DNA of 64,000 nt from NCBI GenBank assembly GCA_024305745.1, contig JAHRBS010000015.1, forward strand, positions 62,001 through 126,000. The letters run 5' to 3'. Below the pieces are notes generated by a model. The model had not been told where the DNA came from and did no database searches. It was given only the letters and a program-made list of their open reading frames with translations. Positions 1-64,000 of the stretch are shown here, piece by piece. Source of the DNA: Polyporus tsugae (taxonomy: Eukaryota; Basidiomycota; Agaricomycetes; Polyporales; Polyporaceae). Numbering within the stretch: the first letter of the stretch is position 1; the number at the start of each line of letters is the position of its first letter. The position numbers were made by a program, and so were the translations under genes.

Positions 1-194
1 CAGCCATTCTGGACTGCCTCTTTCCGTGCCTCGAGTTGAAATATGGTATCGAGGAGTTGCAGGGTTATGGTGACAACCTGAACCCGTATCTGGAGGACTC
101 GGAGAATATCTCAAAGCTCTTGCGTGCAATGCAGATCGGGCACGAGCACTACCCGCATGGGGTAGAACACTTGGAGCAACCTGAGTCGTGTTAG
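1..194 (+). CDS. F-box/LRR family protein, C-terminal end (partial)
   Basis: The gene enters from the left edge. The frame opening at base 3 reads through to a TAG at 192-194. The segment AILDCLFPCLEL followed by LLRAMQIGHEHYPHG matches the tail of the intact F-box/LRR proteins elsewhere in this window: those end in a block of the type IDRLFPCLTL, an acidic stretch, and a short helix with AMQxGRR. About 63 residues are visible and the F-box and LRR parts lie outside. Proteins of this type are putative substrate receptors of SCF ubiquitin ligases. The assignment rests on similarity to its neighbours only. Confidence 0.55.
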   Translation, partial: AILDCLFPCLELKYGIEELQGYGDNLNPYLEDSENISKLLRAMQIGHEHYPHGVEHLEQPESC

Positions 195-620
195 ATCGTT
201 CATGTACGCCGCTCCTTCATTCTGTACCAGTATTTAATGATGATGGACTTCCAATAGGTTGCTCGAAATTGAAATTTTGATTAGGGCTAATTTGTACCAA
301 AGTTCGTTACCTTTCGTTGTATGTTGTATGTTTTGTACAGAAAGTAAGTGTTGTATCATATCCTAGTACTAGTGGCTCCGTAACCGATTTACCCTCAGAG
401 CGCCTCCAGACAGTCGGTTACAAGAGTTACGTGATCAGCCAGCACATTGGCGTGGACTCAGCCCAGAGCTTGTTACGAGCGACAGTGTTCCATAGACGAC
501 ACCCTCCATGCTGAATTATGTCTGTGCGGGGATGGGTCTGCGCCATAGTGCACCAAAATACGGTAATGACCTGTGGCGACAAGGGCTGAATTCAAATGCT
601 GACTGATTATACCCAAAGGC
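195..620. other. Intergenic, nothing recognised
   Basis: AT-richer DNA between the end of one F-box gene and the start of the next F-box exon. It holds short open frames with no recognisable motif and no clear repeat. Confidence 0.5.
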
Positions 621-1790
621 ATGCCCAGCGCCGTGCAACGCGCCATTGCCAGTCCAACAATTTTGGCACAGATCCTTGCTCAGCGCTCTCCCAGGTGGGA
701 TGGCGTCAAAGACCCCGACAACACCGGTGATGAGGACGGACACGAGGATCACACGTCGCTCCGTAGCGCATTGGCAGCTTGTACTCGGGTGTGTCGCTCC
801 TTCTCCAGTCCCGCACTGGACGCGCAATGGAGGGTCTTGGATGGTGTCGCCATCTCAAAAAGCACATACTACCGTGAATATCCCATTATCCCTCTCCGCC
901 GGATAGCACCCGTAAGATAGTGCCCGGACGGCTAGCTCGGCATGTCCGATCCGGTCCCTGCCAGTGTCAGCCTCAGGACTCAATCACCAGCTTTGCTCAC
1001 ACCTCGACCTTGCTTGTGCCTCCATTTAAAAATTTCCTGTGTGTGGTTATTTCCGCACATAGGCTGGGATTATTGCTTACAGTTTGCAGAACGATAGTAG
1101 ATTTGAAGTCTGACTGAGATACAACCCGATTTGGTAGGTAAGCACTTGGAAGATCTTGCCAAGGTTACTTTGTAGACTCGCTCGCCGAGGATTGTTGTTG
1201 TGGGAGTCTGAATATGCATTTCACTCTGAATATATGTTTTGAACCGTCCATGTCATCGAAAAACTCCCCTATGTGGCCGAAGTTGCGGGCCAGCCCGGAC
1301 TCCACCGAGCGCCTACACACCAAATCTCAGTCGGACTTCAAATCTGACTGAGCGTGCTTTCCTCGAAGACGACTAAGTATCGTTTTGTTCCTGGTGTCTG
1401 CATGTGGTTCTTTCCGTGCATAGACTGAACCGCTCGAGTCCCTTTTGCTTACACTATTATTTGAATAGAGTGGAGAATGGGATGGTACACGGCAAAGCAG
1501 GGTAGTGAATTCGGAGCGAATTGGGCAGATCATGCCGGACGGCTGACCGATCGAGTCTCGACCAATCATTCTCCCATTATCCCATTATCCCCCAGATAAC
1601 GGGATAATCACGGTAACACGGACGCTCTCCCAAAAAAGCCTTGCTGAGGATACTTCCGCACACCGTGAGCCATCCGGGCAACGATTCGGGATCCAAAGAT
1701 GGGCTGGATATGAATCCGGCGCGGTTGGATGTCTTGGTCAGCATCACCAATTTGGCTCGGGTTTTGTACCGCATTGTTATGATGTTAGAA
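621..1790 (+). pseudogene. F-box gene first exon, split by a MITE
   Basis: From the ATG at 621 the frame reads an F-box-type start: TILAQILAQ, then a block with SALAACTRVCRSFSSPALDA and QWRVLDG. The layout is the same as in the intact F-box genes of this window (ILLEIFAHL ... TLASCAQTCRAFSDLALAELWRVLD). Coding is interrupted at 872-1613 by a TA-flanked inverted-repeat element. After it the same frame resumes with PKKALLRILPHTVSHPGND, a plausible continuation of the linker after the F-box. A TAA forms at the junction, so the gene is broken even if the insertion is ignored. The matching C-terminal exon may be the F-box/LRR fragment at 11624-12996, pushed away by later insertions; that link is inference. 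Confidence 0.55.
872..1613. mobile_element. 742-bp MITE-like element with TA duplication
   Basis: The left end begins CCGTGAATATCCCATTATC. The reverse complement of the right end begins CCGTGATTATCCCGTTATC, so 17 of 19 bases agree. TA dinucleotides flank both ends (870-871 and 1614-1615). It interrupts an F-box exon whose frame resumes on the other side. No transposase is encoded. Inside, an 18-bp imperfect inverted pair lies at 1101-1118 and 1326-1343. The TA target fits a Tc1/mariner-mobilised non-autonomous element. Confidence 0.6.
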
Positions 1791-1799
1791 ACCGTTGTA

Positions 1800-2915
1800 A
1801 TTAGATTTTGATGAGTGTAATCATTGCCACTTCGGAATGCATTATAATCCCACTATTCCGGCACTGGAAAGCTTCCAAGTACATCGCAAGGACATTGCAA
1901 TGTGACAGAATCAATGCAATGACCGTACATGTTCCAAGTTGTCCAAGCGTGCCTAGGCATCCAACAATATGTAGAGCTTCCATCGGTTGGGTCTGGTTAC
2001 TATGCTGTTTGCCACACACAATAGCGCACGGATTACGAATGAAATGACTGCATTTTCTCGCAAACTACAGTACTGTACATCAACTATATACGGAACCCAG
2101 GCACAAATCTGTCACCAGGAGGCAACACTTGGAGACAATGACAGGGCCTGAGAACGACGTATCAATGTAGAAGCAGATGCACCAGCTACCAGTAGCTTCG
2201 GCGATACAGCCCGGACGACAGAGAGAACAGATATGCATAGTAATACATAGGGACTTACCTTACGTGTGACTACACAACAGCCTTAGCCAGCACAACTTGA
2301 TGCTCCAGATAGGCTAGCGAATAGCCGAGAGAGGTATATGATGGCAGCAGCGAGCACCACCCCGAGCGACCGCGAGCCCAAGGTATCCACTCCAGACGTG
2401 CCAGCAGAGACACCAGACCATAGATCAGAAGATACCAAAACAACAGCCTAGGAGAGGCCCAGTCTAGGACAGTGGCAGCGACAGCGAGCCCAAGACTCGA
2501 AGACGGCGAGCGTGACAGCTGGACGGTGCAAGAGAGACTGGGTGGGACTTCACCGGGTAGTGACCTACTGGTAGGAGGCTTGAGGTAGAAGTAAGGGTTC
2601 CTGTATAAGCAACTAGGTTAGCGTGAGCCGTGTGTGTAGGATGAAAGAGAGAAATGAGGGACTTGGTCGACGAAGGAGAATCGAGCGGGACGAAGGGGAT
2701 TCAACTTGATTGAAGCTCCGGCGTGGTCCTGTACAGTATCACAACCATTGCCATCCGAGAACATCCGGGAGTCCAAGAAGAGCGCTCATTTACGCTGATT
2801 GTGCGAGGCAGTGGCAACGACAAGGAGGAATTGTGGTGAGTTGCAAGAGCATTGGGGGGACATTGGAAGTGGATTCGAAGAGGGCTGTGAGGTGCGCAAC
2901 CATGAACTGACGTCG
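1800..2915. other. Uncharacterised DNA between F-box remnant and hAT element
   Basis: No convincing coding frame. It has many short frames in both strands without motifs. It is probably old insertion or decayed intronic DNA of the broken F-box gene. Confidence 0.35.
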
Positions 2916-2923
2916 CCATCACC
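2916..2923. repeat. hAT target site duplication, left copy
   Basis: CCATCACC directly abuts the hAT end TAGTGTTGCCAC at 2924. The identical octamer follows the other end at 11390-11397. Eight bases is the length expected for hAT integration. Confidence 0.9.
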
Positions 2924-3118
2924 TAGTGTTGCCACAAGGTGAGGTAAAGGTCACCTCACGGTGTCGGAGTTCATACCTTGAGTCGCCTTGAAGCACCACA
3001 AGGTCGCCTTGGAGTGTACACGTGATATGTCCGAGGGAGCAAGGTGTGGGTGCCCATTCAACTTGCCAGTGACTCCGAGTGGTATTCGTGGATAGTAACT
3101 TGTACGCTACGTAATATA

Positions 3119-6100
3119 TCAGTCTGTACATGCCTCGCGCATCTCCCGTAACACGTTGCTCATGCATGCCAGAGAAAACTCGTCATCCTTGTCAGCTTCC
3201 AATACAGGCAGATCCTCCGTGCGGCGATCAGGAAGTACTACGTCCCGGGCTGTCTCCCCATCGGAAGGCATTAGCCCCCTTCTCCGCTCCTGTTCCCGAC
3301 GCTCCTCGTTAATTGAATACTTCAGGACTTGCAAGACCTCCATGGTAGCTGCAGACAAGTTGGTGCACCGTAGGGTGTCAGTCTCCTTGCTTGACGAGAA
3401 AACGCGCTTGGAGGTGACGCCCGATGCTTGCGCACATAAGAGCGGGAGGGCCACGCGATATAAGAATGGGAAGGCGTGTTCCCGGCGCTGTGGGAGAAAT
3501 TACTTAGGGGTGAAATTGACATGGATATAAGAAAAGATCTGACGGACCTCCCAATAGTCCAAAATGTTGGTTGTCGGGTTAGCGCGCTCCTCAGAGAGGT
3601 AATGCTCCACCTCTTGCTCGGCCGCCTGCATGTCTTCCGCATCGAGACGTTCTTCGCGAGCTGTGTCCGATTCCATGGGAGCACCCGCAGGTTCCGAGCA
3701 CCCCATGGCTGAGTCCAGTGTGCTATCTACAGAGGAGCTCGATAGCTCCCGGCGAAGGGCGTTAAGCATCTCAAACTCTGACTGCTGCGCGGGGTGGCTG
3801 AGGCTTCGAGATGACGGGACTCGTGAGCTTGGTTCAACCCGGCTGTAGAGGGAGTTAATATTAATGGGGCCACGCTCTCCAAAGCCTGCGCGCGATGTTG
3901 CTCGTATCTGCAATGCTCAAAGACCTGCGAGTATTCAAGGACCGGTAAGTCCTGTGAGTATTCAAGAACTGGAAAATCATTCTTGCACCACTTTGATTAA
4001 CCAGGTTTTGACGGTGGCCTGTTCATGTGCGGGCCAATTATTCTTGATTATCCAATAGAATTTAAAGATAGGATTGATGACTGTGAAGGATTGGAGAGTT
4101 AGTGCACTAGCACTTGACAAAGCAGAGATGGATCCGACTGTACCCATGGCAAGCGCATAGACTCGGGTCCGCTGCATGTAGCTCATATATGACTCGAGGA
4201 TGCCGATTGAGGTGGAGATAGCGTGCGCGATCTTTGTGTACTTTGCTCGCGCTGATGTATACGGTACGGGAGACCTGTGGAGAACCGCAGATCTACTGAC
4301 CGCGGTAGAAGGAGGGAGTCGTCGGGTGCTCAGGGCCGCAAAGATCGGACAACAAACTCACACACAGAGAGGGGGAGGGGACCTAGTCCAAAGTGCGGGC
4401 GTACCAAAAAGAACCCCAAGTGACTAACGTACCCGCACGGTGCGGGAAGCTCACGACGAGCTGACAAGGGCTCTCGGGCCCGATGCGAATCGACGAACGG
4501 CCGGACAGACGGACGGAACGAGCGCGGTGCTCGCAGAGAGAGAGGGAGAGCGGGGAGACGAGTCTGATTCCTGCTGGGCCTCAACTTCTACCTATGTAAC
4601 ATACACCGAACCCTAAAATAAGTAACATACTAGACGCGGGAGTGGAGCTCAGGCTGTCGACGAATGTCACGCCGAAACGCGCCCTCTCCGGACGGAAACA
4701 GCTAAGACTGCGGGAGTGGACGCGCGCGCGTTAAGGCGGGCAGATGACGTAGTGCGAGGACGGTGCGAGCAGAGCGCCGGTCCGGCATATGCTGGAAAGC
4801 CGCGCGTGCGGTGCGCGAAGAGAGTGGGTGAGCGTCGAGATCCCCACACAGACGGGCTGAAGGCCCATCAGCGCGAGCTTGAGGAGGTCCAGAAGTTCTT
4901 CGTATGTTGGAAGGATGAGAGGAGCGGTGGAAGTATGCGTAGAAGAGAGAATTTGCTGAACGTGGTGTGGGATACGAAGGAACATTCGTATGTCGTTGAG
5001 GACCCTGAGATCGTGCTCGTCTAGACGTAGGTGGGTGATCTCCTTCTGGTTGTCTTTCGACAAAAAGATCAGTACTGCCTGGGAAATGGCTGTCAGATTA
5101 GCTCGCTGATGGACATCTTGTGGGAGGAAATCATACCGGATAGAGTTCAAGGAGCCTATCAAGCATAAAAAGAATAGATGACCAGCAAGTGTCAACGTCG
5201 CGAAGCAACTGAGCGTCCCATGGTACCTCCTCCGACAAGGCTCCCTCGCTCTTGGCCTGTCGGATGGCATCATTGAATGCTTCGCGTCGGAGGGAGGAAG
5301 CACGGCAGGCAGCAATGAGTTGACGAGCATGCTTAATAGGGTCTCGGTCGAGTGCCTGGGCGTACTTCTTGTCCGCTTGGAGGGTGGCGTTAGATTCGGC
5401 GTCCATAGCGAGGAGGGAAGCAAAAGGGATCTTCTCAATGAGTTGTGTTTCTTCAGCTTCCGAGGATGAGTTGTGTGGCGCCGTGTCCGTGCCAGCGATG
5501 GAGATAGGTTGCGGGAGAATGAGAGCTGCCGCGGTGATAGCCTCTGAGTCCAAGAGCGCAGGTGCACCACCAATCGTACTTGAGGCCTCCGGCCCGCCCG
5601 TGGCACTTACATCCATGAGATTCTTGAGACCGTGTTTGACAGAGATGTTGACGACGTGTGGGAAGCATCTATCAAGCATTGTCAGCCTAAGTTTATCTTC
5701 GAGGCACTGACACCAACGGCGACATCATGAGGAGTTAAGTAGTACCTGAGACGATTCCCGTCATGACTGAAACTGATACCTCTTGCATTGAGCAAACGTG
5801 TGAGGTCCTCCATCATGGTCTCGCAATTGCTGGCATTGTCAAGTGTGATACAGCCGACCTGGGAACATGTAAGCGACTATATCAGACAGACGAAGACTGG
5901 AAGTACAACACACATATCTTGTGAAGGATGCCGAGCTCTTCCAGGATGGTGAGAAACTGCGCGGCCATGTTTGCACCAGTGTGTCGTCCGGGAAGGTAGC
6001 AAAATGCTCCGAGGCGTGAGCGAAGCTCGAGCCTCTGTGCGTCAGTTTTGGCGTAAAAATGGACGGTCACGGCCATGTAACCATGCAGAATCTTACATGT

Positions 6101-7680
6101 CCACATGTCACTTGTGAATGAGATGCGCCCTTCAGTAGACTAACAATATGTATTCAGCATCTTACCTCAGAGTCAACAACATTGGATAAATACTACAACT
6201 TACCTGGAGGTCTCGCCGCAATGCTTCAATAGCACGTTCGTACTCATTGCCGATCAAAGCACGTGCGTGCGTGCAATGGAGAATATCCTTGTCTTCGAGG
6301 GGCACCGCAGACGTGCTTGCATAGCGAATGACCTCACGGAACAGGTCATTGTCGACGACATTGATAGCCTAGAACGCAGTCATCCCGTTAGCTAAGTTCA
6401 ACTAGACATGTTACTACAGCGAAAACAGACCTGATCGTCAGCAGCAATCCATCGGACGATGCACCGCCCAAGTCCGTCCAGAGTGAACGGTTCCAGCTGC
6501 AGTTCCGAGATGCCACTGGAAGTGGAACCGGTGGTGGGCAGCTTGAAAGCCAGCTCCTCCCAGCCCTTCAGCCTGTTGTCGATGACGCTCTGGCGCCACT
6601 CGTCATAATGGTGGATCTGAAGGTGGTCTCGGATGGTGGCCGTCATCCCGTTTTTGCACAGCCAGGTGCTCCACCGCTTCCTGATAGTAGTATAAGTATG
6701 GCAATTAGTAAACAGGATAATGCACCGGTAGGGAATAGGAAACTTACTTGCACAACCGGCACGCCACAAAGGTGCAGTCCTTATCCGAGGGCTTGTCATA
6801 CATCCGAGGCTGGTCATCCGGTCGTTAGGGGGGTTCCTCTCGAGAGCCAAGGAGGCGGTAAAGATGGAACCATATATCGCTGGCCGAAGCCTGCGTGGAC
6901 GGCCCAGGTTCATGATGGTTATGCTTTCGGATGACCGAGCCGAAGGAGGCCAGTGGTGCTGGCGCATGAAGGACCGACGCCGCTGAGTCAACCACAGTGA
7001 GAGGCGCAACAGCGGCAGCACCGGGAGTAGCACTCCCAATGTGTATAGGAGCTGTAGGTGCTGCTCCACCACGACCGCGACCGCGACCACGACCAAGACT
7101 GCCACAGCCAGTTGGAGCCCCTCCGCCGCCTCGACTTTGTTTCGCGGTGACAGCGCTAGTTGAATCGGCACCTAGCGTGCACTTACCGTTACCGTTGACA
7201 ACGGTAGCGGTGGAGTCTTCGAGTGGTGGGTGGAAAAGCATGGGGTCGATAGGAGGGTCGCCGGATGGTGGCGGCCCAGGATAACTTGCTGGATGGAAAG
7301 GGGTTTCGGTCGGCGAGTAGCTAAGGTGGTATATGAGTGGCATCTAAAGAGAGAAAGCATAAAGTGCCAACATACTGTGTATATGACATGCCCCCAGGTG
7401 GTCCATGGGTCACGTAGTACGATGGATGGGTGGAAATGGCATCCTGGGGATAGGTAGGAGCCGTGGGAGCGGACGACGGACCAGGAGTGCCAGCGGGTGG
7501 GGTGTAGTAGCCTGGAATGCGGGTTGGAGTAGAAGAAAAAGAAGACAATCCAGGTGGAAAATTCCAGCCAGAGACGGGCGTAGACGGAGGAGGTGCGGGG
7601 TGCGGCGACTCGGAGTAGTTGCAACTGCACTGGGCAAGACCCCATGCACCACAACTAGTGCAACTGTAGGAAGAAGGCAT
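3119..7680 (-). pseudogene. hAT family transposase, inactivated
   Basis: A multi-exon minus-strand gene. Parts in order: a Pro/Ser/Gly-rich N-terminus from about 7680; a BED-type zinc finger region (CRLC ... TIRDHLQIHH, about 6790-6590); SFTSDMW, the first catalytic Asp (about 6115); TLDNAS, the second Asp (about 5835); RCFPHVVNISVKHGL; RDVDTCWSS; ILDYWE; and the hATC dimerisation block ending near 3119. Three lesions are visible. There is an in-frame TAA at 6825-6827 between the spacer and the BED finger. The usual S-E-R-x-F-S motif with the catalytic Glu reads SKRVFS (Lys codon at 3407-3409). The usual T-R-W motif reads T-C-W. Exon limits are approximate, and 4270-4850 is probably intron. 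Confidence 0.8.
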
Positions 7681-8133
7681 GGTGAACGAGAATACCTTTC
7701 TACTCACCACTTGACGCGGATTTTATAGGCATTTGGGGTTTGTTGTGGGCCTGTGGCACAGATGATCATGTATGCATTGTGGTCATCTACTTCAAGTTTA
7801 CACAGGATCTGACCTAAAAACCTAGGCAACCAGCCTATATGTGCCCCGGTGCAGTCATATTCGGCCCAAAGAGGGGTGAATTGAGGGACATTACCATTTA
7901 ACATGTGGTAAAAGGGCACTATAATTGATGGGGAATAGGGAGGCAGCATGAGCAGGGGCAAGAGCAGACGCGTCGACACGTCAACAGAACGCGTCATTTC
8001 GTAGCACGTGACTGACTCCAATGCATCATACCGGTCGGTCACCGTTGGTCTGACTCTGGGCGCCGAACACCGGGACCTTGATCTGACCTCGAAGTGACCT
8101 TGGGGCGACCTTGGGGCTACCTTGACCGGTTTA

Positions 8134-8166
8134 TTACGGTTTTCAAAATGATACGGAATCGCGTTT
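8134..8166 (+). repeat. Left terminal inverted repeat of nested element
   Basis: Begins TTACGGTTTTCAAAATGATA and is identical over 33 bases to the reverse complement of 11290-11322. It is preceded by TA at 8132-8133. Confidence 0.9.
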
Positions 8167-8349
8167 TCGCGCACAGCGTCCTAGCCGCCCAGGCCCGAGG
8201 CAGCGCGGGCGCCTATGACGTCGTCCCGCCGGCGCTCGTTCATCGATGAGGCTGCCGCCGTACAGTCGTGCTTTTCCTTCGCCTCCATTGCATTTCCATA
8301 GCATCTTTTACAGTATTCTATCTTACACTGTCCCTACTGTGCTTATAAA

Positions 8350-10047
8350 ATGTCTTCTCCATCCATTCCTTCTTCCCCTCTTCCCAGCAACATTGCTGAG
8401 GTCTCGGCACTTCCTCCTCCTCCGAAGCCGGTCATCTTCATGGTCTCCGCCACTATCAACATCCCGGATCCTACTCCTACTCAGCCCAAGAAGGGTGGGA
8501 GGACTCCAAGGGCCAAGGTCAACAAGGAGGAGAAGACAAAGGAGTTTCCCTTTGCCCCCACCAAGGCAAACTACCTCGCCTTTCTGCAGGGTATTCTCAC
8601 CAAGTACGGAGAGGGGTCCCGTCGGGTCTCGAGCAAGCACGCTTTCCCATTCAAATTCTACCATAAGAGCCTGGGATTAAAGTGAGTTCTATATTCCTTG
8701 CTCTACGCCCCCCTCTCAGCATCGGTGCAGCAAGTCGACTGCGTTGTCAGTTGACGATGCAGACGAGTACGGGCAGCTGGTCGATAAGATCAGCAAGCAT
8801 GGGCTCGAGACTGTCCACATCCTCGTCAAGATGGTGGATGTCGAAGCTAAGTGTCCTAAGCGGGTATGTTGGCTGCAGCATTGTGTGCAATGCATCTCGC
8901 TGATATCTAGAGTAGTCCAGTGATGGCGGGGACATCGACTCTGGCTCCGAAAACGATGAGCCATCGGTAACTCAGGCGGTACGTGTCTCTGATACTAGTC
9001 CATTCGGTCGTATATCTCATTGTATACAGAAGTCCAAGGGTGACGAACTGTCGCCCCTCGAGAAGCAGATCGCCCAAAACCGTATGGCACTCGAGAAGCG
9101 TTACCAGGTCTCAAGCGGATACTGGGAGTTCGACTACAGGACTGCTGGGGTTCAGCCACTTATCCTCACTCCGTTCCTCATAAGGGAGTGGGCAATGGTG
9201 ATGGTACATGCTGTGTTTTCGTTCATGGGTATCTATGCCAATGCAGATGCAGGTTGACGGCAAGGCCACTGTCGAGACTCCCCCAAACATGGGGCCTTTT
9301 GACCCGCGTGCGCAGCGTCGTGCTAGCCTTCTTGCAAGCACAACCACAGGCTCGCAACCTTCTATAGGTGTGGATCTCGCCCAGATGACAACCTTTCTTT
9401 CCGCGGTTGTGGGGATAGTTCAGCCTCGTATTTTGCCAGAGACATTGCCATCTACTCCAACGCGCTCACTTAGTTCTACTCGGGCTCCTCCGAGCCCCTC
9501 CGACCTGACTCAGTTTCTTGCGTGGACTGCTGCGCGCCCGGAATATCAACTTCCGGATGCGCAGGAGTACGCGGATAAACTGAGACAGGAAAGCTTTGAT
9601 CCAGATGTTATTCTTGACCTTGAGCGGGATGATCTTACGTCATCTCCGGTCAGAATGACGAAGGGCAATGCTATGCGCTTGAAGCATGCCTGCGACAGTT
9701 GGTGGAACGCTCCTGATGATAAGCGGTCCCGTCCGTTGCCTTCGCTCTTGGCTAGTACTACAACTGCTAGTAGTGTCGCTACTACAGCTGGTAATGGTGA
9801 GGAAATGGAGCCCAAGGTCCGATATGAGCTGTGTTGGATTGATCCAGATGGCACGGTCACTGGTAGAAATTCTTGGTTTGGACCTCCTATACGTTGTGAT
9901 GAGAACTGGACTGGCGCATCTACGCCACCTGACCCTGCCACTGAGGGGAAGGTGTTCTACTTGGATACTGCTCGTGGAAATCAATGGGTTGAGGTTCCAC
10001 CGGAGTACATTATTCTGAGGCCCCAGGAGAAGGACTCGGACTTTTAG
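8350..10047 (+). CDS. Transposon cargo protein, SAM-like C-terminal half, function unknown
   Basis: Five exons fit consistent GT-AG splicing: 8350-8681, 8731-8863, 8916-8978, 9030-9203 and 9253-10047. They sum to 1,497 nt, or 498 residues. The ATG at 8350 is the first in frame. The N-terminus is Pro/Lys-rich (TQPKKGGRTPRAKVNKEEK) and is followed by FAPTKANYLAFLQGILTKYG. The middle is acidic and then helical (SPLEKQIAQNRMALEKRY). The C-terminal half has a stretch resembling a SAM domain (EYADKLRQESFDPDVIL ... GNAMRLKHACDSWW) and a Trp-rich end. I do not recognise a named family. It lies wholly within the Tc1/mariner inverted repeats and converges on the transposase. Possible roles are DNA-binding partner, regulator or captured host gene. 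Confidence 0.7.
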
Positions 10048-10098
10048 CAATTCTGGGTTATATTACTTGTTGGCTAGTCAAATGTTGTGTATGGTCCA

Positions 10099-11168
10099 TT
10101 ACATGTATCCCGCACATCTAAACCATTCCTTCGCCATCTCCGGTGTGACTTTGTAGCATGCCTCGCTAATGTCTGAGACAACTAGCTCGTGGTTCGCGCG
10201 ACGGAGCTGAGTCTTGACAAACCCAAAAGCAAGCTCAATGGGGTTTCTGTCTGGAGAGTAGGGTGGTAGAAAAATAAGCTTGCACACTATGCAGAAGAAG
10301 TCAGCATAATATATGCCATAGTAATATTTCATTCAACTTACATGCCTCATCTTCAACCAGGGCACGAACCGCTTCCGCATGATGGATATTGCAGTTGTCC
10401 AATATCAGAACACTCCGCGGACCAGGGTACGGTGTTGTGAGTGGGATCTATAATGTTACAGTATAAGCAGCCAAGTAATTGAGATATATATCCACTAGTA
10501 CATACCACAAATTCGCGGAGAAACTCAACAAAACGCTCGCTTGTGATGGAGCCCTCGAACACCTTGAAGGTAACGAGACCATCAAGTGTGAGGATAGGAA
10601 GCAATGAATATTGCTGTCCCCGGACAAAGCATGCTTTTTGGACGCAGCGAGAAGCCATAGGAGCCCAGCCCCTTCGTCGAATGGTGGCCCGTTGATCGAC
10701 CACACTTTCATCCCCAAACATAAGCATGGATGGATCTGGAGCCTCAACCGCTATGCGGTTCATAAAGGCAGCCCGAAAAAGCTCATCCCGCTCAGCTGCA
10801 GCTTTCACAACAGCCTTAGACGAGTAGCGCATGCGATGGAGGGTACGGACGAGTGTGGCGAGGGAGACGGTGATGCTGAATGTGTTTGTGAGATAGTCTT
10901 GAATCTCGTCCAGGTAGAGGGTAGGCTTCTCGGAAAGGAGGGTGCGGATGAACTCAACATGCTCACCCGTGAGGACACGGGGGCGACCAGCTCGCCCAGC
11001 GAAGGGGTTGAGAAGTGTGCCGTGTTGCCGGATGCATGCAAGAGTCTGGTAGACCATACTCTTTGCAACACCCAGCACCTCGCAGACCTCAGCCACAGAG
11101 CGCCCCTGTTCAAGGAATAGAACAGGTATGCGAGCCTTCAGATCGGTTGACACCTTTCTTCGAGCCAT
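10099..11168 (-). CDS. Tc1/mariner (IS630-like) DDE transposase
   Basis: Three exons, 11168-10506, 10447-10342 and 10286-10099, join in frame to 957 nt (318 residues). The N-terminus is a paired helix-turn-helix region: GRSVAEVCEVLGVAKSMVYQ, then a Gly/Arg linker GRAGRPRVLTGEH and a second winged helix with YLDEIQDYL. The catalytic core shows FGDESVVDQ (first Asp), VLILDNCNIHHAEA (second Asp) and PPYSPDRNPIELAF (third acidic residue). No stop or missing motif is seen, so it looks functional. It would cut and paste DNA at TA sites using the flanking inverted repeats. Confidence 0.88.
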
Positions 11169-11289
11169 GGAAGCACCAGGGAGAGAGGGACAGGTGAATT
11201 CAGCAAGCCCTGCGCGCTGGCAGCACGCTCAGGCACCCGTGGCACTGCCCGGCCCGACCACTGGATCGAGCGCCCAAGCCCCGCGCGAG

Positions 11290-11322
11290 AAACGCGATTC
11301 CGTATCATTTTGAAAACCGTAA
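11290..11322 (-). repeat. Right terminal inverted repeat of nested element
   Basis: Reverse complement of the left repeat over 33 bases, followed by TA at 11323-11324. About 65 bp further right lies the outer hAT end. Confidence 0.9.
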
Positions 11323-11389
11323 TAATCCGAACTCCGCTCAAGCCAAGGTGCGCCTTGCCTCACGGCACCTTTACCTTGTGGCAACACTA

Positions 11390-11397
11390 CCATCACC
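11390..11397. repeat. hAT target site duplication, right copy
   Basis: CCATCACC, identical to 2916-2923, immediately after the hAT end ...GGCAACACTA. Confidence 0.9.
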
Positions 11398-11623
11398 GGA
11401 ACAATTCCATTGATCTTACTACCGATTACGAGCTTATCAGATTATTATCCCGGCTTATAAACCCTTACAAGGTCTCGAATAAGTGGCTATCCTTATGACT
11501 TCGACGCCGTTTCCGTGATGAGTCCCTTGCCACTGTACTGTCCTCGGTGGTCTGTTCTAATGGCCAGCGTAATCATGATCCTCTTAATAGACTCTCTCAT
11601 CTGACATCGATGATTCCGCATGG

Positions 11624-12996
11624 GTGAAGTTCCGAGAATTCGCGCGCCGGGTGCGCGAACTGAACACTGGTCCGCCGAACTGTTTCATCCACCCCGACGT
11701 CTGGAATACGCTCGCCACTCGGCTAAAAGGCACTCCTCTTCTACCACGTCTCCACCGCCTTCACATCTCGATGAAATACAACGATCCCGCATCGTTCGTG
11801 CTCTGCCTCTCTCCGACGCTACAGCGCCTCAGCTTCCAGTTCTGCGATGGCCATGGCGCACCCATGCTGACGGACGGCAAATTCGTCCAGAACATCATCT
11901 CCGTCATTTCTGCAACTGAGGAATGGAATTTCCCCTGACATTCTATCGGCAGCTGGCAGGATGGCCGTTACCGGAATGCACAGAGGCGGTTGCACAACAC
12001 CTTTGCTCGATTGGCCGTTTGACTCGCCTAGAAACCCTCAACCTCGCCCCTACCATGTCCCGAATCAAAGTCCCTGCCCTCCGAGCCCTCTCCACGTTGC
12101 CGTTATTGCGTAGCCTGCGGCTGTTCATGCCACGCAAGCGCGAGGACGAAGATGACGCCCTATCGTTGGACGGCCTGACTAAAATCGGACATCTTCACCT
12201 CAGCGGCGCAGTGGAAGACATTCTCCGAATTGTGTCGGCCATCCCGCCTGCGGATCTCCGTGACCTGCGTCTGTGCATCAGGGGATCGCAAGTAAACGCT
12301 ATAGAAGGAGCTTTCCGAGCGATCAAGCGCTACATTCCCCAGGAACTCGAGTCCTTCGAGTGCACCTTCTGTGGCCCGATCGCGAAGGGCCCCAAGTCGC
12401 TCCTGAGGCTGTTCCACCCCTTCCTGAAGTTCCACGAGCTGAAGTACTTCGGCGTTCACATTTTCATGGGGCACGAGATGCATGTCTACGACAACGACCT
12501 GCGCGCCTTCGGTTCCTGCTGGCCCAACCTCGAGCGATTCGTGCTTGACTGCTGGGAGTTGCCGACGGGAGCTTCTCGGACGGCCACCCGGCCTACTATT
12601 ACCGGCCTGATCAAGCTGGCACTGGGCTGTCCCCAGCTGCGCTTCGTTCGACTGCTGGGTTTGAGGGTCGGCGCATTGCCTGCCGTCGATATCATCCCTG
12701 AAGAGGGCCGCGCGCGCATGCAGTACTTCGACCCGTGCGTTCTCGTTAACGACGAGAAGGCGGACTTGGACGAGGTTGCGCAGGTCCTCGACCGCCTCTT
12801 TCCTGACCTGGCGGATGTCCCCCCAAAACACGGCGATTACAACACATCCAAGGACACGGATTCTTGGGACAAGGTGCGGGAGTTGATGCGGGCGAGGAGA
12901 ACGGCGCGCAAGCTTAAAGTCAATGTGCTCGACGGTCTCTCGCATGAGGTGCGACCGGACAATTCTTTGGCGGTGACATCCCTCGTTCTTCTCTAG
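11624..12996 (+). pseudogene. F-box/LRR protein, C-terminal region with frameshift
   Basis: The frame at 11624-11938 reads VKFREFARRVRELN, a Trp-containing helix, RLKGTPLLPRLHRLHI and LSPTLQRL, matching the start of the second exon in intact F-box/LRR genes here. Coding then moves to another frame at about 11925-11940. It continues to 12996 with leucine-rich repeat-like blocks (LTRLETLNL, LPLLRSLRLF, GHLHLSG, PNLERFVLDCW, CPQLRFVRLLGL) and the family tail (VAQVLDRLFPDL). No intron with good splice sites bridges the shift and no F-box exon lies directly upstream, so a pseudogene is most likely. A sequencing slip at one base could also explain the shift. Confidence 0.6.
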
Positions 12997-13229
12997 GCGA
13001 CGCAAGGAGCACATAATTGGTAGTACATAGCGTAGAGCATGCTAAACTAGTATCCTTTCATTCTTCCTGCATAATACACGATACCGGAAGAAGAGTATTC
13101 AATAGGTGCATGCCCCAAAAGCAAGTCCGTCGATTGTCTTGTGAGTACAAACCGACGCCAACCTGCAGCGACTGCGATACAAATATAAGTCCATCTTCCA
13201 AATGGTAATCCCAGTCCACGCGCACCAAG

Positions 13230-14030
13230 TCAGGAGCGCTTCAGACTGAGCGCGCGAACCAACATGCCCGCCCCTGCCCACCGCGACTTGGGCGGAGCAA
13301 TGACGGGTGGTAATGGCTTGTTCCTGTGGACGTTTTCGATCGCTTGAAGCCTCTGGGAGGGCCAAACGAGCTTGCTGATATATATTGCGTGGCGCCAGGC
13401 CGGCGGGGCCTGCCCTAACGGCGATTCGGGGCGACGGCGCGCGAGCTGCAACCCGGAGTCGACGTTGACGGGGAGCTCCTGGCTCGTATCGTCGTCCTCT
13501 TCAAGCGACATTATGTCGGAGACCACAACGTAGTCGGATTCCCAGGGCGACTGGGGGCGCGACAACGTCCGAGCCGACCTGTCCCCAGCTGAAGAACTAC
13601 GGACCACAACGGTCCTGCGTTCGAGTGCGCTTTCTCCAGCCGCGTTCATCGCCGAGAGGACATCCCCACAACTGAATCGCGTGTTTCCGAAGTCGAGGTC
13701 CAAACGAAAGTTGTTCTTGTCTGTGGTTGAAGGAGTGTGGGATACCTCCTCGTGCTCGTCGTCTTCAGCCTCGTCTTCAACCACAGAAACGCTCGGACGC
13801 CTGAATGAACTGGCGCCGCGTCCCATGGGTGGGCCCGGACGACCGTCCAGGATCTAAGACATTGATCAGTTTTTCTCTTACGCCGGGTGGCTCAGCGTGG
13901 TTGGACCACATACCGAATCCAACGTCGACCGCATCTCCTTGGGCAAGGAACTCGGCGATGGAAGCGCCGGAGTGACGATAATGCTCGGGATGCGATATTC
14001 GGAGTACTTCGAACCCAAAGGCGAGGCCAT
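13230..14030 (-). CDS. Uncharacterised 246-residue protein
   Basis: Two exons, 14030-13914 (39 codons from ATG) and 13853-13230, are joined by a 60-nt GT-AG intron in phase 0. The product is low in known motifs: a Ser/Pro-rich start (SIIVTPALPSPSSLP), a long acidic Asp/Glu patch (VVEDEAEDDEHEEV), several Ser-Arg clusters and a tail with AWRHAIYISKLVWPSQRLQAIE. No signal peptide or membrane segment is seen. It may be an intrinsically disordered nuclear or cytosolic protein. A TATA-like box lies about 100 nt upstream. It is convergent with the F-box/LRR remnant and upstream of, in the same direction as, the glucosidase gene. Confidence 0.65.
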
Positions 14031-14130
14031 CTGAACAACAAGTCGACGGAGGTATTAGGTAATAGGAGGTATCAGGTATGAGTGGCAGGATGAGTGGGCC
14101 GATGCAGAACTGCAGACCGACGTCGGGTCA

Positions 14131-14141
14131 ACTTATATATC
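14131..14141 (-). promoter_or_regulatory. TATA-like box of the 246-residue gene
   Basis: On the minus strand the sequence reads GGATATATAAG about 100 nt upstream of the ATG at 14030. It is the only strong TATA match in the 390-bp gap to the glucosidase gene. Confidence 0.4.
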
Positions 14142-14422
14142 CCCGACGTTCGACAGGGAGTGTGGCCGGCCACACAATGCGGCGGCCAGTGCGACGGGAA
14201 TGTGCACAAAGCGGGATTGCTTTGTCTCCATGCGGCCATGGCTGCCATTGGCTAGGAGAGGCTAGGCGCCCATCCATCACGCTTTGTCGTTCAAGTCGAA
14301 GGCTAAGCGCACCTGAGGCTATAGATGAGTTTGCAAAGCGGTCAGACTATATAACAGGTTGGGGGGTATGGTGAACGCTTTAGAACAGTAACCATGCGAC
14401 ATCGCGGTATCTAAGTAAGCGC

Positions 14423-17400
14423 TCACGCTTTGACGAGGATATCCCAGTCGTTCGTAACCGCCAGCTTGGGGTCCCGGATGACCAGAACGCTCGCGGTGCC
14501 CTCCTTCTTGTCCGACGACGCGACTCCAGCGGTGTATGTCCACTGGAGCTCCCGGCCGCCCTCGACGGCGACGCTCGACGGCTTCGCAGGCAGGCCGAGG
14601 ACGACAATCTTCTCGACACGCACGTCTGCAATGGCCTTCGCGAAGTCGTTCCTACTGTCGTACGCGGCGAGCGCGACGTGGTCGACGGCCTCCGCGGGCT
14701 TCTGCACGGCGAGGTTGCGGCTGCTGATGCGAACACCCTTGCTCTTCTTGGCGGGCTTCTCCGCGGCGAACTCGCGCCACACGAGCTGGCCCTGCTGGTG
14801 CGAGAACGTCTCACCATCGTCGAGATAGAGCTCGCCGCGAGCGCTGTTGTCCTTGCTGAGGGCGACGCGGAGGGTGAAGGGGTCGCGCTTCATGAGAGGA
14901 GACGAGCGACGAGGACGCTCGCGAGTCGAGATGATGGAGCCGCCACGAACGAAGAGAGGGATCTGGTGCAGTTCGGAGGGAATGGTGATTTCCTTGCCGT
15001 TGACGTCGCTGCGGTACGCGTTGTTGTTGAAGTAGTCATAGTAGACCTCCATGGCAGATTGTGAGGGCGGGCATAAGTATATTCACATGAAGACAACTCA
15101 CCTGGTCCTCAGCGGGGAGGTAAACCGTCTCCTCCGTAGCACCCTTACGAGTAACAGGCTTGACCAACAAGCCAGAACTACCCACGAAGTATTGGTCGTC
15201 GAGAGAGAAGCCCCTCTCGTCCCGCGGGAAAGCAACGAAGTGCGGACGCACGACAGGCAACCCCGTGACGCTCGCCTCACGGAACGCGGTGTACCACACG
15301 GGGAGCATGGAGTACCGCAGGCGGAGCATGTCACGCACGATTCCCTTGTATGGATCGTCCAGCAGGTAGGGCTCGCGGCGCTTCGTGTCGATGTGCGCGT
15401 GCGCACGCATGAAGGGCGAGAAGATGGCGACTCCGTACCACCGCACAAGCATCTCCGGCTCGGGGTTGCCGAAGAAGCCTCCGAGGTCGGCTGCGGGAAA
15501 AAGTTAGCGTGGATGGGGCAGGGACGTCAGAGGTTCACGCACATCCAGAGAAACTGAACCCGGCGATGTTATTCGCCAGGACCATCTTCACGCCGACGGC
15601 CATGTGCTCCCAGGTGCCCAGGTTGTCACCCGTCCACATCGCACCGAAGCGCTGAGAACCAGCGTAGAAAGAACGCGTCAGGACGAATGGCCTCTTGGGA
15701 GGATCCGTCCGTGCTATGACAGCTTGTGAGGTCAGGTTGGCCTGTAAACGAGACCATGAGTCACCAAATTGAGTCATGGGAAACCCATGCACTCACAAAG
15801 AGCATTCCGTTGATGTTGTGGACATCACGGTGCTCCCAACCGCCATAATGGATGTTTTCACGCGGCATGCTAATCTCCGGGCCGTTGAAAATAGAAGGCT
15901 GGGATGCGCATGAGCACTGATCCAGTGAACGCAACTGGAGCACAAACCTCGTTCATGTCATTCCAAATACCAATGTTGACGGTGCTCTCAACCCATGACC
16001 ACTGGTCGCCGTGCTGCTCGGTCTTGAACAGCGACTTCCACCAGTCCCAACTGCGAGGGTTGAAGTAGTCGACCCAAGCGCTACTACCGCTCCAGCACCA
16101 GCCCTCGTAGTCCGTCGCGCCGTCGCCCTTCTTGACAACGATGCCGAGCTCGGTCGCCTGCTTGTAGACTGGATAGTCATCAGTACGTTTCAAGTGCGGG
16201 TCAACGATGATGACCATCTTCCGCTCGATAGCCTCGACGTCCTTGATCATGTCGACCGGATCGGGGAAGTGCCTCTTGTCCCAGATGAAGTACTTGTGCT
16301 CCTCCGAGTACTCGATGTCGAGCCAAAACACGTCGACGGGGATGTCCTCTTCATCGAAGCGCTTCTGCACGGTGCGGACGTCTTCCGAGCTCACGTAGTT
16401 CCAGCGGCATTGGTGGTAGCCGAGAGACCAGTGTGCCGGGAGCGCGGGAGTGCCCGTCAGGCGCGTGTACTGAGCGAAGATATCTGCAGGAGTAGGCCCA
16501 GGGAGGATGAAGACGTCGAGGATACCGGTCTCTGAAATCCAGTGGGAGGTCGTGGACTTGGGAGTGGGACGGCCAACGTCAATCCAGGTTTCAGATCCGA
16601 CTGCGTTGAAGATGGCAACGGTGGAGTCGACGGAGTGCGCATGCATGAAGGGAATGGAACCGTAAAGCGACATGGTCGAGTCTGCGAGGTACTCAAAAAC
16701 ATCGGCGTTAAACAGACGATATGGGTCGGTGAAGTGCGCGTCCTCGCCGGTGGTAGTGGGAAGGTCAAGACGGGTCGCGTGTTGAGGGATACCGTAGACA
16801 TGACCATGGTTGGGGAAATCAATATCCAGAGAAAGAGACTCCGGACCTGATAGTTGGTCAGAGCAAGAATATTGCTGAAGCGTTTGAATAACGCACCTTT
16901 GGGCTTCGGATCCGTGAACGAGTTGAAGGTCTCCTCCCACCAGTCGTCCTCCTGTTCGCCCTCGAACCAGGCGGCGCGCGGATGAACACCCAAGGCGACC
17001 TGAGCGTTGTCATCGGTGTCCACACCTTCCTCCGGAACCGCGATACCCTCCTTGCTCTTCGCGACAGACTCCTTTGTACGGAAGTGCTCCATGTGAAGGA
17101 GACCACGGTTGTTCAAGACGACCTGCTCCTTCCCATCCCGCGACAGCGTTACCTTCAATGGCTCGAACGCAACCTTGACCTCGATGTTCTTCTTCGCGCC
17201 GTATACCGCCTTCACGCTATCCTTCGCTACAGTCCATTGCACCTTCTGGCTGACCTTCGGCTCCTCTAGCAGCGCCCAGGACGCCGCCTCGTCGTAACGT
17301 TTTCGCAGACCATCCACTTCGTCCATCCGCACCCGCACTACTCCATCGTCGTGTATCCGGACATCGATACTGAACTTGACGTCAGGGTATATGGAAGACT

Positions 17401-17620
17401 TGATCGCTGCGGTGAGCCAGGCTTGGTCGGGTGAGAGTATCACGCTGGATGCGTCTACTGAGTATGGAGACCTCCAAGAAGGATTCTCAGCAGCCCTAGC
17501 AGAGAGTGCGCGTCCACGTCGACAGAAGCCAGCTTGAGAACATGTCTTGAAATCATGACTCTTGACGGCGAGGACCGCTGGGATGGCGGCAAGCACCAAG
17601 AGGGAGCCAAACCCTCGCAT
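14423..17620 (-). CDS. ER alpha-glucosidase II, catalytic alpha subunit (GH31)
   Basis: Six exons (17620-16897, 16846-15948, 15898-15797, 15741-15543, 15490-15102, 15046-14423) join in frame to 978 residues, close to the usual family length of roughly 900-970. A signal peptide (GSLLVLAAIPAVLAV) precedes the family start DFKTCSQAGFCRR. The GH31 core has WLDIEYSEEHKYF, the nucleophile motif GIWNDMNEPSIF split by an intron after the Glu codon, and RSFYAGSQRFGAMWTGDN with the acid/base Asp. In the ER lumen this enzyme trims the two inner glucoses from N-glycans and controls calnexin cycling. It normally pairs with a beta subunit that is not in this window. The upstream neighbour at 17925 is divergent, leaving a 304-bp shared promoter gap. 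Confidence 0.95.
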
Positions 17621-17924
17621 TCCGAGCGACTACCAGGTCTCCCAATGAGTGCTGCAAGTAAAAAAGGTCGAGCCTGAGTGTAGGAGACGGGTGAGGCCTG
17701 AGGAGTGGGATGCAGGGACACTTTGAGCGTAGGTATTCGAGTTGACCATCCTACGTGGAAGGCAGTTCAGACTCCGTCTAAACCCACATTGCCTAGCATT
17801 TACCTCACCCTCAATGTCAATTTAAGCTCAACTTACAAGTATTAGGACTCCGCTCAAGTTCTTACTCTGCTACTTATAGACTTTTACTTATTCCAATGAT
17901 TTGAATCATTCTCTGAAAACCGCC

Positions 17925-18614
17925 ATGCCATCCCTCTACGTCGACCTCTCACACACCCTCGATCCAGATGTTCAGATATACCCTGGAGATCCTGTCTTCA
18001 CCTGCTGCCCAGTTCAAACAATTCCAAAGGACGGAAACGCGGTCCATAGCATTTCCATGGGTACACATACCGGGACTCACGTCGATGCACCCTCCCATTT
18101 CATCGAGGACGGATCTCCAATCGACCAGCTCCCTTTGTCCACGTTCATTGGCCATGTCGTCATAGTCGACCTCACGCACAAGTCCGCCAAAGACAGGATC
18201 GCGTGGTCCGATATTTCAGCGTACGAGGAGACCATTCGCCGCAAGGCCGCTCTCGATCACGGTGTGTTCGTCTTCTTCCACACAGGCTGGTCCCAGTATT
18301 GGAAGTCCGAAACGTACTATGACCATCCGTTCCTTGACGTGGAAGTCGCGAAGAGGCTGTTAGATCTTAGGGTGAAGGTTGTTGGAGTCGACACCCTCAG
18401 TCCGGACGAAACTCGTGTGGATGGCTCGACGCCAGACTTCGCCGTCCATGACGTCGTGCTCGGCGCTGGCGTAGTAATTGCGGAGAACCTCACAAACCTT
18501 GCAGTCCTGCAAGCAGGAGACTGGTTCGTGAGTCTTGTTCCGCTCAAGCTGGGGGGCCTGGATGGGTCGCCCGTGCGCGCATTCGCGTGGAATACGGATG
18601 CGTTGTCGCAATGA
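17925..18614 (+). CDS. Cyclase family (kynurenine formamidase-like) metal hydrolase 1
   Basis: Single exon, ATG at 17925, 229 residues. The hallmark metal-binding motif HxGTHxDxPxH is present (GTHTGTHVDAPSHF, about residue 46-59), with DLSHTLDPDVQIYPGDP at the N-terminus and the family C-terminal region (VGVDTLSPD ... ENLTNL). PF04199 members bind two metals and include arylformamidase, which opens N-formylkynurenine, and polyketide or isatin hydrolases, so substrate cannot be assigned. No signal peptide. A second copy of the same length follows 371 bp downstream in the same direction. Confidence 0.88.
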   Translation: MPSLYVDLSHTLDPDVQIYPGDPVFTCCPVQTIPKDGNAVHSISMGTHTGTHVDAPSHFIEDGSPIDQLPLSTFIGHVVIVDLTHKSAKDRIAWSDISAYEETIRRKAALDHGVFVFFHTGWSQYWKSETYYDHPFLDVEVAKRLLDLRVKVVGVDTLSPDETRVDGSTPDFAVHDVVLGAGVVIAENLTNLAVLQAGDWFVSLVPLKLGGLDGSPVRAFAWNTDALSQ

Positions 18615-18985
18615 GGAAGGTGCGTAATCTATTCCGGGCTGCTTCGGGATTCCATGGAATGCCACTCGAAGACGAACATACCCTTACCGCATTGTCACAG
18701 CTCACGGCGTCCGTCTATACTTGGACCCACAACACAAGCAGCCGAGATGCCAAATGTCTTAGACCTCATTAAGCTCCGTCGATTCCACACCATCATACGT
18801 ATGTCAGGCGACGCAGGGACTTCCCCCGGTGACGCCAGGTTCCCCAAAGACCGAGGTCACGGACTGCGCGCTCCGAACTTGAGCATCTACTTAAACGGTG
18901 CACGCACCGCCCCACCATCGTTGTCTTAGGGCCATAAAGTCACCCACCTGCTCCCCCGCCGACCCCTTGTCTCAGTACCACAAAC

Positions 18986-19675
18986 ATGCCAGATTCACCC
19001 CGCACGATCATCGACCTCAGCCATCCCCTCGTCTCGGGCCAAGTCCCCGCATGCGCCGGCCACCCATCCTTCCGCGCGTCCCTCACCTTCAGCCTTGCCA
19101 AGGGCGACTTCGCGAACGTCCACTCGCTCACTCTCGGCACGCACACGGGCACGCACCTCGACGCACCCTACCACTTCTTCCAGGACGGCGCCACGGTCGA
19201 CCGCCTCGACCTCGCCCTACTCGCCGCCGCCCCGGCCGTCGTCGCGGACGTCCGGTACCGCGGCTCACACGAGCGCATCATCTGGGAAGACCTAGCGCTC
19301 GCCGCCGAGGAGGTCGCCCAGCGTCACGCCCGCGTCTTGCTCTTGTGCACAGGCTGGGCGCGGAACTGGGCGAAACCCGACTACAGCGACCACCCCTATC
19401 TGGACGTTGAGGCTGCGAGGCGAATATTGGGATTGGGCGTCAGGGTGATCGGGCTTGATACGCTCAGCCCGGACGAGGTCACCCCTGAGGGGGAAGGCTC
19501 GGATGTGCACCGGGTCGTACTCGGGAGCGGAGGCATTATCGTCGAGAACCTGGCGAAGTTGGAGGAGTTGGTGGATAGCGGGTGGAAGCATGTGACGGTC
19601 AGTTTGCTGCCGCTCAGCTTGGATGGGTGCGACGGGAGTCCGGTACGAGCGGTCGCTTGGGAGGGGACGGAGTAG
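18986..19675 (+). CDS. Cyclase family metal hydrolase 2 (tandem paralogue)
   Basis: Single exon, ATG at 18986, also 229 residues. It shows IDLSHPLVSGQVPACAGHP, the metal motif GTHTGTHLDAPYHF and a C-terminus (IGLDTLSPDEV ... ENLAKLEEL ... CDGSPVRAVAW) that aligns throughout with the upstream copy. The two have clearly diverged in protein sequence, and this copy is richer in G+C at third positions. It is therefore an old tandem duplication, possibly with different substrates. Function is as for the first copy: metal-dependent hydrolysis of an N-formyl or cyclic amide/ester substrate, unproven. Confidence 0.88.
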   Translation: MPDSPRTIIDLSHPLVSGQVPACAGHPSFRASLTFSLAKGDFANVHSLTLGTHTGTHLDAPYHFFQDGATVDRLDLALLAAAPAVVADVRYRGSHERIIWEDLALAAEEVAQRHARVLLLCTGWARNWAKPDYSDHPYLDVEAARRILGLGVRVIGLDTLSPDEVTPEGEGSDVHRVVLGSGGIIVENLAKLEELVDSGWKHVTVSLLPLSLDGCDGSPVRAVAWEGTE

Positions 19676-20157
19676 CGTGGCCATGCCGATTCCAGGGAGA
19701 GTTTCCTGTCTACCTTATGTTCCCTCCGTCGTGTACTTGAATAACATGTACTATAGTAATCAGTCTTAACTGATGGCGGGAGGAGGGAATTGGCTCGCGG
19801 CAAGCCACGATCTCAACCTTGACCTTCAAGTTGTTAGTGCCATCTTGCTTATCCTTCTAATCCAACCAACACCCCATTTATCTCCCTTCATATAAGTGTC
19901 TTTGCCATCGCTGCAAACCACGAAACTAGCCCAATTGCAGTTCCAATGCCAGAGTAGTATGCATGGCGCGAAATACGATCAACTTCTTACCGCAATTCAC
20001 TGGCAACGTGTCGAATGCTGGCGCTCCCGGACAATTGAATCGCAGAAAACGTCGTAATGTATTAACTCCTAATTACTGTACGGTATACCCGTATGATCGT
20101 GATCCCCTTCACAAACACCAAATGATACTATCCATATACATATACCATACCCACCAC
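19676..20157. other. Intergenic between convergent genes
   Basis: Contains the 3' flanks of the second cyclase gene and of the minus-strand secreted gene. No feature recognised. Confidence 0.5.
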
Positions 20158-21853
20158 TTAAGCACACTCGCCAGCAGTCTCTGCGGCGATGTTCCACTGG
20201 CTGCGGAGCGTGGCGCCGTTGTAGCTGAACGCGGGGAACTTGGACGTGCCGGGAGCCGTGGCGCCACCGTCGGCCTTGAAGCACTTGGCGAGGAACTGGT
20301 TCGTGATCGTGGCCGGGAGCACGAGCTGGCCGGAGTGCGCTGCAAAACGAACACCGCGTCAGCATAGGCCACATGACACACGAGTCGAGAGAAAGGGGAG
20401 ACACGACACGCACTGCTGCGGTTGAGGAGCGAGAACTTGACGACGCTGGTCGCGCTGACGCCAGGGACGGCCGTCTTGATGTGAGCAATGCGCGCGTCCT
20501 CGAGCTGCTTCTTCTTCGCCGCGTTCGAGGAGTCGCCGACGAGGTTCTCGGGGATGAACGCCTTGCGGAGAGCCGTGCGCCAGTTCGAAGACGACTTGGC
20601 GAAGATCGCGCACAGCTGCGCGGTCGTGTCCTTGTTGACCTTCGCGTTGTTGTTCGCGAACGCGATGGCGCTGTGGGAGGGCTCGCGTTCAGACTCATGC
20701 ACACGGAGGGAAGGGTGGCTGGAGAGACCACGTACATGTCCTGGTCGTCAGTGACGTACACGCCTGGCCCGATCTCGGCGTCGGCACCGCTCGTGCCCGC
20801 GGTAGTGCCCTTGGGCCCGAGCCCGAGGAAGTCGAGGACCCCGTCGGCCTTGACCGGCTTCTCGAGCTGGCCCTTGGACTCCCAAAAGGCGGCGGTGTCC
20901 TGCCCAACGCGTCAGCTGCGTGAACTAGAGCCACAACGGGGGAAGGGGCGTACACTGTTGGTACCGTGCCAGCCGATGAACTCCTCGTTGTCGCGTGCGA
21001 AGAGGTGCGCGACGTAGTCGAACGCACGAGCGAACATCCTCGGCTTCTTAGTCGGCTTCGTGGGCTTCTTGATGGGGCACTGCAAACAATGTTAGTCGGC
21101 GATGAATGCCACTGAACTACTTTCGAGACCTACCGCACTTGGCTTCGACGACCCGCTGGCCTTGGCGGTCTTCGAAGCCTTGGACGTCTTCGCGGGCTTC
21201 GTCGCCTTGGTCTTCGTAGGCTTAGCTGTCTTCGCGGGCTTAGTAGCCTTCGCCTTAGTGGTCTTCGCGGGCTTGGTAGCCTTCACCTTAGTCGTTTTCG
21301 CAGGCTTCGTCGCCTTCACCTTGGTCGTCTTCGGCTTGGGGGCCTTAGTGACCTTGGGCTTGGGAGCCTTGGTCTTCTTCGCCTTGGGCACTTTGGGAGC
21401 CTTGGGCTTGGAAGCCTTCGGCACCTTCGCGGTGGTCTTCTTGCGCGCACGGCGCTCGAGAGTCGAAGACTCTGCGTCGTCGTCTTCCGAGTCTGCGTCG
21501 TCGTCGATGTCGCGTGCCTCGAGATCTTCGTCCTCGTCCTCGTCTTCGAAGTCACGGGTCTCGAGGTCTTCGTCATCCTCCTCAGGGTCTTCATCCTCCT
21601 GGTCGAAGTCGCGTGCGTGGAGGTCCTCGGTATCCTCCTCATCGTCGAAGTCAGCGACGGGTGCGGGCACGACGGAGGGCTCGGTGGCCCCGTTCACCTA
21701 CGGACAATAAATCAGCACAATGAGACGCCTCACGAAGATCGCGCAACGTACATTACTGAGGTCGGTTGCAGCGGCATCGCCAACCGGAGCGGACTGGACG
21801 GAGGCGGAAAGAGCGAGAACGGCGAGAACGAGAAGGCGGTTGAAGGACGGCAT
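20158..21853 (-). CDS. Secreted ADP-ribosyltransferase-like protein with acidic/Lys-rich pro-region
   Basis: Six exons (21853-21752, 21697-21134, 21079-20954, 20899-20736, 20670-20414, 20339-20158) give 464 residues in frame. A signal peptide (LLVLAVLALSASVQSAP) is followed by an Asp/Glu-rich region with repeated LxxRDF sites (LHARDFD, LETRDFE, LEARDID) and LERRARKK, then about 90 residues of Lys/Ala/Thr/Pro repeats (KATKPAKT type). The C-terminal domain has FIGWHGTN, then GPGVYVTDD and AIAFANN. This order and spacing resemble the His-Gly-Thr and Tyr motifs of diphtheria/exotoxin-A-class ADP-ribosyltransferases. The catalytic Glu was not placed with confidence. No lesion is seen. Alternatives are a diverged inactive fold or an unrelated secreted family. 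Arg sites in the pro-region suggest Kex2-type processing, which is inference. Confidence 0.6.
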
Positions 21854-21894
21854 GATAAACGTGCTAGCGTGGCGTTGATGCGGTATGGAGCAAT

Positions 21895-22107
21895 GAATGT
21901 ATTGGCGATGAGTAGTTTCGTGAAGGAAAAGCCGCACAGCTGTAGGAGGGATATGTTAGCCTGCATAATAGAGCGACGACAGGTATGTCGTTGGGACGTA
22001 CCAGCTGAAAGGAGTTGAGAAAATTTAAAAAAAGAGGAGAGGTGGCTCGAAGGAGAAACGAAGGCGAGCTGGAGAAACGGAATGGATCACGGTGGGGTAT
22101 ATATACT
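21895..22107 (-). promoter_or_regulatory. Promoter and 5' UTR intron of the ADP-ribosyltransferase-like gene
   Basis: Minus-strand TATA-like run GTATATATAC at 22097-22106. Downstream, a probable 5' UTR intron starts at a GTACGT next to CAGCTG (about 22001) and ends before the ATG at 21853. The block containing GCCGCACAGCT, CCAGCTGAA and GGTGGCTCGAA recurs upstream of the repeat-precursor gene at 35497-35671, so both share a promoter/leader ancestor. Confidence 0.45.
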
Positions 22108-22650
22108 AGTGCAGGCCGTGCGGCAATCTTCGTTTGCGGTTCGGGCACCCGGCCTGAAGGTTGGCGAGTTACACAGCATGAAGAGCGGGCTCTAGAATAC
22201 GTTGATCAAAGTATCAGTGTCGCCATGGTGTTTATTGTTGCCAGAAAACATTTCAAAAGGCGGGATAGAATCTATAGCCGTGACTCAAGCTTCAAGCTGG
22301 TGTACTATTTTGCACTCGAAGGTCGGGAATTTCTGAACCAAGCCGATAGAAAGGAACTTTTGGGACGAGAATCCCCGACACACCAAAACGACGATCCGTC
22401 GATCCGTCGATCCACGCCGTGTGAGAGCCTGAGGAGGAGGAAGAGAGGACGTAACAAACCTCGAAACGGTAAGCGATACGCTCGGTGCTGATGTAATCCG
22501 CCAATCCGGATATCGGCCACCGCCTGTCGGATGCCATGCTCGGACTGCGGCTCTGCGCTTGAAGTTGAAACGCAGTGCCAGTGCAGTGCTTCCCTCCACC
22601 CACATAAGCTGGCTCCCCGGCCAACGCACTCGTGAAACACACCATCCGCC
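22108..22650. other. Bidirectional promoter gap
   Basis: Lies between the divergent starts of the ADP-ribosyltransferase-like gene and the small Cys-rich gene. No further motif recognised. Confidence 0.4.
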
Positions 22651-23257
22651 ATGCTCATCTTCACTTCCCCCGACATTGCGAAAGGTGGCATCGAGCTCGC
22701 GATCGCCCGCAAGAGCCCCGGCACCTACCTCCTCATCCTCGCCCGCGCGTATGGCATGGCCGCCACTCGGGTGCATGCCATCCTCAACTCCTCCACGCCA
22801 TCCTCCACGATCCCCGCATCATCCGCTACCGGTCACCCTTTAATCTGGCTCGACACGGACCTCGACCGTGATCCGCGCAACCTGGGCCCCACCGAAGGCG
22901 TTCTCGCAGCGCTCAAGGCGGCCGAAACGCAGGTAGTGCAACCGACCGGCCGTGTTCAGCGCATGCACGGCAAGGAGGGCGGCGAGCGCGACGCACACGA
23001 AGTCGAGCTCATCCTCGACGAGGACCAGCTCGCGCGCTGCTGCTGGTACTGCGATGCCCTCGAGCTGGACACGGACGTCCGGGATAACGACCGCTTCCAG
23101 CTATGCAATGGCGAAGGCTATACGAGCACGTACATGTGCCCTCAGGTAGGATGTCCTCGCGCTCCTGGTCATCCATCTGACTTGGGGTCAACGTCAGTGC
23201 GCAAACAAATCTGGGTTCGCCCGGGCCGTCTCCGGCTTCCTGCGCTCGTTCTCATGA
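22651..23257 (+). CDS. Small protein with C-terminal cysteine cluster, unknown function
   Basis: Two exons, 22651-23145 and 23198-23257, separated by a 52-nt GT-AG intron, give 184 residues. The N-terminal half (MLIFTSPDIAKGGIEL ... LIWLDTDLDRDPRNLGP ... VLAALKAAE) has no family I recognise. The C-terminus has CCWYCDALELDTD, then QLCNGEGYTSTYMCPQC completed across the intron. This Cys-x2-Cys, Cys, Cys-x2-Cys arrangement could bind zinc. No signal peptide. Reading through the intron instead would give a longer hydrophobic tail with no cysteine pair, so the spliced form is preferred. Confidence 0.55.
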
Positions 23258-26200
23258 ACATACTCCATGTCCTATACTTTACGACTTTCTATCTTATTTA
23301 TGCATTTGGTCCACTCGTCAAATCAATTCCAAGTACTCCAGAAGTACTCATGCCACATTGAAGGGCGGACTGTATCGATATGAACCACGACTCCAGAATC
23401 ACATGTCCGGGTTTCTCGACTTCACGATGTGCACCGACTGACCGATGCCCTCAAAGCATGTTGATGGTCTTTCAGAATCTCCACCGCCGTAAGTATACCA
23501 AATTTTATCTGGCCGACGATCGCAACGTTCTCTTACCCGGGTTTCCTTCGGAACTCCCGGCCTGGCTATGTTACATGTACCTGTACCCGTAAACCTGTCC
23601 GTAGCGCTGCACATATGGATAATCAAATCGTCCCGATGATGCTCCACTGTCATGGACTCCAGCCAATTCGAAATCCCCTACATAATGATGACACACTTCT
23701 CTCGTAACAGGAATCCTCACCCATGGCGAGAACTCCAAACGTCGCAGTGATGGCATGGGGAACCCCGGCCTTGATGGTCGCCGGTCCTTTAGTCCTACAC
23801 AACTTGATTCTAAAGTGCACGTACATCCTGCCACTAGGACATGCCCCACTTGTGTGTCCGGTGGTGGCACGTTTTGGAGTCCACCATCATGTGTCCGAGT
23901 CTTCGACTCGCAACCTTCCCGTGCGACACATGTGCATCTGAACAGCTTCCCACAAGCGCAATACGTACTTAATTAGTAAGTTGAGGAGCACAAGCACCGT
24001 GACGTACGCAGTTTCGGACGAGCCACTTAGTGAACGCTCATCCGACCTCGTTCAGGCCTCCCCAGCAGGCGAACATGAACAGGGCTGTTCGAGGTTGATC
24101 GGTCCTCATTGGCTATACATCTGATGGCGAACTGTCAATGAACTGTCCATAACGGCCTACCAGTGAGCTAGAGCCCACCTACTTACTCTGCGTAAATGCC
24201 GGCCCCGATGATCGCACCATCTGCTCCGACGAGGTCGCGAACTCGGAACTGGCATGCAATGGCAGAGAGGTAAGTAAGGCATCACTCCAAGCCAGTGATG
24301 TGGAGCCCGGTGCTACCGGTAAGGCTTTACAGAACCAAGGCACCCCGAGGGGGGCGGGCCTTGCCAGTGATGTCGTTTGAAACAGACGGCGGTGACCGGA
24401 AAGACGCCAGACTTCGTTGCGTTTCGGTGAGGAACTAGGCTTCTCGTATTCTGCGGTATAGGGATAGGGACGGTTCTCAGTGATATGTATGTAGAAGTTG
24501 GAGAGTCCGTTGTTAGCGAACGACGAACATATGCACTTACCACCGGCTGTGCCTTTCACGTTCGCCGCAGGACACTGTTACGCGGGACATGTTCGCGCAA
24601 TAGCGACAAGCGTCTTCGTTATCACCTGCATCCCCAATGCGCATTTACATCCCGTTGTCGCGGGACCCTCCCTTCGATGATATCGAAATTGCCCTCCCAA
24701 CTCCGCTTTGGCGTCTCTCTCCCCGTCGGCGCCGTCACGCTGGTGGTGCAAATCCTACAAATTGCATCGCCGCGCGCCCGGCGATAGCGGCCACCGTTGC
24801 CACCTGCTGATTCGATGGACCAACCACACAGGCACTGCCCGTAGCATGATTTCGCGTCTCAGCGAGCATCTAGGTGGCTTCCAGGCAGGAAGACCGTCGC
24901 GGGACGCCCGGAGCGCTCTGAGGGGAGCTAGCGCAGAGATGTCGAGCGAAGGTGAAGGCGAAGCCCAGGGCCTGCAGGGATCATGGTGATCGGGTGCACG
25001 AAGTGCCATATGGTGGGGATCGCCATGTCTTTCACGCTCGTCGAACCCTGCCGCAAGTACGTATCTACCGAGGCCGATCAAACGGAGGGGGCTGAGCGAG
25101 GTCTTGCCAAGCGTGTGCGAGAGGCGCGAAACCCGAGCTAACATTCAGGGCGGATGAGGAAGACAATTGTCATGAGCGAGCCGAACATGTCCTGTTACGG
25201 AATGGACTGTTAAAGGCCGCAATGGCGAAACATTGACGCAACCGAGCCAAGTCCTTGTGAACAACGCGACAGTGACCGACAGGAGGAAGCTGAGCGCAAT
25301 TGCATAGCACATAGGCAGGCTGTGTAGGAGGGGAGGATGGAATCTGCTGAAACATTGCGTCAGTCTGTCAAACTCGAGAACAGAACACTACGAACGCATG
25401 TCACGCACGGTTGTTAGTCTTATCAATCGGCGCATGGGAAAACGGAGCCACCACAGCCTTGTGTTGGTCCGACAGGAGGCCTATCCTGAAGCCCGACGAT
25501 GAGGCCCTCCGCATGGCCGACTACATCGGCGCGGACGAGCTCGAGCACGCGCTGAGCATCGCCGCCGACGAACCGGACGCACGTATCTCGTTCTCCACTG
25601 TGAGCCCGAATGGGCACATCCCGATGACGTCGTCCATCTCGTCGCTGGCGGAGACTGGGTCGAACATCTTTGGCGCGGACCCGTTGGCTCCGGCTACATC
25701 TGGGTTCGCGGTAGTTGTCGCGATACGTCGGGGCTGTTTAGTAGGGCATAGCCAACCGTGTAACGTAATTGTATAGACGCGCGCCGAATATTGATCCTCC
25801 TCCTCCTCAGCTCCTGGTACGCTCTAAAGTTCGGACCTGTATTTCAATCCACGCATCCTCAGCAACAAGCAGATGATAACGCACGCACCCTGGGTCCAAC
25901 ATATTCAGGGAGGGGTCCAAGAATGCATGACAGGAGACCGCAAGTGACAGTAGCGTGCGACGAAGGGCAACCTGAAAGCGGGCAGCGATTTCTTCGTCGT
26001 CATCGAAGGCGAAGTACTCTGATGGCCTGAGGTGTCAGAATTTCGTGGAATGCATCTTCCTAGCCCGCCAAAGTGGGGAAGGGGAAAGAGGCTGGCATGG
26101 TGGCACTAATCTTGGTAGTAAGTACCATAAGCCTGCAGCTGGATCCGTTTAGCTTTTGCGCGAGTCGACTCGTATACAACAACTCATCCGCCACTTGTCA

Positions 26201-26709
26201 GGCCAAAGTAAAACGATGCTGTAAACGTGACCACCATATAATAATCAAGCCAGGGGCTCCTTCAAAGCGCATACAATAGGCGTCAATGTGCTCACCTTGG
26301 ACGAAAACGTAGAAGGATGTTGGGCTGGTCGACTAGAGACGAGCTCAAGCCTCAAACTCGCCGGATGGATTGTGGCATTGGCGCCAAGCTGTCACAACCA
26401 CGTGGCAACTCAGCCATGGGGCGCCAAACGACCGAATGCGGCCCATACGACGACTTAGAGCTTGCTCTGACCAGCTCGACAACGGTCTGCGCCGGGAGAC
26501 TACCGAATGCTAGCAGAATAATAGCGATCAGTACTAGGAACAACGTGTGAGTATTCTCACTAGGCGGAAATACTCGAATGTCACTCACGCCAACAAAACG
26601 TACAGTGACCGTTCCGAAACCGTGCCACCCAAGTTATATTGGAGACATTCAATCCAACGTTTCGTATGGGAAATAATCGAGCGGCACGGACGATATAATC
26701 ACTGACTTC
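23258..26709. other. 3.4 kb without an assignable gene; weak coding traces
   Basis: Mostly short frames without motifs. Two GC-rich stretches look partly protein-like: 24498-24680 (MESPLLANDEHMHLPP ...) and 25411-25776 (DDEALRMADYIGADELEHA ... ISSLAETGSNIFGADP). Neither could be joined into a gene model or matched to a family. They could be exons of a decayed gene or chance frames. Confidence 0.3.
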
Positions 26710-28510
26710 ATGTTATGCAACCAGTCGACGTTTCCATCTTCAATGACCCCAATGGCGTCAGTTCGTCTCTTCCAATGTCCAGAGACGCTGGCCGAGATAT
26801 TCTCCCATCTCGAGCCCGGCCCAGGCTCCCGCGTTGAACACACGCATACGATTGAACTTGAACACCGAGAGCTCCGCAGGACCCTCGCTGCAGCAGCGCG
26901 CTCTTCCCGAGCGCTCAGGGAGCATGCTCTCAAAGTGCTATGGCGAAGATTGGACAGCGTGCAACCCCTGCTGTCGCTTCTCTCAAATCCCCAACTGGAG
27001 TTCCCAAACACATGTAACTGTAAGTCACTCGTATGCTCTTCCGATACAGATAGTCGTATGTAAACAGATGCTGCACAGAGCGATCAATCCAGAATCTTGG
27101 CTACGCTTCCGGACGCACGCACGACGCGTAAGAGTGTTGCACGACATGGACTGGTCCACCATACATCCCTCGACCTGGGCCTTCATTGGGCGATGGTGTG
27201 GCCCTGAACCGCTCCTTCCCAACCTGGAAGAGCTTTCGGTGCTTCCTATCAGCGTGCGAAGCCCTACCACCATGATGTTTGTATCCCCAAAACTTCGTAG
27301 TCTGGCGTTGAGGATGGACGACCACGGCCACGGCCACGGGCGACCACTGCCAGGGGACTCCGCGATCATTTACATGCTCCTGCGACAGATCGTGTCGACC
27401 GCTCCTGGCATAAGGACCCTTGCCGTCACCAACCACCTGTCTCTCCCGTCCTCTTGCTACTACCCAATTGGAAGCCTCGAGAATCTCGAGGCGTTGTATG
27501 CTCGCGAATGCGTGCTTGACTTCTCCCTCCTTTGGTGGCTCGGATCACGCCCTCTCCACTCGCTCGCTGCCACGATCGACATGACAAATCTTCCTCCGCC
27601 GTCGGAAGACCCGGAAGACGAGTACGACGATTACTCTCCATTTGATGGCGGTTTCGGCACTCTCAAGCACCTCGCCGTCCGCGGGACCCCCGAGCACATC
27701 GACCTCTTCCTCGACAATACCGTCACCTGCGACCTCGAGACACTTACCGTGGAATTCCTCCGTAACACGAGCAAGGAGGTCATCACCCGCTGCCTCGAGA
27801 ACATACCGGAGGATGCCCTGCTAGGCCAGCCCCTCCTCCGGGAGCTCACGATCAAGTACCCATATGAGTCGCACAACGTCGACGACGGCGACGATGACGA
27901 GGACGGCAGCGCGAACACGCTCCGCGATGCCTCGCTCGTGGACGTCATCAGCCCTGCACTCCGCATCCCCTTCCTGCGCAAGGTCACCCTCCATTTCCAC
28001 CGCATCCCCACCCTCACCGACGCCGGCCTGCTACAGATGATCGACGCCTGGCCTCAGCTCACCGCGCTCCACATCACGCCCTCGCGCGACCGGTACTCGA
28101 GCCGCGTCACGCTCACCCCGTCCGTCCTCGTCGCGTTCGCCCGCCGATGCCCGCGGCTCGCCGAGCTGACGCTCCCAGAGGTCCCGCTACACGACGTGCC
28201 CGCGGAGAAGGACATGCCGCTCGTCGGGCAGCGCGCGCTGCGGCGGCTTCGGGTTTCCTTCCGCGAGCGCGGCCGCCAGCATGTGCTGTACAAGGCAGCG
28301 CTGTTCATCGATCGGTTGTTCCCATGCCTCACATTGAACCCGTCGTTTGAGGAGGAAGAGGAGGAGCCCCCTAGCCATAGCCTGATCCGGATGTCGTGGG
28401 AGAATAATGCGAGGGAGGAGGAGAGGACGTGGAGAAGGATAGAGGAGTTCTTGTACGCGATGCAGCTTGGGAGGCGGCATCGCGAGCAACTCAAGAATGC
28501 GTCGCACTGA
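26710..28510 (+). CDS. F-box/LRR protein (SCF substrate-receptor-like) A
   Basis: Two exons, 26710-27019 and 27081-28510, give 579 residues. Exon 1 holds the F-box (CPETLAEIFSHLEPG ... LRRTLAAAARSSRALREHAL ... LWRRLDSVQPLLSLL). Exon 2 starts NPESWLRFRTHARRVRVLH and continues with irregular leucine-rich repeats (LRSLALRMDD, LETLTVEFL, FLRKVTLHFH, PQLTALHI, CPRLAELTLPEV). The tail is FIDRLFPCLTL, a Glu-rich patch and AMQLGRR. Alternative starts at 26743 and 26752 are in frame. Such proteins usually bind Skp1 through the F-box and a target through the repeats; the target is unknown. It is followed by a tandem relative at 29523. Confidence 0.82.
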
Positions 28511-29522
28511 ACGCCCTCATCGGGATATCTAGGTGAGAGGTTCGGCGTGCGCAGTCTGTCGTCTTGCGGTTGCCAACTGAATGCTGGACTTTTGCCTTTT
28601 AGCCTCTCTGTCCGAGTCTTGAAATACACTTCAGAACCCGTCCTCTCCCGTCGCAAGGCTGTGGCTTCTTCCTCCACCTTTTCATGCTTGTTGGTCACGG
28701 TTGGAATTTGGCCACTTGCATGGTGCATTTGCCGGTGGCTGCGTAGTAGACCAGAGACGTGAGTGGCGCACCGCTGTCTCTTGGCCGTCCTTTTCATCTT
28801 ACGTCCATGCTTCTTCTCCCACTCCAAGTTCCCTCGGGAATTTCTTCAATATAGCCGAGGACAAACTTCTGCTTACCCTGCGCAGGTTCGCTCTGGTGAA
28901 ATGCAACTCCGTGGGCCAGCTCCAGCGATGTCATATCAACTTGAAGCCCTTACCCACCCCACTGGTTTCGTTTACCGAGCTCGACGACCTGTCCTTCGAT
29001 CTCGGCGAGACCCCTGTTCACGTATCGGACGAGGGGATAAAGGGGTTTCGGGCTGCCGGTGGTCGCCGTGGGGGGTTACGAAGGCACATCTGGGGTTCAT
29101 GCAGACCGTCTGGAGCGACTCGGTCTCATCATGTTATTTATTTCGGAGTTCATAGCTTTAGAAAACGTAGATGACGTTTAACTTTTGGGATCGAATAAGG
29201 TATTTGAGAAGGATGTCGATACAGTGTGCTCGCTCGCGAATTGCTGACGTCGTGGTCACCGTGGACCGACCGACTTGGACCAGTACCATGCGTGGAATCA
29301 CGACGCGGTGCCACAGGTGTGGCTCGACGCGTCTCTTCGTGACATAACGCGTTGTGTGTCGCGCGTTAAACGCAACCGCCGTTTTGGCACTGACGACGAC
29401 GATCGAACATTGCGGAACCACCCTTCTCCCATTCGAACACGGGTGAGTAGGTATATTCGATTGTGTTAGATTATTTTTAAACTGACACTGATGGTAAAGT
29501 CGTCGTGTTAGCCACTGACTCG
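28511..29522. other. Intergenic between tandem F-box genes
   Basis: About 1 kb with only short open frames. No repeat, motif or decayed F-box sequence recognised. Confidence 0.5.
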
Positions 29523-31347
29523 ATGAACCCCCCTAACGTGACTTCCGAGTCTGCAGGCTCAATCATCCTGCCATGTCACGGCCAGACGACTGGGCAGTCC
29601 GCGATCACCCGTGCCCTTTTCTGCCAGGAGATCGCTGAAGCCGTCTTTAGCCATCTCTCCCTCAACTCCGAAATATTTGATCGCCCTCATAGGGATTATC
29701 TTCGAGAGCGTTCCGACAAAGACGAACAGCGCGAGAACCGACGTACTTTAGCCTCAGCGGCGCGCGTATCAAAGTACATCTCTGAAGTTGCCCTCTCGGT
29801 CCTCTGGGCTCGACTTCACGGGTTTGATCACCTGTTTGAGCTCCTGCCTCAGTATGTTTCCTCATGGGACAATGAGGATGTGCGTATGTCCCTTGGGCTC
29901 TTATTCCTGTCATGCCGAGCTCATGGCAACTACCTAGAGCCTCGGACTAAGCGGAGACCCGACCGACGAAGAGTGGGCCACTCTCCAGAAATATGCAGCC
30001 CTCGTGCGAGAAATACGCTTGCTCTATCTCGAGCCCTCCGAGCAGAAAGTCTGGACGGCCATCTTGGATCGCTATGGCACCGTCAGCGGCTTCCTTCCCC
30101 GCCTCACAGCACTAGCGGATTTGCACATCACCCCGACGGAACCCTTATCGCATCCTTTTCTCCTCTCCCCTACTTTGAGACACCTTTCCATAGGATTGGA
30201 TACCCAGGACCCGTCCAATGCCGGGATACTGTTGACTACCGCCCTAAAACACATCGTCGCCGTAATTCCCTCTTTATCCAGCTTGAAGATCCGGCGAGGC
30301 CCTGAACACCAACAGATATCTTGGACAATGCCTTCGTTCAAATCCATGCGCAGCCTCGACATTACCCCCCGGCTCGCGGCGGACGCTTCCGTCCTCGCTA
30401 CTATCGGGCAATTCGAGCACCTCCGAGTCCTCTCCATTCACATCAGCGATGACTGCGCACACCTGCAGGGCTGCTTGCAGGCCCTCACCCAGCTCAGCAT
30501 CGGGGGTCGTGCAGTTCACATCCAGTCCTTCCTCGCTGCGACGTCCCCGCCGCTCCTGCAGAACCTCGCCCTCTTCTTCATGCACGACCCCAGCACCGAG
30601 CTCCTCGCACAATGCGTGTCCGCAGTGTCTACCACCGTTCCACCCACGCTTTCCGCGCTTTTGCTCGAATCTACGCTGACCTTTGAACCCCCAATCACCT
30701 CCGCGATGGACGTCATCCAGCCCGCGCTCGCCCTCCGCGCGCTCACCCGCTTCGCCTTCAAGTTCAAGCCCCTCCCGTCCATCAGCGACGCCGACATCTC
30801 CGCCATGCTCTCCGCGTGGCCCGCACTCACCGCCCTCCGCATTGAGAACGACTACCACCCCGCATTCCCCCCCGGCGACGCGCCGTCCCCGGGCTCCCGT
30901 CCCACGGCGCACATTCTCCCTATGATCGCCACGCGCTGCCCGCACCTGCACATCCTCCAGCTGCCCGAGGTCGACTTCGCCGCGACGCCGGCACTGGACT
31001 CGCTGCCGCCGCCGCTCGGGCACCCGCTCCGCACGCTCGACTTGGCGTCGCGGTGCGCCGACAGGCATTCGTGCATGCGCGCGGCGGTGATGCTCGACAG
31101 GCTGTTCCCGTTCATAGTGCTTCCGCCGATCAGGGGAGACATGTATGATGAGCGGGAGGAGACGGGGTGGGCGGTTGTCGTGAGGCTGCTGAACGCGATG
31201 CAGGCTGGTCGCCGGAATGCGGAGGCTTTCGAGCGAGAGGGTAAGAATGGCGATGGCGATGGAATGGAGGGCGGGAGTGAGGATGAAGGCGAGGGCGAGG
31301 GCGAGGGCGAGGGCGAGGGCGAGGACGTGGACATGGGTCTCGAGTAG
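29523..31347 (+). CDS. F-box/LRR protein B
   Basis: Two exons, 29523-29879 and 29938-31347, give 588 residues; the intron is 58 nt, phase 0. The F-box region reads LFCQEIAEAVFSHLSL ... RRTLASAARVSKYISEVALSVLWARLHGF. The second exon opens SLGLSGDPTDEEWATLQKY and carries leucine-rich repeats (LRHLSIGLDTQ, MRSLDITPRL, LRVLSIHISDD, PALTALRIEN, PHLHILQLPEVDF). The conserved tail is MLDRLFPFIVL, AMQAGRR and a Glu/Gly-rich end encoded by a GAGGGC microsatellite. Domain order is the same as F-box protein A, but the identity looks modest, so the duplication is old. Confidence 0.82.
31291..31320 (+). repeat. (GAGGGC)5 coding microsatellite
   Basis: Five perfect 6-bp units encoding alternating Glu-Gly in the extreme C-terminus of F-box/LRR protein B. 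The length is a multiple of three, so copy changes keep frame. Confidence 0.8.
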
Positions 31348-33896
31348 ACTAGTTGCACGCACGGTCGCTCGAGCAAATGATACTTCAACGGCAAATGAGT
31401 TGATTCGTACAGGCTACTCGGGAGCCCCGCTTTAGTTAAAAATAACCTAGCATTGGTCAGAGTCAAAGAAAAATGAGAGACTATCGAACATAGAATGAGT
31501 AAACGGAGTCACGGTAAAAAGGGCGCGTACACTGGGAACTTGAGTCCAAGAGCGTACAACGCGGCAGAGTCCTGATATTTCGACTCGGACGAACAAAATC
31601 AAGGCCGTACCCCCTGCTACGGTTCTCGTTATCCATTTGTTGGAACGATATCGCATATACGCCCTATGGTGACGGAGCAGTCACCTCTAAAGAAGAGTAC
31701 TTTCCCATCTAACGAGAAAACGATATGGCCAACCGAGGTCCGGTGCCAGGAGAACGTGCCAATGGACGACCCATCTCTACTAGTCCTCCACAAGCGCACC
31801 TTGTGATCCTCACGATGAACCCGGTGGACGGTTATCTGTGGTGTGAGAGGGCAACGTCAGTGGGGGTGCCTGACGCGACGAGAAACCATGTAGAGTGTGT
31901 AAGGGTTCCAAGAAATGCGAACATTCAACACATGGTCGCCAACGTATCAGTTCCCATATAGCGCAGACGTACGTCGCAATCCCAAATCCCGGCTTTCTGG
32001 AGCAACGGTGTCCAGAAACAGGCGGATGCGGGATTGTATACGCCAAAGGATTCAGCGTTGCGCTAAGCAGGCGCACGGAGATGGTAACGGAGAGTGATAT
32101 GACGTGTCCTCTATGAGAACACAACCGTAGTCGATCGCTAGCTTTCAGAGCAAAACCGAGAATCGCCACGATAAGCCGGCTATTCGACGCCTTTGGTCTG
32201 CAACTCCAAGGAGCTTCGGTGCCAGGAAGCCGACTTGGAGAGCATGAGATCCCAACGAGATGACATGAAACGAACGCTGATCGTGCAGTGGACATAAGTC
32301 AAAGGACCAGCAGGCGAGCCGTAAGCATCCATTCTACCTTCACCAGGGAAGGTTCTGAACGGGTGTATGCGCACATGGAGAAGGCGAGATCGTACGGGGA
32401 TCGCAGAGCATCCTATCAAGGAATGAACACAGATGATGCGACAAGCAAGGGGGCAGGGGACCAGGCAAAAGCGATGAGAGGGCATGGATAACGAAGACTC
32501 ACCACCACCCGAGATGCACGTCCTGAGCGTGACAGCTGCTTTCAAACATTGATGGTAACGAATGGCCGGCTAGCGCAGGTATATATATGCGTGCAGTGAC
32601 GAATAAATACCGTTCGGGGCGTGTAGCAGCAGAGGGTCGGAAGGCGAGGTTGGAGGGACCACGTCGCTGAGGAACAGGATAAATGCATGGGTTATCAGCA
32701 AAGAGAAGGGTACGGCGGTTTAAGGGAGGAGAGGAGACAAAGAGGGGAAACTGACCATTTATTTCCATTCCGCCTGCGATATTTGCGAGGACGGACCCGA
32801 CCGATTTCTTGTCTGCGGCGCGCGATGTGTTCAGCTAGCCCCAGACACTAGCTTACGTTGGCGATGGCAGAGCGCCTTCGGATGCATGCAAACACACACT
32901 TCCATGATTTATGAGGTAGTTGGGAAGGGCTGGGTGGGCTGGCGCGAGGTGGATGCCGTGCGGAAGAATGAGTATGGAGGCCAGTATCAGTGAAGTATGT
33001 GCGGCCCGTGTGTGGTGGCAGCGTACAAGAATCCTCTCAGCGCTGGTGCCACCGAGTTTGTATCTATTTGTGCACGTAGTATCATGTACGACTTGAACTT
33101 TAAACATGGTTCTTCTTGTCACGTTCATCTCCTAGTACACTGCCGTGGCAAACACCTTCTCGAAATTCGTGAACGTATACTAGGAGAAGACGACGAGCGC
33201 ACCGGGAGACCTAGATAACTTCCCAGTGCGTCAGTAGAGAAAAGACAAATGTGTAATACCACTTAGCACTGTAAAGCACATCAGGCAGTCGGCGACGGAC
33301 CGCAGGAGGGACACTCCGTGCGAACCACGATCGACATCCACCAACTTTACCGTCGTCTTCTACCGTCACTGGACTGCTGTTGCTATATCTTTGCCGTTAA
33401 TAGACCCATACCATTCCTCAGAGTATATTTGCCAGATGCGAGCTGCTGAGTCTGGGGAGCATAACGGTGAACGGGAACGGAGCGTGACCGGCAGTGGGTA
33501 GAGTCAAACACTCATGCTTCAAGTTTCGCAGCATAAGTACCGGAGGCGCGCCTTCGCGGGCCGGGACAAATCTCAGTAGACGTGCGATATGGCAGATACG
33601 GCGATGCGAGAGGAAACAAAGTGGCCTGTCAGACTCAAAGGGGATCCATTCGAAGTCGCACCGTCGAAGGCATCGCACACGAGCGGGCGCACAGTATACC
33701 AGGACGAAACTGTAATATAATGCCAACAATGCCGTGGCGAGGTGTACGCGATACAAGACACGATCTACGGTATGCGCTCTGACCTAAACCGATGCCTTCC
33801 GCGTGAACAGCCGATGGGGGAAGGGACTGGGAGGTAACGAAGAGAGGGGACTAGGGAGAGGAGTAGGGAGACGATGCAGGCGGGGCGATTGACGGC
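31348..33896. other. 2.5 kb without a clear gene; possible decayed membrane-protein gene
   Basis: On the minus strand, fragments resemble pieces of fungal multi-pass membrane proteins: HLATALLALYYSFVLVY (about 33740-33690), TSLILASILILPHGIHLAP (about 33000-32930) and FALKASDRLRLCSHRGHVISL (about 32150-32090). They are in different frames and no splice chain joins them convincingly. It is either a degraded gene or chance hydrophobic frames. Confidence 0.25.
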
Positions 33897-35457
33897 CTAC
33901 TCATCGATGTCCGCGAGCGAACGCCGGAGGGTGAGGTCCCCGTGGCCGGAGAAACCGACGCCGTCGTATGTACCGGAGCCCTTCACCTGGATGCCGGGGC
34001 CCTTGTGGCCCTTGTGACTCGTGTGCTTGGGCTTGGTCGCCTTGTGGTGCGCCTTGTGATGCTTCTTGGCGCGGGCCTCGAGGGTGTTGTCCTCGTCGTC
34101 GTCGAACTCGCGGGCCTCGAGCTCCTCGTCGTCCTCGTCGTCGAACTCACGGACCTCGACGTTGAGGCCCGCGTCGCCGTGGATGCCGAGGTCGCCGAGG
34201 ATACCGCTGACGATGCCGCCCTTGCCAGAGTGGCTCTTGTGGCCCTTGTGGGCCTTGGGCTTGGTCGCCTTGTGGTGCGCCTTGTGGTGCTTCTTGGCGC
34301 GGGCCTCGAGCGTGGTGTCCTCGTCGTCGTCGAACTCGCGGAGGGTGAGGTCCCCGTGGCCGGAGAAACCGACGCCGTCGTATGTACCGGAGCCCTTCAC
34401 CTGGATGCCGGGGCCCTTGTGGCCCTTGTGACCCTTGTGCTTGGTCGACTTGTGGTGCGCCTTGTGGTGCTTCTTGGCGCGGGCCTCGAGAGTGGTGTCC
34501 TCGTCGTCGTCGAACTCGCGCGCCTCAAGCTCCTCGTCGTCCTCGTCGTCGAACTCGCGGACCTCGACGTTGAGGCCCGCATCGCCGTGGATGCCGAGGT
34601 CGCCGAGGATACCGCTGACGATGCCGCCCTTGCCAGACTTGTGGCCCTTGTGACTCGTGTGCTTGGGCTTGGTCGCCTTGTGGTGCGCCTTGTGGTGCTT
34701 CTTGGCGCGGGCCTCGAGAGTGGTGTCCTCGTCGTCGTCGAACTCGCGCGCCTCAAGCTCCTCGTCGTCCTCGTCGTCGAACTCACGGACCTCGACGTTG
34801 AGGCCCGCGTCACCGTGGATGCCGAGGTCGCCGAGGATACCGCTGACGATGCCGCCCTTGCCAGACTTGTGGCCCTTGTGACTCGTGTGCTTGGGCTTGG
34901 TCGCCTTGTGGTGCGCCTTGTGGTGCTTCTTGGCGCGGGCCTCGAGGGTGTTGTCCTCGTCGTCCTCGTCGTCGAACTCACGGACCTCGACGTTGAGGCC
35001 CGCGTCACCGTGGATGCCGAGGTCTCCGAGAATCCCGCTGACGATGCCGCCCTTGCCAGACTTGTGGCCCTTGTGACTCTTGTGCTTGGTCGACTTGTGG
35101 TGCACCTTGTGGTGCTTCTTGGCGCGGGCCTCGAGGGTGTTGTCCTCGTCGTCCTCGTCGAACTCGCGAGCCTCCAGGTCCTCGTCCTCGTCCTCCTCGA
35201 CGTCGCGGGGACCGTAGAACCCGGGCTTGAGGGGAGGGTCGCGGGCCTGGAGCGCGCCAGACTCCATGACGTCGGGCTCGGCGGAGCGGCTCACCTACAA
35301 TTTACAAACGATGAGTAAGGACGGGAACCCGCAGGGGAAAGGCGGTGCGGCTTACATGACCGAGGGCACGGCGTTCAACAGTCTCGACGGGGGCGGACTG
35401 GACGGAGAGGGAAAGAGCGAGAACAGAGAGAACGAGAAGGTGTTGGAAAGCCGGCAT
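33897..35457 (-). CDS. Secreted repeat-built precursor protein (KEP-like), His/Lys-rich and acidic blocks
   Basis: Two exons, 35457-35356 (34 codons) and 35294-33897, give 499 residues. The signal peptide (LLVLSVLALSLSVQSAP) ends near VERR. The rest is six repeats. Each has an acidic run (EFDDEDDEELEAREFDDDED), a cleavage-like LEAR, a cationic stretch (KKHHKAHHKATKPK, SHKGHKSGKG) and a glycine-rich core. Two core types occur in the order A-A-A-B-A-B from the N-terminus. Core A begins GGIVSGILGDLGIHGDAG (4 copies) and core B begins GPGIQVKGSGTYDGVGFSG (2 copies). Arg after each core (VEVR, LTLR) and LEAR suggest processing into peptides by a Kex2/Ste13-type route; that is inference. Alternatives are a structural wall protein or a metal-binding protein. 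The first exon parallels that of the ADP-ribosyltransferase-like gene. Confidence 0.75.
33905..35190 (-). repeat. Six coding repeat units in the precursor gene
   Basis: Near-identical DNA blocks. Core A lies at about 34980-35062, 34785-34865, 34555-34640 and 34150-34230. Core B lies at about 34340-34440 and 33910-34010. Intervening blocks encode the His/Lys-rich and acidic segments. High DNA identity between units points to recent unequal exchange or gene conversion. Confidence 0.85.
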
Positions 35458-35489
35458 GATTGATAGAGTTGGCGATTGAATAAAAGTTT

Positions 35490-35671
35490 CGTTATGGAAA
35501 GCCGCACAGCTAGAGGAGGAGGTAAGTCAGCATGACGGTGGCAAGTTGACGATGGGGCATATGGTTGGAACTTACCAGCTGAAGGGGGTTAGAAGAGAAG
35601 AAAGGTAGGTGGCTCGAAGGGAAAGCGAAGACGAGCTGGGGATCTCAAGCGCATCATGCTGGCCTTTTATA
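35490..35671 (-). promoter_or_regulatory. Promoter and 5' UTR of the repeat-precursor gene
   Basis: Minus-strand TATAAAA at 35665-35671. A probable 5' UTR intron begins GTAAGTTCC next to CAGCTG (about 35578). It shares GCCGCACAGCT, CCAGCTGAA and GGTGGCTCGAA blocks in the same order with the leader of the ADP-ribosyltransferase-like gene (21895-22107). Confidence 0.5.
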
Positions 35672-38346
35672 CCCAAGACGTGCGGAAATCTTCGGTTGGA
35701 TGGCGTTATCGTACGCAGCATCCAAAGACGCGTAGGTAGGGTCGAGGTGGTCCAGTATGGAGAAGGCTCGCGTTGGAGTGCCTAGATCAAAACGAGGTGT
35801 GGAGTCGCCGTGATGCTCGCTGTTACGTTACCAACTCTCAAACGCATGCATCCCCATCCCAGCCATCAATCGACACTCGCAAAAGAGAAACTAGAAGCAT
35901 CCGCGATGGCCGCGGCCCCGACAACTAAGACACAGAGCCGGAGCCGGAGCCTGGGTTTGCGAGCTCTGGGAGGTGATGCGACAGAGGGTTGTTCTCGGTG
36001 GACGACCTGCGAGTGGTTTGCTGTCTACACTCTCAGTAGATGTACAAGTTTCCAATATCGAGTACGGTGAGATTGCGCTAAAAATGTGAACACATTACCG
36101 ACGAGGAGTTTCTTGATTCGAGCGGTTGCGCTTGGAAACCCTGGATTAGGAGTTGCATCTTGTGGCACGCTAGCCATCACGGACGCCTCGTGATTGCCTT
36201 TTACGGCTGTGTCCTGATGCCGGCTGGGCAGACGTCAGTCCGCCCCCCCCGACTCCTAGGTGTTCAGAAGGAGCTTGTCGTTCTCTCAATGATGAGAGCT
36301 CTTGTATGAAGGGATATTTTGGAAAATAGCCTTACAAAACCGAGGAGTGGGCTATTCTCACCTTACAGTGAAGACACTGTGGGCCGTGGCAAAGAAGATG
36401 TCGATCCGTGGATATCGATCTGTCGCAACGAAACTGTGTGTGCCGCAGGTACGGCCGGGAGGACAGAAGAGGCTAGAAGAGGTCAGACCGTCATCACCAT
36501 GAACACGCACGGCGATCGATGATCATGAGCCGTCACCTGATATGTCAACCGGCCCACTAACGGCAGTACTAGTCAAGTACTAATGCCCAGGAAGACCGCA
36601 GTAGTACCTGTGGATGGTCAACGGTTGTTTGCCTGGGAAAGGAGCCGCTCTCCCTTTGACTTGGCAACTTCAAGGGACCGACATTCAGTATTTTTTTGTG
36701 ATATTAATCTGCGACAGCACTCACCAGAGATCTTGAGACATGGACATGTGATGCACATTGGTCGTTAGAGCAGATGGTGCCTTGTACAACTGCGGCGTAT
36801 GCTATGGCAGAGTCCCCCCGTATCATGGCAACTTCACGCCCCACACCAGAAAAAATCCTGCAGGCAATGCTCGTCATCCTGAGCTTTGAGGAAGAGGGAC
36901 CAGTTTCGGTAACAACCCAATGGCGGTGAAATGGAGCCATGTGAACTGAAGCTAAGTACAGTGCAGCATCTCGGAGAGGTATCTGTGTCCATTGCCGTAA
37001 CACCAGTCTCCACGATGCACCGTGCGTGCGCAGTGTTTTGGCTCATCAAGCCCCCGAAATCGCTGGTTGATGATACTTAGCATCGGCGAGCAGCGAAGCA
37101 GCGTGCTGACGGGGACTGCAGGGAAAATTTCAATTTCTATCGAGACTCGAGTCTCCTTGAGCCAACCTTGAGCATGCGGGCGACCTCGAGGCAGTAGAGC
37201 CCTCAATCGGACGTTCGGGGGAGCAGGGGAGGCGCGAAGGCAAAGACGTCAAGCGAACGCAGCCGCAGACCATGCAACAATCGAAAGATGCCGGGCACCG
37301 AGTGACCACGCGGACATGTACTAACATGCGCCAGGGGCCGCATGGGAGATCCCTAATGAGCATGACGTTCGTCTGCATGGCTACGATGGTTGGATTGTAT
37401 CGCGCCACGCACACACAGAGCTCACGATCACGGGCAGGCAGCCAACAGGCAGCAACGGTTCAAAAATACGCACGTAGGATACCGTTTCCCGACGAAATGG
37501 CGTGACAGATCCACTGGGCGGTGCCACTGCGCGGAGCCGCTACCCCACGACTGAGTACTGAGTACTGAGCGCCCTGCGGATGCAGACACTGGGCTTGTGT
37601 GACACTGTCAGTGACACAATGCATACGTGAACGTCAGCGTTGAGAAGGATTGCGCGTGTTGTTGTACCCACCATTATAGTGATAGTGTTCCGCTAAGGAG
37701 GAATGCGTTCGCTGTTGCTTGCAGCTGCTGGTGTGGTAGAGTTGAAACTTCCAAGCTTGTGACATTGCGCGAAAGTCGACGCAGCCAAGCCGAGTCCTTT
37801 GTATATGAGGGGAGAGCTGGCAAGCTGAGGAACCTCAAGGCCGCATAACTAGCGCTAGCGTATACAAAGCGTATACAGTAAGTATGCGGCTTACTGCCAG
37901 TGCGCAGAGGTGCGGTGTGACGCTACGATTTGGTCTTGTTTGTTCCTGGCCAGCTTAAGCTTAGTAAGCGCCCCTGGCTCGCGACAGGACACTGGCAGGC
38001 GACTCTGGAAGTTTGACAAGTTTTAAAAACTACCTACAATATTTAATGGGGCGACACTATCTGTGGATCCAACGCCATTGGACATGCTAACCTCAGCGGC
38101 GGCGGGAGGTGTCGAGAGAACTTGAATAAGTAGCGTGGTCGGACAAGGCGGGCCGACTGCCCAACGCGAGGCGTCACGCTCACATGACGCTGTGTCACGG
38201 CTGTTGCGGGTGAATCGTGGCTGGCGACTGGCCTCTTGCGTTACCTCAACACTCCGACTCGAGTCGGGTCCACCAGACGTAAGCACTTGTCTCACACAGG
38301 CTCTGGCAGTACAGGGTGGTCTTCTAATTACTCCTTAGTCTACGAG
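35672..38346. other. 2.7 kb intergenic, nothing recognised
   Basis: Short open frames only. A small direct duplication (GAGTACTGAGTACTGAG) lies near 37553-37569, and a C8 run near 36242. No gene, transposon end or RNA gene could be supported. Confidence 0.5.
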
Positions 38347-40128
38347 ATGGAATCGACTCCTTCCAAGGCCCTTGCCCCTTCACATCGACTGCTCTACCGT
38401 GGCTCCCTCTCCCTCCCCGACTCTTACCTCCTCCTCGACGGTCTCAGCTTCACCCTCAGGACCGCGGAAACACATGCTAGCCCAGCACTGCTCAATAACT
38501 CTCTCGCCCTGACCCTCGAGAGTTTGCGTGGCCTCCCTTTACATCTCATCGGCACCGTCAGAGTGAAAGACGTGTGGATTGAGCCACCGCCAGCAGACAT
38601 CTCAATGTGCGTTTCAACATTCCTTTATATCTCATATACTGTTGTTACTGATCGTTTGTGGACGGAACTAAAGCGACATTCATCCAGACGCTACATTAAC
38701 TCGAATATACTTCGAGAATCTCTTCTGTCTTAATCCCATCACTTCTGGGGATCGCAAGTCGGACTATGGCGTCCGCGTCAGCCTTACAGACAACAGTAAG
38801 TCTCGAACTAATCATAAGCACTTCTTATAGGGGTTGCAGCGCACTCGTGCTCGGAAAATGACAACAGGAAGCTCACGTTGCGCGCACGTTGTAGTCAACT
38901 CCAGGATAACAAACTGACAGCGTCGTAAAATATGCGTATATGCGGCTCAGCGCAAAGCTGACCGCGCATATACCTAGTTCTGCGTGAGCCAGGTCGCGCA
39001 TACATACACCTTGCCTCCTCCCGCGAAAAGCCAACCTTGTGTGCGGACCCCTATTCACGACAGCGGCCCGAGGCCCACCTTCGTCTTCCTCGTCTTCCAC
39101 CCCGTTTTCAAAACGCTGACCCCGCGCCCTCTCCACAGACGACCCCGCGACGCCTGACCTCATCATCTACGCCGAGCTCCGCCCTTCCCCGCCCTCCTCC
39201 GCCTCTACCGTCTCCACGTCGTCCCCATCCCCAGCAACAGCTTCGACCTCGCATTCCCCACCACAGACGCTGCACCTGCTCGCGGCACAGATCCTGCCTG
39301 GGCCCCCGCCTCCGCCGTCCTTCCGCCTCCCGCGCCCGGACGACCCCACTCCCCGCCGGCCCCCGCTCGCGTTCGGGGTGGGCTCCGGCGCCGGTGCGAA
39401 GAGGAAGCGCGAGGCGCTGCTGTTCGACTTGTCTGCGGCTCATGGCGCGGGTGAGGGGAGCGCGAGCAAGCGCGCGAAGGACGCGAAGGGTAAGGGGCGC
39501 GCGGCCGCGACGGGAGCCCTTGGGCTTGGGGTAGACGCGAAGGCACTGGGGAAGGACGCGCGCGTTGGTGTTGGCGTTGGCGTGGGCAGGAACAGGGACA
39601 GGGACGTGTTCAAGGTGCCGAGCGTGCCTGTGCGGAGGACGGTGTCCGAGGCGGACGTGTTTGGGGGCGGCGCGGGCTCTGGGAAAGGGAAGGAGAGGGA
39701 GAAAGAGAAAGGGACAGAGAAAGAGAAAGAGGCGGGAGAGCTGGGTGTGGAGCGCGAGAACAAGAACGTGCGTCCATCTGCTTTGATTTTTCCGCATAAC
39801 CGGGTGGATATTGACGGACTGTCTTTGCCTCGGACGCTATCGATGCAGGCGGTCAAGCGTGTGGTCCTGAATGCCCTCGCGCGTGAGGGCATCGGGAAAG
39901 CCCATGGCGAATTCAAGGAGCTCTTCCATACGACATACTATGGTGTGTGCGTTGCGCTCGTGAGTACCTTTCCCTTGGCCCGCTGCGCTCTGAAACTGAT
40001 GTGGTACGGATGCGCGCTGGCAAATGACACAGCGGCGGCGAATGGCGACTGGGCCACTGGACGGCCCGATGGTAGAACACTTCGTGGACACCCATGTCAA
40101 GATGTATGTCAACGACGCACCGGAGTAG
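38347..40128 (+). CDS. Sld7-like protein (putative replication-initiation factor)
   Basis: Four exons (38347-38606, 38674-38795, 39139-39959, 40033-40128) join in frame to 432 residues. The N-terminal domain reads RLLYRGSLSLPDSYLLLDGL, LALTLESLRGLPLHLIGTV, DATLTRIYFENLFCLNP and DYGVRVSL. The middle is Pro/Ser-rich, then low-complexity Lys/Glu/Gly. The C-terminal 90 residues (LSMQAVKRVVLNALAREGI ... HGEFKELFHTTYYGVCVAL ... MVEHFVDTHVKMYV) match what I recall of the Sld7 C-terminal domain, which in yeast binds Sld3 during origin firing. The family name is from memory and should be checked. Intron 2 is unusually long (343 nt) and holds a hairpin. A decayed partial copy lies at 42760-43485. Confidence 0.62.
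38937..38972. repeat. Hairpin inside intron 2 of the Sld7-like gene
   Basis: TATATGCGGCTCAGC, a 5-nt spacer and GCTGACCGCGCATATA form an imperfect inverted repeat (one-base bulge). The intron is about five times the usual size in this window, so this may be the remains of a small insertion. Confidence 0.4.
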
Positions 40129-40568
40129 TTGCGGCCGTACCACCATGCGAGGTTCCAGGTTGATTTGGCGGCTTTTGGAGGTTTATTGGACCAGTACGTG
40201 TACTGGTACTTGTCCTATTCACAATGCTTGCAAACGGCGAACGCTAGCATGACGGCACCTGCCTTGCTCACACCGACCATCTGCAACGCTGTTCACTCCT
40301 CCAAGTCCACCTGTCCGCAGCTTCGTTTCAGCTGAAGACCCTGTAATCGGCAGCATCTCTATCGCGGATGGAAGGACCGCAGTGCCGGCAAGCTATTTCA
40401 TCACAGGTCGTTCTTCTCATCTATATGTACGTACTATCGAGTACGTATCGCCTGGGCAGGACGAGATGCAAGGGAAAACGCCTCTGATGCTCCGACTACC
40501 ACTCCGAGTCGGTGCCAATGACTCTCATCCATTACGACGACGTTTCAGACTGGAACATCGACCGTCTG
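40129..40568. other. 3' flank of the Sld7-like gene
   Basis: The first part (to about 40330) is also represented, diverged, downstream of the partial copy (43347-43485). No other feature. Confidence 0.4.
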
Positions 40569-42422
40569 TCACAACAGCTGTGAGATGGCGGAAGACGTCG
40601 AGCGAATGCGACTTTGAACGTACCGCGCTGCTTGGTACCTGGGAGGGAGGCGGTCGCCGCGGTCGATGGGCATATCAGGCACCTCGGGGACTACAGACTC
40701 GGCACCGCTGTCGGACAGAACACAGTTCCTCCGGCCCCGTCGCATGATCTCGAGCGTCTTCCATATGTTCACCCATGGGCCGCTCTTCCCCGACCCGCGA
40801 TCTCCAGGCCGCATACTGCGAAGGTCCAGCCTGTGGGAGAACATCATGTCAATGGCGACGACCGCTTGGTGCTGCGCCCGCGGGGGTGCGACCGAAACAC
40901 TCTGGAACAGAAGCTCCTTGAGGTGGTGGCCGAGGAAGCCACCCCTTCCACTGGCAGTGGGTTCGGTACCGGTGGGCGTGGTGATGTCGAGCTCTGGGAG
41001 GCGGATCGTCTCGAGCTTCGGGCAGCGGTTCGCGAGGCACGAGACGTTGGACCACCGCACGTCTTTGAGATTGAATCGGCTGGTAGACTGTCCGATGTTG
41101 AGATGGTCGAGGTGCGGCCAGGCGGACGAGGTCCGCGTTGGTCACGGAGAGAGGGGACTTCTCGGAGGTGAGATCGAAGGACACGAGCTTTGGCATCAAG
41201 AGAGACTTAGGGAGGGGTCCAGCACCGCGCAAAAGGTGCAGCCGTAGTGGGTGATCTTGTGTGCGCCGCGATGGCGGAGAACGGCGAGTCGGGCGCGTCC
41301 ATGCCGGGCGAGTCGGTGAATTCTAGCGTAAGCCACTCGAGACGCGGCGCTGGGATGGCGACGACGACGTCGGAGACATCCTTAGACCGTCCCCTAAGCT
41401 CGAGATTGCGCAATCCGCGGAAGCTGTCTCCGAAGTCCCACGCCTCCGTGGCTCCCCTGCCTGCTCTTTCCAAGCGAACGGCGACGTTCGGGTGCCGTAC
41501 GGTGGGTATCTTGGACAAGCCTTGAAGCACGGCTTCGTCCAGGTGGAAGCGGCGACTGAAGAGGATTTCTTGGATGGAGGTGAAGCGTTCGAGGTAGAGT
41601 AGATGTTTCGGTCGGGAGAATGGTCACCCAGCGGCCAACACATTGAGCTCAGTCAGCTGCGGCGCGGTTAGTGCAAGGGTTTGCAGCACTGATCCGGAAC
41701 CAACGACATCGGGAAGCGCTGCTCTGCCTGACGGCCCTTCCTCCGAACGATATTGAAACCTCGCGTAGCGAAGGACATAGGAGCAACGGGAGAGGCGCAA
41801 CAAGACGATCTGGGATAAAGTAAACATCCAACACGCACAAGCGTGGAAGAAGAGGAGCTCCGGCGCAACGGTTCCCCAGGAAGGACCAAGCGGATGAATG
41901 GACGCAGGTGGAGGGGAGGAGCGTGAGTGTTCGGACGCGCGGCTAGCGTACCAAGACCGGAGTCGTGACCAGGCTTGGGTAGATATGGCTCCGCGCATGG
42001 CCGAGCATGGTTTGCTACGAAATACCAGAGGGAGTTCAGCAACTTTAGCCTTAGCTCGTTGTGACACGACTCACTTTTTGCGGGCCACGCAGGCGGTAGC
42101 CCGGTAGGAATTGGAAGATGGGACCCAGATCGTCCAATTCTACCCATAACACATTGAGTGCATGGTGCGAGATCGTTCTTGATACTATTGCGCATTCCAC
42201 AAGGGCGCTACGACATTGGAAACGACGCTCCACGATTTGTCCTCGTCGACTCTGGGCATCAGGTAAGCGTCTGCCGGGTGCCAAGTGGCTAAAAGCTTCG
42301 AGAAGGATATCTTGACATAGCAGGATCTTTGAAGCTTTCGCATAGATTCCTATAATATTGTTTCTGAGCAAGTCATTCCAAGAACGCGGGCATGCAAGAG
42401 AGTTCAACTTAAAGTTCGACAA
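40569..42422 (-). pseudogene. F-box/LRR gene, several frame breaks
   Basis: Read on the minus strand from about 42360: the F-box (ILLCQDILLEAFSHLAPGRR ... NVLWVELDDLGPIFQFLPGY), then in shifting frames VRTLTLLPSTCVHSSAWSFL, CAGAPLLPRLCVLDVYFI, CPSLREVSISFGG, GLRNLELRGRSKDVSD, LTSEKSPLSVTNADLVRLAA and RWSNVSCLANRCPKLETIRLPELD. These reproduce the order of the intact F-box/LRR genes, but at least three frame changes (near 41600, 41210 and 41080) lack good splice sites. The tail block with the LFP motif is also changed. It is most likely a pseudogene. It lies between the intact Sld7-like gene and its decayed copy. Confidence 0.55.
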
Positions 42423-42759
42423 CTTACCGCTGGCATGCTATCCACCTCGGTTGGAGGGACCCGGAATCAAGGGGAAGAATCTGAATTGAGTAGGCTTATC
42501 ACTTTTATGTATGACACACATGATATCGACGGCAATATCACGTATATTGAAAACAGGACATACCCCCGTGGGTGGTGGTCACCGAGCAAGACGCAGCGTC
42601 CTGATTTGGAAAATGGAGCGCCCGACTGAAGTTATGCAGCTCCGAGTGCGTGCACATCTTTGGTTTCAATCCCACCTGTTACCTGAGCACTACACATCCA
42701 AGAAATTGCAGCATCTGTTGGCGATCCATGTGCACGATGGGTACATGATACATCCTACC

Positions 42760-43485
42760 CGCTGTCTGTCCTCCCTCGCTTCACATCCACTCCAAACACG
42801 GACCCCGAGCTCTCTCCATACACGACCTTGCAACTCCTGACCGCATCATACACGGCGAGCTCCGGCATTTCTATCCCTCTTGCAGCATGGATGCGGATGG
42901 CGCGCACGTTGACGTGAAGGACAAGGATAGAGACGTGTCCAAGATACTGGTGCGGAGGACGGTTTTCGAGGCGGACGTATTGAGGGGTGCTGGCGGGAGC
43001 GGAAGCTTTAGCAAAGGCAAGGAGAAGGAGAAAGGGAGTCTGGGATGGCGCGGGACAATGAGAGCGTACGCCTCATGCTTCTCGTCCTTCGCATAAATGG
43101 ACGCATATCGGGTGAAGCGTACGGATGAACGTCCTCGCGCGCGTGGGTAACGGGAAGCCGCACGGCGAGTTCAAGAATTCCTTCCACACGGCGTACCATG
43201 ACATATGCATTGCGTTGGTGAGTCTCCTGCCTTGCCCCGTTACGCGCTGCGATTGTGTTCAATGGTAATAAACAGTACAGCGGCGACGAATGGCCGAGTA
43301 CTTTGTGGAGCATGTCAAGATACATGTCAACAACGCACCGGATTAGCTGCGATAGCAGGTTTCGCGCCTTTGGACCCGCACGTGTATTAGTACTTGCGCT
43401 ATTCCTAATGCTTGCATACGCTGTGGCAGCACCCGCCTTATCACTGTTCGCACTATGGTCCTCAACCCGTTTCAGCCGAAGCCAC
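42760..43485 (+). pseudogene. Decayed partial duplicate of the Sld7-like gene
   Basis: Sequence aligns in order with 39080-40330 of the Sld7-like locus. The exon 3 splice-site region matches first (42765-42865). Then comes a large internal deletion, then VRRTVFEADVLRGAGGSG (intact gene: VRRTVSEADVFGGG), KGKEKEKG, PHGEFKNSFHTAYH (intact: AHGEFKELFHTTYY) and EHVKIHVNNAPD before a TAG at 43344-43346. About 140 bp of 3' flank follows. Frames are broken in several places and no promoter or N-terminal domain is present. Confidence 0.72.
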
Positions 43486-43486
43486 T

Positions 43487-44414
43487 GGCAATCTGTACAA
43501 TGTACATCACGGTCGCGGAGTATTCTGCCGCACGCACAGCCTGAGCCCGGCCGTGGAGTTGTGCGCCATCCACGCAGCTGGAGAACGCGCCAAACATTGT
43601 CGTTACAACATGCGAGGGATGCTCACACCCCCTCATGTTGCCGCCGGCGCTGCCCAGGTTGGCTTGACGTCGCTTCAAATATCACGCACGTCGCTCGTTG
43701 AGGTGCCGATGTACTGATAACGGATGGTGCGTCTAACGTAACTTGTGGGTCGAAGTAGAAATGACCTGATTCTTGGTGAAACTGCACAGCGCTGCGCACT
43801 GCCCGGATTGCTTCCCCGCGCTCGTGCGGCAGCTATACTTCCCTTCCAGTGTACCCTCCTATCTGAACCACAAGCCTGTGTACACGGTCAGCACAGGAGC
43901 GGAGTTACACCGCCGATGATGAGCAATCCCAGAAGCTCCACCGTATGTAGAACCCGCTGACACCTTCCCGGCAGCGGAGGGCAGTACTGCCAAGGTACGG
44001 ATGTACTTGCATTGAGGTAGCTGTCAGTTGATAGTTATACACAGGGAACAGGGCGTTCTGGGAGGAACGGACGTGCATGCCAGCTGCTCGAAGCGATGCG
44101 GAGAAGACACGATGAGTAGGAGCGATAGCAGTTGGACCACTGGACCAGACTTGGAGGCGGAGATGGAGCAGTCATATCCCATCCTTGCATCGACGTGATG
44201 CCGTTCACTTCCACGAGTACAGGGTACGTCGTCTCCGAGTTCGTACCTCGCACTGCCTGGCCATCCGAGTCATGCCGTCGGACCACTCGCCTGCCGGTGT
44301 GACCGCTGCGATCACGAGACGCTAGCCACAATCGAAGCCCGGCCGCATTTACAGGCTAGGGGTATATACGAGCGCGACTCTGCTCCGCTTTTCTCCTCCA
44401 CCTTTGTGTCTGGC
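43487..44414. other. Intergenic, nothing recognised
   Basis: Short frames only. No transposon end or gene fragment could be supported. Confidence 0.45.
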
Positions 44415-46103
44415 ATGTCGAACGCTACCTCGATAGAAGTGTCTGTTTCCCAGTATTCTTCCTGGTCAGTGCTGTTGCTGTTGTCACGGGAAATGGCGCT
44501 AACCATTCTGCTTACCCAGGCTCATGCGAACGTACAGTGACGTTGCTGTCGCCGGTCAGGCTTTCTATCATCATACTGAACTTCGTGGCTGATGCTGATG
44601 TTGATCGCAAGTAGCGATCGTCGTTTTCGAAGAGGTTGCAGCTTTCGAGGACGAGCTACACTTCGGCAGGGCTCGATTCTGGCCGTTAACATTGCCGTAC
44701 CTTCTCAACAAAGGGCTGTTGTGGATGAGGTGCATTGTAGCCCTGTACTCTAATTTCATGACACCAGCTGACCTCGTAAGTTTCCGCGTCGGACCATCTA
44801 AAATAAGACCGCTCATCGGACACGTTGCAGGAGTAGGTATTCCTGCCGCCATTGGATTCGACGGATTGACAATATCGGCTCATTCCACCAGCTGTAAACT
44901 ACCTCAGACTTTGCTCCTGGTTTTGGGGGCCCTTGGCTATGTCGTATGGAGTGGTATGTATGGCTCTAATTTTCATCCCATGGTTGCCGCGCTGAATACC
45001 TCATGGTTACGGCGTGTAGTTACGCCAATCTTAACGATGTCGGCTTTGTGGAATCACGCACGTTATTTCCTACTGGTGATCGCCATTGTTCTCATCGCGG
45101 CATGGCTACCGGGGGCGGTGGATATTGTCAGTGAGGATCCATTATCTTGACATATGGTTATCAGACCCGCTCATTGGCACTTCCACCAGTACATGTATGC
45201 GAAGACCACTACTACCACAGACTTCAACTTTCCAACGTCAGTTTACTGTAACACGCGAACCTTGGCACCACATAGCACCTCTACATTGTGAGTCGTTGAA
45301 AGCAGTGTTTTCCTCATTGGCTTATGCTTCATTACGCAGACGTAGGTTGTATCCTAAGCTGCCCTGTATCATGTCCCGCTGATCTTGTCACGCTATGGCA
45401 AACGCAGTACTTGTGTCTAGCCATATCTTCTCAATCCTCTTGGATTCTGCTGTTCTCGCTAACTTGTGGTGGAGAGTGCGTGGATCACTGAAAACCCCGG
45501 AGTCCATCAGCGAGCTGGAGAGTCTAGGGGGACCAGCAAGTTGGAACACGAGGTTACAAAGGCTCATTCGCAACGGTATGATGGTTTCTAACGGCTTTAC
45601 AAATCTCATTTGATGCACTAGTCTTCATAGGAAGTATGGATGTTATGTAAGGACTTGGGAATGGTAGCGTTTTTCATGCCCTCAAGTGACGTGTCGTAAA
45701 ACCCCAGAATTCTCTCAACGATGAACATTTTGGCAGTCGTATCTTCGTTGACGGGAGTACTAAACTGGCTCATCGGGGAGCTTGATATACCATACGCTGT
45801 TAGACTCTGAACCCTCTTGGTCTGATGCTAATGTTTTGACGTCACAGTTTAATTAGGTTGACGGCCATTCTTGTCTCGCGAGGGTATCTAGAGCGCATAC
45901 CACCTGATCATCAAGAATATAGGGAATCAACTCAGCAATGTCAGTTTGTGGAAACCCAAATGTCGGACTGCTCTGAGTGGGAAGTGGCTAGCCACCATTC
46001 AGCTGCGACTGATGATCTAGAGTTCACCTCAATGTGCGTGGCCAACAGAATCGTCATCACTGATCATCATGGACGTCCGCTCAGAGACCACCAGGGACTT
46101 TAA
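44415..46103 (+). CDS. Probable multi-pass membrane protein (basidiomycete DUF6533-like), model uncertain
   Basis: Several hydrophobic exon-like stretches in one orientation: ATG near 44415 (MSNATSIEVSVSQYSSW), AFEDELHFGRARFWPLTLPY with LLWMRCIVALYSNFM (44640-44757), LPQTLLLVLGALGYVVWSG (about 44900-44955), ARYFLLVIAIVLIAAWLPGA (45061-45118), SILLDSAVLANLWWRVRGSL (45430-45490) and LTAILVSRGYLERIPP with an acidic tail ending at 46103. The order recalls the uncharacterised seven-helix DUF6533/DUF6534 proteins common in Agaricomycetes. I could not complete a splice chain, especially around 44520-44640 and 45150-45395, so exon limits are open and the gene may be damaged. Confidence 0.4.
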
Positions 46104-46104
46104 A

Positions 46105-47118
46105 GCCAGTTAGAGGACTTCAGTCAAGCTAGCGGGTTCAATATCAATGTTCAAGGGGTATCATATCGGTGATGGTGGCCTTTGGGGGATGGGACTTGTA
46201 CTATTGGAAATTAATGCACTGAACTCAATTTCAAGTTACTTGTTACGGTTTCTGACATTGAATTGTACTGGGTTAGACACTAGATATTTAGTACTAGTAC
46301 CGGACAATACACCAAGCCTTGTCTTTGGTATACAACAAGAGGTTCATGTATGTGCACTTTAGAACCGGCAGCGCGAGCAGGCTCACTGTGGGAAGCACGA
46401 GGGGATTAAAGATGGTCCAGCCCGAGGTCGACGGGTTTACTGCGGCTGTATCGCACAAATGAAGGGTGCGAGTGACTTGGGCTGCTGATTGGTAGGTATA
46501 TTCACTGCGTTTGCGGGGGTTCGAAACTGGGCTGGTTTAGATGCGGCAAGACCATTGAATCCGGACAAATCCAGGGTGTGCTTACCTTGCCTAAACCTGG
46601 GGTGGATTAGGCCGGTCAGCGTCACATAGTTCATATCTAAGCCAGGGCTTGGTTTGACAGTCGTGCACAGGGTTGATTTCATTGGGAAACGCTGTCGAAC
46701 CCAGGGTGGGACAATATTGGATTATGCCACCCAATCCTGCCTGGACAGCACTGGATTAGAGACAGCACGGTCCGCAGGGGTACTCGACGTCCGTCAAATA
46801 TAGCGCTCAATATTCCAATGGATCACAGTCATAAGGCTGAATGAAATGCCCGTTTTGATAAGCTCGATAAAAGTCCTCGGATGCATATTAAGCTGAAGCC
46901 TTTACAATAAAGTATGTATCATTTGCCGCTGAGCAATTTATGATGACTCCCGGTCTACTCCACCATGGCTTCCGAATTGTCCTTCAGGTGCCAGGCTTCG
47001 AACTGACGAACAATATTGGCGTAGTCTCAGTGCGCAAAGCGGAGCGGGCGAGGATGAGCGACAGGACGCGGTGCCCCTGTTTTGCTTGGGATGGGGTACT
47101 TCCAGTATGCGCCCTATC
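46105..47118. other. Flank of the LTR retrotransposon, nothing recognised
   Basis: AT-rich short frames. The sequence ends in CTATC immediately before the 5' LTR. Confidence 0.4.
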
Positions 47119-47535
47119 TGTCACAGTTTTTCGTGCCACGTTTGGTATTCTAGTCACAGCCACCAACCCTAACCCCGGGTTCACCCATTTCCGGACTCTA
47201 GCCTGGACACTGGTCATTATTATATAATAGTACTTACCTCTTTGTTCTCCTTTTGGACTGGCTCACCTGCCATCAGTACCCAAGCCTGCCCTGAAGCCAG
47301 GTGGTCTGTGCACCTGTCATGTATAGTATATAAGGGCTGTGATGTGGGCTCAGAGACCTTAGATTCTGTCTCTTGTTCACTCCCCATTATCTGTAGGCAG
47401 CTTAACAGCCCCTGCCATCCTCTGCCTTCTAGTCTAGGCCAATCTATCTGCTACTTCTGTTGTCACCCTCTGTGTGTCTCCATTAGTGAGCCCCCCCTTT
47501 TGTTTGTTTTGTGGCACAGTCATTCAGCTGTGACA
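47119..47535 (+). repeat. 5' LTR
   Basis: 417 bp beginning TGTCACAGTTTTTCG and ending GTCATTCAGCTGTGACA. It is collinear with 53162-53579. A TATA-like TAGTATATAAGG lies near 47325-47336. Confidence 0.93.
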
Positions 47536-47569
47536 TTAGATAGAATCTCACACCTAGGCCCCTGGTTCA

Positions 47570-48286
47570 GTGCCCAAGTCACTAGCCAGCTGTCTCTCTT
47601 CCCCCCAGGAGTTTTATACACGTTTATCATCCCCCATTCCCTCCAAGGAGCAAGACCTCCAGGAGTTTACCCGTCACCACTTCAAGAGGCACAGTCATCT
47701 CCCAGTCCAGGACCAGATATCCTGCGTACTTGTGGACTCTGCTGAGGATCGCCTTCGCTACCACCTTCGGGAGCACGCACCTCTGGTCCCTCGTCGCAAG
47801 GCTCTGCCTCAACCTGTCCCCTATGCCCAACCTTTGCCCAACACACCCCGCATCCAGGCACCCACGCCCACGCTACCAACCCCTGTCCTACCACTACCTA
47901 TTCCCCTTGCGTGCCGCATCTCTGCTGCACCACTCCCAGCTTTCACCCGCACCGACATCAACGACAACCTTGCTATCATCGAGACCAAGGCCCACGCCGT
48001 CCTCAAGCATCTCCAGGCCATCTTCGATCACAAGGTGCTACTCGACAACCTTCTGCACAACCATCGTCTAGCCATCCAACCTGTCAGCGACCAACTAGAG
48101 TGGATCAGCGACAACATCAACCACAGTGGACCCAACTGGACCCACCGTCAACAGCAAAGCATCGACTGGTTCTGCAAGGAGTTTGGAAAGATAAAGTTTT
48201 CGGGTTTAGGACAATGCTTCCCTAGAGTAGTGAACACAATTGTTGAGCTAGATAAGTTTGGGTACTTAGACTGGATCGTCCTGTAG
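47570..48286 (+). other. 238-codon leader frame between 5' LTR and gag, no ATG
   Basis: An open frame upstream of gag that runs to TAG at 48284-48286 but contains no methionine codon. The composition is protein-like (DNLAIIETKAHAVLKHL, DWFCKEFGKIKFSGLGQCF). It could be an ancestral gag-like or accessory frame, or unselected sequence of the leader. Confidence 0.4.
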
Positions 48287-48328
48287 TCTCCCCTTTGGTA
48301 CAACAACCCCTAGAGTTTGGAATACATC

Positions 48329-49912
48329 ATGTCTCGCTTTGAAGTTCTCCCAACGGATGCCTTTGGGCCCAATGAACCACACACCCCACCCAGTGGAGGA
48401 AACCCACCTGAAACAGAAACGACCCCCTGGCCAGCATCTCAACACCCCACACGCCCGCCGTCACCAACACTGACCCTTGAACCTATACAGACTCCAACAA
48501 GCTGGACGTTTCAGGGTGAACCATACAACACGCTCGCAGAGGCAGTCCGAGCCTCTGGGACACACTACAAAATAGACACCGAGTACATCGACTGGATCCT
48601 AGCCATAATGAACAACATGGTCAGGCAAGACATCATAGGAGCTTGCATCCAGTTAGGGAACAAAATGTATGAACACCGGAACTCAACCGCCATCAACATC
48701 CACGAACTCCAAGCCCAGCAGAAAAGGTGTGTCACCCATACAAAGTTCCACAAAGCCATGGACGACCTGGAGTCCTGCTGTCGTGACTTGGAAATGGAGA
48801 ATGATACGCTCAAGGCCGAGAGGGAAGTCCTCAAAATGGAGATGGATGTCCTCAACACCAACACTATGATGCTCATTGAGGCGATCAAGGAACTGAAAAT
48901 GCAAGTTGCTTCACTCATTGCTCACCCAACCATGGCACCTATCCGCACGGCCCCGGCAACCGTCCCATCGCACAACACCCACCGGCCTAGAATCGCGGAC
49001 CCTCCCAAGTTTAAAGGCAAAACCCTGGATCTTACAGTGGAGCAATGGTTCCAGAAACTTGGCATTTGGTTCCGGTACCAGAACATCATGATGGACGATG
49101 ACAAGATCACCACCGCTTTATTGTTCTTGGAAGGAGGAGCCCAGTCGTACATGGATGACTATGCCCAAAAAGCCGCAGACAACACCTACCTTGGCACCTG
49201 GACCAGTTTCGTCAACCGGCTCAAGAGCGGATACCGGGAACTAGCACCAGAGAAGTCTGCTCAACAATCTTTGAAGGAACTGTGTGCCAAGTCCCACTCG
49301 TCCCTCGCCTTGTTTGCGGAGAACTTCCGCCGTTTTGCCATCAAGTCTGGTTACTCTGACGTGGAGCTCATTCATCGTATTGACGCTCAGTGCAAGGGCG
49401 ATCTCCATACCACTATGATCACCCACCGCTCCTTGTCACTGTTTACAGTCCCCACGAAGTGGGAGAACTTCCTGGATTGGGTACTCAGGATTGAGATGGA
49501 CTACTGAGGGAACAAGTACCACAAGGCCGCCTCCTCTTCAAGAGCTGCCAGAGATCCCGATGCCATGGACATCAATGCAATGCGCAAGCCGGAGAAGCTC
49601 TCCAAGGAACAAGAGGACTGGCTAGCCAAGAAGATGTGCTTCCAGTGCGGCAAACACCCATACAAGTCTGGCGGCAAACACCCATACAAGTCTGGCACCA
49701 AGTGTCGCAACCCGGTATACAAGGGGTACTACGAGCTTCCCGACTTCAAAGGCAAGGGTGTTGCACCAACCAAGATACGGGCCGTCGAGGAAGAAGCCAA
49801 GACCAAAGACCAGGACCGAATGGAGTTTGAACTCAGGAGCAAGCAAGAGCATCAGGAAACCACTGCACAGATTGTCGAGACTAACGAGCAGGATTTTCTC
49901 CAGCGGATGTAA
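48329..49912 (+). pseudogene. gag polyprotein, interrupted by TGA
   Basis: From ATG 48329 the frame has a Pro-rich start, a coiled-coil stretch (LEMENDTLKAEREVLKMEMD) and the retrotransposon capsid-like domain (PPKFKGKTLDLTVEQWFQKL ... WTSFVNRLKSGY). A TGA at 49505-49507 cuts it in the same frame. The frame then continues with a nucleocapsid region containing a Cys/His knuckle (MCFQCGKHPYKSG ... TKC). That knuckle carries an exact 24-bp tandem duplication (49649-49672 and 49673-49696). Confidence 0.8.
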
Positions 49913-50061
49913 CGGGGACTGGCCATAACATCCGATCCATATGTACTAGTAACGTAAACCACCTAGAGGAATCATTTGTACCTAAATCGAACTATGTATA
50001 TCTCACTTCATCATGCAGACAGCGACAGTCACTCGATTTAAAACTCACCCTCAGGCAAGGT

Positions 50062-53000
50062 ATGCATGAAATCCAGTCAGAAGGGCTCATGGACTGTGGA
50101 GCCTACTCAAGTTTTGCACACTATTGGTTTGTGCAGGAACACGGCCTAGAGCTACGACACCTCTTACAAGAAATACGAGTATACAATGCCGACGCAACAG
50201 AGAACAAGAAGGGCTTAATTACTCACTATGTCCGGTGCCTCGTCACAATCAAGAAACACACTAGTTGGCAGTCCTTCCTGGTCACAGATATAGGAAACCG
50301 GGATATCATTATCGGCATGACTTTCCTCCGGGAACACAACCCAGAAGTCGATTGGAAGGCGGGTCAAGTAAAGTTTCCACGCTGCCCGCACACCTGTCTA
50401 CGCAGCCCAGTTTCGGTACAGGATGAAGAAATCCGGATGGTGGAGGAGCCCCGACTAGAGGAGTTTGCACGTGACAACTATGGCCAACTAGATCCTGAAC
50501 CCTGGGATAGTACGGAACAGTTTGTGCATTGGATGCAGTTTTCCGACGACCCTGATGCCCGTGCTCTGCGAACACGGGTCGAGGAGAAGAAGGAAGGAAC
50601 ACCGGTCTCTGTAATGCCCCAAGCACCTTCCAAGCTATGATAAATGAGATCCTCAAGGAGGAGATTGCTACGGGACATGTGGTAGTTTACATTGACAATA
50701 TCCTCATCTTTATGGATGACCTCACACTCCATCAGCAACTTACGGAACGTGTACTTCAGAAGCTACGAGCAAACGACCTCCTCGTCAAGCCTGAAAAGCG
50801 CAAGTTTGAACAACAATCGGTCGAGTTCCTTGGGTTGATCATCTCGAAGGACTCCATCACAATGGACCCAACCAAGGTGGAAGGCGTGAAGAACTGGCCG
50901 ACACCTACCAAAGTCAAGCATGTACAGGCTTTCCTCGGCCTTGCCAACTTCTACCGACATTTCATCAAGGACTTCTCAAGGATAGCTCGCCCGCTCACAG
51001 TTCTCACCTGCAAGGACGCATCTTGGCAGTGGGGAGAAGATCAAGAAAACACCTTCCAGAGCCTCAAGACCGCCTTCACCACTGCTCTGATCCTCCAAAT
51101 CCCCAATGACACTGCACCTTTCCGCCTGGAAACAGACTCATCTGACTTCGCCACAGGGGCAGTACTGGAACAGTTGGGCGAAGATAAACTATGGCACCCA
51201 GTAGTGTTTTACTCCAAGTCCTTGAATGAGCATGAACGCAACTATGAGATCTATGACAAGGAGTTACTGGCCATCATACATGCTTTGGAGGAATATCGCC
51301 ACTACCTGGAGGGACACCCTGAGCCGGTTGAGATCTGGTTGGATCATCTTAACCTCACCTACTTCCGGCAGGCCCAGAAGCTCACTCGTCGCAAAGCTCG
51401 CTGGAGTTTATTCCTTTCCCGTTTCAACTTCAACCTACGACACCGACCCGGCAAGACAATGCTTTGTGCTGACCCTCTGTCCAGGAGGCCAGATCATGAG
51501 GAGGGGGTAAGCAGCGACAATGACGATCAAACACTGCTGAAACCGGAGTTTTTTGCCATCAAAGCCATGCAAACCGCCCACGCCTCTGAAGTTGACAACA
51601 AGCAACTACTGGACAAGATCAAGAAGGCACTCGAAGATGACACAATGACCAAGGATTACAAGGCACTGCTCAATAGCGGCCCTCAGGAGTTTGGAAAACC
51701 ACTGCAAGAATGGAACTTTGAGAATGGTCTCCTGCTCTATAGGGGAAAGGTCTATGTCCCAAAGGACCAGGAACTACGACTGGAGCTGCTCAAACTCCAC
51801 CATGACACCACACTCGCTGGGCACCCTGGCCGATGGAAGACCCAGGAACTTATCAGCCACAACTACTGGTGGCCTGGAATGTCAGTCAATGTCAAGAAGT
51901 ATGTCAAGGGGTGCGATACATGCCAACGTAACAAAGCCTCACGCAACCCTCCCTTCGGACTACTGCAGCCAAATGAAGTCCCAGCTGGGCCATGGGAGAT
52001 CTGGAGCATCGACCTCATCACTCAACTTCCTGAGTCCTGTGACAGACACGGCAATGTTTACACGGCCATTGCAGTGGTGGTAGACCGGTTGACCAAGCGA
52101 GCCCACTTCTTTGCATGTGATGACCACTTCTCAGCCTCAGATGCGGCGGAGCTTGTCTACGAACACATACTCAAACATTATGGCCTACCCCGACAGATCA
52201 TTTCAGATCGAGGAACACAGTTTGCCAGTGCGCTCTTCAAGGAGTTTTGTGGGAAGCTGGGCATCCGAGCCTCTATGTCAACAGCCTATCACCCCCAAAC
52301 CGATGGTCAGATGGAACGAGTCAACCAGTCATTGGAACAGTACCTACAGATCTTCACCAAACACCGCCCAGACGATTGGGCCTCCCTTCTATCCACTGCG
52401 GAGTTTTCCTACAACAATGCCGCACACGAGTCTACCGGCTTATCACCCTTCTTTGTGGAATACGGATACCACCCCAAGATGGCCCCAGATGTACAGGGAG
52501 AACTAGGTTTCCCGACCCTCGAAGACATCTTCTAGTACCGAACGGAAGCCCGGGAACAGGCCCAAGCATCCCTAACCCTCGCTGCAGAACGGATGAAGTG
52601 GTACTACGACAAACACAAGAGTGAGGTACCATTCAAGGTTGGGGACAAAGTCCTACTCAAGGGAAGGGACCTCAGGATCAAACAGTCATCAGCAAAGTTA
52701 TCTGCAAAGAACTATGGGCCCTACGAAATTGTCGACCAAGTTGGGCTGGTCGATTTCCGTCTACAACTCCCAGCCACAAACAAGGTCCACCCTGTCTTCC
52801 ATGCTTCCAAACTCATCCCCTACCACGAGGACGAGATTGGCAACCGTAACCTGTTGAAGCCACCAGCCATAGAGGTGGAAGGACATAACGAGTTTGAGGT
52901 CGAAAAGATCCTCGACTCCAAGACCTACTACGGATATGTCCGATACCTTGTGAAATGGGTTGGATACGATATCAGTGAAGCCACTTGGGAACCAGTACGG

Positions 53001-53102
53001 AATGTCAAGCACTGCAAAGAACTACTCGATGAATTCCACACCTCGCACCCTGACGCTGTCCAACCAATATCCCTCACCAATCCACAGCCGGTACAAGCTT
53101 AG
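50062..53102 (+). pseudogene. pol polyprotein: protease, truncated RT, RNase H, integrase, chromodomain
   Basis: The protease region has LMDCGAYSSF (catalytic D-[ST]-G variant). At about 50615-50640 the sequence jumps straight to FQAMINEIL, so the fingers and first catalytic Asp region of reverse transcriptase are missing. The remaining catalytic box reads VVYIDNILIF, not YxDD. RNase H (RLETDSSDFATGAVL), the integrase zinc finger (HHDTTLAGHPGRWK ... CDTCQRNK), the DDE core (WSIDLITQLP, ISDRGTQFAS, QTDGQMERVNQSLEQ) and a C-terminal chromodomain (YLVKWVGYDISEATWEP) are present. A TAG at 52533-52535 splits integrase. It is not functional as it stands. Confidence 0.88.
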
Positions 53103-53148
53103 TTTAATCGTCAAGTTTGGTACGATCGCTTCGCTGGAGCTCAGCCTT

Positions 53149-53161
53149 GAGGAGGGGGTAG
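53149..53161 (+). other. Polypurine tract
   Basis: GAGGAGGGGG-type purine run immediately before the 3' LTR, the expected plus-strand primer position. Confidence 0.65.
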
Positions 53162-53579
53162 TGTCACAGTTTTTCGCGCCACGTTTGGTACCGCAGTCAC
53201 AGCCACCAACCCTAACCCCAGGTTCACCCATTTCCGGACTCTAGCCTGGACACTGGTCATCATTATGTAATAGTACTTACCTCTTTGTTCTCCTTTTGGA
53301 CTGGCTCACCTGCCATCAGTATCCAAGCCTGCCCTGAAGCCAGGTGGTCTGTGCACCTGTCATGTATAGTATATAAGGGCTGTGATGTGGGCTCAGAGAC
53401 CTTAGATTCTGTCTCTTGTTCATTCCCCCATCATCTGTAGGCAGCTTAACAGCCCCTGCCATCCTCTGCCTTCTAGTCTAGGCCAATCTATCCTCTACTT
53501 CTGTTGCCACCCTCTGTGTGTCTCCATCAGTGAGCCCCCCCTTTTGTTTGTTTTGTGGCACAGTCGTTCGGCTGTGACA
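53162..53579 (+). repeat. 3' LTR
   Basis: 418 bp, TGTCACAGTTTTTCG ... GTCGTTCGGCTGTGACA. It differs from the 5' LTR mainly by transitions. Confidence 0.93.
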
Positions 53580-54095
53580 GCGAGGCAAACCCAGCCAGGC
53601 AGATTCCTGCTGAACAGAGGGTAGGAGTGGACTAAGTAGTTACATTCCGTTCAATAAAGCTTGACATGTTAGCGCCCATGCCTGCCAGGAGGCAGCCGCG
53701 GTAAGCACGAGAACTCGAATATCAAAGAAATCATAGGACTCTGATGCTTGAATGTACGTGTATACTCTTCCATAGGGATACGGAGGAAGGTTCAGGTTGA
53801 AAGGATCATCATGCAGGTGGTCGATAATCCTATCCATGCCAGTGAGTTCATTAGTACTGCCGACATTCCGTCCATGCGTCTATATAGCAAATGTTAGCTA
53901 TAAGATTGCCACGTATCCGAATATGACGACCATACGACATTCTGATTTGGCACTGATAGCCCTATAGTTCCATGCAAAGTACTGCAGTGTGCACCTTGTT
54001 GCTACTAAAGGGCGGCCAGTGCTGTAAGGCTGACCGTAGTGTTCGGAAAGTGGAATGTACTATAGGTACAAGATGGTTCGAGCAGCGAATGATAA
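53580..54095. other. Intergenic, nothing recognised
   Basis: Right flank of the retrotransposon up to the compound MITE. No gene or repeat supported. Confidence 0.4.
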
Positions 54096-54363
54096 TAGGG
54101 GAGGTCAAAGTTGACGATTCTCGTGCGATTCTGAAAGTGATTCTGTGGTGATTCTGGGTCTTAGAATCACCATCAAAATCGCGCCCACTCTGACCACCCC
54201 ATCCGAAAATGCGATTTTGATGGCAATTCTGGACACAATTTTGAACACAATTTTGAGTTGGGGCAGAATCGCAATACCAGAATCGCGATTTTCGGACCAG
54301 AATCGCGTCCCAGAATCGTCCCCAGAATCGATCGCACGAAATCGCCCACTCTGACCACCCCTA
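54096..54363. mobile_element. Compound hAT-type MITE
   Basis: The left end reads TAGGGGAGGTCAAAGTTGAC. The right end, reverse complemented, reads TAGGGGTGGTCAGAGTGGGC, which is typical of hAT termini. An extra copy of the right-end sequence (CCCACTCTGACCACCCC) occurs internally at about 54184-54200. The structure therefore looks like one short element (54096 to about 54201) plus a second right end. The interior is filled with AGAATCGC/AAAATCGC motifs in both orientations. An 8-bp target duplication is not clear. Confidence 0.5.
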
Positions 54364-54748
54364 ATGTGTGCCCGTTCTCGGTTGTTCCTCAGCGCCTATC
54401 TAACTTGTTGAGAAGGTCGCACGGACCCAAGCTTGTTAAGTTGTTATGCGCCAAGTCCATCATGCTACAACTTGAAACTTAAAGGACAGGAGATATCGGG
54501 CCCGTCATACATAAATGTGCATCCAGGCATATGTCGGAAATTTCCCAGCACGATCCAGAGAAGCAGAAATGCCGATATCCCGGTATCCGTGGAACGTGTC
54601 CCCTAGGCCTGCGCGGCGATCTTCAAGCTGGCGCCGTGCTCCTTGTCTCGGGTGCGCTCAACATATATATAAGTTGGCAACCCACGACTCTTTAAATTCC
54701 CAACAGCCCTGACCACTGGCAAACTTGCACGCACACTCGACGCACACC
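54364..54748. other. Promoter gap of the macro-domain gene
   Basis: Between the compound MITE and the macro-domain gene. The only clear signal is TATATATAAG at 54664-54673, about 80 nt before the ATG. Confidence 0.4.
54664..54673 (+). promoter_or_regulatory. TATA box of the macro-domain gene
   Basis: TATATATAAG on the plus strand, 76-85 nt upstream of the ATG at 54749. Confidence 0.5.
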
Positions 54749-55535
54749 ATGCCCGTCAAGTTTGTCCTCTTTGACATCTACGACGACCTTGTGACTGCCT
54801 GGCAGCACTCCTTCCAGGCTCTCGTCCCGCCCGAAGCCCTGGAGCACATCACCATCAAAGGCGCATCGTTGGACGACCTCAATGTATCTTTCGACACCAT
54901 CGTCTCCCCTGCCAACAGCTTCGGCCGCCTCGATGGAAGGTGCGCTCCATATCTCCCCCGCATCTCCACACTATCGCCTCCGCGGACCGCTGACCAACCC
55001 TCCAACCCACAGCTTCGACCAGGTCCTCTCCGACTATATCGCCCCCGAGAGCGACAACGACGCCCTCACCCACACCGCCCAGACCGCGCTCTACAAGCGT
55101 TGGCGCGGCTACGCCCCCGCGGGCACATGCACCCTCATCCCGCTCGCGCGCACCCCCTGCGAGCACAACAAGCTCCGCGTACGCTACGTCGCCCTCTGCC
55201 CGACCATGCGCACCCCCGAGAATGTCACCTGGCACAAGGAGGTCGTCTACAACTGCGTCTGGTCCCTCCTCGTCGCGATCGACAACCACAACGCCGAAAT
55301 CGCGGCCGACCCAGAGAAGGCCGCGCGCGAGGGCGCGTCTCCGATCGAGACTGTCGTGATGACCGGGCTCGCAACGGGCGTGGGGGCGGTGTCGCCCGAG
55401 ATGTGCGCGAAGCAGATGGCGCGCGCGTTCGCGCACTACCACGAGGCGAAGGCGAAGCCGGAGAAGTGGGGTGCGATGAAGTGGCGGGATATCTTGGATA
55501 TGCCCGTCTACTTGTCAAAGGAGCTGGATGCTTGA
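54749..55535 (+). CDS. Macro-domain-like protein (ADP-ribose binding)
   Basis: Two exons, 54749-54939 and 55013-55535, with a 73-nt GT-AG intron, give 237 residues. The start PVKFVLFDIYDDLVTAWQHSF and the motif DTIVSPANSFGRLDGSFDQ (joined across the intron) are the fungal macro-domain-like signature: the VSPANSFG loop contacts ADP-ribose. Further family blocks are YVALCPTMRTPENV, VVYNCVWSLL and VVMTGLATGVGAVSP. Macro domains bind or hydrolyse ADP-ribose derivatives such as mono-ADP-ribosyl groups, O-acetyl-ADP-ribose or ADP-ribose-1''-phosphate; which applies here is unknown. No signal peptide, so probably cytosolic or nuclear. Confidence 0.82.
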
Positions 55536-55887
55536 GTGCCAAGAGCCGGTGAGTCGCTTTTCGCCGGGTAGGACGTTGTCGCTGACCTGAATCTAAGGAG
55601 TGTTGGCAGGATCAGTTCAAGGAGACCGCACATGAGGGAATATATAACTTGTATAATACATGTGGGGAGTGTGGAATCTAAAGCCGATTCACGAATCACC
55701 ATCCATACCGGAGCAACGTCCTTTTTGGTGTTGTGGCTTGAGAAGCTTTCTTGAGACATCGGGAAAGTCCTGAGCCGCACGTCTCGTATGGTCGGAAATG
55801 GACATTCGCCAATGGGGGAAAGGGGGATCGGACGAACGGATTCGGTGGCCTTCAAACACACCGCCCTGAAGTTTGTCCAAAGACCAG
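55536..55887. other. 3' flank between convergent genes
   Basis: No feature recognised. Confidence 0.4.
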
Positions 55888-57128
55888 TCAGCAAACAAGC
55901 AAAAAAACCTGAACAAAGCGCAAGCCAACACAACCCACCGCAAGCCATCTTGCGATCTCCTCCGAGCCTCCCTCCACCCACTCATACATCGAACGCGCCC
56001 CACGCTCCGCCTGGAGCGCCCGAAGGAGCCAGTACATGTTCTCCTCATCGTCCCGCGGATATCGCCGCGCAACAGCTCGACCTCGTTCCAGCAGGCCTCG
56101 GACGGGTGATTGAACAGCGCGACGCACAGAATCCGTGCGACGGCAAGCGCAGCAGGGCCGCCCCATCCGTTCACCGCGCCCGTCGAAGCCCAGCCACTCC
56201 AGGCCACGGTCGCGCAGCCCAGCACGGCGCACTCTTCAAAGCTGACTCCAAATCATCGGCCGTATCCACGTCAGGCAGGGTGGCGTCGAAGACCACTAGC
56301 AGGAGGCTCAGCCAGGCGAGATGCGGGCAGCGCAAGCACGCCGTGCACGGTCGGGATCCCGATGGGGGGGGGCCACATAGACATCGCCAACGTCGAAGGC
56401 GCCAGTGAAATGATCGTCCACGACGAGATCGCGGAGATCCGGCCACTGGTCGCAGAGCCTGACGAGGCCCGCGTCGTCCATCGAGGACGTCTATTTACGA
56501 AACGTCAGACTCAGCTCAGAATGAGCTGGCGGAGGGCGGGTCAGGTCCAGGAGCGGCTGAAGAACAGGGTCATGCCAGGGTGCGGGCTGAGCTCTTCCTC
56601 GGATTCCAGCTCAATGAAGGTGAATGTGGGGGGGAGGCGGGAACGGACTCTGGCCGCCGTCAGCCAGCTGTGGAAGACGTTGGGGTGAATGGGGTCCGAG
56701 AAGTGCAGGGAAAGCTCCGAGAGATTGATCGACTGTCGTGCTGCACGCGCAGAAGATCGATTCGAAGCGGCGCGAGTGTCCAGAGGATCTAAGGTAAGTT
56801 CCGAGAACTCGTCTCCAAAGTCGAGCTTTGCGTTTTCGTTCAGGCCGTCGAGGTCGATCGCGCCGTTGATGTCCCGTATCAACTTGTGGCCAGCCAGCAC
56901 GATGAGGTCGGCGTATGGAGGGTGAAACGAGCAGACAAAAGGGGTTCCCGCAATCGGAGAAGGCGCTTCAGGAATGAAAGGGTGTCGCGAGGCGCAGCGC
57001 CAGTTCGGGAGAGGGAGGACCTCTAGGTTCGGTGCCCCGGGTGCCATGCCATGGAGCGTTGAGACGAGGAGTCTAGCGATATCTACTTGTTGTTTATATA
57101 GACGCACGTGCAGAGAGCAGTAGTCCAT
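55888..57128 (-). pseudogene. F-box-like/LRR protein fragment with frame break
   Basis: The minus-strand frame from 57128 reads DIARLLVSTLHGMAPGAPNLEVL, TPFVCSFHPPYADLIVLAGH, SELTLDPLDTRA, LSELSLHFSDPIHPNVFHSWL and FTFIELESEEELSPHPGM, typical of a leucine-rich repeat region. At about 56540 the frame shifts, and a TAG at 56490-56492 lies in the shifted frame just before DDAGLVRLCDQWPDL. Recognisable coding then continues in other frames (ALPHLAWLSLLLVVFDATLPD, FNHPSEACWNEVELL) to about 55900. No F-box exon was found upstream, where the intact F-box gene at 57176 begins its 3' end. It is likely a truncated, decayed copy. Confidence 0.45.
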
Positions 57129-57175
57129 GTCTTGCTACCGTCCACACCTTCGCCATTAGCTGATTAACTTCATTG

Positions 57176-58967
57176 TCACCTAAATCCTTCGCGCGCAGCC
57201 CTTATCTCCCGCATCGCGTCCTGCACCGCGAACCAAGATTTGGCCTGAGGGGTCCCCGCACCGACACGCGAATACTCCTCGTGGCGCGGGAAGAGCCGGT
57301 CCAAGAGGCTCGCCACCTCCTCCACCGCTACTCCATCATCGCCAACCAGCGCGCCCACATCCAAGAAATGCACCGCCCTGTGGCCGTCGCGAGGGAGCGT
57401 GCTCAGCTCCGGCAGGGCCGAGACGTCCAGCGCCGGGAGGGTCACCCGACGCAACCGCGGGCACTCCCGCGCGAGCTCAACGAGCCCGGCGACCGTCGGC
57501 GGACGCGCGGCGGAGAACGTGGGGACGCGCATCTCAGACACCCAGATGTAGAGCACCTCGAGGTGCGGCCACGCCGCAGCGAGCGCGTGCAGGTCGTCGT
57601 CCGTGACGTGCGGGACGTACCCCCTGCGGAAGGAGACGTCGAAGGTCTTGAGACGGCCGAGGGTGAGGAACGGGGCGAACAGCGCGGAGAGCGGATGCGG
57701 GGGCTCGGTGCGGGTGCTGTAGATGAGCCAGAGCCGGAACGAGTCGAGCTCGTCGGGGAGGGCGGCGCGGATCAGGGAGAGGTGGTGTTGGAATTCCGAG
57801 ATTGGGATGGGTGCAGGGATATCGTCTGCGATGCTAGCGCTGCTTTCGAGGTTGATGGACCGGAGCGGGGAGGTGCGGAGGCCGCTAGTGGTGAGAATCT
57901 TGCTGAGCGTGGGGAGGGACAGAAGGCGCAGCGACAGGTTGCGCAGGCTCGCGAAGCCAGTGAAAGTGAACGAAGGTGTGATGGGGGGAACCCGGACCCA
58001 TAGGCCGGTGCTCAGTGTATGCAGAGACGACAGCCTGGACAGGGCGGCGATGGATGAGGAGTCTATGCTGTACATGATTTTACTGAGATCGAGTTCTTCC
58101 AGCATGCGAAGCCTAGCACATGTGCGCAGGTGTTGCATGACTTCTTCTGCATTCCCTTCGCGGTTGAGTAAGCGGCACACGGACGGGTCCAGCGGATGTC
58201 CTGAGGGCTCGGCGATGAGGGTGAGAAATTGGTGAAGGAAATCTCTGTCCTGAACTGCGACCCCCCATCCGAGCTTGAATTCCAAGGCGAATGTACGTAA
58301 AGTTGGCGACAAGAAGAATAGAAAGGGCACGATGTCTTCCACGTTTGCAGGCATCTGGAGACGGCGAAGGGAAGGGAGGAGTGGTTCCTCTCGGAGGCGT
58401 GATGCGAGCAGAGTCCAAGTATTGCGGTGCACGTCGATCTGGTCTTGGTAGACGTACCCTTTCATCTCGCGTACGAGCCCCGCGTACCATCTAAACCGCG
58501 ACCATACTTGGTCATCGATCTCGGGTTCCAAATCCTATACCATATCTGAATCAGCAGGTCGACGTCCCAGAGTGCGGGGATATACGTACGAGCACTTCGT
58601 CAAAAAGACCATCGTCGCTCGTCCTCCATGACAACAGCTTGAACAACAAAACGGGGTGGTCAAGGACTCTCCACAGCTCTGCCAGGGCGAGGTCCGAAAA
58701 CGCACGGCATGTCTGCGCGCAAGACGCCAGAGTCCCCTGGAGGATCCTGCGCGCCTTGAGATTTTGCTGTATCTTCGAGGCATACAGGTCGCGATTGGAA
58801 TAATCCCATGGGAACCAGCCCGGCGAGAGATGGGCAAAAATCTCGAGCAGGATCTCGTGGCAGAAAAGCACGCTGTGGGCTGGAGTCCTCTATGAGGATC
58901 GATTCGAGGGTAAGCCAACGCTACCCAGGGCCTCCGCGCAGTGCAAGAAAACGATGCTCACCGGCAT
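57176..58967 (-). CDS. F-box/LRR protein C
   Basis: Three exons, 58967-58962 (ATG CCG only), 58889-58590 and 58534-57176, join in phase 0 to 554 residues. The two-codon first exon is inferred: a TAG lies in frame just upstream of exon 2, and ATGCCG followed by GTGAGC pairs with a good acceptor at 58890. Exon 2 carries the F-box (LFCHEILLEIFAHLSPGW ... TLASCAQTCRAFSDLALAELWRVLDH). Exon 3 starts DLEPEIDDQVWSRF and has leucine-rich repeats (LRMLEELDLSKI, LSSLHTLSTGLW, LRNLSLRLLSLP, PHLEVLYIWVSEM, CPRLRRVTLPAL) and the family tail VASLLDRLFPRHEE. A putative SCF substrate receptor of unknown target. Confidence 0.78.
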
Positions 58968-59653
58968 GTTCGGTCGTGAATGGGGGAGGAGTGCGAGGAA
59001 AAAGTAACGGACGAAGTGATTGGATGACGATCACAGTACGTTTCCGGTTCTGGCCGCACTGTTAAACGTCCTGCAAAAGGCGATGTCTTGAAAACCGAAC
59101 TGCAGCGGCGAGCGACTGCCATTATGAAGTAAGCTTGCCAGAGCCAGAGCGGTTCCAACGAGAGGAGAGGCAAACCCTGCTTAGCCGATCCACGCTGGAA
59201 GGCGACAGGGAGTCAAGTGGTTGTGGTATTATCAAGACGAGTGTAAGTACGTACATTCAGTTCCTCCGAAGCTGCCGATGTCCGGGCCTTCCGAAGACGT
59301 CAGGACGAGAAATAGAGCATAGGAGGGAGTAGAGGAGGACGTTGTGTTCAGTGAGATGTAACATGGATGCGGAGGATAAGAGGAGGTTCGCGATTGGCTG
59401 GAGATGACGGACCGGGTGGGGCGGACCGGGGAGTGGTTGCAGGACTGGAAAGTTGAGGTTGAGGAAGAAGAAGAAGATGCAGTCTTCGCTCCCACCCATG
59501 TTCCTCTGACCTCTCCATTGCGTAATACCGTCGCCCCTCGAGAAGCTCAGCACCCCAACGGCCTCAAACACCCGGCAGTGAGCTCCCCAACCCCCTCATC
59601 TTCGTCCTCCTCCCAGTCCTCGACCACACGCCACTTGGACGCAATCCCCGCCA
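58968..59653. other. Bidirectional promoter region
   Basis: 686 bp between the divergent F-box/LRR C gene and the SulP gene. Short frames only; a GAAGAAGAAGAAGA purine run lies near 59463-59478. Confidence 0.45.
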
Positions 59654-62600
59654 ATGGATCCACACAGCTCCAGCAGCAAGGCAGACCAACCGCCCACGCC
59701 ACAGTTCAACATCGAGTCCTTCTCCGGTTATGGTTCCACAACATCCAGTTTACCAGGCAGCGGCGCTGTAACGCCCCGAACGACTCCATTCACAGATGCC
59801 CACTATGGCGAGCGTGCAGCGCTCCTACCAGACGCACACAGAGACCCCGCAGAGGCAGAGGCAGGAGGTTCAGGCTCTAAAGGTGAGCTTCTATTTTGGT
59901 GCAGGGCCATCCCACTCTCGGTGGACTGTGTTCCTTCTTCAACCCCAACATTGTACCTTCATGGGTCCTGCATTTGGCAGACACAGGGAGCTGCACGCGA
60001 CATTGTGTGCCGAAGGTTCTATCAAACCCTCGGAGCACGCTTCTTTGCGCGGTGGTCTATCATCATTCAAAGAAGGGCACCGGTACTTTGGTATACTTCC
60101 CAGATCGTCTAGTCTCCTTCCCGGTCCTTGAGAGCCAATTCGTTTTTGGTTTATGCCCACTCGCCCGCAAGTGCCTCATTTTGTGGGAGAATTGAGGGTG
60201 TGATCAGGTGTTTAGTGGTCGCAGTATAGGCGAAGATGACTGGTGAGACCTCAGGTCTGAGTCGTGCCACTGTGCATGGCATGGGGTGTGGCCCTTCGGC
60301 CAGCCATGGCCACCCACGGCTGTTGTAATTTGAAGCTGGTCGTGGATGAATAAATACTGTGAATGCGCTGTAGTCGGACTTAGCCCTGCTCCAGCGCGTC
60401 CACATGTCTGTAAATCTGCTCGGGAGGGGTGCCCTGCGATACATTTACCTCGTCCAAGCATCTGAAGCGCGAAACTCTGCGTCTTCCGCGCTCCTCTTCG
60501 CATTTTTTGTCTCGGTCGTCCGAATGCAATTACTGACCCGCCGAACGTCTCAGCACCTGGCGACTGGCCACCGCTATGGCGCCAGAACTCTCGGAGGTGG
60601 CAACGAATGAAGTACTATGTCCCCTCGACGTCGTGGATACCTCAGTACTCGCTGTCACTGTACGTCTGTTGGCACCCGGTCTTGCAGTATGCTGACAGCG
60701 TCGCTGTCATCCAGACTTGCAGGCGACGTCCTCGCGGGGGTCACAATCGCGAGCATGCTCATACCACAGTCCGTCTCGTACGCCTCCTCTCTCGCGAAAC
60801 TTAGCCCGGTAACGGGTCTGGTGAGTCTTCCCCCATCCGCAACCCCTTGTGCATATCTCACGAAGAAGGATACGCAGTTCTCCGCAGCGATCCCCGGAAT
60901 TGTCTACGGCTTCCTGGGCACGTCGCGCCAGCTCAATGTCGCGCCCGAAGCCGCGCTCTCGCTGCTCGTTGGCCAGGCCGTCGAGGAGATCCTCCACTCG
61001 GACCCGCACACGCACCCGCTCGACCCGCACGCGACGTCGATCGCGATATCGACCATCATCACGTTCCAGGTTGGGCTCATCAGCTTCCTCCTCGGGCTCT
61101 TCAGGCTGGGCTTCATGGACGTCGTCCTCAGCCGCGCGCTTCTCCGTGGGTTCGTCACCGCCGTCGCGGTCGTCATCATGATGTGCGTCCCCCTTACTCT
61201 CCCAGCTGAGAAAGAGAAGCGAGAACTAACGCACACGGACAGCGAGCAGCTGATCCCGATGTTCGGGCTGACGGCGCTCGAGCACGTCGTGCAGCCCAAG
61301 TCGACGCTCGAGAAGCTCTTCTTCCTGCTGGAGCACGCGTTCACACGCGCGCACGAGCTCACGACGCTCATCAGCTTCGGCGCGCTCGGCGTGCTCGTCG
61401 CGCTACGCATGTTCAAGCAGGCGTTCAAGCGCTACTGGTTCATCTACCGCATCCCCGAGGTGTTTGTCGTCGTCGTCGTCTCCACCAGTGCGTTTTCCTT
61501 GGACGAGTCGTAGGGGATCGACCAGCTGGCTGACGTCGCATTGGGTAGTTTTGTCGGACGAATGGGGGTGGGACAAGGACGGGGTGGAGATCCTCGGGTC
61601 CGTGCCCATCAACACGGGCACCTCGCTCATCCAGTTCCCCCTGCGGCACGTCACGCTGAAGTTTCTCAGGAAGACGACCTCGACCGCTGTGTAAGTTCAT
61701 GTCACGTAATCCCATTCTCGTTGCCTTGAACTATGTCGCGTTGCTGATTTGTTCTCGTTTGGTGGTAGGCTGATCTCGGTGGTGGGGTTCCTGGACAGCA
61801 TCGTCGCGGCGAAGCAAAACGCGGGCCGGTTCGGCTACAGCATCAGCCCGAACCGCGAGCTCGTCGCGCTCGGCGCGGGCAACATCGTCGGCTCTTTCAT
61901 TCCTGGGACCCTGCCTGCGTATGGCTCTATTACTAGGTAAGGTTCGGTATCTTGTCGTCCGGGGAAAGGCCCGGTATGCTGTTCGGGTCAACCACGCTGA
62001 ATCGTTGTTCAGGTCAAAGCTGAATGGGGATTTGGGAGGACGCACCCAAATGGCGTCGCTTGTAACTTCGACGCTCGTCCTCCTGGCGACGTTCTTCCTC
62101 CTCCCTTGGCTGTACTTCCTGCCAAAATGCGTCCTCGCTTCAATGTAAGTCCTGCACTATCGCGTTCTGGTGGGGACAGATGACCGTATCTTGCTTATGC
62201 ACAGCATCTGCCTCATCGTCTTCTCGCTCCTCGCAGAACTGCCCCATGACGCAATGTTCTACTGGAAGTACGTACCCGAATGTGAAACAGATGCATCAGA
62301 ACCGCACTCACCAGTAGAGCGTCTCCGCACGCACAGGATGCGAGCGTGGATCGACCTCCTCCTGATGTCGCTCACGTTCTTTTTGACCATCATCTGGAAC
62401 GTGGAGATCGGCATTGCGGTCAGCGTCGTCATCTCGCTCCTTCTCGTCGTCCGTCGCTCCTCCCGCACGCGCCTGACCATCCTCGTGAGTTCCCGCTCCA
62501 CTGTACCCCGCTGCCCAGATGTAGATAGCTGAACGTGGTCATCCACAGGGACGGATCCCAGGCACAGACCGGTGGAAGTCGATCGATGAGAACCCAGAGG

Positions 62601-63564
62601 CGGAGGAAGACACGTCCGGGGTCCTCATCGTCCGCATCCGCGAGAACCTCGACTTCGGTGCGTCCTCCGAATCTCCCTGGACCTGACTTTCAATGGCCCC
62701 TGGCTAAACCGCATTCATCGTTTTCATTACAGCCAACACTGCACAGCTCAAAGGTGTGTGTTCAGTTCCTGAAAATCCTGTGGCTGCAGAGCGCTGATCG
62801 AATTGCTGGCGCTCGTGATGTCATATGTTGGTTGTGGTACCTCGTCCATGTGTTGCGCTTCGGAACCGGTGCCGTGCCTTGCCTTGTCTCTCCACCTCTT
62901 GGCCTCCCTGTTGGATGTGGTGGTGCCTTGTCTCATCTTGCCTTGCAATGTGTTTTCTTGTGCAGAGCGCCTCAGGCGACTCGAGCTGTATGGGCACGAC
63001 AAGCATCACCCTGCGGATGCGCCGCACCGGCACGCTGCGAATGCCCTTGTCTTCCATCTCGCGGACGTGGATAGCATCGACGCTTCGTGAGTGTTTTGAT
63101 TCTTCTTGCTCTTATTCGAGCGCGCCCGGCTGACGACATATCGCTTCGCATCCTTGCCATCTTCACTATCAACCCCCCTCATGTCTTGACATTATTTCAT
63201 GACATTGAAATGGGGACGTATGACGCCCGTCTCGGTCGAATTAACAACCTGCTTCTGGGCGGGATGCGGCGGGACGGGGCGGCCCTGCAGAGCTGTGCAG
63301 ATCTTCTACGAAACTGTGGAGACGTACAAGGTGCGCCATCACATCATGTCTCCTCGTGCTCGGGCTGGGGGAACTGCGTCGCTGATCGATTGTATGTTGC
63401 AGAGCCGCGGTGTCGGGCTGTACATCACGCACCTCAAACCGGGGCCCCGCGCGCTGTTCGAGACGGCGGGGGTCGTCGCGCTGCTCGGCGAGGAGGCGTT
63501 CTGCAAGGACGTCGGGAGCGCGATGGCACGCGTCGAGCAGGCGATGCGCGAGCGTGCGCTGTGA
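59654..63564 (+). CDS. SulP family anion permease (sulfate transporter) with STAS domain
   Basis: Fifteen exons fit (59654-59882, 60554-60659, 60715-60820, 60878-61182, 61243-61487, 61549-61690, 61769-61936, 62013-62144, 62205-62267, 62337-62484, 62549-62657, 62733-62753, 62966-63086, 63291-63330, 63403-63564), totalling 2,097 nt and 698 residues. The N-terminal tail is Ser/Thr-rich, followed by YYVPSTSWIPQYSLSLLAGD, GVTIASMLIPQSVSYASSLA and PEAALSLLVGQAVEEIL, the SulP core signatures. Hydrophobic helices follow (FQVGLISFLLGLFRLGF; VVGFLDSIVAAKQNAGRFGY; WIDLLLMSLTFFLTIIWNV). The C-terminal STAS domain shows GVLIVRIRENLDFANT, VFHLADVDSIDASAVQIFYE and SRGVGLYITHLKPG. It probably moves sulfate or another anion at the plasma or vacuolar membrane; the exact substrate is unknown. 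Intron 1 (671 nt) is far longer than most. Confidence 0.9.
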
Positions 63565-64000
63565 CGTGTGTGATTTGTCGTATACTTGTACCGCACATAC
63601 CTTGAGTTGAGGGTTTCTCGTTTGTCTTTGGGCTTCTCTGTACTACATAGACGGGGACGGTTAGAGGATTTCAGCGTCCGAGTCGTGACGTTTTCCCTGT
63701 GTGATTGATTTATGCTCCTCATTGAATCTCTCCGAGTCGTCTCCTCGGGGTCTCGCCCGCAGGACAGCACAAATCATGTTTCATTCTGGACAGCAAGCTG
63801 GCGCCCATCATGACATTAGACGTCCACTAGTACCATTAAAGTACCATGTCCGTTAGCTGAGTTAGGGCCTTGATAATTTTCGAATTCGTTGAGTACTGAC
63901 CGCGAAGGCCTCTTAACAGTACTGTGCTGTTTGCTATATCGGTGACAAATATGCCTTTTGGCAAATATTGGTAAAGTGATAGGGGTCTTGATTACAGACG
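63565..64000. other. 3' flank of the SulP gene
   Basis: No gene or repeat recognised up to the window edge. Confidence 0.5.

Follow-up and report, generated by a model that had tools for sequence, protein, structure and literature searches.

Two genes on the minus strand of the 64 000-nucleotide stretch of Polyporus tsugae DNA analysed here (the window) begin alike and end differently. Gene A (20158-21853; 464 aa) closes in a putative ADP-ribosyltransferase-like (ART-like) domain, and gene B (B_win; 33897-35457; 499 aa) in a series of basic peptides. The locus raises the question of how far the likeness of their starts extends, and whether it reflects a secretory scaffold reused for different payloads or common descent.

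In both gene models the introns were placed from GT/AG ends and open frames. As an earlier note on this DNA had described, each gene opens with a 102 nt first exon of 34 codons encoding a putative signal peptide (21752..21853 in gene A, an exon with 12 matches genome-wide; 35356..35457 in gene B, from the gene model), and the signal exons match the sequences quoted there. A phase-0 intron follows (54 nt in gene A and 61 nt in gene B), and exon 2 then starts with GTG in both. Exon 2 of gene A (21134..21697; gene model and arginine contexts) encodes an acidic pro-region with the arginine sites LHAR, LETR, LEAR and LERR and then a Lys/Thr/Pro-rich linker. Four more introns delimit exons 3-6 (21079-20954, 20899-20736, 20670-20414 and 20339-20158), and this part of the gene (20158..21079) carries an LFAR site and the ART-like domain, as judged from the gene model, the homologues and the fold of the homologue P0002. 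The remainder of gene B is a single long exon 2 (33897..35294; gene model) in which acidic EFDDxDD..LEAR segments alternate with six AKKHH-headed His/Lys-rich peptides, up to an RRSLADIDE end. The acidic, L-E-x-R and lysine-rich design of the pro-region is thus found in both gene models, as proposed.

The likeness extends upstream of the coding sequence. The leader of gene A (21854..22110, delimited by alignment with 11 family leaders) comprises a TATA-like stretch, a 5′UTR exon, a putative GT...AG intron (22001-21940, placed by its conserved ends) and a second 5′UTR exon. That of gene B (35458..35671, from the sequence and the leader alignment) has the same layout, with TATAAAA read at 35671-35665 and a putative 5′UTR intron at 35575-35510 (leader alignment); all of these features lie on the minus strand. 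The three leader blocks of the earlier note occur in the same order in both genes and read TTCGAGCCACC, TTCAGCTGG and AGCTGTGCGGC on the sense strand; TTCAGCTGG and AGCTGTGCGGC are the two ends of the putative 5′UTR intron (CAGCTG/GT...AG/CTGTGCGGC), and these ends are kept in 12 of 12 aligned leaders. The pairwise comparison suggested in that note, made as a local alignment of the 400 nt upstream of both ATGs with exon 1 excluded, gave a score of 110, far above all controls: the next best score was 28 among 624 stretches of the window, after setting aside a top control stretch (106) that overlaps gene A's own leader, and the maximum in 500 dinucleotide shuffles was 29.

A genome-wide search with the signal exon showed that the pair belongs to a family of 12 genes in the 43.2 Mb genome. 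Exon 1 of gene A has 12 matches, and the leader plus exon 1 of gene A recovers the identical 12 loci; the corresponding queries from gene B and from the member L039 each recover 11 of the 12 (missing L038 and L043, respectively), and none of these four DNA queries yielded a thirteenth locus. All 12 genes have the leader, the 5′UTR intron ends, the signal exon and the intron position in common. The initial GTG of exon 2, real in genes A and B, does not hold as a general rule: it is present in seven of the 12 members, the other five starting with GCG (three genes), GGG or GTA. The leader is A-like in gene A, L038 and L039 and B-like in nine genes. The payloads fall into three classes, namely an ART-like domain in two genes, tandem His/Lys-rich peptides in nine (the B genes) and acidic LEAR repeats in one. 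The last is L039, with 315 aa of such repeats and neither basic cargo nor domain, while L038 encodes 435 aa with 94% identity (407/433 aligned) to the Ganoderma leucocontextum protein P0004. The central proposal of the earlier note, one secreted scaffold common to different payloads, therefore gains 12 genes and three payload classes in its support, but descent accounts for the sharing better than reuse does, because many of gene A's homologues in other mushrooms have a similar signal and pro-region design, and because the nine peptide genes constitute a set of copies with non-coding flank in common.

The ART-like nature of the end of gene A stands at the level of the fold, while its activity stays putative. 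It comes from the model of the homologue P0002 (75% identity with gene A residues 250-464, 99% of which are covered), whose best fold matches are the catalytic domains of exotoxin A and cholix, at 9-14% identity in the rows of the fold search of this type. This model supports an exotoxin A/diphtheria-like ADP-ribosyltransferase fold for the gene A domain. The reading rests on fold searches because sequence searches of the PDB were weak: a single ART-like sequence retrieved nothing convincing, and a profile of the ART-like part retrieved weak cholix matches only (best E 0.08). The HGT and GxY columns, candidates for NAD-site motifs, are invariant in 17 aligned homologues. The Pfam scan of gene A listed no match to DUF5910 (PF19287); among five homologues compared with this family, P0001 and P0012 exceed the curated cut-off, P0002 and P0009 fall below it and P0004 has no match, and a literature search found no paper with the name DUF5910. 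With P0015 left out of the counts since it lacks the domain start, 13 of 19 homologues have an L[EDSG]xR site and six do not, and 17 of 19 have [LI][FVN]x(1-2)R a short way ahead of the domain, where K-R, R-R, E-R, A-R and G-R are interchangeable. Relatives with the layout of this precursor were found in several mushroom genera, so that putative secreted proteins of the exotoxin A fold would be spread across mushrooms. Outside this domain, gene A differs from exotoxin A and cholix: its pro-region is acidic and its linker basic, and neither a receptor nor a translocation domain was recognised in it.

The nine B genes encode 248-499 aa, in which acidic pieces such as EFDDDEDTTLEAR alternate with basic pieces such as AKKHHKAHHKSTKPKGKGHKGHK. 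The heads of the basic pieces are alike between genes, and their tails are varied and often glycine-rich. Together, the nine second exons encode 3388 residues, including 451 Lys, 386 His, 160 Arg and 7 Tyr, with no Cys and no Trp. SLADIDE is the C-terminal end in 9/9 genes, and a degenerate DNA pattern for LADIDE followed by a stop has nine matches in the genome, which are the nine B genes (reversed control, 0). Most of the arginines (95 of 160) lie in [LVIF]E[AVTS]R, 63 of them in LEAR; the other 65 lie outside this motif, some within the cargo. The cores from Arg to Arg reach 38-66 aa in most B genes and are shorter in L040 and L045. If single arginines are counted as kexin sites, the B genes have the at least three similar cores between such sites that define the KEX2-processed repeat proteins (KEPs) of fungi, the similarity being judged by eye. 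Relatives of B type were sought in a set of 5.8 billion proteins, which covers annotated genes only: a full-length query gave 7996 candidates with none at E 0.001, in a search that is weak for low-complexity sequence, and the signal region gave 22 candidates with none at E 10, in one that is weak for a short query. The only Pfam matches of genes A and B were read as low-complexity. Among the matches listed, literature searches on Ganoderma kexin, repeat or peptide precursors gave nothing on the present family, and those on a conserved signal with a variable mature part gave nothing that fits; a search for secreted-repeat or histidine-rich proteins of Ganoderma retrieved no paper.

We consider it probable, though by no means certain, that the 12 genes descended from one gene as a small family encoding secreted precursors, with payloads that changed after duplication. 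The older form would be the ART-like precursor, since relatives with its layout occur outside the species in several mushroom genera; it would have consisted of a signal, an acidic stretch, L-E-x-R, a basic linker, L-F-x-R and the domain. One copy would then have lost the ART-like domain, its acid-LExR-basic segment being repeated to give the peptide precursors, which would have spread by segmental duplication. Against this scheme, the homology of the pro-regions of genes A and B has only modest scores, in low-complexity sequence. The start of exon 2 of gene A, aligned with those of the nine B genes, gave z values of 2.6 to 6.8 against shuffles of local composition, and the first residues of gene A, VxxxxEPxVVP, match those of L041 and L042 and in part those of other B genes. 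Both results speak against the view that the likeness of the pro-regions is one of composition, arrived at by convergence, and that homology is limited to the leader and exon 1. In favour of that view, the real score exceeds all 300 shuffles in only five of the nine pairs (two tie with the maximum and two fall below it), and we regard it as rather unlikely. An equally doubtful possibility is that the first 63 nt of the signal exon were copied between A-type and B-type genes by exon exchange or gene conversion. This segment has 87% identity on average between gene A and the B genes, compared with 53-65% in the other segments; within codons 2-21, the codon is identical between genes A and B at all 15 positions with a shared residue, compared with 1 of 4 in codons 22-34; and gene A is nearer to the B genes here (87%) than L038 is (78%), while in the 5′UTR segments the two stand at about the same distance from the B genes. 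These codon and identity figures are small numbers, and the contrast they draw is tentative. Exchange of the exon would leave the leader and the 5′UTR intron ends, also common to A and B, to be accounted for. Moreover, nt 1-63 is the most conserved segment between gene A and L038 (89%) and between gene A and L039 (84%) as well, so that constraint on signal coding can explain most of the pattern. As far as the sequences go, the identity in codons 2-21 could reflect either such constraint or gene conversion.

For such a family, we propose the following processing. After removal of the signal, a Golgi kexin, with a carboxypeptidase, would cut behind the Arg of [LVIF]-E-[AVTS]-R, so that gene A would yield the free ART-like domain and gene B the His/Lys-rich peptides; the acidic pieces would balance the basic cargo in transit. 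Most arginines would thereby mark cut sites, and lysine and histidine would supply the charge of the cargo. The single-arginine sites are treated as kexin-type because dibasic and single-Arg forms interchange both before the ART-like domain and before SLADIDE, where K-R, R-R, L-R, or E-R/A-R followed by EF, are found. The genome has one match to the kexin P-domain (P_proprotein), on contig C7 (67.5 bits, above the cut-off), which spans one stop codon, perhaps within an intron. For Coprinopsis precursors expressed in Pichia, the available text of PMC9769878 reports cleavage behind single arginines as probable. Alternatively, the AKKHH head could itself be an ordinary dibasic kexin site, in place of LEAR, and the B genes ordinary KEPs. 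There are 50 R-xxxHH peptide heads in the nine B genes, three to seven per gene, of which one (HHGHH) is of a different kind. AKKHH makes up 33 of them, KK occurs in every B gene (two to seven times, usually within this head), and the two published KEP screens, in the sections available, cut at KR, RR and KK (PMC6339444; PMC9769878). Yet 17 of the 50 heads have no KK at that position (SSKHH, ETKHH, ATKHH and others), an Arg precedes each counted head (by construction), mostly as L/V/I-E-A-R, and before SLADIDE and the ART-like domain it is the single-Arg sites that K-R and R-R replace. Cutting at KK instead of at the arginines thus seems unlikely to us. The idea that the B genes would be invisible to the published screens was itself rejected, as these screens also cut at KK.

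What the freed products do is the weakest step of the mechanism. The likeliest role would be chemical defence against microbes or grazers, in which the cationic peptides would target membranes or metals; this is a guess from the charge, the histidine content and the toxin-like sister gene. The main functional rival is a structural role, in which the pieces of opposite charge, or chains left uncut, would form a charge complex on hyphae, as a surface layer or adhesive. It would suit chains in which acidic and basic pieces alternate strongly while the overall charge stays modest (-4 to -32 over the 248-499 aa) and the lack of Cys and Trp, and a cell-wall role is mentioned for the fungal repeat precursor Rep1 in the available text of PMC6339444. 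On the other hand, the combination of constant heads with varying tails is more in keeping with diversified peptides than with a bulk polymer, and we hold the structural role to be improbable, to much the same degree as cutting at KK. Less probable still, in our opinion, is that some members are RiPP precursors of dikaritin-like type, modified by UstYa oxidases. This notion comes from L039, which has Tyr in 8 of its 26 Arg-delimited pieces and a UstYa match at a distance of 6.5 kb; two others follow at 18-19 kb. About 0.45% of the genome is equally close to a listed UstYa match, so that the chance of one such neighbour over 12 genes is about 5% (0.0045 × 12), and the proximity is only suggestive. 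Tyr is rare in exon 2 of the B genes (7/3388), none of the 20 UstYa matches listed is on C4, C5 or C13, home of the other 11 genes, and among these matches the combination that marks dikaritins, a UstYa gene nearby and Tyr in the cores, was not found for the B genes.

With KEPs, as presented in the available parts of PMC6339444, PMC7329392 and PMC9769878, the B genes share a hydrophobic N-terminus, cores that recur between putative kexin sites, and putative secretion. Of the dibasic pairs, KK is present in every B gene and KR in L045, the only one of the nine to contain it (seven occurrences; RR occurs once, in gene B). They differ from KEPs, again by those parts, in that their most regular boundary is the single-Arg L-E-A-R beside an acidic spacer and not KR, RR or KK, and also in that they have leader and signal exon in common with an enzyme-like gene. 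The GH128 precursor of Coprinopsis cinerea resembles what we propose for gene A, with a signal, a peptide cut out by kexin and an enzyme domain at the C-terminus, but has a single short peptide, and repeat-only sister genes are not described in the available text (PMC9769878). Secreted proteins of the ART fold and KEP-like precursors are each known already; what stands out here is that an ART-like gene has its start in common with peptide polyproteins. Such a start would illustrate concretely how a new family of secreted peptides can arise: pro-region and signal exon stay, as do promoter and leader intron, and the payload changes. In amphibian skin precursors of the dermaseptin type, likewise, signal and acidic pro-part are conserved and the cationic cargo varies; their sites are dibasic, and each usually holds one cargo. 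They belong to another kingdom, and the likeness is one of analogy only. A more far-reaching reading, which we advance tentatively and would place short of probable, is that the secretory start and pro-region form a platform, that the acid-LExR-basic pro-segment of the ART-like gene was repeated into cargo and that the single Arg is the cut code. If so, screens restricted to dibasic sites would misplace the cuts in B genes and could overlook members such as L039. The B genes also suggest kexin-type precursors with mainly single-arginine sites, which dibasic-based screens would cut elsewhere.

The surroundings of gene B bear on how the nine peptide genes multiplied. Its leader and exon 1 are 87-95% identical to their counterparts in eight paralogues. 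Depending on the pair, B genes share up to about 1.1-1.2 kb of flank 5′ of the ATG and about 2.4 kb 3′ of it, and gene B, L043 and L045 additionally have about 2.3 kb of neighbouring DNA in common, the co-duplicated stretch at 30520..32850 in the window, 87% identical copies of which adjoin L043 and L045. Spread by a mobile element was considered and rejected, as no transposase or integrase domain was found in the five ORFs scanned (26834-32295). For this reason, and on account of the shared flanks and neighbour, segmental duplication is the most likely route of spread, as judged from the sequence. A long plus-strand ORF at 30004-31347 overlaps the co-duplicated stretch; its only match, to LRR, is sub-threshold. 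Elsewhere in the window, a Ty3-type element occupies 48317-52535.

Synonymous identity between gene A (signal exon, acidic pro-region and ADP-ribosyltransferase-like domain) and gene B (signal exon and tandem His/Lys-rich peptides) is near-perfect over the first 21 codons of the signal exon (window 21791-21853 and 35395-35457, respectively) and then ends abruptly. As read from the sequence, codons 4-19 of gene A all carry a pyrimidine at their last position. Two weaker matches to the gene A domain (40% identity, E ~5e-7) lie on opposite strands of contig C1 of the searched genome, G000 (C1:4741225-4741482 and C1:4773377-4773634), outside the 12 loci with the common signal exon.

The stretch at window 30004-32850, within which lies a long ORF with a sub-threshold LRR match, was duplicated along with gene B, with copies at two sites on C13; further, partial copies occur at other places. 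The window also holds an ORF that matches glycosyl hydrolase 31 (N-terminal) at 16457-17620 and Ty3-type retrotransposon ORFs (48317-52535) with reverse transcriptase (RT), RNase H and integrase matches and a sub-threshold gag-like match.

Finally, the acidic-repeat family member L039 (G000:C8:1098891) might belong to a RiPP cluster, since three UstYa matches are found nearby (C8:1105416-1118152).
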